Positions 1 to 64,000 of a stretch of 64,000 bases of DNA are shown one piece after another. The DNA lies in assembly GCA_948567375.1 (NCBI GenBank), contig OX419761.1:34386243-34450242 (forward strand), read 5' to 3'. The notes under the pieces are model-generated. The model saw only the letters and a program-made list of their open reading frames with translations. It did no database searches and was not told where the DNA came from. Position numbers and translations under genes: made by a program. How positions within the stretch are numbered: position 1 is the first letter of the stretch; each line of letters starts with the position of its first letter. This DNA comes from Lunularia cruciata (Eukaryota > Streptophyta > Marchantiopsida > Lunulariales > Lunulariaceae).

Positions 1-622
1 TCTTGCTCCCCCTCCCTCTCAGGTTCCTCATACTTCTACATTCTTGACCACTATATCCCAATCTCTCCAACAAGCCAAATCTCACCTCCTTGTTGCTCAG
101 AATCACCAAAAACAATATGCAGACCATCATCGTCGTGATCTCACCTTTGAAGTTGGTGATAAAGTCATGCTATCCTCTAGTAACCTCCCTCTCCCACTTG
201 ATACCCAAGTTCGTAAACTTGCTCCTAATTGGATAGGACCCTTTGATATCACCCACATTATCTCTCCTGTTGCTTATCGTCTTGCCTTACCTTGTCACAT
301 GCGTATCCATCCTATCTTTCATATTTCCAAGTTGAAACCCTTTGTTCGTAACCCTTCTTCCTTTTCCTCTTGAGTCCAACCTCCCCCTCTTCCTGTCCCT
401 ATCAATGATCATGAGGAGTACGAAGTTGACCGTATCCTTGCGCGTCGCCATATTCAACGAGGCCGTCACCAACATACAGAGTACAAGGTCCTTTGGAAAG
501 GGTATCCCCTTCATGATGCTACATGGGAACCTCTTTCTCACCTCCAAAATGCACAAATGGCCATCAAGGAATTCAAAGCTTCACTAGCGACGAGGACGTC
601 ACCAACTAGCGGCGGGGGAATA
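1..622 (+). pseudogene. Ty3/Gypsy chromovirus pol, 3' end (integrase tail plus chromodomain)
   Basis: The left edge of the window lies inside the pol gene of a Gypsy element. Positions 44-373 encode the integrase C-terminal module (FEVGDKVMLSSSNL, then KLAPNWIGPF and HPIFHISKLKPF), which follows the DDE core and binds DNA. A TGA at 371-373 stops the frame. Reading on in the same frame gives a complete chromodomain at about 410-570 (EYEVDRILARR, YKVLWKGYP, ATWEPLSHL), ending at a TGA just after 650. A chromodomain at the integrase C-terminus defines chromoviruses and is thought to steer integration to modified histones. Apart from the one stop, likely CGA to TGA, this part reads intact. The rest of the element is outside the window. 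The purine-rich stretch at about 611-620 next to the LTR is the expected polypurine tract. Confidence 0.88.
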
Positions 623-691
623 TGTAACAATATGGAGTTTAGTGACAAAGTTAGTTGAGCTTACGAAGTAGAGAATAAGACAAAATAGCCT

Positions 692-831
692 AGAATATTC
701 TAGAAGCTTCTAACTAGCTTAGCTTGCACGCCAAGTAGGCGGCTTCTAGAAGGAAGCTTCTTGAGAAGCTTCCTAGTTAACTTGGCTTGCACTCCAAGAA
801 AGCGGCTCAAGGAAGCTTCTTGAGAAGCTTC
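692..831 (+). promoter_or_regulatory. Heat-shock-element-like array in LTR U3
   Basis: Positions 692-711 form four perfect alternating units of the HSF-binding consensus (nGAAn nTTCn nGAAn nTTCn, as aGAAtaTTCtaGAAgcTTCt). Further GAAnnTTC dimers occur at 753-760, 765-772, 812-819 and 824-831, and a TTCnnGAA at 744-751. The cluster ends about 20 bp before the TATA box at 851. Heat-activated plant retrotransposons such as Arabidopsis ONSEN use this arrangement. That this LTR responds to heat is inference. Confidence 0.6.
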
Positions 832-850
832 AAGGGACTTGTATGATACC

Positions 851-857
851 TATAAAT
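851..857 (+). promoter_or_regulatory. TATA box of the LTR promoter
   Basis: TATAAAT, conserved in the related solo LTR (on the - strand, near 62674-62684 in + coordinates). It lies about 100 bp before the LTR end, so transcription would start inside the LTR. Confidence 0.55.
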
Positions 858-962
858 ACCAAGGCCGAAGCTCATGCTAGGCATTCGGAGTTTTCCCTCA
901 TTCAAGTGTCCCAATGTGAATTTCCATTCTCCTATTTCTCTCCTCGGTTTTGGTCTTTTACA

Positions 963-3900
963 TACATCCTTGTAGGATCTTCTTATATGCCATTGGGAAT
1001 GGGAATGTATGTGGTGATATAGTCCAATGTGGATCCATTGACCCATAGTTAGACGGCTTGATGATACCATGGAGCACATCAGACTAGCATGCCTTTCCTT
1101 ACTTCCATCCCTTCCTCTCAAGATACAACATAAGTTGCTTTTTTTATTATGTGGTATTATATTATGACCACTTGTTAAATTTTGTATTTTTTGTTTTATA
1201 TCATGATCACTTCTTCATTTTGGTGCCACATTTGTATAATTGTTTATATTTATATAATAATAAGATTACTTGTCCACTTCTATCCATATTTTCCACTTCT
1301 CTTGTACATATATGGTGATATGATGACTTGTTCATCTTATATTGGTCAAACAAATTTTCCATTGTATATTTTATATTGGTCATATGATAAGATAACCTGT
1401 CTATATAATAATTACTATGAATTATGCAAACTGATTTGGGGTCTTGATATATTCCTCTACCTTCTAAGAATAAGAATGGCCTTGAAGTATAAAAAGTTTA
1501 GAAACACTAAACCTTAAAGTATAGCAACACATATATCAAAAACACTAAGTATAGAAACACTTTACATAAACACTTTACATTAAAGTATAGAAACAATAAA
1601 ACCTTAAACACACAACCTTACAAGGTAAAGCATGATGAGTTTATTAATATTTGAAGATTTATGACTAGAGGTTTTAACCCTCTGAAAGCTTTTGAATCTA
1701 AGTGTGATGAATGATTCATACATCTTGCTCCATGCACTTTGTGGGCAAACCCACACAACTCATGAGTGACCCCAAGCCACATTTGTGGATGTAGGAAAGC
1801 CCACTTTCCACACAAGTGACTCCACACAAGTGACTCCACACAAGTGACTCCACACAAGTGACTCCACACAATCTTGCTTTCAAACAAACAAAAGTGAATC
1901 CAAAATGCGAGCAAGCAAACCCATCATTTTACAATAAAACCAAGGCTCTTTGATCAAGAAAATCCATCAAATCCATTCAATATTCAATTCCAAATAAAAA
2001 TTCAATATCCAATTCCAAACATTCTAAACTAGAAATTGCCAAAAGCAAGAAAATGCATCATTTACAAACTTTGTAATGTTTACAAAAATGAGGAGTAATG
2101 TTTACAAAAATGAATCAATGACGGAATTGAATCCATGGTATTTTGGGTGATTTTGCTCCTCCTTTTAAAATGAGTTTTATCTATTCCATCAAATTTGAAG
2201 AAGCAAGCCTACTCATAAGGTTCTTGGTTTCTAGGATTGTTTACCAACTTTGGCTAATTCTAAAGTTAGTTGGTATTGATGCTTGGTTTTTATGATCCTC
2301 TCCTTAAATTTAAATTTCTCAACTTTTGATCTTGCCTTAACCTCTACCTTTACCTTGATTTTTCTATTTTAGTGGCTTTGGGAGCATCAATCTGAGTTGA
2401 CATGCACTTCCCTCTTACTTCCATCAATTTAGTCCTCAATTTGGCATGGTTAGATATATCTTGAGCAAAAGTATTTAGTGTTGTGCAATTCTTTGGGGTT
2501 TTTTTTATAACCTCTTCCTTTTGGACAATTTTCTCGTATGCTCATCCAAGGTATCTACTCCATCCTTTTCACCTTTCTTTCTTGCTCCTACTTCTAAAGG
2601 CATATCTTCCATTTTTGTAGGCATATCCTTTTGTCGCTCCTAAACCTTCATCTTCATAAGTTATGAATGGCTCATTTGGTGCATATTGATATTGGCCCCA
2701 TGCAAACTCAAATGTACTCTCCTCTTAGGTACTTGGAATGCCTGTTGATGATAATATTGATCCATGGAGATCAAAAGCTTGTGAAATCTTGATAGAAGAG
2801 TATCTCCTCAAGATATACCCTCCTTGGCCAATGAAAATCAATGCATTGCATTCTCATCATCCACCCCATCTAGAGAGATTCAATTCACTCCCCATCCCCA
2901 AATTTACAAGGGCAGGGGGAGATGTATTAGCTCTACTCCCAACCAACGCATCCCTCCTCAAGTAATAAGAACACATATTATTTAGTTTATCCTTGACTAT
3001 TGATACATGTTTGATCTCCTTTTCAATGAGTCCCATGCTAGTGGATTTGTCCTTCTAGTTTTGTAAGACTTCAAAAACCTAGCCCATCTCTTCATCAACT
3101 TTGATCTTGTCATCGACGATGGAAATCCATTATCAAATCTCACCAAAAAAGTTGCCATCTAATTGTCTAATTGAATGTTGTATTCTTCTAGATGGCTTTC
3201 TTGCTAGTGCACCCATAGACTTGTTTAAAGTGATTGGGATCTTCTTGATAATCCAAAATTTGGCTATAGTGATAGGATACCATTATGAAATTTTCATCCT
3301 CTCCTTCCTTTTTACTCTTGCTCAAATTAGAAATAGTAAGTGCAAGGCACTTTGCTTTACTCATTGGAGTGACAAGAGGCACTCCTTTTCTCGCAAGAGC
3401 TATAGATGATCCTAATGTTATAGAGCAAACCATTTTCAAAAGTTCTACAAATCTAGATGTGGGAATGCAACTACCAATGTGTGCAAGATTGGAGATGAGC
3501 TTTGAATGGTGGATACAAACAAGAGAATTGGGATGTATGTATGATTGAGCTAGTTGCTTACTCATATCTACATGATAAGCAAATTCCATATTCACTACTA
3601 GGTCAAATTTCCAAGGGTGAATGCTCAAAGTCGGTGCAACATGAATGTTTTCACACATGTATAACCTCCCACCCTCCATCTTGGCACCTGCTCAATAATC
3701 AATCAAATTTGAATTTGGAGAGCTACGATCTTCCCAAATTGAATTCAAAGAGCTTTGATTATATTCTTCCTGTCATATTTTGAATTCACCTTCGCCGCCT
3801 CCTGATTTTCTTTCATTATTATACTTTAATTTCTGCCTATGAGTGTTTGGATCCCAATTGATTTGATTGAAATCTTACCGTGAGTGTTTGAATCCAATCT

Positions 3901-4400
3901 ATGACATGGGATTTTTCTATTTCAACGGTGACATGTGACATACCTAGATAGGTTTTAATTAATACACTTTACTACACACTCTTGCACTAAACCTCCGGAA
4001 GCCATATTTCAACCCGAAGTCCCAATTATGAACCTCCCGTTATGGCCTTCGATAACACTCTACTAAACTTTACCTCCCAATTCATTTTTGCATGACTTTT
4101 TGGTTACAGGGTCTTGCTGGAGAATTTACAACACATGTCCCGTCCCTTACCTTTCAGAACTGAAACCCCCTAGTAAAACGACTAGGACTAGGACCACATT
4201 AAGACAACCACAACCCGTCAGAGATGGTACGATAATGCAGCCTTAATCAGATTGGTGACTAAACATGAGATAAATAGAATAAACATTGGACAACGAAGGT
4301 ATCTACACAACCATAATAGAGGCAGATTACTGTATACTAAACAAGGTTACCATTCACGCATAATCTGGAGAGGTTGAAGTGAAGTCAACATGGAGACTCT
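963..4400. other. AT-rich region without a recognisable gene
   Basis: I found no convincing gene here. The longest open frame is 3188-3679 on the - strand (163 codons), with no motif I recognise. A - strand frame around 2590-2740 reads about 50 residues without a stop and could be a decayed gag-like fragment, but I cannot show it. The sequence has the base composition of old repeats. A 14-bp minisatellite lies at 1814-1869. Confidence 0.5.
1814..1869. repeat. 14-bp tandem repeat, four copies
   Basis: The unit AAGTGACTCCACAC is repeated four times head to tail without mismatch. No function is apparent. Confidence 0.9.
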
Positions 4401-7400
4401 TGGAGCACAGCGTAAAGGACAATACTTATGGGTTCCCAAAGGGCCAAAGATTCGATGAAGGTTTCAAAGGATCGAGCCAGCCAGACAGCCAGAGAGAAGA
4501 AGTTGGAGGATATTCAAGGCCCTGATTGCTGCAGTGGCGAGCGGCAGCGACGATGATGGTGGCGCCAAATACATCACCCTTGCGGAACCTGTAGGCGATA
4601 GATAGATCGATGAGATGCACGATGAGAATGCACCGACGCCGACGGACGTAGACGGTGTCTCTCTTACCGTCCATCCTTCCTCCCTACCGAGCCTGGTCCA
4701 AGATAGCATCCGATATTCTTTTGTGGTGGATGGGTTGGGTTGGGTTAGGTTCGGAGATTTAGCTAACCGGACCCGCCACCGCCGTTGGCTCTTCGCCGTT
4801 GTCCACATTCATAAAAATTTACCTGATCAGACCAGTAACCTGCAAAGAAAGTACAAAATGCCACCGTGCCGGTTGCATTGCATTAAATCTGAAAACCCGG
4901 AACAAGAGAAACGCGTTACCACAGATAGTGTGTATGGTTGTACTCAAGGCGTGAGCGTTGGTCTCGCGCTTGGCTTAAAGAAGTTACCAGCTGCCTGGAG
5001 TCTGATCGACCGACTGGGTCCGGTTACCGAAAATTGACACACATGATAGCAAAGGATACGATGAAGTTGGAATGGGTGGGGCTTTCAACATCGGCGGGGA
5101 TGTAGCATCGGTTCACGATACCGTACCCCGGTCGGGATTGAGTTGAATTAACTCGAGTTACACTGAGGTTGGAGCACGCGACGCAAGCTGGCATGTGGCA
5201 GGGCGGGCATGATGGTCATGGCAGAGAGACCGGGAGATGGATATTGCCGCTGCCTGGCCGCCTGCGATCTTATAGTTTACTCCCGGTGTTGACGTGGTGA
5301 TGGTGGTGTTCCGGTCCGTTTTTTCTCCTCTGCTGCAGTTGCCTCGGGTGGAAGGAAGAACACAAGCAAGTTGGAGGAGCCGACGTGATTGGGGGACGAA
5401 AGAAAGGAAAGGATGACGAAGAAATTTGGAGTGGAGGAGCGGACGTCTGGGTGATCGACGAAGACAAATCTTCTGCTTGACAGCGTGCTGGCTTGCCGGC
5501 ATAGGAAAGGATGGAAGGTCAGCGAGCTGGTCCGCCGAGATAGCCACAAAGGTAGGGGTTAATTTGCTGGATTCGTCGATTACAGACAGACAGCGAGAGA
5601 GAGAAAGAGATGCACAGTGGTGTGTGTGGTATTGACGAAGGTGCTGTGCTGATGTATGTTGATGTGCAGGAAAGTCGGGACGGAGATAGGTGGACGGATT
5701 GTGAGCGAGTTTTAACGATGAGATCAAGAGTGTGATGATGATGACAATGACCTGAGCCGAACGGGAGGAAGAAGGAGAAGGAGGTTGGGAACTTGGAAAG
5801 GAAGGGAAGAAGGGGAAGAGAGAGTTCGAGAGCCGGCGGAGGAAGAAAGAGGGGACGGCAGGGACGCACCCGCACTGGGGAGGAGCTGTAGCAGAAGCCA
5901 CGCGGCGGGGAAAGATTGTTCAAGCTTGAGGTCCGCCATAGCCAGCCAGAGTTCTCGCTGGCTTGGGACTAGCAACTCGGGCCCCTCCGCCGTTGATGTT
6001 TGACAAACAAACCCAGGGTAGAGTGGGAGCAGGTTGCCATTCACCCGTGCTCTCTCTCACGTCCCAGACGCTGGTGAGGGAGGGAGCGAGTGAGAGCAAG
6101 GCTTGGTGGCGCACTTGACGAGGTCTAAGTTTCTTCTATCTGATCTCATGTCTCGCCCCTCTCTTCTTCTCCCCTGCCCTGACCGACCCGCCACCGAGGT
6201 TCTCTTGTCACGCCAGTGGCTCTCACAGGAAGCGTTTATGTTTCTTTTTCTCTTTCTATCTGCGAGTGCTAGAGGATGAAGGTGAAGAAGGCGTAGGGCG
6301 AGGACGAAACTAGCAGGACATTAGAGGAGTGAGTGAGGAAAGAGGGAAGGGAGAGAGATAGAGGAGCAGGGAGGAACGGAGAGGACAGTAACGGAGTTTT
6401 GGAATTCGTAGTTGTTTGATGTCCCTGGCCGGAGCAAGAGAGTTCATCGAGGTTTTGAACAATAGACATGTGCGATTTCTTGACTTGCCTGGCCTCGTCG
6501 AACAAAACCTGTTTGTGGTGGCCGTGTGTTTCATGTGCTCTGCAGATGGAAGTATTCTTGATGTGTGCCTGCTCTAGAGCAGGAATCAAGGTCTTGTTTT
6601 GTTTATAGCCTCCGCTCTATCCTCTGCCTACTCCATGTGTGCATCCACCCGCTCCTCCTTTCTGTTGGAATATTGCGACCTAGGATCTTCACGCTCCAGC
6701 ACGAACGCTTAGAAACTGCTCCTCGTTCTCTCCGTCCGTATTCAGATGCTGGATTGTCCTTCCCCATCTGATCTCGCATGCCATTTTTCATTATATGCAT
6801 GTCGCCTTCTAGCTTATAATGTCTATGTTCGTTGTTTAAGTCATGGTTCTCAAGGTAGCCCACTCGAGTATGTATTTGTCTCGGTTCTTTTCCAAGCCTT
6901 CTTGCACATGATCATTGCGCATCTACATTGTGTTGGTTCAATGATGGTAAATGCATGTAAGCTGATGAGAGTGTTTCTTACAGGCGATAGGAAGCATGAT
7001 GCAGCATGCGTTTTAAGGCGTCGTATGAGGAACAGAACTTCTGCTCTGGATGGTTAGGACCTTCTTTCACAGGGCAGTGATGGCGAATCAGTGTGTTGCT
7101 AGTATGTACGCTTCAAGGCATTCCGGACTAGATTATTGGCTCTTCGCTTCCTCGGAGAAACAAAATCTGTGGAGGGGTATTTTACTTTAGTACGGAACTT
7201 GCACGAGTTGGACACTACCTCAGCTTCTTCTTGTTGATGGCCTTGTGACACTGGCTTTCTGTGGAGGAAGCATTGGTGCAAGGGGTAGAAAGTGGGAAGT
7301 TTTCAGAGGATCTTCATGCACTGCAGGACACCCAACATGCGGGGGACATGATTCGCGCACAGGCGGTGGTGACCTAAACAGCAGGATACAGGTAGTTTAG

Positions 7401-7454
7401 GGACAAGAGTTACGATTGGCACTTTTCGGGTGACGGTGCCATCTATTAGGAGAG
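4400..7454. other. GC-richer upstream region of the acyltransferase gene
   Basis: Base composition rises towards that of the genes. From about 5550 to 6110 the + strand is strongly purine-rich (GAGAGA, GGAAGGAAG). From about 6120 it switches to pyrimidine-rich, as in many plant promoter and 5' UTR regions. Open frames on the - strand at 5158-5901 and nearby are low-complexity Ser/Pro/Leu strings that match nothing I know. The 5' UTR and promoter of the gene at 7455 probably lie in the right half, but I cannot place a start site. I see no other gene. Confidence 0.4.
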
Positions 7455-10400
7455 ATGGCTATAAATTCTGCGGGCTGGGGTGGTGACGATAAGAAACAGC
7501 CTCAAAAGACGGTTATGGCAAAACGTGTCTATCAAGTGTGGAAAGGCAGCAATGTAATTATCTTTGCTCTTCCTGGAAGCAGGATACTCTTCCTGTCTTC
7601 CCTGTCACACTGCTCTGAAACTGCTCGTTATCCAGATCTCCGGGCTGGATCTCCGATTGAGAACAAGACTAGAGCTTAGCTTCTTATAGAGTTGAGTGTA
7701 TTGTGCTGAGTCCTTGGTTGCGTCCTGTGGGAGTGGCTTCGTCTGTTTTTTTGTGCTTGTGCCTACCTTCGTCTTCTGCATCGAGACTTTCTCACACCAA
7801 CACATCCCGAAGTTCAGTATCTATATCATCCCCGAGTATCTCTCTTTGGGATGCACTCCACTTTCATGTCAGTTCAGGGCCCTCCTATCCCATTTGGTCC
7901 CGTCCCCGTTCAAAATGCATCGTTGTAATCGTCTGCAAGATACATCTAGAGGCATTTAGTTGCTCGGCTATCTTACAGTTCATTTTCTTGCAAAGCATAC
8001 CTGGAGTAGGTAGTACCTAAGCTGGAAACGATTGCAGAGTTTATGGCCCTTGTTGTGTTCCCTTAAATAGTACTTCTGAGAAAAGTAGTGCAAATTTTGT
8101 TGCTTTTAGCAGGCAAAACTTGTGAAGGTATCACCGTTTTGTTCTTAGTCAAGGCTGGAGCATTTTCTCCTTATCTTTTGGCAGGGGCCCAGTTCTTCCA
8201 GATTAGCATGCATTGCATCACTGCGACTAAATCTTGCGTTGAGGGATGTCGAGGAACTAATGAGAAACATTATGGTGTATGACGGCAAACTGTAGGGCCC
8301 CAGATTGTATGGGAAGTGCAAGCCTAAGTTCTATCTTTGCCAGGTTCTGACTCTAGTGTGGATGCATGTTTCTTCTTGCAGAGGTTCTTTCTTTGTGGGA
8401 GGTTAATATTCGGACCAGACGTCCGGTCCTTGGTGGTGACCGTGTTTCTTATTGTGGTTCCAGCGGTGATCTTTTGTGTTTTTGTTGCTCGCAAGCTGAT
8501 AGACAAGTTTGAAAACCACAGTGGTGTGGCTATTCTTGTTGCTGCTGTAGTATTTACTTCTATTGTAAGTTTGACCCCCCTTTCTACTTTTGCTGAATAG
8601 CCTTTCAGTTGATTTAAAAGTTTGGTATGGACTTTTAGTCATGGAGTTATCTAAATTTTAGGCTGACTGGATTGTTGACCTCTGGCTGAACCTAAACTTG
8701 GAAGCCAATCTGGATAATGATGGGACCTTTGGATATTTAGGGTTCTGGTTGTAGAGTCGATGGTCGTCATCTCCTCTCTCAAATGTCATAGGCTGGAGGG
8801 TCGAAGTTCTTTGCTTTTGCACTCGATAAAGAGGCCGTGTCTTCGTATTCCTGTGATCCGCCCTTACTTTTCTCATTCGCTGGCACTCGGTCACGAACTT
8901 GGTTGAACTTGGCAGGTGTTGGTTCTTCTGCTTCTTACCTCAGGCAGAGATCCCGGTATCATTCCTCGAAACGCCCATCCACCAGAACCAGATGAAGAGT
9001 ATGATGCCGCAAATTCACCCGCTGGATGGGCTGGAGGACAAACACCACCGTTACGGCTGCCACGAACGAAAGATGTGATAGTCAACGGTGTGGCAGTGAA
9101 GACGAAGTACTGCGAGACGTGCATGCTTTATCGACCTCCAAGATGTTCACATTGCTCTATTTGCAACAACTGTGTGGAGCGCTTTGATCACCACTGTCCT
9201 TGGGTGGGACAGTGTATTGGACAAGTAAGGCCTTCAGCGATAGAAGCCATTGGGGAACCTGCCATAACTTATGTAGCGCTTGCGAAGAAACTGTGTGCTT
9301 TTCGAAGTTTTGTGTCGAGCTTAGCCATAGACCTAAATGAAGTTGGACGCATGAGAAATATGACTTTCGCTCTCTGGTACCATGATCTAGGGTTAGAGTC
9401 GGGAGTCAGTCTAGTCAGATGTTGGAAAAAAACCGGGTTGTCTACAACGGGTTCCGTAATCCATTGCAAAATGTCATCTGGGGTTGTGTGGAAAGCTATT
9501 CATTGTAAGGAATTTAAACTCAGTGGTGTCCATGTTTTAATGCAGCGAAACTATCGTTTCTTCTTCATGTTCGTATCGTTTACGACCATGCTTTGCATAT
9601 ACGTGTTCGCAATGTGTGGAGTGTACATCAAATTCCTCATGGATGACGGTCCTCATTCTCGGACCGTGTGGAAGGCTTTGTCGAAATCTCCGGCATCAGT
9701 TGTGCTGATGGTGTATACCTTCATTGCTGTCTGGTTTGTGGGTGGACTTACGTTGTTTCACCTCTATCTTATAAGTACCAACCAGGTAAGTTGGCTGACT
9801 TCCCATTTTTGTTTACAAATATCCTCAGCCTTTCTGTGGGTCCGGAACTTTGGTCCGAGATTGCGATTTACAGCCAATTCTAGTACGTCTTTGGGCAACT
9901 ATACCCATGTTTTAACCGTGTGTAACATCTTCGGCACTGATACTTCACTTCAATTAATCATACATGTTTTATATTACGGTTCTGCAGACTACCTACGAGA
10001 ATTTCCGGTACCGGTACGACAATAAAGTGAATCCTTACAACCAAGGAGTGATGAACAACTTTCGGGAGATCTTTTGTACCAGGGTTGTTCCATCTAAGAA
10101 CAAGTTTCGTGCAAGAGTGCAACAGGACTCGCAAGGTCAGAATATTATGAACCTTCCATCTGGAGACAGTGCAGACATGCATGGCTCCAGTGTCTCAAAG
10201 GGTGGAGGTGACCTGGAAATGGGATCGAAGGCAAACTGGCAAATAGGTGGAGAACATGGGATTGGTCCTGAAACTGCGGAGGACTTACATGCTCGAATAA
10301 GCACAGGAAGCGAGCTGGGACTGGAAAGCAAAGACGGGTTTGACGAAAACTTCCCTCTGGACCGGAACTTGGCAGGCGACGGTGAAACTAGGGCAACACA

Positions 10401-10533
10401 TCCTAGGCGGTCTAGCTGGGGCCGGAAAAGTGGAAGTTGGGAAATTACTCCCGATATTCTGGCCTTGGCACAAGGTGCTGGTGCGGAAGGGAGTCGAGTG
10501 AACGGGGATAGTACTCCTCCAGGCAACAGATAA
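7455..10533 (+). CDS. DHHC-type protein S-acyltransferase (palmitoyltransferase), five exons
   Basis: This enzyme palmitoylates cysteines of membrane proteins and itself sits in Golgi, plasma or vacuolar membranes. Exons: 7455-7553, 8382-8564, 8916-9224, 9546-9785, 9988-10533; all introns are GT-AG and phase 0. The joined product has 458 residues, a usual length for plant PATs. It starts with [10 protein letters not shown], then [11 protein letters not shown] as in the Arabidopsis PAT family. Four hydrophobic segments fall at about 49-70, 82-104, 201-224 and 246-272. The Cys-rich domain is at 160-194, with catalytic DHHC at 185-188 in [16 protein letters not shown] motif opens exon 5 at 278. 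The tail carries the plant motif [10 protein letters not shown]. An alternative start is Met-21 (7515), nearer the family's usual N-terminus. Introns read through as short open frames, but splice sites and homology are unambiguous. All key residues are present, so it looks functional. Confidence 0.95.
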
Positions 10534-10668
10534 GAATGCGACTTGCCCAGGTTTTTACAAGTGTGTCTCTGTCTTCCACGCTAGACCTTATTGCGTCTAC
10601 GTGAAAGAATGGGCCAATATTTAATTTCATTTGAGGCTTGCTAGCAGGCTAAGGAAGCGTATACTATG

Positions 10669-10671
<3 letters not shown>

Positions 10672-10750
<79 letters not shown>
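10672..10750 (+). repeat. (AG)n microsatellite in the acyltransferase 3' region
   Basis: Seventy-nine uninterrupted bases of AG repeat begin about 140 bp after the stop codon at 10531-10533, probably inside the 3' UTR. The length suggests it is polymorphic. Confidence 0.95.
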
Positions 10751-10754
<4 letters not shown>

Positions 10755-13061
10755 TGCAGAAAGGTCTTCATTTGATGTAAGAGATCAACATTGTCTTATC
10801 TTAGAGTAGTACCAGTAGGCCCAGGCTTATTGGTGGCATCTGAATAGGCAACTTTTGTTACAGCGCTGCAGTGCCATTGCACTTAATCGCTCTGGGTCTC
10901 CATCCTCAAATACCCGAGCAGTGACACAGATTGGGGCATTGAGCTTTCGTCGTTCCACCAGTGCATCTGACAGTTACTGTTACCTTTGCGTATTTGAGGA
11001 CATGAAGTTTCAGGTGACTTCACTGCTGATCTCCACTCCGATGAGTAGGGATGGTTGACACCAGCTTGGGACAGGGTATGTCATTAAGCTGAGTCTCACC
11101 CTCTCGCGAGGAAGTGAAGATTGTAGATTGAGTCCCGCAGTTGTCCTTCACTAGGTTGGTTGGTCCATCTCAATAGGGGATGTGGCGGCAGCAGTGAGGT
11201 TGGGGCCTGTCGATCAAATGGCTGAGTTCTCGCTTGGAACTTGCTCAAACTGAGCCACACTGTACAGAAGATCGAGTTGGAGTTGTATGTAGCCTTAGAT
11301 GGTTGCATCTTCGAAGAGAAGATCATGGCAATGCGAGTCTGTGACTGGACGTATGTAAGGGAGCTATGTAAGGCAAGTCGATACTTGGCTTCACAAGTAC
11401 TTAGAACCAACCACCTTGAAATCTGGAGGACCATTAAAGATCTGCACATCGTTGCATGTGGTCATGTAGGCATAAATTGATTCTCTTTCCATGGAAGATC
11501 AAGGGAACTCTTTATAATTTTTAGAAAGTCACTATGCTCAGGAGGAAATCTCTAAGTCATGTACTCGTGACAGCTGCACTGCGACGCAGGGTTCGTTTAC
11601 TGTTCACAGTGTACGTGGCTGATGTTTGTCTGTTTTCCCGGTTTCAGCACATTATGTACACTGTTCCTCAACTTCCAGTGACAAATGTTCCACTTGTCAC
11701 AGGGAGTGAATCGGGGAAGGCTGACTGGTTGTATGAATATGATGGTAAACAGTTGTGCTCATTTGTCCCTAAAGTCCCACGCACATGGTACTCTTGTGAC
11801 ATTTAGCACTCGACAGGACGAAGGACAAAGTTGGGACCTTTTTCCATTCGCATTCAGGCGCTCAGTGTGCAAGAGTATTCTTTCCTCGTGAGTGTTTATG
11901 CATCTACTTCTCCATCTTGGCGGAAAAATTGGAGCTGAGCGGAATTTACTCTCGAGGGATGGTTGAGTCACAGAGACCATTCTCATGCCTCTGCGAAGGT
12001 AGGAATCGCCGAAACAGGGTTAGAGCAGACGTGAAATTGCTTATGTTGGGCACCGTATTCTCACAAGGAAGTTGCACAAACTTCCATTTTGTTAGGCTAG
12101 GCATAGTATTACGCCACGCTAGGCATAGTATTACGCCACGATCTGTATGACCATAGGATGTCTCATGCATTTTGAAAATATTTTGACTCTTTTCTGAACA
12201 TGTAAGGAACCTACACCAACTAATCCTCCGTAGCGCTTTAAAATTGTCAAATTGACGACTGAATACCTTCCTCCGACTAGTGTACGGATATACTGAAAAA
12301 TGGAGGAATCTGTTGTGCATCATCTGTACACCTTGCAATCGCTCAATCGTTGTTTGAAAACCGTACCCTAACTTTCGATGGCCGTCCTTATATCAATCGT
12401 TTACTTAAATGTTTGGATGTATAATTTACCGCAGCTCTCTATTGTAGTCGAACAATCACATGTGCGTGTGGCATTTGAGTTTTTGCAGCACAATGTCAAC
12501 CGAATACTGACGAGGTCTCTTTTAATAAATCTCCAATATAAGTCGTCGCATGCAAACCATTTTAATATACAATATCATGAAACTTAATATTTCTATACCT
12601 AGAGGAAATATGACATGTATAGACAGAATGAGGTTGCAAACAAATACTTCAAATCGACATCGCAATTTAGGGATGCAACATCCTCGAACGTTAAATCTTG
12701 CAAAAAACATTAAGCAAGTTTGCGACACATGTCTCATACATATGTACAAGAATTGTCCGTAACTAGCGGCTGCGCTCGAATATTGGTGCACTCTTGCGTA
12801 TGATGAATATTGTTCATAAAGCAATGTTCTCTCATGTTTATGACTAGTCTGCCGTCACATTGTACTGTGCCAAAGCGACCTAGTCAAAAGCGGAGTCTTC
12901 TTTGCCTATATCTTTTATTGCTAAGAATGATTATGAAATTGTGCTGTGAGGGGAGAATTACTCTACATAGTTGTGAAGTGAAGGAAACTACTCTATGTAC
13001 GCACATAGACTCGAAATTCAATTACTCTGCGTAGCTGTGTACTCGTTTTCTATCTACAGTA
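10751..13061. other. Intergenic region between the two convergent genes
   Basis: The 3' ends of the acyltransferase and ABCG genes face each other across this interval. Short open frames such as 11096-11449 (-) and 11534-11806 (+) have no recognisable motif. Positions 12097-12118 and 12119-12140 are a perfect 22-bp tandem duplication. I see no gene. Confidence 0.5.
12097..12140. repeat. 22-bp tandem duplication
   Basis: Two identical adjacent copies of a 22-bp unit beginning CTAGGCATAG. Being perfect, it is probably recent. Confidence 0.9.
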
Positions 13062-16000
13062 TTAAGTCCTGAAGCTTTTTGTGCAGAATCGCAAAGCCAA
13101 GTAGAAGATTAGTCGGTAGGCCACCACAGTAAGAATCATAACAAGGATATTCACCATCTGATTCACATCACCTCCCAAGAGCTTCCTACTAATGTCTTCC
13201 GAGATAGCATCACCATACCAAACAGTCCCGTGCCTATGTGTCAATTCGTTTGCAAGAAGAGATTCATATGAGTACTTGAACAAAGATATGTAGTGCATCC
13301 ACAGCCAGTACCAGGGGATATCCCTCCTGCAAAGCACACAAGATCAACATTAAGTAGAAGTCATGCGACTCACATCAAACGATCGGGGTACTTGAAACCT
13401 AGATGACACACAAATATAATAATGTTTGACTCTTGAAAGGTTTCTCTGGACAAGGACACTTAGTTCGGCTTACGAAAATGGAGGCTATGATGGGTGATGC
13501 TAACTCCTATACAAAATTGAGTTTCCAAGAAATAACTATGGATCTTTCTTCAGAGAACGTAGTCAAGGTATAGCTTCTAACTAGGAGGGAAGTCTAAACA
13601 GCAGCTCATCTTGATCCCTATCTGTAATGGACATACTTATCATGGGTATTGTACTTCTTGGATGTTTTTATTTCCAAACGAGTGACCAAGACGGTAATGT
13701 CTCTTTAAGGAATTATACCACGAGACTAGACGACAAGACCACAAGCGGACAATTTTGCATTGGTTTCTTCCTGATTCTACGCTTGTTATGCATGTTTGAC
13801 AGTTGAAAGAAGCCTCATAAGCTTCTATCCTGTTAATCAGGTCCTCTCTATTTCGCTATATATGTGCTCTCAAGAAAGAGTTGCTAGCTTAAATTTGAAA
13901 ACTTGTTGGGTGGACATTACGGCTTCCGTTGAACGATCTCAGACGCTTTTAAAATGCATTGACAAGAGCTGAAGCTGGTCTAAATCTTCAGCTCATCTAG
14001 AAATGAGAAGAGATAAGTTAATGTGAGCTGGATATTTAAAATGAGCAAGCATTTCTGGTCAAATGTAGAGACGACAGGAATGGACAATCGCAAGACAACG
14101 TGGTCCTCGAGGGGAAGATGTAGTACTCACTTATTCATGAAAAAGCCCGAGAAGAGGAACATGTAGGCCGATACTCCTCCCACTACAGCAAGAGCAACAG
14201 TGAAGTTGGGTGCCAAGGCACTTACGCAAGTCACGAGAGCATTGGACATACAGAGGACGAGGAAGATGACCAAAATGAAGAAGAACACAGCACTCGGATT
14301 GAAGACGAGGCCAACTGCAAAGTAGGAAAGGCATGTGCAGAGGGTAGCCAGAAAGAGAAGAAATGGGAGAACCACCAGAGAATGGGCTAATGCGTATGAC
14401 GATGTCCGATATGCTCCTCTCGATTTCTCTCTAATAAAGATCTGCCTTTCTAAGAGGAAAATGGGCAGGGCTTCGGTGGATGTGAACACGAGTATGGCAA
14501 CTGTGAATATGACAAAAGTTTGTCGTTGCTGTATTCCTCTCTCTGAAATTGGGCTCTTGAAGAACAGAGAAACCAAGATCATGCTAGTCAGCACCTGTCA
14601 TCGGAAATGTGTAAGTTCGGTTACCCAACTGACTGAGTAGTGATCAACCATCACACCACAAGGTAATAACTAGTATACTTATAAAGCTTAATTTGTTCAG
14701 ACTTAGCAATATAGGAAAACACTACTGTCCAACGAAATTGTATTTCAAGCATGATCATAAGAAAGAAACCCCACGAACAAGGAAACGAAATGTAGAAATG
14801 ACAGCACCAATCAAGAGTCGAACTTGACAACGAAGTCGCAGGCTTGAATGAGTTGATTGTGAAGGGGTGTAGTGGAGCAGCTGAAAGGACTTTACCGTAA
14901 GACCAACTCGAGTGAGAAAAAGAGTATGTGTGCGGAAAATGTTATAGAAGTTGCGCTGAGAGAGCACCCACAGCTCTGACCCAAATGACGTGGCAAATTT
15001 GCGTCGACGGCTTAATCGATGGGGGTGATGATGATGCCTTGACTCCTTAGTACTTGCACGTTTTCCCGCCTTGAGATGGTTTTTCTCTTTCTGCACAAAG
15101 CGCGAAATTCAATCTATATTAATAACAGAAGATGAGGTCTAGAGACGAGCATAGCAGTAGAGAGTGGACATAGAGAACAGCCATGAATTTCTCTAATCAT
15201 TACAGGAAATTAATACAGAAGATGAGTTTAGCAAGTATTAGTGGAATATTAACAATCTCACCTAACCAGCTCGCTTCTCACCCTCTTCAAAATTTTTAAT
15301 TAGTCCCGTCATTAATACATGCATCGCATGGAAACCCAACTAGTAGACTTAAAGTCTCAAGTTTCTAACGTTCACATTTAGACTGAGCGCCTCTTATGCC
15401 ACTTGGCATGCAGATGCCTAAAATCTGTTGCCGTCAGTTTGTACTCCATGCTCACATGTTCTGTATAATAGTGGTTTCTCGGCGCTTCCTAGTTTATAGG
15501 GCCCGACTCTGTTCCAAAAGGAATTGCTTTTGTGATTGATGTCGAAGTTCGTACGCGAACTTCGACATCAATGTAATGCATTGTGAGATACGAAACTTAA
15601 GCTTTAAGGTGCAGAAGAAGAGTAAAATACTTCCGACCCACACCTAGTAGGCTACTTAACCAATTGAGAGGAATCCATTATAATACCTGCAAAGTGATAA
15701 GTTGTTGAAGACCTTCCGGTTTAGTTTCGTATTCAGCAATCGTGTCAAGTACAAACTCAACTACGTTCACCTGCGTCATTCAGTTCAAACGCACCGTTAG
15801 TATGATTGGACTTGCCATTCTAAAATTACAGAGGGACTTTGGGATAATTCCTTCCATTGGAGGCGACGCTAAAAGAATCATCATAGGACCGTCAAATCGG
15901 TCGAGCTATTGCTCTTCATCGGTGCTGTAGCTGTTTGTCGATCATAGACCCGTAACAAGAGGTTCGCAAGGATTGGCATGTTGGTAGCTGAACTACCGAG

Positions 16001-18704
16001 CCCGTGAAAGGTTGCAGGACATCCGCATCCGCATCCGAGACACGTCAGGTCCCCTGGTCCTCCAAAACTATGAAGCCTCCCTAAAATAATCGAATTAACG
16101 CCGCAAGACATGGTGGAAAGGCTTCAAAAATCCAGTCAATGGTCACAAGTGCAGTACAGTACAGTCTGAGCGACAATAAAGAATGGTGGGTATACTAATT
16201 GTTCAGGGTCCTGAGTTCGCATGCTTCGTCGACCCTTTCTCCTTAGATCCACAGGGTGAAACAGTCCCATAACTCCAAGAATTTGGAGGTATTTTCCACA
16301 CCTAGATCACAGCTAGTTGGTATGCGAATTAGTGGCGATGAGCCGAAGCGAAGCCAAGTGTGAGTGGAGTCCGGTATATTGGGCAAAATGTGCTGTTCGC
16401 CGGCTGCTAATGCGCACTGCTACCGAGCAGTTCCTTGCTCATCCACTAGCACAAGTCTCTGTACTTAAGTTAGTCCCATTCCAAAGGAGGGTATCACTTA
16501 ATCACAACCGAAATTTTGCATGCTTCGTGATGGGAAAAAATACCTACATGTTCTGGCATGGGACGCTCCAGGCTGTTGAAGTGATCCACTATGCCTGCCA
16601 CAGGTCCATGATATACGACATTTCCCCTCGCTAGCACAAGAATGTTGTGAATCGTTTCCAAAATGCGGAAACTCGGCTGATGAACGGTGAGTATCACCGT
16701 ATGTCTGCGTCTCACAGCTAGTTTACACAAAGTTTCCATGACTTGCAAAGCAGAGGTGCTGTCCAGACCCGAGGTGGGTTCGTCCAAGAAGAGCACTGGT
16801 GGGTCATGTATGACATCTACGCCAATTGATAATCGCCTCCTCTCGCCGCCAGAAATTCCTCGGACCTGCCATCAGCCAAGGCGATTGTCAGTGCCAAGAA
16901 AATCCAAGAATGGCGAATCCTTGAGCACCCGATGCCGGTTGGAACTTGATGATAGGTGCTTGTCGGAACCGGATGTGACGCTGCAAACTATGTGGACGTG
17001 GGTAAAGCTGTAGGAAGATGTTTGGAAGATTTTAATGACGAATAATACTGGTAAAGAATCACTCAGCACGTTGGGCAAGTGTGGTAACTGAAGCTTTTGT
17101 CATCACCCCATTGCAAGACAGATTTCTCTTGATGGAATGTTACGAGTTGTAATCTAATTATATGCATGCAGAAGCTGGAAGGGGGCTTCTACATACGCTT
17201 CTGTCATGCACATATGAAAGCACAACTACGAGGAAATTGCATGCAAGCGCACCTTCTCATTACCAACACGAGTATGAGAGCACGCCGTTAGACCAAGTTC
17301 CTCAATTAAAGCTTGCACCCTTTCTCGTTTATGTTTCGCGCTGATCTTAGACGGAAGCCTCAACTTCGCGCTGAACATAAGTGTCTCCATGGTTGTCAGC
17401 ATAGGGAACAGAGCATCTTCTTGCATTACGTAGCCTGAAATTGACTTCAGCCCGTTTTCCATCTCTACCCCATTTACCAGCATTGAGCCTTCGAGGCTCT
17501 TAGAATCAATGTGACCAGCAAGGGCATCCAGAAAGGTTGTTTTCGAGGATCCCGAGCGACCAATGATAGCAAGAATTTCGCCGTTATTCGCCTCTGCACT
17601 GACATTATTGAGCAATGTTTTCTGCTTTACTTCCTTCCCAGCGACTCCAACATTCACCTGCACGTCGAGTGGACTCAAGCCTGAGAAAGTGCTACAATCC
17701 ATTCAGCAAACTTTTACATCTCACCGGTGAAAAGGTGGTGAAAAGTTTAACACTTCAACCTACTTGTCAGGCTCTTCCCCGCGTCCCGGGACACTCAAGT
17801 AGCTGGACGAAGGCTAATCATCGAACTTGAGCAGCCCCAGTGTCCCCGCAGTAGGGATGTGGACAAATTTTGCTTGGGTTTTCGTAGTGAAGTTCCGGAC
17901 ATTTCGATTACCTCTTCTTAGTAGTCGACTCTGATCAGGCTTTAATCTTTACGAACACAATTAGTCAGATTAAGTTGCTTATGAATTGGATTTTCTAAAC
18001 AACTAGCTCTTTCCATGTTGGGATCCCTGCGTCAGGACCCGTCCAAGTTACGCACTGTGCATGCTTGGTGGAAACCCCGCATTGGAGTACGCAGTTAAAG
18101 CATGCTCTACGACTGGCATGCATATGAAAATTAGAAGCGATGCTGTTTTATTTCAGTGAGTGCTCAACCGAGAGAGACAACCGTTGCACGTGCATGATAC
18201 AGTGAAGAGCATGTCACATACCTTATATGTAAGGTTCTGAATGACAAGATCATAGACTGCTCGACGACTCTTCTTCTTAGTGCCTGCCGCGCTCTTCACG
18301 TAGATGGATCTTGAAGTGGACTTAAATGCCTCTGGGGATTTCGACGATTGATCTCCACGTCTTTTCTCCGATTTCCTTCCCAAACCGTGAGCACTCTTTG
18401 CACCAGCTGATACCCCGGTATTGCTGCTCGCGGGTCCTTGAATTGACATCTCGGATTGTTCAAGCGCATTATGAGGTACTGGAGGTTTGTACTTGGGAGC
18501 GCCGGTCGTGACCGTTTTGCAAGAGTCTGCGGTGGACGTTACTATTTGCAATTCAGGGGATCCTTTGTTATAAGTTCGATGAATGGTACGAATGCTCCAT
18601 TTGGGTCGGGGAGACTCTGCCGCCTCACATCGAGACTCGGTACTCTCAAAGTGAGGTTGACTTGTTTGCTTTACGAATGCCTTGTTTTTATCTCTTCCTG
18701 TCAT
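13062..18704 (-). CDS. Half-size ABCG (WBC-type) transporter, seven exons
   Basis: A membrane exporter with the reversed ABCG layout (ATPase first, then membrane domain). It must dimerise; relatives export lipids, cutin or suberin precursors, or hormones. Exons in transcript order: 18704-18222, 17657-17253, 16865-16548, 15770-15687, 15090-14896, 14594-14131, 13326-13062; all GT-AG. The product is 737 residues. The start is the first Met after an in-frame TAG. Residues 1-161 are a hydrophilic extension, longer than usual. Walker A is GRSGSSKT (194-201), with Ser in place of the Gly before Lys-200. Then come the Q-loop YVMQED (Gln-240), signature ISGGERRR (about 300-307), Walker B VLFLDEP (Asp-324, Glu-325), D-loop SGLDS and H-loop His-358. 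Membrane helices occupy about 495-737, with IPWYWLWMHYISLFKY near the end. The sequence shares features with plant ABCG1/2/6/16/20 and STR-like proteins; I cannot choose the subclade. Confidence 0.95.
15535..15572. repeat. Perfect 17-bp hairpin in an ABCG intron
   Basis: Arms 15535-15551 and 15556-15572 are exact reverse complements around a TACG loop. The hairpin lies in the fourth intron of the ABCG gene (between exons 15770-15687 and 15090-14896). It is too short for a typical miRNA precursor. It could be a footprint of a foldback element. Confidence 0.85.
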
Positions 18705-21700
18705 CTTCCTCTACGTCAATTGCAGAAATCTCCCGTCAACAGCGACCCTTCTCAATAATGTCATGAACACAAAGAGCATCCGTCCTTACACGAGTGAGGC
18801 CATCTCTCCGTGTTCCTGCTACGTGTTCCCCAGGGCCACGAGCGACAGTAAGTATTCTCACCGCGGTCAAAAGTTCGTACAGGTGAAGCCAAAAGATCTC
18901 TCGGATTACTGGAGCTGCAGTCCGCTTCTGAACACCTTCATCTCTTAAATGCTTCGATACATGACCTTGCTTCGACGCCCGTGTAAGTTGTCTGCAGACA
19001 CTACGTCTGGATGTGCAACTACTTAGCTGATGAAATGGACCAGACAGATGCGAAACTTCCAATGTAATCAGCTTAGGATACCCTCCAGACGACCCTCCGG
19101 CCAAAAAGATCAGTCCATGCAACTGCTCTTCCTCCTATACTGATATAGAGATGGGAATCCAAAACATATGTGTATGTTCAAAGGACGTTGCAATTCTATT
19201 CCACCCTCCCTCGTGTGAATCCAGGAGTGGAGAATTCTCGTTGTTGAGGATTGAACGTACATAACGTTAATGATTCGTGTGAAATCCAAATCCTTGACGG
19301 GTATTTCTAGACCAGGCAGGGCAGGTGTGTTCCCTGATGTGCAACTTTGGGAGCGTCTTGTTGCGCGCGTGTCTTGATAGTCTTACGTTGGTCCAGCGAC
19401 GATAGAGTGTGGACCTCCCTTCCTGTACATGTCTTTATCAGCAAAGACGAGATGATCCAGATTAACAAGTTAAAGAACGTGAACAATTTTGTTATACCAG
19501 TATCAGATATTCAGATTTCGTACTCGATCAATTGACCACGGGAGCTGTAAAGTTTGTCCCAAAAGCAAGTGTCTGGATCTCTCTACCTGAGCTTGCTCTA
19601 GCATATATCCCAGCTGCATCTGGTTGCTAGAAACTATTCAATGTGGAAAAATGTAGCTTCTAAAGCCGGGAGTATGGGTTGTTCAAAGCGACCTTGAGTC
19701 TGTGCAAGCTCAGAGGTACTCATGCTCTGAATCTCGTAATCTAGCAAGCAATCAAGTAGCTAGATTTTTGGACAGCTCCCAGGGCACTGAAGCAGTCGAT
19801 AGCGAAGCCAACTATTGCTCAACCTCTGAATTGTAGAGCTGCAGTATAAAGATTGCTACTAAGCAGGCAAGTCTTACCTCATCGTCAAACTGTCGGTTTC
19901 ATCGCACTAGAACGCGAAAGGAACGGACGCGTGTTTCATTCGGCTTGACATCCGTTAATAGCAAACAAGATACTCACTCGAGGCGGGACGACGAAATATT
20001 GACTATATGGTCACGCTTGCTATATCAGCATGCTTTGCGTTGTATCCGGCACTCCTGACGATTAAAAACCTATCTCGAAATCAGTTCAAGCGTCAGCGCA
20101 CTTACACGACTCTATCTAGCAGCATCGTGATTCCCAACACACTTGCCATGGGAATCACCTTTTCCTAGTCAATTTCATGCAACTCGGAACTCGAGTAAAT
20201 TCTCTCGCGCGTTCTACTTCTAAATCCAAAAGTGACCTGCCTTGTCGAACCACTGATAAAAACTGCGTCAGAGGTCAACGAGGAGTCTCCTTATCTGAGA
20301 CTCTCGCTAGTCAAATAAACAGGGCAGTCCAACACTCAAACGAGCATTTATCCTTAGCCTTTTCCACTCCACCAATTCTTATCATGTCAAATCTCTCCGC
20401 TCCTCCACTAGCATTCACCTAATGAGCACCGCATTGGTCAACGCGAGGCGTATACCCGTCTAGATATGGCTGCACCAAAACCGAGGTCGATCAGGGGGCA
20501 GAAATAACTCAACCAACGAACCACATCAGATCACCTCACCTGCAAAAATCTCAGTACTAAAGGTCCCTTCCGCCCTTTCGAGGCTAGCTACGTGCATAAC
20601 CCACGGCCCCTCGACGAATAAGGTCTCGTCTCTCCTCATGTATCATACCTAATCACTGACACTTAACCCGTAGATACAAGATCGAATGCATTGAACGAGT
20701 TTCTCGCCAGCAGTCTGCTCGACTGGGAGAGCCCGAGAGAGAGCTCAAAAGCATGACACGGCGCTCTTTCTCGCAGCCATGTCACAGGCTCCTCCTGTAC
20801 TCCCCCGCGCCCATGCAACGCAACGCAGTCCCGCCATGCGTTCCGGATTCTACACTTCGCGTACCTGCTGATTCGACGGCGGAAAGCCCCAGAATGGAAA
20901 ATGACCGAAACTCTCGGTTCACAGGTCACAGAGACAAAACTTTGGGGAATATTCGCGAATTCACATGAGTGTAACCGGCAGAAAGTGCCGATATGCCAAC
21001 TCGTCCAAATACATCCGGCAGCTCCAAGGCTCAGTGTTGATGCTCACCGACTCGGGAATCTTCACGCCCTCGAAACTCAGATTCTTATTTTGACTGCCTT
21101 CATTTCCCCTCTAAGTAGACCTGTCGGCTATTCGCTCGTGTCCCACATAAAAAGTACCTCAGAAATAGAACGGTACATGTGTGTGGAGCTGTACCCACTT
21201 TGCTATGTACAAATCTTTTTTGGTACAAAATTGAACTTTTCACAGGGTTCATTAAACATTATTTCTTCTGTTACTTGCAGTACTTTGTTGTCGTACTGGC
21301 AGCTCAATTGCAAACCATCCCTTAAGGTGCCTTACGGACCCTCTTAAATACGGTTGTCCTTCCTTCTTTACTCTTATAGGCTTTTTCCGCTGCAGACAAC
21401 GTAATGTTTACTGTTTCTCCGCGCATATAAAACCAATGAAGAAAACTTCAACACATCCTGAACCAAAGTTAACTATAATAACCAACCACAGAGCCATTCA
21501 TTTCTCCTTTGTGTACATTGATATGTACAATGAAGTTAGGCTCAGAGCATCAAGCAAATTAGACCAGATCCCAGAAACTTTGTGTTTGCACAGGGTACAG
21601 ACCACGTGTACTCTTCAAGACCTGGGGATACTTTGAGGACGTAGGTTTCCTTTTGTTTACGCTCCATTGTGTTGCTGGAAACTTAGACGAAGCGAGGAAG

Positions 21701-22754
21701 CGTCAATAGGACCCTACTTTGATTTTGGAGTTGACGTTCTGAACGTATTTATCTCATCTCACCGGCCTTGTTTATATTGCAGCTAGCTTGAGGGTCAATA
21801 GCTTGAGGGGAGTGTGGTGATGATGATGGCGATGATGATGAGAACCGTTGTAGTGTGCGCAGTAACAATAAACGCAATCTGTGATCAAAGACGACATAAC
21901 TTAGTAGACAGGGTAAGCGTGTGCACAGAAGGGAACTCGAGCAAGAGAGTAGAGTTGCTAGGATAAATACATAGGGAGGACGGAGTAAGGGGGTGGACAT
22001 TATTAGTCAGTGTCTGTTTCTACCACTGCGATTGCTAACGCATGGGAGAATCTGAAAAGGTCGAACGGTTGGATGTCATTTAATGCGGAGCTGAACTTTA
22101 TGATGACACGATATAGGTTCCGCTCAGAGGAACGAAGCTGCCCAGCCCAGCCCCTGTCGTCAGAAACTTCAGTCTTCAATCTCTCCACATTTTATTGTTA
22201 CGCGTCCTTCGCCCCACTGGCTCGGCTGGGATCCAGCATCGGGTCCACTACTCATGCATGCCTCGCCTTGCAGACATGTTCTTCTAGGTCGTGTCTTCTT
22301 CTCTATTCCTGAGCGAACCAGATCTGGACGATATTCATCGATACGTACTACAGATCTGTTTTCGTTCTGCAGTATAAACCTCGGATTTGGACGTTGGCGA
22401 TCATATTGATCGGAGTACGATGAATATTGGACTGTGACCTTTCAAGAACAAATCCACCATTCTTTCCATCTTTACCTTTTGTGAAATTTGCAATACATTT
22501 AGGGAAATCTTAAATAAACATACAAATTTACTAAGAAAAACACAAGACTTTTAATCCTCTTCAGAAACATGCCACTTGCAATTTGTCAAGAGAAGTTTAC
22601 TGTATGCGAAACGAGCCTTCTGGTGGCGGGGAAGCATAGTGAAAGACATTTCTTATGTTATGTTTTGATCTTTTAAAAAGAATATTAAAGATTTTGTATG
22701 TTTATTTAGCATTTCATTATATTGAAAGATATTTTCATACTTGAACTTCTTGTC
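18705..22754. other. Upstream intergenic region, no recognisable gene
   Basis: This probably includes the 5' UTR and promoter of the ABCG gene at its left end. Short open frames on both strands (for example 18736-19122 -, 20177-20422 +, 20901-21347 +) show no conserved motif. Base composition is like that of gene introns rather than of the AT-rich repeats. Confidence 0.45.
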
Positions 22755-23026
22755 GGGTCCGAGGACACAATGATGAAAATAAAGAAGTTTTTTTTTTTTT
22801 CAACAACCAAGAGAATTCTGATATGCAATGGACTCCGAAGTTAATGTCAAAGCCGACTAGGTGTCTTTTCTGGATAATCTTTTTGGAAATCCCTCGGTTG
22901 TTGAAGAAAAAAACTTCTTTATTTTCATCATTGGGTCCTCGGACCCAATGATGCAATGATATTTTGGTATGCAATGGACTACGAACTTAATGTCAAAGGA
23001 TACTAGGTGTCTTTTCTGGATAATCT
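22755..23026. repeat. Foldback repeat with an overlapping direct duplication
   Basis: Arms 22755-22808 and 22896-22946 are imperfect inverted repeats of about 52 bp. Each contains GGGTCC..GA near its outer end, ATGATGAAAATAAAGAAG in the middle and a poly-T/A run. The 87-bp spacer starts a direct repeat: 22822-22880 recurs at 22968-23026 with a few changes (TATGCAATGGACT through TGGATAATCT). The outer end of the right arm is itself palindromic (CATTGGGTCC/GGACCCAATG). It resembles a MITE or foldback element. I see no transposase. Confidence 0.7.
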
Positions 23027-23663
23027 CCCAAAGAAATCTGACCTGCAGAGGACTAAGCCCATCTTACACAAGAACAGTTTTGTTTGGATAAATATTAGCT
23101 CGTACTCCTTGCAGAACAAATTTCAAATGTTGGTAACCGTATTTATGAGTCGATAGTAGACACTTTTTGATTTTCAATCATTCCATCAGCGCACCTTATT
23201 TATGCCAGTTGAGGTCAGTGGTTCAACAGATGAATACCTGTAAATATAAGTTGAAACCCCTTAGGAGAGTAATAGAAATTTCGGCCTCTAAAAGGATAAC
23301 AGTCAACCAACCTTGTCTTTCACAACTACACTCCGATGAAAGATGAATCACTGGCCAACATCTGAATGAGAGAAGTTGCACGCAACAAAGAGAGAATAAT
23401 GATCACACATTCTTCTCTCAAGAACGACACACGGAAACGAAAGGAAATATGGGGAGACATGAGGTCTGATATTTTCGGTCTATCACTGAAGTAGCTATGT
23501 CGGATCTGCATGTGTGTCTCCAAGCTTGCGAACGCCAGTACCGGAATGTGCAGTTATGGTGTACTCTCGAAACTCAATCTCGATAACGGAATAACGGAAT
23601 GCTGGTACATTTACGAATCATTTGGAACAAGATAGAACTTGGATGGGGCTTACCCCATTTTAC

Positions 23664-24187
23664 GGTTATGTTTGGCTTGTTATAAGTGATTACTTATCAA
23701 GAGCAAGAGCAAATGCAACTGATGAAACATCTTGCTATTACATGCAGTGATTACTGATCAGAGCAAGAGCAAATGCAACTGATGAAACATCTTGCTATTA
23801 CATGCAGTGATTACTGATCAAGAGCAAGAGCAAACACAACTGATGAAACGCCTTGCTATTACATGATGAAACACCTTGCTATTACATGCAGTACGGGACG
23901 GTCATTTGGCTAGAAGTTCAGGCGGGAGGTCACTTGTCTAAAAGTTCAATTGGATCATATATATATATATATCATCCATATGTCTCGGTGTAATAAAACA
24001 TTAAAAGGTTATTGTGAGCCCGTTTCTGCAGTGGAGGTAGTAATAAAGCATTAAAAGGCTATTGTGAGCTCGTTTCTGCAGTGGAAGTAGCTCCCGAGAC
24101 AGGAAGTGAACCACATTATTTCCTCTTGTCTTTGGATTTCTGTTTAATGTGGTTTGTGATGTGCTATTGGGAGAGGGTTTTCTAACA
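23664..24187 (+). repeat. 5' LTR of the Copia element (524 bp, internally expanded)
   Basis: It aligns with the 3' LTR but is longer because of two tandem expansions. A unit of about 60 bp is repeated a little over three times at 23686-23891. A 50-bp unit is doubled at 23991-24040 and 24041-24090. The first base is G rather than the T of the usual TG; the target duplication fixes the border. Confidence 0.88.
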
Positions 24188-24189
24188 CT

Positions 24190-24201
24190 TGGTATAAGAG
24201 C
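24190..24201 (+). other. Primer-binding site of the Copia element
   Basis: TGGTATAAGAGC matches the complement of the initiator tRNA-Met 3' end (TGGTATCAGAGC) at 11 of 12 positions, two bases after the LTR. Confidence 0.8.
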
Positions 24202-24256
24202 TTAGTTGGTCCTGGGTGTAGTGAAGTGGGTCTAGAAGCAAGTCCATAGCAAAGCA

Positions 24257-24872
24257 ATGGCAGGGGTGATATCCATATCAAATGCTAAATTTGCAGTGGA
24301 GAAGTTTGATGGGAAAAACAATTTTGGACTTTGGCAATTGAAGATGAAGGACCTTCTTGTCCAGCAAGGATTGCATAGAGCACTAAATAAAAAAAAAGAG
24401 GGAAAAAGTGAGGATGAGGAAGATGAAGATACAGATCTCCAAGCTATTAGCACTATTCAGTTGAACCTTGCTGATGAAGTGCTATACAATGTTATGAATG
24501 AGGAATCTGCACCAAAACTATGGGCCAAATTGGAGAATCTTTATATGACCAAGTCATTGACAAATAGACTATATCTTAAAAGAAGTTGTATATGTTGCGG
24601 ATGAAGGAGTGCCAAAGTGTTATGGAGCACCTCAATGCTTTCAAATCATTTGTGAGTTGATGAGCATAGACGTTAAGTTACAAGAGGAGGATAAGGCATT
24701 GTTGTTATTGACTTCACTTTCTCCTTCATATGCGCATCTGGTCACAATTCTTCAATATGGGAAGGATGATATAAACTGTGAGGAGGTCACTTCAGCATTA
24801 TTGTCCAATGAGATGCAAAAAAGACACAACCAAGAAAAGACAAATCCAAAGGCTCTATTTATCAGTGGAAGG

Positions 24873-24954
<82 letters not shown>

Positions 24955-25979
24955 AGATTAAGAGTAAATGAAGATCCAAGTCTAGAATTGGAGGTTTCAA
25001 AGGCAAGTGCTGGATTTGTGGGAAGGTTGGACATTTCAAGAAGGATTGTAACAACAAGAGGCTTGAGTCCAACAACAATAAAGGTCAACTTTCAGATCAA
25101 GCAAGTATTGCTGAGTCATCTGGTGTTGTGGATGATGTTCTGTGTGTTACCCAAGATAAAGATAAATTTGAGGAGTCATGGATATTGGAATCATGTTGCT
25201 CTTACCATATGTATCCAAATAAGCAGTGGTTTCATGAGTACAAACCATTCAATGGAGGATCTATAACAACGGGGAACAACATGGCTTGTAAAGATATTGG
25301 CATTGGTACAACACGCATTAAGATGTTTGATGGTATTGTGAGTACTCTTGCTGATGTGAGGCATGTTCCTGAGTTAAGGAAGAATTTTTTATCACTAGTT
25401 ACTTTGGACTCAAATGGTTGGAGGTGGGGAGCAGAAAATGGAACACTCAAAATATCAAAAAGAGCATTGGTTGTAATGAAGATCAAGAAGATAGGAAATC
25501 TTTATGAGCTTGTTGGAAAGACCATTACTAGAGGAGTGGCAAGTACTATTTCTGAAAATGAAGATCCCAAAGATCTTACTCAATTATGGCACCTATGTTT
25601 GGATCATATGAGTGAAAGAGGTCTAAGTGAATTGTCCAAGCAACAACTTCTGAAGGGCCTTAAAAGTTGTAAGTTAAATTTTTGTGAGCATTGTGTAATA
25701 GGAAATCAATGGAGGGTAGGCTTTTCCACAAGATTTTATTGCACAAAGGGAATTTTAGACTATGTGCATTCTGATGGTTGGGACCCTGCACATGTAGCTT
25801 CAAAATCTAGAGCATTATATTTTGTATCTTTGGTTGATGATTACTCTAGAAGAGTATGGATCTACACCATGAAGCAAAAATCAGAGGTCTTCTCTATCTT
25901 TAAACAATGGAAGGTGATGATGGAGAAACAAACTGGAAGGAAAGTGAAGGGTTTGAGATTTGATAACAGTGGAGAATAA
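24257..25979 (+). pseudogene. Copia gag, protease and integrase (broken)
   Basis: Gag starts at Met 24257 (FDGKNNFGLWQLKMKDLL) and is frameshifted near 24590-24610. It resumes with LNAFKSFVSELMSID-type sequence and runs into a long GA tract (24876-24952). A TGA at 24969 follows. A new open frame, 24972-25979, begins with a CCHC zinc knuckle (25008-25049: C-x2-C-x4-H-x4-C) and runs on through protease and integrase. The protease motif reads ILESCC where active Copia elements have DSG, so the catalytic Asp is lost. Integrase shows the H..H..C..C zinc region and two catalytic Asp (HSDGW, RFDNSG), then a TAA right after SGE. The frame continues broken after 25979. Confidence 0.88.
24876..24952 (+). 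repeat. (AG)n microsatellite inside Copia gag
   Basis: Seventy-seven bases of AG repeat, translated as Arg-Glu repeats, lie between the gag body and the zinc knuckle. Length changes of this two-base unit shift the frame. Confidence 0.95.
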
Positions 25980-26041
25980 TACAAATCTAGATATTTTGAT
26001 AGATATTGTAAGAGTGAAGGGATAATTCATCACTTTACGTT

Positions 26042-28250
26042 TTGGGTACTCCTCAAACAAATGGTGTAGCAAAGTGGATACATCATACACTCTTGGAGAA
26101 AGGAAGAAGTATGGTAAGCACCAGATTGGAGAAGAGTTTTTGGGCAGAAGCTATAAATATAGCTTGTCATGTGATAAAACATTCTCCCTCTACTGCTATT
26201 GAGTGTGAGACACCTATGGAAAAATGGACAGGTTGGCATGTTGATTACTCTTCACTTAGAGTGTTTGGATGCGTAGCTTATGTTTATATTCAACAAGAAC
26301 AAAGGACAAAGTTAGATCCCAAATCCAAAAAAATGTATATTCTTGGGATATGAGAAGAATACAAAGGTATATAGATTATGGGATCTAGAAAAGTGTTTTC
26401 TTGTTGTGAGTAGAGATGTAGTTTTTGATGAGACTAGTACAATAGAGACTATTACTATAGCAAAAGAAAAGAAAAGAAAATTCAGTCAGATTTTGGTAAG
26501 ATAGATATTGATCTTGGAAATGAATCCATCTCACCTCTTGTAGATCTACCACGTGAACCATTAGAAGAGCCAGTCCAAAAGTGATTCATGTACATATGTA
26601 TCCAAATAGGGATAGAAGGCCTCCAAAGAGATTTGATGATTCATTTGTAGCTTATGCTCTTCTTATAGAGAATGGTGAGCCTTCTTCATATGAAGAGGCA
26701 ATGCAAGATCAAGAGTGTCAAAATTGGCATTGTGCAATGGAAGAGGAGATGAGGTCTTTGGCCAAAAACCAAACATGGAGACTTGAAAAATTGCCTATGG
26801 GAAAGAAGGCAATTGGTTGCAGATAGATATTCCAGAGGAAGGAAGGATTTTCAAAATCAGGTGGAGATTGATACAAAGCAAGGCTTGTAGCAAAGGGTTA
26901 TAGCCAAAAAGAAGTTATTGACTTCAATGAGATTTTTTCACCAATGGTAAAAATCTCTTCAATTCGTGCACTATTGGCAATAGTTGCATTGTAGAACTTG
27001 GAGTTGGAGCAACTAGATATTGCAATTGATTTTTTACATGGAGAATTGGAGGAGGAGATTTACATGCATCAACCTGAAGGTTTTGTGGTACCAAGGAACT
27101 AGAACCTTGTTTGCAGGTTATGGTCTAAAGTCTTTATATGGTCTAAAGCAAAGTCCAAGACTTTGGTACATGAAATTGATGCTTTCATGTTGAAGCATGG
27201 ATATAACAGAAGTGAATCAGATTGTTGTGTGCACCTCAAGAAGCTACATGGACCTAGAGTATTTGATTCAATCATCTTGGTGATATATGTGGATGATATT
27301 TTGATGGAGGATATGGTTGAGGTGGAGAAATTGAAAGCACAACTTAGTAAGGAGTTTGATATGAAGGACTTGGCTTCAAAGAGTGTGCTTGGGATTGAAA
27401 TCCACTGGGATAGGAGCAAGGGAAAGTTATGGATATCTCAAAGGAGATATTTGGAAAAATTACTTGCTTGGTTTAGCATGGAGAATGCAAAACCAGTGAG
27501 CACTTCAATGGCAAGTCATTTCAGGATATCATTGGAGCAATGTCCATAAAATGAAGAGGAGAGAAAAGTAATGTCATATATTTCTTATGCTAGTAGTGCT
27601 GTTGGGAGTTTAATGTATGCTATGGTCTGCACTAGACCAAATATCTCAGTATGGTGAGTGGATACATGACAAATCCAAGGAAACAACATTCGGAAGTTGT
27701 GATGTGGATACTTTGTTACTTGAAAGGGACTATAAATATTAGCATTACCATTGATGTGGAGAAGGACCAAAAAGGAGGAATTAAAAGGTATGTAGATTCT
27801 GATTTTGCCAGAGACTTAGATAAGAGAAAGTCTACAACAGGATTTGTTTTTACACTTGTTGGTGGTGCAGTAAGTTGGAAGTCTACTCTCCAATCTATTA
27901 TTTCTCTTTCTACTATAGAGGTGGAATATATGGCAACAATTGAGGCTGCCAAAGAGGCAATATGGCTACAAAGATTAGTCAAAAATGTTGGACTCCCTAA
28001 CATGAAGTCCACACTCTTTTGTGATAGCCAAAGCTTTATTCACTTGGCCAAAAATCAAGTACATCATTCAAGGACAAAGCATATTAATGTGAGACATCAT
28101 TTGATCATAGCAGTTGTGATAAATGGTGATATCAATTTGCAAAAGATTGGCACAGAGGTAAACTCAACTGATATGTTGACTAAACCTACTCTGTTGAGAA
28201 GTTCAAGTATGCATGACCTTGCTCAATATTCAATGTTGCTCTTTGGGATG
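26042..28250 (+). pseudogene. Copia integrase end, reverse transcriptase and RNase H (broken)
   Basis: Positions 26042-26353 hold the end of the integrase core. Its PQTNGVAKW replaces the usual PQQNGVAER, so the catalytic Glu is Lys. The RT begins near 26890 (IDFNEIFSPMVKISSIR) with stops at several places. The YVDDI active-site motif is intact at about 27287-27301. RNase H is 27651-28364 (YVDSDFARDLDKRKSTTG, then SWKSTLQ, EVEYMA, LFCDSQSF, HHSRTKHINVRHH), the best preserved part. At least three frames are needed to read the whole. Confidence 0.88.
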
Positions 28251-28280
28251 ATATGGTGGATACAAGCAAAAGGTGGAGAT

Positions 28281-28632
28281 TGTTATGTTTGGCTTGTCAT
28301 CAGTGACGACTGCTCAAGAGCAAGATCAAAGGGAACTGATGAAACACCTTGCTGTTACATGTAGTGCGGGACAATCACTTGGCTAAAAGTTCAGGCGGAT
28401 AGTCACTTGTCTAGAAGTTTAGGTGGACAGTCACTTGTCTACAGTGATGTACCTATATATTATATGCAAAGAGTAATAAAGCCTTAAAGGCTATTGTGAG
28501 CCTGTTTCTGCAGTGGAGGTAGCTTATGGGACAGGAAGTGAACCATGTTATTTCCTGTTGTCCTCTGATTTCTATTTAATGTGGTTTGTGATGTGCTATT
28601 GGGAGAGGCCTTGGGGACTGTGCTTTCTAATA
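28281..28632 (+). repeat. 3' LTR of the Copia element (352 bp)
   Basis: It starts TGTTATGTTTGGC directly after the purine-rich tract and ends TTTCTAATA before the target duplication. It has single copies of the units that are tandemly expanded in the 5' LTR, so it shows the ancestral form. Confidence 0.9.
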
Positions 28633-28637
28633 TTTAC

Positions 28638-29990
28638 TTCGTATGCCTTATCGTTGTATGGTTTATCCTTTGAGGTCGTTTTTACATCCTTCTTGCATAG
28701 GTTTGTATATCTTAGATATCTTAGGTGCTGAGGGGCAGATTTCTCTTCATAATATTATTTACCAACTATCAGAACTTAGTCCATTTTACTCTCTAAGTCT
28801 TTTCCTTCTACGGTTTGATGAGTCTTTCCATCCTTCTTGGTATACTACGCGGTTGCCTTTTCGTTCTGAACCTGGATTCAGAATCGACATGAGACCATAG
28901 AATCCATAGACTCGTCCATAGAATCGACATGAGATCGGTAACGGCGACTGAATCTAGAGATGCTCTTGAAGGATATAAGCCTGATACCCCGAAGGCGATA
29001 TTTCTACAATTGTATCGTTACACCGATTGATGAAAGAATCAATCTGCGAGTCTCTGTACTCCATTTCCTTCTAGTATCACTTTCATGCACCATCTTTCCC
29101 CATATAAATGATTGATTTATGACAACAAGCGAACTTGGGGCATCGGAATTGTCTATACACTTGTGACCAATGAGGTTAGAAGAATTAGAATGGGGTTAGA
29201 AGAATGACCATTGTCTATACACGATCTCTTTTCGTTCGTGCTATGCGGATGCATTTCGCCATTGAGGTGACATCTTTGGATACAAGAAGATTGACTCGAT
29301 CATGCTTCTCTATAAAGAAGAGTGGACTCTGTCATGTTTCTCTATAAAGAAGAATGGACTCTATCATACCTCTCTATACTATTGGGGTTTAGCCCCAGTT
29401 TACCTCCTATGTCTTGTCCTATATCTTATCCTTATCCTTGTCTTATGGCTTGATGGGGTGTTCCCATCCTTCTTGTTTTCCTATGCGATAGCCTTTTTCT
29501 TCTCTATATGGATCAAGACATGATTCTTGTTTACTCACAAGTCGCGTTTGTTTTGGGGTGAACCTGTAATACTCCCAAATCTTCAGAAGACATGCACTAC
29601 TTTAGTTTAAAATAGTGCACGTGAATGCCTACTTTAAACTAAAATGACAGACCCTGTCTGAAGTGATCCATATTCTTTTATCGACATTTAAATAGAAAAC
29701 TGTACGTACGTACTGAGCCCTTTGTTGTCAATCAAACAACATGACAGAGCATCATACAGTTTACTTTGTGTTCTAGGCACGAAGTCCAGCTCTTTCCCTG
29801 GAGCACTCCGAGCAAAGGAACCTTTCCACGAGTTATTATCGTCCAGTTGAATTACTTGTTGCCAATAAGTTTCAAAGAGAGCGAGAGGAGACTGGATAGG
29901 ATAACAAGGAGGGTGGGAAGAACCCCATCAAGCCGTACAAGGGTAAAACACAAGAGGTAAAATTGGGCTAAACCCCGATGAAATCGGTAT
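28638..29990. repeat. Copies of a dispersed repeat family
   Basis: A motif (GGGGTTTAGCCCC, then AGTTTACCTC, then GGCTTGATGGGGT, TTCCCATCCTTCTTG) recurs at about 29385-29500 (+), about 28790-28870 (+, diverged), about 29870-29985 (inverted) and about 31215-31340 (+). The Copia insertion site itself (GGGGCTTACCCCATTTTAC) is another copy. Positions about 29299-29362 are a 32-bp tandem duplication. It may be the 3' tail of a LINE or a SINE. No gene is seen. Confidence 0.5.
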
Positions 29991-30704
29991 CAGTATCGGT
30001 ATACGTCTCAAATCCATGATGCGGTGCAAAGACGAGATGTACATAACGTTGCTGTTTCATTTCTCAGAGAATCTCAAGTGTTCATTGTCTCGATGAAAAG
30101 ATCGCTGCAGCATAGAACTTAGATTATTGAAGCTTGCTGAAAAGGGTTTCGTTGCTCAGATTCACTTACACAACCGAGATGAAAGGCCACCGCATCCGTT
30201 GAGGATAACCGTGGCCGCAGCAGAGAGAACCAACATGGACGAGAAAATCGCATAGCGGAAGGTTTGACGCTGGTTATATCTGGCCAACGAAACCGTGACA
30301 GGAGCCTGTCACAGTACAGAGGGACCTTTCCTCTAGAACAGATGATGTTTCCCGACGTACTCAAATAGATTGAGTTTGGGCCATCTGGATAAATACATAA
30401 TTTACATGGTGGAAGAGCTGGACAATTATGACGTGCCTATATGTTATAATGAGTTCAATGCCGTATTTTAATAGAGTATTCTCCTTCTCTTTTTGTGATA
30501 TTCGATTATTAGAATATCGTTTGTGTAGTACAGTAATCTTGATACTCTAACGTTTTGCTTTCTCCATGGGTGACTGAAAGATGATTGTATTTACATAGAC
30601 ATCTAGTGTGGTTTTACACTAGATTCTCCAACGGTCCATAGAGTATAGTTACCTATGATGCTATTAGGGACATAGTGTTTGCTATGGAATGAGAGAATGG
30701 ATAT

Positions 30705-31147
30705 TTGGCGTGGAGTGAGCATTTGTATGTTTTGCCGATGACACGTGTTGGGGTAGATTTATATTTGGTTCAAGATGATCAAGTGATAGTAACGGATGCC
30801 ATGGTTATAGACACTAAGTGGGATACAGTTTTGGAGGGAGTGATTACCCATCCCCTTGGATGGGCAATGAATGCAACAACAGTGAATGTAAGGTCTCCAA
30901 GTATAGGGGTATGCAGCAAGGTCACCTCTTTGTTCCTCTAGCCGTGGAGTTATATGGAGCGATGGACACAACATTCAACATATTTGTCAGGGATTGCGTG
31001 AGAGCTCATCATGTTAGGTGCCCATCGGTACCACTCTCACTCTCATACTTTGTAGTATATTTTAGACAGTATGTGTCCTTTGCTCTACAGAGGGCAGTGG
31101 TTGGTGCAATCCATAGGGGAGCAATCACATCAAGTGATGTTTCTTAG
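30705..31147 (+). pseudogene. Frameshifted ORF, possibly the end of a LINE-type polyprotein
   Basis: The first frame (30705-30900) reads VDLYLVQDDQVIVTDAMV, then VITHPLGWAM. A shift near 30895 leads into SKYRGMQQGHLFVPLAVELYG, then RAHHVRCPS and FRQYVSFALQRAVV, ending at 31147. The pattern (Asp-rich strand, KYRG, FVPLAVE.YG, SxALQRA) recalls a domain found at the C-terminus of some RT-bearing ORFs of LINE type. I know it by pattern only. No RT is visible upstream, and the copy is 5' truncated, as LINE copies often are. A copy of the dispersed repeat (31215-31340) follows, consistent with a 3' UTR. Confidence 0.35.
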
Positions 31148-33731
31148 GATGCTCCAATTGTTTGTAGACTATACAACTTGCATAGCTCAGACATCTTAGG
31201 TGCGATAGGGCAGATTTCTCATTTACACTCTATTGAGGCTTAGCTAATTTTACCTTTTTGTCTCTCCCTTGTTAGGCTCGATTGGATCTTCCCATCCTTC
31301 AATTTTTCTACATGGTTGCACTTTTTTGTTATTTACGTTGAAATCTGGATAATCACGACAACTAAAGATGATTTGGAATAGAGAAAAAGAACCAAGGGGG
31401 AGTTGTTGGTGTGTTACACCGAGGGTTCGTCCAACAACATCTTTATTGTAACAATAGCTCTCGTACCTCATACTACCTCAACTTCTAGAGCCTCGTGATC
31501 TTCTTTCCAATATTTTATTAGGTAAATTGCAAAATCTATATTTGGAGTAGAATTGAAGAAAATAACTCATATTCTTTTAAAGATATCAAATATCAATGCA
31601 TTAGTGGGTCACAAAAATGAAGTTGATGGGAATTGTGCATTTCCCAGAATATTTTCATAGGAATTTTTTCACATTTTTTCACGTAATCTTTTCTCGTAAA
31701 CCAAATCAAGAATATGTATGAAATTGCCCATAAAAGGTTAGGGTAATTTAGGGTTTAAGATGGTTTCTTTTCAATTCATTTTCAATAAATAAAGTGGATG
31801 GACCACTCATAATTGGAATCATTATTGTAAATATTTACGAGGGACAATTTTAGTTATCGGAAAATTTCTAAAAGGTTACGGTGTTTTATTTTTCTTTTCT
31901 CTTTCTAAGAACACACAAGGTGCCTATCTATGGAGATTTCAGATTAGAGGCTGTAGGTAAAACTATAACTACTTGTCTGAACACGTGTGTTACCTAACAG
32001 TCAAAACCCTCTACTCTCTTGTAACTAGTATTCTTGATATCGGGTAGGGTAGTGATGGGCAACCTAACCTGTCATCACAACATGCACTCTTGGTCTACTG
32101 GTCATCACTTCCAACATTACCAATGAGAAATACAAAACACTCCTAGAAAGAAAGAACCTAAGTGCAATGCCCGCACACCAATCCAAGCCAACTGGGCGTA
32201 CAAATAAGCATGCAAGCACAAAGAGGATCCAATCACAAGAATGCGGCAACAACTCTCTGTGCTTTTTGTCGGAAAAGAGCTTTAGAGCCATTGTGCTCTA
32301 TCATCAAGCTAATTTCAACATGTACTCCAAGTCTCCTCCAAGCTGTACTTCAGATCTCAACAAATTCCTACTCCATGTGGGGATTTCCTAGGTCTTCTTG
32401 ATGTGGAAAACTTTGTAAAACTCATATGAACATAACTCTTTTTGTATAACTTAGATTCAAGTTCTCTAGGATTCAATGGAAAGCCTTTGAGATAATATTT
32501 ATGATGATATAAAATAGACCTCAATCATATCACTACAACTCCCCTGACAAGTTCTCAAAGTTGGCCAGGTTTTTGCAACTCTCACCCTAATTTTGAAATC
32601 CCCTTTTTTAGGGTTTTGCCCCTTGTTCTTGTGAACTTTCCCTGATTTCTAAATCAGATGTCCACTTGATCATCAAAAAACACTCCGGAAATTTTAAATC
32701 TCAATCATACTCACAAAAGTGAGAGAATTGACATTCAATTTAAGATTGAAGAAAGAAATGCTCCTCCAAGCTTACGACAGTCTTTTCAGTAAAACTTGTT
32801 GCATCAGATCTCACTCTCCATGAGTCCAAAGCCAACTAAATTTTCCATAGTAGTTGTTTGTGCTCTTGGTTAACAATCTGCAAAGTTTGATTGTTTAATG
32901 CAATCCCAATCCCTCGATATGGATCAATTCATGAGCTGGGCTAACTTGTGAGCTCTGTAGACCCAAGTATACTTGATCCAAGACCCTAAATTCTCTATTT
33001 GAAGAATTCACATGAAACCTTCACAAAAAGGTGCAAACCCTAACTAATAACAAGACTGGAAATTTTCATAAGGGATCTCGAACCATAACTTGGGGAGTGA
33101 CCTAAACTCCAAACCTGATCACTAGCTCTTCTCCATCACCTTACACCTCAAAAGCTTCAACTTCAATCAACCAGATCTGGTTTGAGATTGATCCAAAAAT
33201 GAATTTTCTTGTGCTCAATACTCTAAGCACTTTGTCTTATCTACAATGCCATTGACAAATAGTGAAAATGTCTCAAGAAACTCTCTTAATTGTCTACTTT
33301 GTGCTCCTAGGTATGAATTTTACCACCCTTGATTCAATTGATCATATCACTCTTAGAATCAGCTTAAATCATGTTATTTCTATCTCCAGATTGTAGCCTG
33401 TCAGCTCCTCTTTCCAACCATGTCCTTCATTCCACAAATGGTCTCCCCAAATGCCTTTGATGGTCAAAAACTCCATACTTCTCTCTTGGGACCCAATCTC
33501 TTGCACATTTGTCCTTTAGTCTTTTACTTTTTGACAAATGGACCTCACAACTCCACTTGAAGCTTATGAGCAAAAATTTAGGCATCTCTCAACTATAGAA
33601 GCACATATATTGTCAAGTCCCAAACATGCTCATAAGTAAGCACCAGAAGGACGATAAGATCCGGGTTTCCCATCACCGACTCCACAAATACCGCCCCAAA
33701 ATGTGCCACCATCTAGGGAGGGACAACGCAT
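31148..33731. other. AT-rich region, no gene seen
   Basis: Beyond the repeat at about 31215-31340 I recognise nothing coding. The longest frames (31250-31471 -, 32064-32291 -, 32162-32401 +) are short and without motif. Confidence 0.5.
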
Positions 33732-34088
33732 TTTTGAGGCCTAATTCATCCGTTTAGGCCTCCAAAATTGCCTTCAAAGATTAGACATATTTTGATTCCT
33801 GCTCTATTAGTAGAAGTCCCCTTTTGGTGATACCTCTTTCTGATCTGTTTAGTCCATCATGTGTAACATCCTTCTAGATGTTACGAAACCAATTCTCACC
33901 TTTAAATCATATGTCTAGCTATTGGTTCTAAGGTTCTCAAGTCTATTTTCGTTTCTACCCTATTAGTAGAAGTACTCTTTTGGTGATACTTCTATATTAT
34001 CTATTTTGACCATCATGTATAACATCATTCTAGATGTTACCAAACCAAATTTCACATCTAGATCATATGGCTAGCTCTTGATATTATA
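33732..34088 (-). repeat. 3' LTR of the - strand chromovirus, truncated
   Basis: It aligns with about 39607-39963 of the other LTR (GGTGATACCTCTTTC, CATCATGTGTAACATC and so on). Similarity stops abruptly at about 33732, so about half of the LTR is missing or replaced. The inner border has TATAATATC where the other LTR has TGTAATACC. A purine-rich tract (- strand, about 34089-34100) adjoins it. Confidence 0.75.
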
Positions 34089-34094
34089 GACCTC

Positions 34095-34345
34095 CCTCCT
34101 TTTAAGATGCAACGTCCTCGTTGTGCAATTGTTGCTCAAATGCTTGCACCAACACCGGTGCATGTACCAAATTGGCAGCGGGCTCCCAGGTTGCTTCATA
34201 AAGGGGGTAACCTTTCCACTATACTAGATAGTCCACCCGCGGATGGCGAGTACCACGGATGGCGAGTACCGCGGATGCATCTTTGGAGAATCCGCTCCAC
34301 TTCATATTCCATTATGCCATCAATGAATGTTGGACAAGGTCGAAT
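34095..34345 (-). pseudogene. Chromodomain of the - strand chromovirus
   Basis: The - strand reads EYEVERILQR from about 34345, then, after a shift of frame, YEATWEPAANLV to a TAA at about 34106. This is the chromodomain end of the pol product, broken by at least one frameshift and missing the middle WKGYP strand in frame. Confidence 0.75.
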
Positions 34346-34372
34346 GTCTTGTATGGAATGACCCTGGCCTGA

Positions 34373-35430
34373 TCAGGGAGCATATCTGCATAGTAGGAAG
34401 ACATGGAACATTGGATGGATCTTCATGTGTGGTGGTAACTCAAGGTGATAGGCCACAACGCCGATGCGACAAAGAATCAAGAAAGGCCAAATAAAACAAG
34501 GTCTGAGCTTACAAGGTCCAACTAATGTGAGGTTGGTTGTTGATAGCCACACTTGATCCCCAACATTGAACTCCATGTGCCTACAGTGTGCATCAGCATA
34601 CTACTTCCTGTTGATTTTGTGCAATCTGTAATCTATGCTTGGCGCTTTCCACACCTTGTTGGATTCTAGAAACAAATGTGTTGACTGCATTGACCTTGGT
34701 AGCTGTTGTACGGATCTTCATCAAGCTAGAAGGTGTGAAGAGATGCTCACCATACATGAGGAAGAATGGAGTGACCTGGGTGGATGCATTCACTGAATTG
34801 TTGTAAGTGAATTCCATCAATGGGAGTAGGATGTCCCACCTCTCTTGCTCTTCTAAGGTGAAGCCGTGTAACATGTCTTCAATCATACAATTAGCCCAAT
34901 TTGTTTGGCCATCTGTTTGTGGGTGGTAAGCTGTGGACATGGCCAACTTGGTTTTGAAGAAACCAAAGAGTGTTCACCAAAACAAACTGGTGAATTGGAT
35001 GCCTCTATCGGTGATGAGTACTCTAGACAAGCCATGGTGAGCAAAGACTGCATCTAAGTATAATTGAGCTAGTTGTGGAGCGGTCACCTCCTTGGTGGTA
35101 GGGCATACATGAATCATTTTTTTGAGCCGGTCCACAAAGACCATGATGGAGTCAAACCCTGAGGTGATCTTGGGTAATTCACAGACAAGATCCATACTCA
35201 CTTGTTCCCAACGTTGGGTAGGAGTGGAAAGAGGTTGAAGGAGCCCTGCAGGAGCTTGATTAGAAGCTTTGTTTTTTTCACAAAGTAGGCAGCTACGCAC
35301 ATAGTCCATCACGTTGTTGCTCATCTTGGGCCAATAGTAATGGCACTTGATTGCATCCAAGGTCTTGTCCACTCCGACATGAGCTGCAATGGCCGAATCA
35401 TGACATTCTGCTAGAATAGTGGTGTATAAT
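34373..35430 (-). pseudogene. Integrase of the - strand chromovirus
   Basis: In - strand order: zinc region (H..H then CLLC) at about 35400-35270; catalytic core with SMDLV and ITDRG on 35372-34974; then AYHPQTDGQT followed by NWAN where ERAN is usual, so the catalytic Glu is replaced; then the C-terminal module with FNVGDQVWLSTTNL and HPMFHV at 34576-34373. Stops or shifts separate the three open pieces. Confidence 0.88.
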
Positions 35431-35687
35431 TCTGGGACATTTGGGATCCATAATCTGCCATCCCGAAAAGTGAGTCCTTGGGTGCTAGTGACACCTTTGG
35501 ATGATTGCGCTTCTACAATCTATGGATCAGTTTTTGTAGCAGCCAAAATCTCTGGCCAGAATTCAAGGTTAATCTTAACCTTTGCCACCAAGTTGTTTGC
35601 CATTTGCATGCGGGTGAATGCATCTGCAAGTTGCTTCTTACCTTCCACGTAGGTGATTGTCATGTTGAAGTGTTGTCGCCACTCTAC

Positions 35688-36956
35688 CTACCAAATTTGG
35701 TGACGAGATAGATCCTTCTGCGTCTCAAGGTAGACTAGAGGTTTGTGGTCTATCTCTACTACAAATGCCTTCTCTCCCAAATAGTGCTTCCAATGCTTGG
35801 TTGCTAGAATGATGGCCAGCTCTTCTTGTTCTGTGGTGTGGTAGTTCCGCTCTACGGGTAACAAATTTTGAGAGAAATATGCAATTGGATGCCATCCGTC
35901 ATGCCACTCTTGTTGTAGGATTGCTCCTATTGCTACGCCTGATGCATCTATAGCCAACTTGATTGGACGTTTTGGGTCATACCACTTCAAGATTGGTGCA
36001 TGTAGCAAGGCGATCTTCAATTCTTGAAAGGCCAACTCTTGTGCAATTCTCCATGTCCACTTCTTCTCCTTGCCAAGTAGTGCCGTTAAAGGCTGTGCAA
36101 CCTTGGAGAAGTCCTTGACAAATCTACAATAGAATCTCATCAACCCCAAGAAGCTCTTAAGTTGAGTCTGATCTTCTAGGGCACTCCATTTTTGAATGAC
36201 CTCTATTTTATTTGTCAATACTTGAATGCCCTCTGCACTTACTCTATGCCCCAAGTAGTCTACTTCAGACTTGCAAAACTCACACTTTGAGATTTTGGTG
36301 TACAATTGATTCTGTCTTAGAATTTGGAGGACCTCTCGTAGATGTTGTTTGTGTTCTGTCATTGTGCTACTATATACTAAGATATCATTCAAAGAGACAA
36401 TAACAGACTTATCCAAGTATGGACAAAATATGTCATTCATTAGACTCATGAAAGTGGCAGGTGCATTGGTGAGGCCAAAAGGCATCACGAGATACTCAAA
36501 GTGGCCATACCTGGTTTGAAAGGCAGTTTTGTATACATCATCCTCTACAATTTGGATTTGATTGTAACCGCTCCGCAAGTCCAGTTTGGTGAAGTATCTT
36601 GCTCCATGGAGTTGATCAAACAGGTCATCCATGCGAGGTAAGGGGTATTTGTTCTTCACTGTTTGCTGATTGAGACCCCGATAGTCAATGGACATGCGCA
36701 TTGGACCATCCTTCTTCTTCACAAACAAGATAGGGGCCCCATATGGTGATACGCTAGGTTGGATGAACCCTTTCTGTAGCATCTCCTCAATTTGAGTCTT
36801 ACACTCCTCTAACTCATGAGGTGATAGGTGATATGGGGCCTTACAAGGAGGTGTCTTCCTCGGGAGTGTCTCAATTTTGTGATCTACTCGCCTTTTTGGT
36901 GGTATATCCTGAGGGTAGATCATCAAGAAAGACATCTTGAAACTCATCCACCACAT
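35688..36956 (-). pseudogene. Reverse transcriptase and RNase H of the - strand chromovirus
   Basis: A long open frame (422 codons) holds RT motifs [24 protein letters not shown] and [14 protein letters not shown]. The active-site box reads [10 protein letters not shown]; the second-last catalytic Asp of YLDD is Asn (codon 36387-36389), so polymerase activity is expected to be lost. RNase H follows ([30 protein letters not shown]) and ends at a stop before the last motif. Positions 36871-36956 overlap the protease frame, a sign of a frameshift. Confidence 0.9.
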
Positions 36957-37449
36957 CCTTCAATTTATCAGGAATTTGTCTATCAAGTTGTGCACTCTGG
37001 ACTTCTCTTATTAGACCCATAAAACATCTATCGATCTTACAAACAATTGCCGTCCTTATGACATACAGAGGCAGTTTCTGCCTATGTGATTTTTCTTTAA
37101 CTCCAATGATTGACCATTGGTGGGTTCTCACTACTTTCTTCCTCCAATCTACCATAGGGTTGTATTGCTCCATCCATGGCATGCCTAAAATTGCATCATA
37201 ACGAGCTAACTGTAACACTCGCCACTCAATTGCTTCTTGATATTCTCCTATAGAGAGGGTTACCCGTTTAGGTAATGATTCAATCCTCTCTATTTGCCCA
37301 TTAGGTAACTCTACTTCTTCACTCTGATCCCTCTCTAGATCCATTCCCAATCTCATTGCAATAGAGCGAGACAAGAAATTCTCTGTTGCTCCCAGATCTA
37401 TTAATACCCTCACTTGATTACCTTCTAGGATTCCATTCACGACAATCAA
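36871..37449 (-). pseudogene. Retropepsin region of the - strand chromovirus
   Basis: The - strand reads VLIDLGATENFLSRSIA, the aspartic protease site, with Leu where Ser or Thr follows the catalytic Asp. AILGMPWMEQYNP follows, typical of the Gypsy protease end. The frame runs on towards RT. Confidence 0.82.
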
Positions 37450-37543
37450 TTGTGAGGTTGCCTTTGGGGATCTTTGGCATTATTCTTCTTCCTTCCCTCG
37501 CTTATCTGCTTCCTTATTGAGCCAGTAAGGCCACGAGGTACAT

Positions 37544-38415
37544 TTATTGGCAATCTTTGTTTTCCAAAGTGATTTCCACCTCCTCCTCAATGTGCCTCTC
37601 CATGTTGTTCAAAGATTGCCTGTACGAAGGCCGAGGGCCTCTAGGGAAATGAGTGCCACAGTTTGTAGATATGTGCCCAATATAGCCACAATTGTAACAA
37701 TAGTGTTGTTCTCCTCGAGTCCCTTCTCCTCGTGGGACTCCATCTCTTTGTTCTTCTACCCGTCCCCGCTCCTCTTGAAGCGATCGTGCTCCTCGATCCC
37801 AGAATTGAAGGTTGCCCAATTCCATCGATATTGGTCCACCCATGTGTGGCATTTCTGCCCAATAATGTTGAGGTGGAACTACTCCTTCACCTCTACCTCC
37901 ACCTAATGCTCATGCTATTCTCTATGCACAAGCAATGGCTTCAAATACCGTGCGAGGATTTTGCACCATGACTTCTTGGCGAATCCGCTCTTTCAACCCT
38001 CGTTTGAAATTGTTGAGAACCTCTGTGGACTCATGTCGGTAATTGCAACTTGTAGATCCAGAAATGCCTCCACATACTCTTGTACGCTATTCTTCTGTCT
38101 CAATCCCCATAGTCGGGTTCGAGCCATCTGCATAGAATCCACCGAGTGGAAATTCTTCATCAATCCTTCTTGCATTGCTGTCCATGTGACCTCCCTTCTC
38201 TCTACCAACATGGATTGTTCCCAAGCATCATACCATGTGAGGGCTTTATTGGTCAAGTATCCACATGAAAACACGCATGCAACATGCTCTGTGATCTCTG
38301 TTGAGAACAATCGGGAATATCGATTCATTCTCGAGATCCAGTTTTCCACTACTCCCATCATACACTGCCCCTTGTAAGGCTTGATGTTGCAGGCCTTCTT
38401 CATCCGGAGTAGCAA
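37544..38415 (-). pseudogene. Gag with zinc knuckle of the - strand chromovirus
   Basis: The - strand frame 38415-37993 has the retrotransposon gag core (ALTWYDAWEQSM, TWTAMQEGLMKNF, RLWGLRQKNSVQEYVEAFL). A second piece, 37852-37544, has a CCHC knuckle (CYNCGYIGHISTNC). Stops and a shift lie between. Sequence from 38415 to the primer site at 39218 contains further gag-like pieces riddled with stops. Confidence 0.82.
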
Positions 38416-39217
38416 TGTGACTTCATTATTGTAGGGTTTGTAGGTACGGGTGCCTCTCCAAGTACTTCAGTCGCAGGTACTAGGTTTTGAGACGGCTCTT
38501 CTTCTTGCATGGCTTGATCGTTCCTGAGGATCTGCACTTGACTTTGTAATGTCTCCATGGTCATCTTAATCTCTCAAAATTCATTCAACATCCCTTGCAT
38601 TCCTTGCACCAGCTCTTGCAATTGCAGATCTATGGTTCATGCAACACTCAATTGCTAATGTCTACTTCAATACAGAGTCAATATAATCACTCTGGAAGGC
38701 GCACGAACTATCGGAACTACCATTGGGACCTCAAAAGCTATCACTCGTTGATAATACTCCTCACCAAAATTCCTATCCACAAAATCTCTAAGCATCACTT
38801 TTGGTCTCACTACATAACGGATTTCTACTTGAGTGTTGAAAGGGAGAGGATTTGGGACATTCATATCCATATTATCATAATAGAATGTAGATTGTCAAAT
38901 CCCACTCTCTGTCATATATCACTACAGGTAGAATCACCGGGTTTGGTGAGTTCATCACTTTGTCCATGATTCTGCACCAAAGTGATAAACTAGCTATACC
39001 CTCATCTGCTCACGCTGGATGTACATAACCTTGATGTGGAATGGGTTTGAGAATGGAAAGCTAGGTGCGGGAAATTGTCCTCTCGGCGTATCCATCCGCT
39101 CTCTAAAGTCCTTCCTAAGTCTAGCAATTACTCTAAGTTCTCCACCTAAAATTACTTAGTTTCAGTAGTTCATGCTATTCCAAGAGGGGTTATCCACTCT
39201 CTTGGACTAAAACACTC

Positions 39218-39229
39218 GCTCTGATACCA
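39218..39229 (-). other. Primer-binding site of the - strand chromovirus
   Basis: The - strand reads TGGTATCAGAGC, an exact 12-base match to the initiator tRNA-Met complement, one base inside the LTR. Confidence 0.92.
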
Positions 39230-39230
39230 T

Positions 39231-39963
39231 TGTAATACTCCGAGGACAAGAGAAGAGAGAAAACATGAATTGCACACTCAAACATTTGATGCTCCAAAGG
39301 AGCACCTTCTCTTTATTATATAGACAAAGAGGATCTCCTCCAAGGAAGCTCCACCATAGGATTAGGGACACATATAAGTGACATGTCAGCAAGCTCCACC
39401 CTTGGATTACTTACTTGGATGGGTGACATGTTTGGTCTAGGTCCTATTTGGTTGGTCAAACAAGCTTTAACCGGAGGGAATCTTTTAGGGAGTCTTCCTG
39501 TAGGAATCTCAAAATCACATAAGGTACCATTGGAAAGCTCTCAACGAGACAAAGTAGGGGGGAGGAAAGGCCACCTTTTCTTCCATTGGAGGAGGAATCT
39601 ACACATTTTTGAGGCCTAATTCATCCATTAGGCCTCCAAAATTACCTTCAAGATTTCAGGCATATTTCGGTTCCTACTCTATCAATAGAAGTCCCCTTTT
39701 GGTGATACCTCTTTCTGATCTGTTTAGTCCATCATGTGTAACATCCTTCCAGATGTTACCAAACCAATTCTCACCTTTAAATCATATGTCTAGCTATTGG
39801 TTCTAAGGTTCTCAAGTCTATTTCAGTTTTTGCCTTATTAGTAGAAATACTCTTTTGGTGATATTTCTATCTTATCTATTTTGACCATCATGTATAACAT
39901 CATTCTAGATGTTACCAAACCAAATTTCACATCTAGATTATATGGCTAGCTCTTGGTATTACA
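39231..39963 (-). repeat. 5' LTR of the - strand chromovirus (733 bp)
   Basis: On the - strand it starts TGTAATACCAAGAG at 39963 and ends GAGTATTACA at 39231, next to the primer site. A TATA-like box (TATATAATAAAG on the - strand, about 39311-39322) lies in its downstream half. Confidence 0.85.
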
Positions 39964-40799
39964 ACATGGGACATCTCATGCTCAAGCGCTTCTTCTGATG
40001 TTCTACCACTTGCGCACTGCTACAACTCTCACTCCCACCATCCTCCTCCTCCTCGAGACTCCTCGACTAAAACATCTTTTGTCTTTCCATTTGCCCTCAT
40101 ATTTATTCATCAGAGCTCTCAAACATGATAAGATTATAACCCACGTGGCCAATCACACACATGTACATAGATTTGTCACGTGGCAACATCTCATCCGTTG
40201 GATCTAGCAAACAACCTACCCCACTAATGTGGAGATAAAAATGATAAGTCACTTTTTTATGGGCTCTACAAACCACAACACGACAATAGGAGCATTTCTC
40301 AAGAAATTAGTGAATTCTCTTTGATACATCCTTCAACAATTTACATTAGGGTTTGACTTCCCATATAATAATTTACAAAATTGAGAAGGGATTTTTGAAA
40401 CTCCATGATTTTTGTATTGCCCTATGAGTTTCATGAAGATGAACTCTGGGTTGCATGACCAAGAGAGTATGCACTGCAAATTCTTGCATAACAATACCAA
40501 CAAGAGTGGTTTTATTGGATCAACAAAAGTGGTTTTACGGGAAAAATAGAGTACAATAGAGGGTAAGGTGAGTTTACAATTTCCTTGAGAATAATAGAGT
40601 ATTGAAAGGTCTACATAACAAAGCACCAAATATTAGGTCAAGTTAATTAAGGGCTTAATTTGCTCAAAGTCTTTGTCTCTTAGACACAAATAGAGATCAA
40701 CAAGATGAATTTATTCTTGTCATCTTTTTACTCCATAATGATTAATCATATAATGTTACTTGCTAAATTTACCTTGTATAGTGGAAATTTACACCATCA
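39964..40799. other. Short spacer between two retroelements, no gene seen
   Basis: AT-rich sequence between the chromovirus LTR and copy A of the methyltransferase family. No motif is recognised. Confidence 0.5.
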
Positions 40800-41983
40800 A
40801 TACTGTCACGCCATTTGTAGTGTCACATCTAGATTGCTCGGACACTGGAGTTGTAGTGATAGTAGTTAGAGTTATTTTAGCAATTTCTCAAAGACTACTT
40901 TCCGACGGTCAGATTTTGTGTTTGGGGTACTGATTTCATGGTGGGGCCCACCGTCACTTTGCACCGTTTTCACCGTCAAGTGTGCCATTAGTGGGACTGT
41001 TAGGGTTTCAGACCTAGCTCAAGTCCAAAGGTAAACTTTCAAAGTGCAGCTCCAAAGAGCTCACTTCTCTGATGTTGAGCCTTCGAGTTCCTGGCTATGG
41101 TGGACAGAGGCCAACGAGCGTCACCTGGATTCTCTTAGCTAGAGTGGGTGTGGCTTCGAGGCATAAGGCTGTGGGCTATGAAGGCCTAGAAGGGCCAGCA
41201 AGCCAGCTTGCTGGCATGAGGCTAGCTAGTTTATAGTAGATCTTGGTAATTGGTTGGCAAAATCTGCCCATTTTACTAGATTATGTGCAACAGGGTTTGA
41301 CCCTTAGATCTCTTGTTCCTAGACTGGTGCCCTAGCCAATTGGTCCGCCCTCACTTGTTGTCCTAGTGACTATGCCACTATTATCTATACACTTGTAGCT
41401 TTGGCTAGGAGAGGCAGTTTGATCCCATTCTTGGTAATCCTGGTAGCTTAGGACTTATATACGAACTTCTCTTATATCAAATGCCAAATGGTGACAGACT
41501 CAATCTTGTGTTGTTTTATGAGATGGAGGGTTTTCATTTAGATTTCTTGTGATTGGACTCTCTCCATTCTCTACTTCTTGTTTGTGCACCACATTTGTGT
41601 GAGGTGCACTGAATTTTGAGTGTTGGTGCTCTGGTGTGCTCTTGGTAGTGAGGTTGGAGTGATGACCAATCAGACTACCTTTGCTTCTCTCTGGTGAGGT
41701 AGGAAGTGATGATCTATAGACTATGAGAGTGCATGTTGTGATGGTAGGTTACAAGCCCTTTTCCTTAGTGTAGTTATCTCAGTTAGAGTTACATTAGTAG
41801 GTGATGCTTAATTGGTATTGGCACTTGGTGGGGTACTTGCGATTGTGAATTGCGGTTGCAATTTGCGGTTCTGGTTTGCTGTTGCAATTTGTGGTTGCGG
41901 TTACTTTGTCACGATGGAGTTCTTTGGGGATTCTAGAGGAGATAGCCTTGCCGTATGCAGTGGGTTTACTCAGAGTGGTAATC
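40800..41983 (+). repeat. 5' LTR region of copy A (borders uncertain)
   Basis: From about 40804 (CATTTGTAGTGTCACATCTAGATTGC) it matches the 3' LTR from about 49421. The first 107 bp of the LTR seen at 49314 are missing or unrecognisable here. Compared with copy C it lacks about 560 bp near 41153. The right border is a guess: GGTATCAG at 41986-41993, shortly before the gag Met, might be a primer site. Confidence 0.6.
41292..41354 (-). other. tRNA-Leu-like relic, antisense in the LTR (copy A)
   Basis: On the - strand it reads GTGAGGGCGGACCAATTGG, then CTAGGGCACCAGTCT, ending in GGGTCAAACCC. The D-arm and anticodon-stem region resemble tRNA-Leu (GG.CGAGTGGTCTAAGGC.CCAGACT), and the end resembles the B box. 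Copy C has the same relic, with a better match at the start (GTGAGGATGG). It lacks a variable arm, so it is not a working tRNA. A tRNA-derived SINE is possible. Confidence 0.4.
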
Positions 41984-42009
41984 GGTATCAGCTTGTATCT
42001 CAGGTCCCA

Positions 42010-43560
42010 ATGAGGAACAAAATTGACTCTGAGTTGGAGTTTGACACATGAGTTGATTCAGTTGAGAGTGCACTTGGTGTGTCTGCACCGTTGTTGTGGG
42101 ACATGGACTAGATTTATGGGGCCTCCAAAGGCCCTAGGCGTTACTTTGGTATAGTGGGTACCATTGAGTTGGATGACTTCATCCAAGAGTTTGATAGTTG
42201 GTGTGATCTATAGTAGATGCGGAGCCCAACTTTTTTTACACCCTTCATGGCATGGAAGGGGTTGTTTTAGCATCTAGAGGGTCCACCAATGGATGAATAC
42301 CATGAGTTCAAGAGAGCTCATTTGGAGGAGATCAAGTTATGGAGACAATATTGGTTTCCAAACTATGTCTCTATCACTTCAGATTTGGTGGCCGGGAGTA
42401 GATTGGCTGTACCTACGAGTTCTAGCTTGAGTAGTGTTAGTGGAGCTAGTGGAAGTGCACTAGCTGGAGATAGTGTTACTATGAGTGGAGGTACTGCTAC
42501 AAGGGGTGGTGTGGTACCGAGGTTTAACCCCATGGTGGAGTTCTTCTAGTGTTTGAGGCAGAACTACCAGGGAGTGCGGATTGACAAGCAAAGGAGCTTG
42601 CAAGAGTTCCTATGGAAGGCTAGAGAGAGGCTACGCAAGGCATACACTTGCATGAGGCGGCTGATCAGTTTCACTCAAGGAGTTACTAAAGCCCAGGCAG
42701 TCCAGTTTTGGTATGGGATACTGGACAGGGAGTTGCAACCTATAGTTTGTGATGCTACGTTGTTATAAGCTACTTTGCCTACTCTGGCAATGGTCTTTGG
42801 TTTAGCTAAGCGTACTAAGCTCAACATGGTGGAGGAGAGAGTGGTGACATCTAGATTTGGTAGGGAGACCTCATCCATAGTTGTGACTTCTTCTAAAGTG
42901 CAGCAGAGTGCACCACGCCCAATTGGTTTTTGAGGACAAGGTGGACAACCTAGATCCTATGGAGCGAGTGGAGTTAGATCCTTACTTTCATTTTTGGGTC
43001 AACAACAACCAGTGAGTGGTGGTGTTGCTTGTTGGACTTGTGGTGGACCTCACCATTGGAGAGAGTGTACTCAGGGCAGTGGACCTGATACCTTGGGTGC
43101 ATCACAGCTAGCATAGAGGCAGTGTGAGCATTGCCATAGATTTGGTCACACTAGTGACCAATGTTTTGATCTACACCCGGAATTACGGAGTGGTAGGGCT
43201 GCTATGACAAGTAGTAGAGGAGGTCCAGTTCATGGAGGACAAGGTGCTAGAGGTGGTGGTAGAGGATCTACATCTAGTAGTGGTGATGTACTTGCCTTTA
43301 CTTCTAATACAACTATGGCTACTCAGATTGAGTAGTTGGAGCAGAGATTGGCTAGTATGGCCATTGCTCATAGGAGATCAAATTTGGGTGCTAAGGCTCT
43401 CACCTCATATGCTGGTGATAGAGATGCTTTGGATTTCATGTGCGGAGCAACACAAGTGGATACATCTGCAGTAGTGACTAGGAGTGCAATACGTGCTCCA
43501 AAGCCTAGAGGAGCATCAGTGGAGTTGGACCCACAAAGAGGAGAGGTTGGGAGACACGTC
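42010..43560 (+). pseudogene. Gag of copy A with two CCHC zinc knuckles
   Basis: It starts at Met 42010 (IDSELEFD), equivalent to Met 53548 of copy C. The capsid-like region includes SLQEFLWKARERLRKAYT and FTQGVTKAQAVQFWYGIL. Two zinc knuckles follow: a variant CWTCGGPHHWREC at about 43030 and a canonical CEHCHRFGHTSDQC at about 43120. The zinc knuckles imply RNA packaging. Several TAG stops interrupt the frame, for example at 42548 and 42766 and just before the second knuckle. Confidence 0.8.
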
Positions 43561-43959
43561 AGACTTCCGTAGTCTTTCATACTATCTGAGGCATTGCAAA
43601 TGACATCCATGGCTCCTAGATGTCCCAATGTAGGTGTGGTAGGTGGTGATGGAGTGCATGATGGACTACTTGCTAGTCAGCCACCTACTACTACACATAT
43701 TGAGTAGAGCATGATGTTGGGAGCGGCTCAGCTAAGTATGCGGTGTCCTTTGTTTTTGGCCAGTGACGTGTTTACATTGGGAGTTGACCCAACTCCAATT
43801 TTTAGGTTGGTTGCCATGCTTTGTGAGAGCAGGGATGATGCGGTTTCTACAGCTAGAGCAGAGGTGGTTGATAGTGGAGCTGACTTGGTTGAGGAGCATG
43901 GGATCCATTCCGGGACCAGTGGTTTATGGCAAGCAGTAGCCAAGTAGACCGATCTTTGA

Positions 43960-44380
43960 GAGAGCATGGTTCACACTTGGTGTTGTCCTATTGGATAACC
44001 AGAGAGGGATTTTCCATTTGGTGGGATCTTCAGGGAAGGTCTATACACCACAGAGAGTCTTGTTAGACTTTGGTGCGTAGCCCCTAATGTTGGAGAAGGC
44101 TGCAATTGTTGGTCTGGAGTTACAAAAGACCAATGTGGAGAGGTATCCATTTCAGATCCAGACATCTCTAGGTGGTGGTTCGACATAGTACATCACACAT
44201 GGGGAGCTTGTATCCAAGTTTAGCCTAGTCATCCAACCGATAGCTTGGTGGTGAGAGCTTAGGCTATTATGACAATAGTTGAGTCATATGATGTGCTAAT
44301 TGGGAGAGCAGTGTTATACCCCATGGGTTTCATCATTGACTATTGGGAGGAGACAACCTCCTATAGACCGGGTTGGTAGT
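43960..44380 (+). pseudogene. Retropepsin region of copy A
   Basis: Reads VLLDFGA, a TAG, then PLMLEKAAIVGLELQK, and after a frameshift ESYDVLIGRAVLYPMGF. This is the layout of a Gypsy aspartic protease: Asp-x-Gly-Ala, then a hydrophobic strand with DVLIG. The residue after the catalytic Asp is Phe instead of Ser or Thr. Confidence 0.65.
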
Positions 44381-44768
44381 CTGGTGAGGGACAAGTATGT
44401 TGCCTACCAATATACTTCAATAGTGGTAGTCTTGGCTCACTAAGACCATAGGAACATCAGGTTTAGCTTTCAGTGGTGCAATTACTTAGCCTGGTGACTT
44501 GTTGGAGGGGAACGCCCATGCAGAGGATACTCCAATACCAGAGGAGATCACTCGGATTTGGAGTACAAGTGGGATTGTTCCATCCACCTTGGATGTTCCA
44601 TTGTGGAGTTCAAAGGAGGCGTTGTAGCAACATGCAGATCAATTGGTGCAGTAGGCTTAGAGTGGAGCCTTTGTACCATCAAGAGATGAGTGTGAGGATG
44701 AGCCTCCAGAGTTGATTACTTTGACACCTCTGGATACCACACTCATTGCTTGGCAGTATCCAATAGAG

Positions 44769-45735
44769 GAGATATGTCTATTGGAGTTGTTTGGTGGGAT
44801 TAGCAATGGACTAGTTGCAGTATTACAAGCGGGTATACAAGTACAGAGGTACTTGTATGTAGAGAGAGATGAGACTGCTAGGCGAGTCTCTCTACATCAT
44901 GTGGCACACTTGGCCTATTGGTATCTGGAGTTATTACCAATGTTAGTAGTCAGAGGTTACCAAAAGGCCCTACCAGTAGACATTTCTTTATTGGGGACGC
45001 ATAATCTAGAGAGATATGGACCTATTCACTTGGTGCTTTTTAGATGGCCATGTTAGGGACATACATGTGCTGGCCGAGGTTTGGGTCTTAAGGATCCTTG
45101 TTCTGGTGTGTTTTGGGAGATTTTATGGATACTACAACATCTCATAGTTCATCAGTCCGTTCCTCCAGCTTACTTTTTGGAGAATTTTCCTTTGATGGGT
45201 AATTCTTGCACTAGAGTGGTGGCGAGTACACTTAGGTTCATTCTTGGGTGGGACTTGCTATATTGTTAGATGCAGCCAAAGTGGGATCATAGGCTCATCA
45301 TCTTCATCTTTGGTGGACAAACCTCTTAACCAAAGAGGTTCTATAGTGTGCTTATGATGGGATTCAACAACTTGACCACATCCTTGTTGATGATATCTTG
45401 GATATTAGATGTCAATCTCAGATAATGGTAGTGGCTGATAGGTCACCTATGGCAGTGGTGAACCTAGTTGGAAAGCCTAGAGCCGCATTTCTCACACTCG
45501 TGAGTTTCCCAAGCTCTCATGCTTTTTGAGAGGGAGGACTTGGACTTGTTTGGGACTCACAGTTACAACAGTTGGTAGAGCCCAACGCTGATGAGAGAGA
45601 GAGCAAGGGATGGGTTTTTGCACTAGTATTACTGTTGTTCCAGCAATGTCAAAGGCATCTAGGCGTCAGGTGTTAGGTCATGCTATGGGCCTGAATTGTT
45701 TGACCTGGATTGTGAGCCTTGGGTTGGCAGAGTAG
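44769..45735 (+). pseudogene. C5 cytosine DNA methyltransferase domain (DNMT3-like), copy A
   Basis: Cytosine-5 methyltransferases move a methyl group from SAM to cytosine in DNA. Motif I is LLELFGGISNGLVAVLQAGI, followed by YLYVERDETARR. Motif IV is RWPC, with the catalytic Cys codon at 45051-45053, immediately followed by TAG (45054-45056), then GHTCAGRGLGLKDP.SGVFWE. Motif VI is PPAYFLENFP. After a one-base deletion come LLDAAKVGS and LWWTNL, then motif IX-like VEPNADERE and motif X RRQVLGHAMGLNCLTWIV, ending GLAE and a TAG at 45733-45735. The order I-IV-VI-IX-X is that of DNMT3 and bacterial enzymes, not the rearranged order of plant DRM. Beyond the TAG the frame continues into a linker leading to RT. 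It is certainly not active as it stands. Confidence 0.88.
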
Positions 45736-45741
45736 CGTAGG

Positions 45742-46140
45742 ATGCGCTTGATAGGCATCACTACTCGGACACGTGTGAGCCATGTGCCTATCAAGACAAT
45801 TCAAGCACATGTTGGGGGCAATGAACAGAGTGGGCATGGTATTCTTGGGACACAACTTGTAGCTACTAGGGAGAGTGGTCTACTTGGAGTCCATCGAGGT
45901 GAGCATGGGCTACTTGGATTACACCCGTGGTCCACTTGGGATGTAGCTAGAGGATGTGTGGCGCTTGTAGCCAGAGTGGAGGGAGTTTTTCACATAGAGG
46001 TTGAGACCTCTAGTGGTCGGGAGCATGACACTATTGCTCCCAAGGGCCCAGTATAGCAGCCAGTCAGGACGTCTTGCACTCCTACCACAATTACAGAGGA
46101 TACTTAGGAGCCAGATCTTGGACCCAAGCTTACTGGAGAG
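45742..46140 (+). pseudogene. Linker between methyltransferase and RT, copy A
   Basis: In frame with the end of the methyltransferase, it reads 104 codons (IGITTRTRVSHVP, ESGLLGVHRGEHGLLGLHP, VARVEGVFHIEVETSS). The GLLGVH/GLLGLHP repeat is present in copies A and C. No known domain is recognised. It ends near the sequence preceding RT (EPDLGPKLTGEE). Confidence 0.55.
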
Positions 46141-46850
46141 GAAAGACAGAGGGTTTGGAGGTTCTGAGGAACCACACAAGTTGTTTTCCTTTCAGTATGT
46201 AGGATTTGGGTGCTCTGAAGGGACCTGGTATACAAATTGAGCCAACTAGCAATACACTAGTTTTCCAACGTCCTTATTGATATAGTGAGATGGAGAAGAT
46301 ATTGATTTAGAGCTGGAGTAGTGACCTTTTTGAGGTTGGTTTGGTGGAGATTTCACATGGAAAGTATGCATTAGCAATAGTGATGTCAGCCAAGAAGGAT
46401 ATGCATGGCAACTACATAGATAGGTGGATGTGTGGAGATTACCATCCTATCGATTGACAGACTAAGGCTGATTGGTATGCCATGCCTACACCAGAGGAGA
46501 ATTTTGATGCTATTGGGCATGCAAAGATCTTCAATACTTTGGATCTTTGAGCGGGATATCATCAATTACCAATCAAGGAGGAGGATAAGTCCAAGACAAC
46601 ATTTTGGGCTGTTGATCCTCACAGTAAGGATGTGTTATATCAGTAGAGGTTCTTACTATTTGGGTTAAAGAATGCTTATGCTGAGTTCCAGAGGATCATG
46701 GATTGGATCCTAGCTGGATTGATGACATTTTGGTCTATAGCACTACTATGGAGGAGCATGAGAGACAATTGTTGGAGGTGTTTGAGAGGTTGAGATCTCA
46801 TGGACTCAAATTACATCTTGGGAAGTGTAGGTTCTTCCACAAGTAGGTTG
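46140..46850 (+). pseudogene. Reverse transcriptase of copy A
   Basis: Reads EVGLVEISHGKYALAIVM, DMHGNYIDRWMCGDYHP, ADWYAMPTPEENFDAI, AGYHQLPIKEEDKSKTTFWA. About 22 bp containing the start of the YIDD box are deleted compared with copy C. Stops are mostly TAG. Confidence 0.82.
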
Positions 46851-46869
46851 AGTATTTGGGTCACACTAT

Positions 46870-47520
46870 CTACCCTGAAGGACTTGTGTTCAACAAACCA
46901 AGGTGGAATCTATTGCACGTATTCCTTGGCCTACGGATGTGAGCAGAGTGCGTGCATTCCTTGGGTTGGAAAACTTCTATTGCCGCTATGTTAGAGGATT
47001 TAGTGCCATTGCCAAGGCCTTGATGAAGTTGACCAAGCTTACACATGAGTGGTGTTGGGGAGATGAGCAAGAGAGAGCTTTTGTAGAGCTCAAGGAGAGG
47101 TAGACATTTACTCCTATTTTGAGGAGACCGATCAGAAGATGACCATTTCAGGTTCAAACTTATTGGAGTATGTTGGGGCTTGGAGCGGTGCTCACCCAAC
47201 ATGATGATGAGGGGAAGGAATTTGTGGTGGCTTATGCTAGTCACTCCAACAATTTGGCCAAGGCAAAGTATAGTTCATATGAGGGAGAGTGCTTGGTAGT
47301 AGTTTGGGCAGTAGCACATTTCCAATGTTACCTATTTGTAACCCCTTCAATCTCATCACTAATCATCAGCCACTGAAGTGGTTGATGGAGTCCGGCAAGC
47401 TTTCAAAGAAGCTTGCACGATGGGCTCTGATTTTACAAGAGTATGATTTCATGGTTGTTCATAGACCTGGAGTGGTGAACCATGATGCAGATGGGTTGAG
47501 TAGAAACCCATGTCCCAGCT
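46870..47520 (+). pseudogene. RT connection and RNase H of copy A
   Basis: The connection region reads IARIPWPTDVSRVRAFLGL, then GFSAIAKALMKLTK and WGDEQERAFVELKER. RNase H reads MLGLGAVLTQHDDEGKEF, AYASHSNNLAKAKYSSYEGE and, after a frameshift, NHQPLKWLMES and HRPGVVNHDADGLSRNP. This is the typical Gypsy RNase H end. Confidence 0.85.
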
Positions 47521-47879
47521 AATAGCATCAGACTGGAGCACATTGGCATGGTGAGACATATGAGTAGATAGTGCCAAGTTGGCATGCATTGGCCTTTTTG
47601 TGTATATTTCCAAAGGCTTTGGTGGTATCTTCCTCAGCACATATAGGAGGAGTTATTGAGGTCATAGATCCAAAGAATGAAGATATTGGTACAATTCAGC
47701 GAGACATCATGATGATATCTTAGTGATGGACTATCTTTGCACTAGTGTTGTGGGTGGCACAATTGGGGCCAAGGAGAAAGACCATGTTCTTCAAATGAGC
47801 CAGACTGTTCAGATTGGACGGCAGACACCTTTTGCATGTATGAGAGGATGGTAGAGTGTGAGTAGTACCACATCCATCT

Positions 47880-48990
47880 CAGAAACCACAGTTGGTCCGT
47901 CATGCTCATGAGGAGCTAGGACATTTTGGAGTAAAATGTACATATATCTTACTCCAGAGTCATTATTGGTGGCACGGTATGGAGACCGAGGTATAGTAGT
48001 TAGTTGCTAGATGTGTGGTTTGTGACCAAGTTAGAGCATCATTCAATGCTTCTACGCTACAATTACACCCATTACCTATCATGGGATTGGGTTACCATTG
48101 GAGTTTGGACTTCACTAGACCTTTACCGCTGACAGTGAGACATCATCGGTATGTTTTGGTGATGGTGGAGCACTTCTCCAAGTGGATTGAGTTGGTGGCA
48201 TTTCCTGACAAGTCTAGTGAAGGGACAACTTACTCGTTCCTGGATCGAGTTCTTAGTCATTTTGGTGCACCAATTGAGGTTTTGACTGATCAAGGTATAG
48301 AGTTCTTAGGGGAGTTTCAGGTCTTGTGTGACAAGGCTTTGATTGATCATCGTACTACATCCCGAGATCACCCTAAGGTAGATGGCTTAGTAGAGAGAGT
48401 AGTTCAAATGATGAAGAGAGGATTGCAAAAGTATGGTTTGCAGAGATGCCACTTGGGAGATTGAGATCTCCAATTACCTTGGTTGGCCATGGGCTATTGG
48501 TTCAGCCGGCAAGCCTCCTAGCATCCTTCTCTCTGTACTTTCTACTATATGGATGAGATCTAGATTTACCTAGAGCCATATATCGAGATGTTATTGTAGT
48601 TTTGGACTTGGATGACCCCGATGTATGGATGAGCGCATGTTCTTAATGGGCAGAGATCTTTTAGAGAGTGATACAGATGGCCTTCAAGAACTTGGCGATT
48701 GCTCAACATAGAGATACTTTACGCTATGCTACCATTTGAGGAGGAGGTTATAGACCCTCGATCCATCAATTTCATCCAAGAGACTATGTATATCTACAAC
48801 AGACAATACCGATGACACTTGATATTTTGACAAGCCGCACTATCTTAAGAGTGCGTGAGGTTTTGCCATTTGGAGTCCTTGTGTTAGAAGGATGTGATGG
48901 TGTTGTTTGGAAGGATCATGTGCACAATTGTGTGCCATGCTACCTCCCAAACATTGATGGTACTATGGACCCAAGCTTAGCACTTGTACA
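47880..48990 (+). pseudogene. DDE integrase of copy A
   Basis: The zinc region (RHAHEELGHFGVK, then CVVCDQ) precedes the open core 48015-48464. In the core the catalytic triad is intact: Asp in WSLDFTRP (codon 48108-48110), Asp in VLTDQGIEF and Glu in DGLVERVVQ, with the last two 35 residues apart as in retroviral integrases. The frame then decays, and the C-terminal region is open again at 48812-49120 (IPMTLDILTSRTILRVREVL). The downstream PHD finger is in that same frame. Confidence 0.85.
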
Positions 48991-49003
48991 TGCAGGCTTG
49001 AGG

Positions 49004-49138
49004 TGTATGTTATGTGGCTCTTCTAGTAGAGCTACTATTATGTTAGTGTGTGATAGCTGTTCGAGAGGATGGCATATGGCATGTATGACTCCTCTCCTCA
49101 TGGTGGTTCCTCAAGGATAATGGTTATGTCCTAGATGT
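49004..49138 (+). pseudogene. PHD finger at the integrase C-terminus, copy A
   Basis: The frame that carries the end of integrase reads CMLC, then LVCDSCSRGWHMAC, then WLCPRC. This is the complete C4-H-C3 zinc pattern of a PHD finger with its conserved Trp before the last Cys pair. PHD fingers read histone H3 tails. Here it occupies the position of the chromodomain in chromoviruses. A TAA (49118-49120) splits it just before the last pair. The final stop is a TGA after 49141. Confidence 0.82.
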
Positions 49139-49300
49139 ACTTGACCTATTGCTAGTTCATTCTTTATATGGTATAGATTGCAGATAGGCGACTAACGATG
49201 GGGCTCTATAGTACTCAGCCTCCTGATTTTTGCCCATCATAGGGTATACCATATACTTGGAGCAGATGGCTATTTGGAGTTAGATGGACCTAACCGCTAG

Positions 49301-49313
49301 CTAGGGAGGTGAT
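49301..49313 (+). other. Polypurine tract of copy A
   Basis: CTAGGGAGGTGAT lies directly before the LTR start TGTGGCAC, the place where plus-strand synthesis is primed. Confidence 0.6.
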
Positions 49314-49868
49314 TGTGGCACTTTAGAGCCTATGTATAACTTATGTGTGAGTTGTGCTTCTATAGTGTATGATGTTGACAATGATGTATGTTGTGTAGTG
49401 ATGTATATACGCACGACAACTATCATACCATTTGTAGTGTCGCATCTAGATTGCTTGGACATTGGAGTTGCAATGATAGTAGTTAGAGTTATTTCAGCAG
49501 TTTCTTAGAGACTACTTTCCGATGGTCAGATTTTGTGTTTGGAGTATTGACTTCACGGTGGGACCTGCCGTCAATTTGCACCATTTTCACCAAGTGTGCC
49601 ATTAGCGGGACCATTAGGGTTTCAGACCTAGCTCAAGTCCAAGGGTATACTTTCAAAGTGTAGCTCCAGAGAGCTCACTTCTTTGATGTTGAGCCTTTGA
49701 GTTCCAAGCTATGGTGGACAAAGGCCGGCGAGCATCACTTGTATTCTCTTAGCTAGAGTGGGTGTGGCTTGACTGTAATTAGTGCCCAATTGTTGGCAGT
49801 TTATAGAGTGACAAATCAAGTATCAATCTGAGCTGAGTGGATTCAAGAGTTGTAAACAATCTGATTAT
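49314..49868 (+). repeat. 3' LTR of copy A, truncated (555 bp)
   Basis: Starts TGTGGCACTTTAGAGCC. A TATA-like GTATATAC lies about 95 bp in. From 49421 it matches the 5' LTR region. It stops at AATCTGATTAT, where a second LTR start begins. Confidence 0.75.
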
Positions 49869-49975
49869 TGTGGCACTTTAGAGCCTATGTATGACTTATG
49901 TGTGAGTTGTGCTTCTATAGTGTATGATGTTGATAATGCTGTTTGTTGTGTAGCAATGTATATATGCACAACATC
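49869..49975 (+). repeat. Second LTR start, directly after the truncated LTR
   Basis: TGTGGCACTTTAGAGCC and about 90 bp more repeat the first 107 bp of the LTR at 49314. The sequence then jumps at 49976 into inverted pol sequence of copy B. Confidence 0.75.
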
Positions 49976-51932
49976 CTCCTCCTTGATTGGCAACTAATGA
50001 TATCTTGCTCAAAGATCCAAAGTATTGAAGACCTTTGCATGCCCAATTGCATCAAAGATCTCCTCCGGTGTAGGCATGGCATACCAATCAACCCTAGTCT
50101 ATTGGTTGATAAGATAGTAATCTCCACACATCTGCCTATTTGTGTTGATGCTATGCATATCCTTCTTAGCTGGCATCATTGTAGTTGATGCATACTTTCC
50201 ATACAAAATCTCCACCAAACCAGCCTCAAAAAGGTCACTACTCTGGCTCTAAATCAATGCTCTCTCTATATCACTATATCAATAAGGACGTTGGAAAATT
50301 GGTGTATTGCTAGTTAACTCAATCCAAATACCAAGTCCTTTCAAAGCACCAATATCCTTCATACAAAATGCAAAACAACTTGTGTAGCTCCGCAAGAACC
50401 TCCAAACTCTCCATCTTTCTTCTCCTGTAAGCTTGGGTCCCAAAGTTGGCTCCCAAGTATCCTCATATGAGTAGGAGATGTACTAATTGGCTGTTACATT
50501 GGGCCCTGGGGAGCAATAAGGTCATGCCCCCAAGCACTAGAGTTCCCAACTTCAATGTGTGAAAAACTCCCTCTGCTCTAGCTGCAAGCTCTATACATCC
50601 TCTAATTGCATCCCAAGTAGACCAATCCAAGTAGATCATGCTCACCTAGATGGACTCCAATTAGATCACTCTCTCTAGTAGCCATTGGTTGTGTCCCAAG
50701 AATACCCTATCCACTTGGTCCATCACCCCTAGCATGTGCTTGAATTGTCTTGATAGGCACAAAGCTCACAAGTGTCAGAGTGGTGATGCCTATCAAGCAC
50801 ATCCTACACTACTCTGCCAAGCCAAGGCTCACAATCCAAGTCAAACAGTTCAGGTCCTGACCTAACACTTGACACTTGGATACCTTTGACACTGCTAAAA
50901 TGATGATAATAACGGTGCACCCACCTCCTATTGTCTCTCATTGGCGTTGGGCTCCACCAATGATTGTAATTGTGAGTCCCAAACAAGTCTAAGACCTCCC
51001 TCTCAAAAAGCATGAGAGCTTGGGAAACTCATAAGTGTGGGAAAAGCAACTTGGGGTTGTCCAACTAGGCTTACCACTACCATAGGTGACCTATCAGCCA
51101 CTATCACCATTTGAGACGGACGGCCAACATCCAAAATCTCATCAACAATAAGGTGGTCAAGTCGTTGAATCCCATCATAAGCGCGTTGTAGAACCTCTCT
51201 AGGTAAGAGGTTTGTCCACCAAAGACAAAGACAATGAGCCCATGATCTCACTCTAGTTGCATCCAACAACATGGTAGATCCCATCCAACAATGGAACTGA
51301 TGTGTACTTACCACCACCTAGGTACAAGAATCGCCCATCAAAGGAATGTTCCCCAAAATGTAAGTTGGAGAAAAGGATTGATGAACATGGAGATATCATT
51401 GTATCCATAGCATCTCCCAAAAAATACTTGAATATGGATCCTAATGACCCAAAACTCAGCCAGCACCTGTATATTCTTAACATGGCCATCCAAAAATCAC
51501 CATATAATGGGACCTTGTCTCTCCAAATCTTACGCCCCTAGCAAGGAAATATCTACTGGTAGGACCTTTTGGTAACCTTTGACTGTTGACATCAATAATA
51601 ACTCAAGATATCAATAGACCAAGTGTGCCACATGATGTAGAGACTAGCCTAGCAGTCTCATCTCTCTCCACATGCAAGTACCTATGTACTCATATACCCA
51701 TCTGTAGTACCATAGCTAGTCCAATGTTAATCCCATCAAACAAATCCAATAAATATACTCCCTCTATTGGATATTGCCAAGCAATGAGTGTGGTATCTAG
51801 AGATGTCAAGGTAATTCACTCTAGAAGCTCATCCTCACACTAGTCTCCTAATGGTACAAAGGCTCCACTCAAGCCTGTTGCACCAACTGATCCGCATGTT
51901 GCTGCAATGGCTCCTTTGAACTCCACAAAGGA
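49976..51932 (-). mobile_element. Copy B of the DNMT-PHD element (inverted fragment)
   Basis: The - strand runs from just before the methyltransferase (51932) through the methyltransferase and linker into RT, ending within the strand that reads KEED in copy A. Both ends are cut inside coding sequence, so it is a rearranged fragment with no LTR of its own. Identity to copy A is high enough to align throughout. Confidence 0.85.
50815..51830 (-). pseudogene. C5 cytosine DNA methyltransferase domain, copy B
   Basis: On the - strand: motif I LLDLFDGINIGLAMVLQ and YLHVERDETAR; motif IV VIFGWPC with the catalytic Cys codon at 51480-51482 and a TAA next; then MLLDATRVRSWAHC and LWWTNL on the frame 51317-51003; then VEPNA and QDLNCLTWIVSLGLAE near 50815. 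Motif IV is best preserved here (GWPC). Stops and frameshifts abolish the product. Confidence 0.85.
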
Positions 51933-51934
51933 AC

Positions 51935-53525
51935 CTAAAAAGTTTTGGTGGTTACTCATGGGCTACTTGTCAAAAGTTAAATTTCATGTTTAAGGTAGTG
52001 ACTATATGGTAGGGCACACTATCACTTGCACCATTCACACCATTGGGTGTGCCATCGGTGGACATTAGGGTGTGAGACCTAGCTTGAGTCCAAGGGTTAT
52101 AGTTTTGAAATGCAGTTCCAGAGAGCTCATTTCTCTAATGTTGAGCCTTTGAGTTCCTGGCTATGGCTTACGGAGGCCACCAAGCATCACTTGGATTCTC
52201 TAAGCTAGAGTGGGTGTTGTGTGACTATAATCAATGCCCAATTGTTGATAGATAATAGAGTGACAAATCAAGTACTAATTTGATTGAGTTTGATTCAAGT
52301 TGTGTAAACAAACTAATTACATTAGAGAAGTGAGGTCAAGAGGAAATCAAATGAAGGAACTAAGAATGTTAGTGGTATCTCCAAGACTTGCTGATTTTTG
52401 GTAGCTCAATCAGAGTTTAGGGTTTAGGGCCAAATTTTGAGCAAAGAGAAGCAATTTTCAAGTGGTAGTTGTGATTTTGAGCTCAAGAGTGAAAGTAGGA
52501 CCAATTTGGTGCAAGTTGAGTTCAAAGAGTGAAATTGAAGGTGGAGTTGGGAACCCATCTCCATGAATTTATGATTTGGAAAAACCCGTTATTTCAATTT
52601 GGCTCAAGTGGAGAGTTAGCAAAGGATTTGGCGGTCAGCCAACTTTAGGGATTTACTCGAGGTTACATAAAATTTTGGCCAGATTTTGGCAAGAAAAAAG
52701 GCATCATTTGGGCATTTAGAAGCTTTGAGACATAGGGTGGTTGGCTATGAGAGGCTACCAAGACCTAGAAGGGCCAAAAAGGCCAACTTATTAGCATAAG
52801 GCTAGCTAGTTAGAGTAGATTTTGGTCATTATTTGGTAAAATTTGTACATCCTTGCTAGATTGTGCACAACAAGGTTTGACCCCTAGATCTATGGTTCCT
52901 AGACTGGTGCCCTAGCCAACTTGTCCATCCTCACTTTTTGTCCTAGTGACTATTCCATTATTATTTATACACTTGTAGCTTTGGCTAGGAGAGAGAGCTT
53001 GATCTCCTTCTTGGTGATCTTGGTAGCTTAAGAAGTAGATAACTCATATTATGTCACATGCCAAATGGTGGTAGAGTCAATCCAATGTTGATTTATGAGA
53101 TGAAGGGTTTTTTGTTAAGATTTCTTGTGAGTGGACCTCTCCCCATTCTCTACTTCCTATTGTGCACCATGTTTGTGTGAGGTGTCTTGACTTTAGAGCA
53201 TTGGTGCTCTAGTGTGCTCTCTATCATGAAGTTGGAGTGATGACCAATTAGACTACCTATGTTTCTCTTGGGCGAGGCAAGAAGTGATGACCTATAGACC
53301 TTGAGAGTACGTGTTGTGATGGCAAGTTACAAGTTTCCCTTTCCCCTAGTGTAGTTGTCATAGTTAGAGCTACATTAGTTGGTGTTGGCACTTGGTGAGG
53401 TACTTGCAGTGGTTCCGATTGCGGGTTGCAATTTTGGGTTACTTTGTCATGAAAAAGTTCTTTGGGGATTTTGGAGGAGATAGCACTACAATACACAGTG
53501 GGTTTACTTGGAGTGGCATTTGATA
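51935..53525 (+). repeat. 5' LTR region of copy C (about 1.6 kb)
   Basis: It matches the LTR of copy A from about 130 bp inside that LTR and includes the roughly 560 bp deleted from copy A's 5' LTR (about 52225-52715). The left end is lost at the junction with copy B; the right border is uncertain. Confidence 0.65.
52873..52934 (-). other. tRNA-Leu-like relic, antisense in the LTR (copy C)
   Basis: The - strand reads GTGAGGATGGACAAGTTGG, then CTAGGGCACCAGTCTAGGA, and GGGGTCAAACC. The first 35 bases resemble the 5' half of tRNA-Leu and hold an A-box-like TGGCTAGGGC. The B box is decayed. It matches the relic in copy A. Confidence 0.45.
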
Positions 53526-53547
53526 TCAACCTATATCTCAAGTCCCA

Positions 53548-54100
53548 ATGAAGGAGGAGATTGACTCTGAGTTGGAGTTTGACGCAAGAGTTGATTTAGT
53601 TGAGAGTGCATTTGGTATGTCCGCACCATTGTTGTGGGACATGGACAAGATTTATGGGGCCTTTAAAGGTTCCAAGCATTACTCTAGTACGGTGAGTACC
53701 ATTGAGTTGGATGACTTCATCCATGAGTTTGATAGTTGGTGTGATCTGCAACAGATGACTTTGTTTACACCTTTTGATAGCATGGAAGAGGTTGTTTCAA
53801 TATTTAGAGGGTCCACCAATGGATGACTACCATGAGTTCAAGAGAGCTCACTTGGAGGACATTAAGCTATGGAGATAGTATTGGTCTCCAAACTATGTCT
53901 CCATCACTTTAGGCTTGGCTTTTGGAGGTAGATCAATTGTACCCAGAAGTTCTAGCTCTAGTAGCATTGGTGGATCTCTTGGTGATAGTGCTACTACAAG
54001 TGGAGGTACTACTACAAGAGGTGGCTTAGTACCAACATTTAACATCAAGGAGTTCTTCTAGTGTTTGAGGTAGAACTACCAAGGAGTGCAGATTGACAAT
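53548..54100 (+). pseudogene. Gag of copy C, first part
   Basis: Met 53548 opens a frame of 92 codons (EEIDSELEFDARVDLVESAF, PLLWDMDKIYGAF, DDFIHEFDSWCDLQQM) that lacks several stops found in copy A and so shows the better sequence. It shifts after 53826 and is cut near NYQGVQIDN by the insert. Confidence 0.75.
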
Positions 54101-57100
54101 GTGGTACCAACATTTTTTGTTTTTATTGAAATATGGAAGAAGAAGTGTATAGAGAAGTCAGATTGTGCCTTTATGGCCAAAGAAGGCAAAGAAAAGAGTC
54201 TTTGGGAGGAAACCCGAGGTAACGTGGCTTTGGGTCATAAGATGAAGTACTTGGAATTGCCTTGTCAACAGACAACCTGAAGTAAGGAGTCTTCATATTG
54301 GGGGTGCTTAACCCAAGGTCATAAAACCAGCGGTCATATGCGTGAAGGACACTTGATAGTGACAAGAGCATGTAGGAGGTGTGATTTCTTGGTAGAAACT
54401 CGAATTGAAGAGAGATGAAGAAGACATGACTTTATAAAAATTGGGCTAAAGACGAAGCAATGACAAGCAATTTTCTCTCGCCGTTAGGAAGTCATCCTAT
54501 AGGAGATCATGGGAAGGGAAGTAGAGTTGAAGATGCGTTGGTCTGTAGAGGAGAATTTGAGAGAGCTAATCCAGGAATCAATAGGAAGAATAGTCCCTAG
54601 CCCATAGAGGAAGAGAGAAAGATGGGAGGAGGGAAGAAGAACTCCGAATTTGCAATGAGAAATCATGCAATTTGGAGGTTAGATGTGATCGTAAGAATTA
54701 AAGTCCTAAGTAGACTTTGGATCACATTCTTGGCGTGGAACTGGAATGTAAATTTTGCAGGGTTCATGACTAAGATAATCAAGAGTAGATGTCTTGATGG
54801 CCCCGAGGAAGAGGGAAAGAAAGGTAATCCGGCTTGTTGGACGGAGTCGGATTGGAGGTTAGTACTCGGAAGAGAAGCAGGCACGGAGTAGGGTGCCACA
54901 TTCTTGGGGAAGAGAGAAGTAGCAAAAGAGATCCAAGAGGTGAGAGATACTTTCTCTTCAAAGCACACAAAGAATGGGTACAAAGTAGAGAGTTACAAGG
55001 ATCCTATCAAGCGAGGGATCATGAGTGCTCTAATGGCAATCTTGAAGCCGGAGAGAATGACTTATGTGATGAAGCACCAAGCGGTGTCTTCCATAAGATG
55101 TTTGCAGGAAAGCCAATTAATTGGGTGAAGTCTTTTCATGGGAGAACGAGATAGATGCTATGGAATTTGCAAGATAAGTCGCCTCCACATTACATTGTGC
55201 CATTTATAGCTCATTTCTATCTGGGGCTAAACTTGCTCAATGTGGCGGAGTGCAATATGATGGTGTCGCATTTCCATCCCAACGTAAGAAAGGATGTTGA
55301 TGCGGAGGAGTAGCAATACATTCTTCAGATCAGGAGCAACAATGAGTACTACGTGCAGACGTGGAAGAGTGTGCAATTGGACGTGAGTACTCCAAAGTCA
55401 AAGAAGAAGAGTTGACAAGGAGAAGGAGAAGATGTCAAGAAAGTAAGACCTCGGAAGACTAGAAGAGTAAACCTGAGGAAATGTATGGTGGTAATCGCAT
55501 AATCGGAGGAAGAATTGGAAGGCGAAGCCGAATGCAAGTCCGAAGACTCAGAAAGAGATGAAGAACCCAAGTTCACAATACAGAGTGGAAACACGAGTAG
55601 TGACAGTGATGATGGAGGGGAGATGACATCGGTACCCAAGGAGGAGAAAGCCACGATGGAGATGGAGGAGAAACGTAATTCAAAGTTGGAAGACAAAGTG
55701 CCAAAGTAGGAAGAAAGGAAAGTTACCATTCAAAGAGGAGTTTGTTCTAGACGAAAGGTGAAGTATGAAGTGGTGCCAAGTAAGGTAAGAGAAGAGGAGA
55801 ATGAAAGTTTGGGGAGTGAAGCATCCATTCCTATACGGTGATTTTGACTCAGAAGGTGAGTGTCGAGTGAAGAAGAGGTGAAGAAGAGGATCACTCCGCA
55901 AGTCGAGGTAACTCCGAGTGAAGGAGTGGAGTACCTGTAGGAGGTTGTGTGCCCATTATTAGTAAAGTTAGAGAACAAGAAGAAGGAGATGCAGTCAAAG
56001 TGTCCGGAGGTGAAGATTGTGTTGCAGGTGTTAGCCTGATTAGAAGAAGAGAACTCAGAATTAAAGAAGAGTATAATCCGAGGTGAGGAGGAAAGGGAAG
56101 TACTACGAGTAGATGCAGTAGTGCAGAATCAAGTGATTGAAAACTTGAGGAGAGAAGCAAGGAATCGGGAGGAGCTGATAGCGTAGAGTGTTATAGCAAG
56201 GGAAAGACAAATTGCTGAATATGAAATCTTGAAGTAGCAGGTTGCTGATTCAAGACTAGAAATTATCCATGCTATGGCAAGAGTAGTAGAGAAAGAACAA
56301 GAGCTCAATAGGGTGATGGAGAGTGTAGAGGAGAAGAAGCAGCTGTGGCAATGAGAGTTGATAGTGTAGTATAGAGAAGAAGAAAGGTTGAGAGAGTTAC
56401 TTTGCAATCAAGAAGAAAAGATTGTGCAGAAAGAGAAGGAGAAGGAAGCGGTGAAAGTTGAGTTCAAAGCAGAATTGGCAATGTACAGAGAAGATTGGCT
56501 GGCAGATCAAGACGAGAGAGGAAGATGAGATTGGAGCCATTGAAGGAGATCATGATCAAGATGAATCCGATGTTGAGTACAGATGCTAGTGTGTGCATTG
56601 AAGAGATGAGGCTGCACGAGTTGAAGTTATTGGTGCAGGAGACAAGGAGGAGAAATGCAAAAGACAAAGATTTTAATGCTTTACTTATCAGTCTAAGAAC
56701 TCGTGTAAATAGGAAGATATTGGAAGTAGAAGACAATATCATAATTAGATTAGACTTAGTCAAATTAAAGATAGATAAACTTCAAAAGGATGTCAGAGCA
56801 AAACCCGAAGTAGATGAAGTAGGAGTGTCTTTAGAGTTACCATTGGAGATATTTGAGAAGAGTGGGTCGGGAGATAAGGAGTTAGATAGATTACCTTCTT
56901 GTGGAATTGTGAATCACGAAAGAGAATTGTTAGATTTGGTAGAGGAATTAGGAGTGGTGAAACCCAAGGATAGAGTAGTAGTGAGTGAAGTTACTTTGGG
57001 ATCGGGTTTGAAAGCCAAGGAAGAAGTAGACATCGGATCGGATTAGGAACAGATTTGAGATTTGAAGAGGCAGATATGAAGAGGTGCATTGTCATTTCGG

Positions 57101-57846
57101 ATCTGCAGGTTTGTAGAGTTGTTAGGAAATGGTATTTTTGTTAGAATTATCATTTGCTTCACTATTTAAGAGTGGCATTCATAGTCTTATGCTGTTCAAT
57201 GCTCATTATTTGTGAGAATAGATAAAGCAAAGTGTTGTGAAGTAGTGCTCATCGCTTGAGCTTGATTCCGAGTATCAACTTTGTGTCTGTAATTGTGAGT
57301 GTGTGGAGAAATTTGACGTGCAAGTCAATGTGCTTGTTGGATGTTGGATTCCGCAGCCTTGATCTTCATTCTATGTGTTTGATCCTGAGTGAAGTGCAAT
57401 TGGAGTACTGCCTTGATAGATCTGAGACGAATTGTAGTGTTGGTAGTCTTTTGCATTTGTGAGTGCAGCGCAAAGTTGATGTGAAGTAATTTTGATCAAA
57501 GAAGTTGTGCCTTCAATGGAGGGGTAGAACACAATTTTGAACCAAATTCGTTTTGTAGTGAAGTGCCATTTTTGGGAGAGCCTGAATCATCACAATCAAG
57601 ATTGTTTGGAAAGAATTGAAGGTGTTGTGATTAAGAAGTGTAATTTGTGACGAGACTGCAAATTAGTGCTTGTTACTCTCTTTTGGGTGTGGTTTCTACT
57701 TGAGAGATTAAAGAAGAACTCAAGAAGAACTACATGTTACTGTTTGACTTTGTATTTGACCAATTCTAAATCGTATCTCTGTTGGAACAAACTTTACTTA
57801 CACAATTACCGCAAAAGTGATATTTGTCGGGTTGTCACAAACAAGT
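54100..57846 (+). mobile_element. 3.7-kb insertion in gag of copy C, gag-like coding remnants
   Basis: Copy A is continuous across this point, so the whole segment was inserted. It is purine-rich, with broken coding frames on the + strand: 54904-55128 (KREVAKEIQEVRDTFSSKH, KDPIKRGIMSALMAILKPE), a continuation with PHYIVPFIAHFYLGLNLLNV, an acidic part at 55515-55709, then a long Glu/Lys/Arg-rich coiled coil and a 183-codon frame (56495-57046). It looks like a gag-type or gag-only protein, perhaps of a non-autonomous LTR element. I recall similar hypothetical proteins from liverworts, from memory only. The right end (57118-57846, starting TGTTAGGAAATGG and ending near GTTGTCACA) has LTR character with a TATTTAAG box. 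I found no matching 5' LTR, so the left end is probably lost or rearranged. Confidence 0.6.
57118..57840 (+). repeat. Possible 3' LTR of the 3.7-kb insert
   Basis: Non-coding tail of the insert between the last coding frame and the return of copy C gag. It starts TGTTAGG, contains TATTTAAG about 55 bp in, and ends in GTTGTCACA. Without a partner LTR in view this is tentative. Confidence 0.35.
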
Positions 57847-59000
57847 TGAGTAGCTTGCAAGAGTTCCAATGGAAAGCTGGGGAGAGCCTATGCAAGGCAT
57901 ACACTCGCATGAGACAGTTGATCAATTTTACTCAAGGAGTCATTGAGGCCTGTGCAATCCAATTTTGGTATAGGATACTTGACAAAGAGTTGCAATATAG
58001 AGTTCATGATGCTACATTGTTATAGGTGACTTTGCCTACTTTGGCCATGGTCTTAAGTTTGGCTAAGCGTATTGAGCTTAACATGGTGGAGGAGAGAGTA
58101 GTTACATTTGGATTTAGTAAATGGACCTCATCCACAATTGTTACTTCTTCTAGAGTGCAATAGAGTGCACCACGCCATGTTGGTTTTTGAGGACAAGATG
58201 GACAACCCAAATCCTATGGAGCAAGTGGAGGCCCTAGTGTAGCTAGACCCTTACCTTCATTTTTGGGTCAACAACAGCCAGTGAGTGGTGGTGTTGCTTG
58301 TTAGACTTGTGGTGGACCTCACCATAAGAGAGAGTGCACTTAGGGTAGTGGACCTGATACGTTTGGTGCATCATAGCCATCACAAAGATAGTGTGAGCAT
58401 TGCCACAAATTTGGTCACACCAATGACCGATGCTTTGACCTACACCCAGAGTTACAAAGTGGTAGAGTTGCTATGGCAGGTGGTAGAGGAGCTCCATGTC
58501 ATGGAGAACAAGGTGGTACATGATCCACACCTAGTAGGGATGCAATACCTTCCCTCACTTTTAATACAACCATGGCTACTCAGATTGAGTAGTTGGAGTA
58601 GAGATTGACTAGCATGGCCATAGCTTAGAGGAGATCAGATTTGGGTGCTGAGACTTCCACCTCATATGTATGCGATAGAGAAGTCTAAGACTTCATGTGC
58701 GGAGCAACACAAGTAGAAGCATTTGTTGTAGTGATTAGGAGTGCAGTATGTGCTCCAGAGCCTAGAGTAACATCAATGGAGTTGGACACATAGAGAAGAG
58801 AGGTTGGTAGACAAGTCAAACTTCCTTGATCTTTTACACTCTCTAAGGCAATACAAAGAACATCTATAGCTCCTAGATGTCATAATGTAGGTGTGGTAGG
58901 TGGTGATGGGGTGCATGATGGACCACCTACTAGTCAGCCACCTACTACTACATAGATTGAGTCTAGTATGATGTTGGGGGCAGCTCAGCTGATTATGCAC
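57847..59000 (+). pseudogene. Gag of copy C, second part, with zinc knuckles
   Basis: Resumes with SLQEFQWKAGESLCKAYT and FTQGVIEACAIQFWYRIL, then a decayed first knuckle (TCGGPHHKREC with the first Cys partner lost to a stop) and an intact second one, CEHCHKFGHTNDRC, at about 58395-58440. Stops are again mainly TAG. Confidence 0.78.
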
Positions 59001-59289
59001 TTTCCATTGTTCTCAACTAGTGACATGTGTACTTTGGAAGTTGACCAAACCTTAGTGTTTTGATTGGCTGCCACGCTTTGTGACAAGAGGGATGATGTGG
59101 TTCTTACTACTAGAATAGAGGTGATTGATAGTGGAGTTGACTTGGTTGAGGAGCATGGGATCCACTTAACAACCAATGGTTTATGGTAGGCTAGATTGGA
59201 GGAATTACCAGTTAGACCGGCCTTTGAGAGAGCACGGTTTACACTTTGGGTTGTCTTGTTGGATAACTAGTGGATGATTTTTTTTGGTG

Positions 59290-59640
59290 GGACCTTCAAG
59301 GAATGTCTATATACCACAAAGTGCCTTACTAGACTTTGGTGCATAGTCGCTTATGTTGGGGAAGATTGTAGTTGTCGTTTGGAGTTGCAAAAGACCAATA
59401 TGGAGAGGTGTCCATTTCAGATCTAGATATCTCTAGGTGGTGGTTCTACACATCACATGTGGAGAGCTTGTTGTTTAGATTCAGCCCAATCATTGGATTG
59501 ATAGCTCTAGGGTGAGAGCTTAAGCTATTGCAAACGTAGTTGAGTCATATGATGTGTTAGTTGGGAGAGTGGTGTTATACTCCATGGGTTTTAGTATTGA
59601 CTATTGGGAGGAGATAACCTCCTATAGACCAAGTTAGTAG
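59290..59640 (+). pseudogene. Retropepsin region of copy C
   Basis: Aligns with the protease of copy A (LELQKTNMERCPFQI, then YDVLVGRVVLYSMGF), broken by stops and frameshifts. It is recognised mainly through copy A. Confidence 0.55.
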
Positions 59641-59999
59641 TCAGGTGAGGGACAAGTATATCACCTACCAGTACACTTTAGTAGTGGTAGTCTTGGCTCA
59701 CTACAGTCAAAGACCATAGCAACATCAATTTCAGCTTTCAGTGGTTTTATTACTTCGTCTAGTGACTTATTTGAGTGGAACACCCATGCACAGGATACTC
59801 TAGTACCAGAGGAGATCACTCGGATTTGGAGTACAAGTGGGATCGTTCTATCCACCTTGGATATTCCTTTGTGGAGTTCCAAGGAGGCATTGCATCAGCA
59901 TACGGATCAGTTGGTGCAACAAGCATGGAGTGGAGCCTTTGTACCACCAAGAGACCAGTGTGAGGATGAGCCTCTAGAGTCAATTACCTTAACACCTTT

Positions 60000-60980
60000 G
60001 GATACCACATTCATTGCTTGGCAATATCCATTAGAGGAAGTATGTCTATTGGAATTGTTTGGTGGGATTAGCACTACACTAGTTGTGGTCTATAGGCGGG
60101 TATACAAATATAGAGGTACTTATATGTGGAGAGAGATGAGACTACTAGGCTAGTCTCTCTACGTCATGTGGCACACTTGGCCTATTGGTATCCTAAGTTA
60201 TTATAGATGTCAACAGTCAAGGGTTACCAAAAGATCCTACCAATAGACATTTCCTTGCTAGGGATGCAAGATTTGGATAGACATGGTCCCATTCATTTGG
60301 TGATTTTTGGAACATACACGTGCTCGTCGAGGTTTGGGTCTTCAAGTTCTCCGTTCTAGTGTGTTTTGGGAGATGTTATGGAACAATGACATCTCCAAGT
60401 TCATCAATCCGTTTCTCCAACTTACATTTTGGAGAACATCCCTTTGATGGGTAATTTTTGCACTTGGGTGGTGGCAAGTACACATTAGGTCCATTCTTGG
60501 ATGGGACCTACCATTTTGTTGGATGCAGCCAAAGTGGGATCATGGGCTCATCATCTTTGTCTTTGGTGGACAAACCTCTTACTTAGAGAGGTTCTACAAC
60601 GTGCTTATGATGGGATTCAATGACTTGACCACCTTATTGTTGATGAGATTTTGGATGTTGGCCATCAATCTTAGACTATGGTTGTGGTTGATAGGTCACC
60701 TATGGCAATGTTGAACCTAGTTGGATAGCCCCAATTGTTGTTCCCACACTTTTGAGTTTCCCAGGCTCTTATATTTTTCTGGGAAGGAGGTCTCGGACTT
60801 GTTTGGGACTCATCGTTACAACAATTGGTAGAGCCCAACATCGATAAGAGAGAGTGGGTGATAGCTTTTTGCACCTATATTACCACTGTTTTAGTAGTGT
60901 TAGAGGCATCCAATCATCAAGTCTTAGATTAGGCTAAGGACCTGATTTGTTTGACCTAGATTGTGAACCTTGGCTTGGCA
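60000..60980 (+). pseudogene. C5 cytosine DNA methyltransferase domain, copy C
   Basis: The open frame 59857-60153 gives ITLTPLDTTFIAWQYPLEE, then motif I LLELFGGISTTLVVV. Motif IV is damaged: about 12 bases holding the Pro-Cys codons are deleted at about 60310. The end is readable as LDAAKVGSW and LWWTNL (about 60518-60580), VEPNIDKREW and CLT.IVNLGLAK near 60980. The domain position between protease and RT is the same as in copy A. Confidence 0.82.
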
Positions 60981-61541
60981 AAGGAGTGTTGGATGCGCTT
61001 GATAGGCATCACCACTCTGATACTTGTGAGCTCTATGCCTATCGAGACAATTCAAGCACATGTTGAGGGTGATGGAACAAGTAGATAGAGTATTCTTGGG
61101 ACATAGCCAATGGTAACTAGAGAGAGTGGTCTACTTGGAGTCCATCCAAGTGAGCTTGGTCTACTTGGATTACACCCTTGGTCTACTTGGGATGCAACTA
61201 GAGGATGTATGGAGTTATAGCCAAAGTAGAGGGAGTTTTCACATTGAGGTTGGGACCTCTAGTGCTTGGGAGCATGACACTACTGCTCCAAAGGGCGGCC
61301 TAATGTAGTAGCCAGTCAGTATGCCTTCCACTCCTACAAAAGTTATAGAGGATACTTGGGAGCCAGATCTAGGACCCAAGCTTATAGGAGAGGAAAGATG
61401 GAGATCTTGGAGGTTCTTGAGGAGCTACACAAGTGTTTTACCTTCAATATGAAAGATACGGGTGCTCTAAAAGGACATGGTATTTGGATTGAGCTGACTA
61501 GCGATACACCAATTCTTTGACGTTCTTATCAATATAAGGAT

Positions 61542-62100
61542 ATGGAGAGAGCATTGATTCAGAGTCAAAATAGTGACCTTTTTGAGGTTGGTTTGGTGGA
61601 GATTTCACATGGAGAGTATGCATCAACTACAATAATACTAACCAAGAAGGATATGCATGGCAACTACATAGATAGGCAGATGTATGGAGATTACCATCCT
61701 ATCAATCTGCAAACTAGGGTTGATTGGTATGCCATGCCTACACCGGAGGAGATCTTTGATGCAATTGAGCATGCAAAGGTCCTTAGTACTTTGGATCTTC
61801 AAGCAAGATATCATCAATTGTTGATCAAGGTGGAGGATAAGTCCAAGAAATCATTTTGGGCTACTGATCCTCATGGCAAGGATGTGTTATATTAGTGGAG
61901 GTTCTTACCACGTGGGTTAAAGAATGCTCTTGCTGAGTTCTAGAGGATCATGGACATGATCCTAGTTGGATTGGATTTTTCTCAATGTTATATTGATGAC
62001 ATTTTGGTCTATAGCACTACTATGGAGGAGCATGAGAGACATTTGTTGGAAGTGTTTTAGAGGTTTAGATCTCATTGACTCAAATTTCATCATGGGAAGT
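61542..62100 (+). pseudogene. Reverse transcriptase of copy C
   Basis: The open frame 61542-61895 holds EVGLVEISHGEYASTTIIL, DMHGNYIDRQMYGDYHPIN and MPTPEEIFDAIEHAK. After a stop the frame carries the intact active-site box CYIDDILVYS (61986-62010). TAG stops interrupt it. Confidence 0.85.
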
Positions 62101-62177
62101 GTAGGTTCTTCCATGAGCATGTTGAGTATTTAGGTCACACTATCTACCCTGGAGGACTTGGTGCTCAATAGACCAAG

Positions 62178-62568
62178 GTGGAGGCTATTGTACGCATTCC
62201 TCAACCTACGGATGTGAGCAGAGTACAAGCATTCCTTGGGTTGGTGAACTTCTATGGTCACTATATTAGAGGATTTAGTGCCATTGCCAAGGCCTTGATG
62301 AAGTTGACCAAGCTTACACAAGAGTGGTGTTGGGGAGATGAGCAGGAGAGAGCTTTTCTAGAGCTCAAGGAGAGGTTGACATCTGCTCCTATTTTGAAGA
62401 AACCAATCAAAGGACAACCATTTTAGGTTTACATTGATTGGAGTATGTTGGGGCTTGGAGTAGTGCTCACCTAGGAGAAGGAGTTTGTGGTGGCCTATCC
62501 AAGTCACTCCAACAATTCAATGGAGGTGAAGTATAGTTCATATGAAGGAGAGTGCTCGACAACAATAT
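62178..62568 (+). pseudogene. RT connection and start of RNase H, copy C
   Basis: Reads IVRIPQPTDVSRVQAFLGL, GFSAIAKALMKLTK, WGDEQERAFLELKERL, then after a stop MLGLGVVLT and VKYSSYEGEC, where the solo LTR cuts it. Confidence 0.82.
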
Positions 62569-62993
62569 TGTAAAAGACCAAATCCGAGGACAAAAATAGG
62601 AGAATGGAAACTCACACTGAGACACTTGAATGAGGGAAAACTCCAAATGCCTAGCATGAGCTTTGGCTTTGGTATTTATAGGTAGCATACAAGGCCCTTG
62701 AGAAGCTTCTCAAAAAGCTTCCTTGAGCCACTTTCTTAGAGTGTAAGCCAAGTTAACTAGGAAGATTCTCAAGAAGCTTCCTTCTAGAAGCCGCCTACTT
62801 GGCATGCAAGCTAAGCTAGTTAGAAGCTTCTAGAAGCTTCCTTCTAGAAGCTACCTGCTTGGAGCACAAGTTAACTAGTTGGGAAGCTTCCCAAGAAGCT
62901 TCCTAGATGCTTTTAGAATATTCTAGGCCAATTTGGCTTATTCTCTACTTTGTTAGCCTTACTAACTATGTCGCTAAACTCCATATTGTTACA
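62569..62993 (-). repeat. Solo LTR (425 bp) nested in copy C, target duplication AATAT
   Basis: It is flanked by AATAT at 62564-62568 and 62994-62998. On the - strand it starts TGTAACAATATGGAG and ends CTTTTACA, and it matches the LTR at 623-962 throughout, with extra palindromic units. No internal element sequence remains, so recombination between two LTRs has removed it. It interrupts RNase H of copy C. The four-unit array aGAAgcTTCtaGAAgcTTCc lies at 62822-62841. Confidence 0.93.
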
Positions 62994-62999
62994 AATATG

Positions 63000-63230
63000 G
63001 GCAATAACACATTTCAATATTACCTATTTGGTAACCCTTTTACTCTAATCACTAATCATCAACCATTGAAGTGGTTGATGGAGTCCAACAAAATTTCAAG
63101 GAAGCTTGCACGATGGGCTTTGATTTTACAAGAGTATGATTTTATGGTTATTCATAGGCCTGGAGTGGTGAATCATGATGCAGATAGGTTGAGTAGAAAC
63201 CATGTTCCAACCAATAGGATCAGAGTTGAG
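63000..63230 (+). pseudogene. RNase H end of copy C after the solo LTR
   Basis: Resumes with TLITNHQPLKWLMES, RKLARWALILQEYDF and HRPGVVNHDADRLSRN, matching copy A. Confidence 0.82.
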
Positions 63231-63579
63231 CATTTTGGTATGGTGAGACAAATGAGGAAATGGTGCCAGGTTGGTACACATCTGCCTTTCTTTGTATATT
63301 TTTTGAGGCTTGGTTGTATCTCTCTCAACGCATACAAGAGGAGTTATTAAAGTCACATATCTAGAGAGTAGAGATAGTGGTATGATTCAAGGAGACATCA
63401 TGATGATATCTTTGTGGTGGACTATCTTTGCACTAGTGTTGTGGGTGGCACAGTTGGGGCCAAGGAGAGAAACCATGTTCTTCAGCAAGCCAAACGGTCT
63501 AGATTGGAAGGCAAACATCTTTTGCATGTATGAGAAGATGGTAGAGTGCGAGTAGTACCACTTTGATCTAAGAGAGCAC

Positions 63580-63918
63580 AATTGGTCCGTCATGCGCATA
63601 AGGAGCTAGGACATTTTGGAGTAAAGCATAAATATAGCTTACTCCAAAGTCATTATTGGTGGCACGGTATGCAAACCAATGTACAATAATTTGTTGGCAG
63701 ATATGTGGTTTGTGTCCAAGTTAGAGCATCATTCAATGCTCCTATGCCACAATTACACCCGTTACTTATCATGGGATTGGGTTATTGTTGGAGTTTGGAC
63801 TTTGTTGGACCTTTATCATTGATTGTGAGACATCATTGGTATATTTTGGTGATAGTAGAGCACTCCTACAAGTGGATTGAGTTGGTGGTACTTCTTGACA
63901 AGTCTAGTGAAGGGACGA
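63580..63918 (+). pseudogene. Integrase start of copy C, cut at 63918
   Basis: Contains the H..H region and the start of the core (WSLDFVGPL, the first catalytic Asp). At GTGAAGGGACG the match to copy A ends. The second Asp, the Glu and the PHD finger are therefore not in the window. Confidence 0.78.
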
Positions 63919-64000
63919 TGTTGTCGGGAAAATAGTCTACACGTAGTATTGGTGCCATTTGGTGTGAGTTTTTCATGTTAGTGAACTCAAGAGTTTATGT
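63919..64000. other. Unrelated sequence after a sharp break in copy C
   Basis: Starts TGTTGTCGGGAAAATAG and has no counterpart in copy A. A TG start at a clean break suggests the edge of another LTR insertion, but only 82 bases are visible. Confidence 0.3.

Follow-up and report, generated by a model that had tools for sequence, protein, structure and literature searches.

A captured DNMT3-type methyltransferase in decayed Ty3/Gypsy copies of Lunularia cruciata, upstream of a probable readthrough stop

Hosts fight retrotransposons chiefly by methylating their DNA, which makes it paradoxical for an element to carry a methyltransferase itself. A 64,000-nucleotide stretch of the Lunularia cruciata genome (contig OX419761.1, positions 34,386,243 to 34,450,242; hereafter, the window) was analysed for such an element. 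Read from its letters alone, the window had been predicted to hold a C5 cytosine methyltransferase in frame between the retropepsin and the reverse transcriptase (RT) of a Gypsy element, repeated in further copies. Here, we asked what the domain is, to which part of the element it belongs, and what use it could have been.

The region is made up of a near-complete Ty3/Gypsy copy A (approximately 40.8 to 49.87 kb, forward strand), an inverted internal fragment, copy B (49973 to 51934, reverse strand), and an interrupted copy C (from approximately 52 kb to at least 63.9 kb, forward strand), all of one family; copy A is 81% identical to copy C over 4774 columns and 81% to copy B over 1997 columns. 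Direct long terminal repeats (LTRs) in the same orientation frame copy A (40802 to 41156 and 49419 to 49770, 88.2% identical over 355 columns, ends approximate). The matched part of the 5' LTR (40802 to 41156) has an approximate boundary and may be truncated, and the 3' LTR spans 49419 to 49866, with a start perhaps near 49312. When open relatives were aligned to copy A by tblastn, gag, protease, methyltransferase, RT, RNase H, integrase and a PHD finger appeared in this order, all on the forward strand. The gag region (42103 to 44040, start approximate) contains CCHC-type cysteine clusters read by eye, and residues 1 to 759 of the Marchantia protein P0119 align with 42103 to 44424 at 43% identity. 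The retropepsin-like protease (approximately 44046 to 44376) was placed by its position within this alignment, alongside a reading of the sequence and the protease block of relatives. Then follow the methyltransferase (44766 to 45732), the RT (46164 to 46885; Pfam RVT_1 pieces and tblastn with P0123 and P0155), RNase H (46888 to 47510; Pfam RT_RNaseH_2, 1.1e-23, and tblastn), the integrase with its H2C2 zinc finger and catalytic core (47847 to 48518; PF17921, 3.6e-14, PF00665, 8.7e-13, and tblastn) and, at the C-terminal end of Pol, the PHD finger (49004 to 49138; PF00628, 5.2e-8, 33.2 bits against a cut-off of 24). Searched with raw three-frame pieces of copy A, Pfam matched RT, RNase H, integrase and PHD, and left methylase, gag and protease unmatched. 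The protease-RT-RNase H-integrase order and the direct LTRs are those of a Ty3/Gypsy element.

The methyltransferase is present in all three copies that span the site. As predicted, it recurs in copy B, at 50812 to 51764 on the reverse strand, and in copy C, at 60034 to 60980 on the forward strand. Copy C also retains RT, RNase H and the start of the integrase (61374 to 63916, forward strand), with a break at approximately 62.56 to 63.0 kb. The 5' LTR of copy C seemingly encloses copy B (the LTR starts at 49867 to 49973 and resumes at 51952 to 52319), and copy C is further broken by approximately 3.7 kb of other DNA (54100 to 57840) with a 183-amino-acid open reading frame (ORF; 56495 to 57046) that has no Pfam match. 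The left end of the window matches, in inverted orientation, the stretch that interrupts the pol of copy C (620 to 962 against 62569 to 62996, 93% over 267 columns).

In copy A, the domain carries motifs I (LFGG), IV (Pro-Cys), VI (EN), IX (MGF) and X (LGHA), with the retropepsin upstream and the RT downstream. The complete motif set originally described holds for this copy but not for the others, since copy B keeps Pro-Cys with a glycine in place of the motif VI glutamate (GN) and copy C has lost motif IV, Pro-Cys included, through a 14-nucleotide deletion. The motif order is linear (I-IV-VI-VIII-IX-X), with no DRM-type permutation. Pfam and NCBIfam called a methylase in none of the three decayed readings (0/3 each), whereas a profile built from these readings matched 29 DNMT3A/B/C sequences in the PDB (best E value, 2.3e-6), plus 4onj (E value, 0.65), which we take to be tobacco DRM. 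In this comparison with solved structures only, kinship to DNMT3 exceeds that to other C5 methyltransferases, and the domain agrees with the DNMT3 catalytic fold. These results support its assignment as a captured, DNMT3-type, non-permuted C5 methyltransferase that forms a fixed part of its Gypsy family. Three other identities were rejected: DRM matched more weakly and over motifs I to IV only, the tRNA enzyme DNMT2 was weaker by sequence (E values, 0.007 to 1.4), and bacterial C5 enzymes were weaker by sequence and lower by structure also.

As it stands, the domain is not in frame as predicted. The frame-followed readings contain 4, 9 and 8 stops in copies A, B and C, respectively, with 2, 3 and 5 changes of frame, and the methyltransferase copies of the window are dead. 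Three stops are common to copies A and B (at P0119 residues 975, 1133 and 1201), which could mean that their progenitor was already broken or that deamination recurred. With the majority base of the three copies taken as ancestral, 228 of the 454 changes in their shared stretch are C>T or G>A, at rates of 0.208 in CHG (45/216), 0.200 in CG (18/90) and 0.069 in CHH (151/2199), and the CpG observed/expected ratio is 0.245 in copy A versus 0.717 in positions 1 to 24000 of the window. This decay pattern is consistent with plant-like methylation of the copies by the host at CG and CHG. Differences among the window copies are spread evenly over codon positions in the methyltransferase (chi-square, 0.9 to 3.2, or 2.6 to 3.7 when the frame was followed; 2 df) and in RT-RNase H (0.3 to 2.6); the protease is not significant (3.9), and gag shows a bias (12.9). 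These counts drop codons that differ at all three places (5, 3 and 1 in the frame-followed version). Because they are flat in the enzyme, the window copies give no sign of selection on it.

Three protein searches returned at least 115, 15 and 75 homologues, at least 190 of them different, the best being 63% identical over the whole query (E value, 1e-136); the first search scored the 8000 candidates sharing most words. Together with the PDB matches, these homologues speak against a chance resemblance. An organism is named for 11 of 115, 14 of 15 and 17 of 75 matches, and every one is a bryophyte (Marchantia polymorpha, M. paleacea, Riccia sorocarpa, Calypogeia fissa, and Sphagnum troendelagicum, tenellum, jensenii and fallax); no vascular plant and no Klebsormidium-named protein appears among the homologues listed. 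Those lacking an organism name come mostly from metagenomic-looking sources and short contigs. The Marchantia protein P0119 is an open Gag-protease-methyltransferase protein of 1278 amino acids with 18 cluster members. P0123 and P0125 carry PF00145 on one protein with RT and RNase H, the continuity of P0125, as of P0126, P0156 and others from Marchantia and Sphagnum that look like spliced gene models, being the annotator's. All 75 long homologues also carry protease, RT, RNase H or integrase, which, with the three window copies, bears out the prediction that the enzyme is part of the family. Among 191 aligned rows, counting those with a residue at the place, the catalytic cysteine is kept in 120 of 124, the motif VI glutamate in 140 of 149 and the motif IX glycine in 152 of 157; glutamate replaces the proline before the catalytic cysteine in 9 of 124. 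Such ECQG homologues include P0092, P0097, P0100 and P0104, and in one of two trees P0092 and P0100 branch off separately from the rest. The motifs are preserved in long open domains of proteins that are often just 36 to 60% identical. The argument for a past function of the enzyme is drawn from these relatives.

One relative was available as DNA with both long ORFs open. L019, a 9285-base contig at 50% identity, was filed in a cyanobacterial genome bin, presumably as eukaryotic contamination. Its ORF1, which ends at 3489 to 3491, scores 45.9 bits for the methyltransferase and stays below threshold for the protease (20.5 bits against 24.3); its ORF2, in the same frame, contains RT, RNase H, integrase and PHD by Pfam. 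The ends of the contig overlap by 127 bases, as in an LTR-collapsed or circular assembly. The scan of genome contigs that yielded L019 gave one other locus, a Streptomyces match at 33%, and a scan of IMG/VR gave 18 loci at 27 to 53% identity, mostly over short stretches, which are presumed to be phage or other enzymes.

The domain was predicted to lie within a gag-pol polyprotein. Its position between retropepsin and RT stands, but an in-frame stop at the same codon parts it from the RT in copies A, B and C, and because of this stop we assign the methyltransferase, as read from these sequences, to the Gag-protease ORF, upstream of a probable readthrough stop, and not to Pol. In copy A, the frame at the C-terminus of the methyltransferase passes one other stop, reaches a TAG at 46054 and continues unshifted into the RT linker; in copy C, the frame likewise continues unchanged past a TAG at 61306, and copy B has a TAA at 50496. 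The hexamer behind the stop is CAGCCA in copies A (46054 to 46062 with the stop, forward strand) and B (50488 to 50496, reverse strand), TAGCCA, one base off, in copy C (61306 to 61314, forward strand), and CAATCA in L019, the one DNA sequence on which the junction context in relatives rests. The ORF ends of relatives agree with this position: seven proteins and P0132 end exactly 100 amino acids past the start of motif X, P0119 and P0121 end 98 past it, and six of the L019 type (P0144 and P0147 to P0151) end in similar ALSAT tails, with other groups ending at 131 to 164 or 149 amino acids, each at its own place.

CARYYA behind a stop is the readthrough signal of the tobacco mosaic virus type, and in a mammalian test UAG performed about as well as UGA, and UAA much more poorly, according to the text consulted of PMC4132726. 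The stop and hexamer of copy A fit the UAG-CARYYA motif described there. Only 1 of the 427 stop triplets in copy A and 1 of the 298 in L019 are followed by CARYYA, in both cases at the junction, against a window background of 7/3309, and a frame open beyond such a stop was found at both sites (copy A, 46054; L019, 3489). Against readthrough, copy C reads TAG-TAG-CCA at the junction, its single instance among 343 stop triplets lying elsewhere (59167), and the stop of copy B is TAA. The shared stop position and the CARYYA context suggest that readthrough was the probable source of Pol and that the enzyme was probably a Gag-level product.

Two architectures were found among the 75 long proteins. 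Thirty-five are protease-methyltransferase proteins without a scored RT, of which at least five (P0117, P0118, P0127, P0130 and P0134) stop within the domain and one (P0126) reaches the RT start; in 13, the methyltransferase lies upstream of RT or RNase H. Another 20 have the order RT-RNase H-methyltransferase, followed in 16 by integrase and PHD, and 7 have methyltransferase-integrase(-PHD) only. The EukProt protein P0167 (2140 amino acids) shows methyltransferase-integrase-PHD and then a weak, sub-threshold Tudor-type match (PF21743; E value, 1e-3). The methyltransferase tree splits the two placements nearly cleanly: the label changes only twice, a count that 0 of 500 shuffles reached, and one change is due to the fragment P0092, whose type-2 label is arbitrary, the other to the long-branch P0190. 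Copies A, B and C form one clade (100/100 in this tree, 100/99 in another) within the first placement group, beside bryophyte elements; in the other tree, the kinship of these decayed copies to M. paleacea and Riccia elements is weak (97/79, then 94/63). The RT tree, its bootstrap not settled, groups copies A and C with Marchantia P0125 (95/84) and P0179 (95/96), so that in the window branch the polymerase appears to have shared its path with the enzyme.

The PHD finger, which the prediction did not mention, is the only domain that Pfam found behind the integrase of copy A and L019, where it gave no chromodomain. A PHD also lies behind the integrase in P0179, P0188 and the 16 proteins of the second architecture. 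The nearest solved PHDs to that of copy A are those of DPF2 (ubi-d4), CHD4, MLL3, DPF3, ATXR5, KDM5B and PHF21A. Several of them bind H3 that lacks methylation at K4, as does the ADD domain of animal DNMT3. Chromoviruses likewise end Pol with a module that reads histones, but theirs is a chromodomain.

A captured DNA methyltransferase in a streptophyte Gypsy element is already known, and the precedent cited in the original prediction is confirmed by the text consulted of de Mendoza et al. 2018 (PMC5890265), which describes KnitGypsy-Dnmt3 in the charophyte Klebsormidium nitens and other captures in Symbiodinium. As described there, KnitGypsy-Dnmt3 resembles the window family in its non-rearranged DNMT3-type domain in an LTR Gypsy element, its several copies and its lack of introns, but the enzyme lies in a Pol polyprotein ORF with DIRS-like repeats, whereas in the window family LTRs are direct and the enzyme ends ORF1 ahead of a readthrough-type stop. 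The term PHD does not occur in the main-text description of KnitGypsy-Dnmt3, while the window family has a PHD, a comparison by description only. The same source reports purifying selection, with Ka/Ks below 0.2 for the charophyte element. SymbioDIRS-Dnmt3, also a captured DNMT3 in a retroelement, belongs to a DIRS element and not Gypsy, and was acquired independently according to its authors (PMC5890265). A plant host DNMT3 is a plausible donor: Physcomitrium PpDNMT3a/b (Yaari et al. 2019, PMC6453930, in the part consulted) share the non-permuted domain, found in non-flowering streptophytes, but have a C-terminal DUF3444, whereas the element enzyme is preceded by a protease and followed by RT, and DUF3444 is absent from the Pfam tables of copy A, L019 and the homologues examined. 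A review states, in the part consulted, that land plants lack transposons with a methylase, and gives tracheophytes as the example (PMC6338049); the Marchantia, Calypogeia, Riccia and Sphagnum proteins contradict the wider land-plant statement. The main text of a plant LTR-element survey (PMC6317226) contains neither 'methyltransferase' nor 'PHD', a 2025 study repeats the streptophyte and dinoflagellate cases in the part consulted (PMC12344493), and among the titles and abstract openings covered, a scope without subscription papers and preprints, none reports such elements in bryophytes or vascular plants. The window family and its relatives extend this known kind of capture to land plants, with a Gag-side position, a readthrough-type junction, a PHD finger and, in relatives, a second architecture.

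Overall, we consider it probable that the window holds dead Ty3/Gypsy copies with an ORF1 for Gag-protease-DNMT3, a stop, and a same-frame ORF2 for RT-RNase H-integrase-PHD, whose Pol was made by readthrough and whose packaged enzyme methylated the cDNA. A minority of ribosomes would read through the stop to yield Pol, and Gag-protease-methyltransferase would be the abundant product, packaged in the virus-like particle. There, the enzyme would methylate the newly made cDNA of the element, so that a new copy would arrive with the host's mark of silent DNA, and the PHD finger may help the integrase to choose chromatin. Against Gag-level expression, 20 of the 75 long relatives have the enzyme downstream of RNase H, where it would not apply; against cDNA methylation stands the KnitGypsy enzyme, for which no methylation was detected in yeast, a result its authors call inconclusive, while Symbiodinium DIRS enzymes methylate CG de novo there (PMC5890265, text consulted). 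The Gag-linked position ahead of a readthrough-type stop makes this a concrete hypothesis, and, Marchantia being a genetic model, the use of the captured enzyme to the element is directly testable.

More tentatively, the two ORFs may have divided a DNMT3-like system between them, with a writer packaged at Gag stoichiometry that pre-methylates the cDNA, and in Pol a PHD finger that recognizes unmodified H3 and steers integration, giving the new copy a silent mark and matching chromatin. The RT-RNase H-methyltransferase-integrase-PHD relatives would then, equally tentatively, be a second solution with the writer elsewhere in Pol.

We think it unlikely that the same element used its enzyme on the host, at host genes, defence loci or competing elements, instead of on its own cDNA: DNMT3 relatives do act on chromatin DNA, the element carries a PHD finger, and effects on the host methylome are discussed by de Mendoza et al. 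2018 (PMC5890265, text consulted), but the Gag linkage in ORF1 points to the particle. It is quite unlikely that the domain was kept for nucleic-acid binding or RNA methylation and not for DNA methylation, as its travel with Gag and the charophyte relative without demonstrated DNA activity (PMC5890265, text consulted) might suggest, given that the catalytic cysteine (120/124) and motif VI glutamate (140/149) persist and that the kinship is with DNMT3, DNMT2 reaching E values of 0.007 to 1.4 only. That the domain, once captured by an ancestor, has been a passenger of no use to the element would agree with the missing codon-position bias among window copies; we hold it very improbable, because long open, motif-keeping domains at often 36 to 60% identity are unexpected without selection. 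A decayed host DNMT3 retrocopy that landed by accident in one element has practically no chance, for although the copies are heavily decayed, the domain occupies the same place in 3/3 of them and has at least 190 homologues, with element domains on 75/75 of the long ones.

The window contains no Rfam family at the gathering score and no tRNA. A second Gypsy element lies on the reverse strand at 33717 to 39961, flanked by direct repeats (33717 to 34086 and 39591 to 39961, 92% identical); it has long open protease and RT-RNase H ORFs (36871 to 37449 and 35688 to 36956) with no methyltransferase between them, and its RT, at most 40% identical to the rows of the RT tree and on a long branch, places it in a different lineage. 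Ty1/Copia-like ORFs were found on the forward strand at 25128 to 25979, with Pol_BBD, GAG-pre-integrase and a weak integrase match, and at 27651 to 28364, Copia-like by eye and without a Pfam match. Host-type genes are represented by a DHHC palmitoyltransferase (8916 to 10533, forward strand) and parts of an ABC transporter (14127 to 17702, reverse strand).
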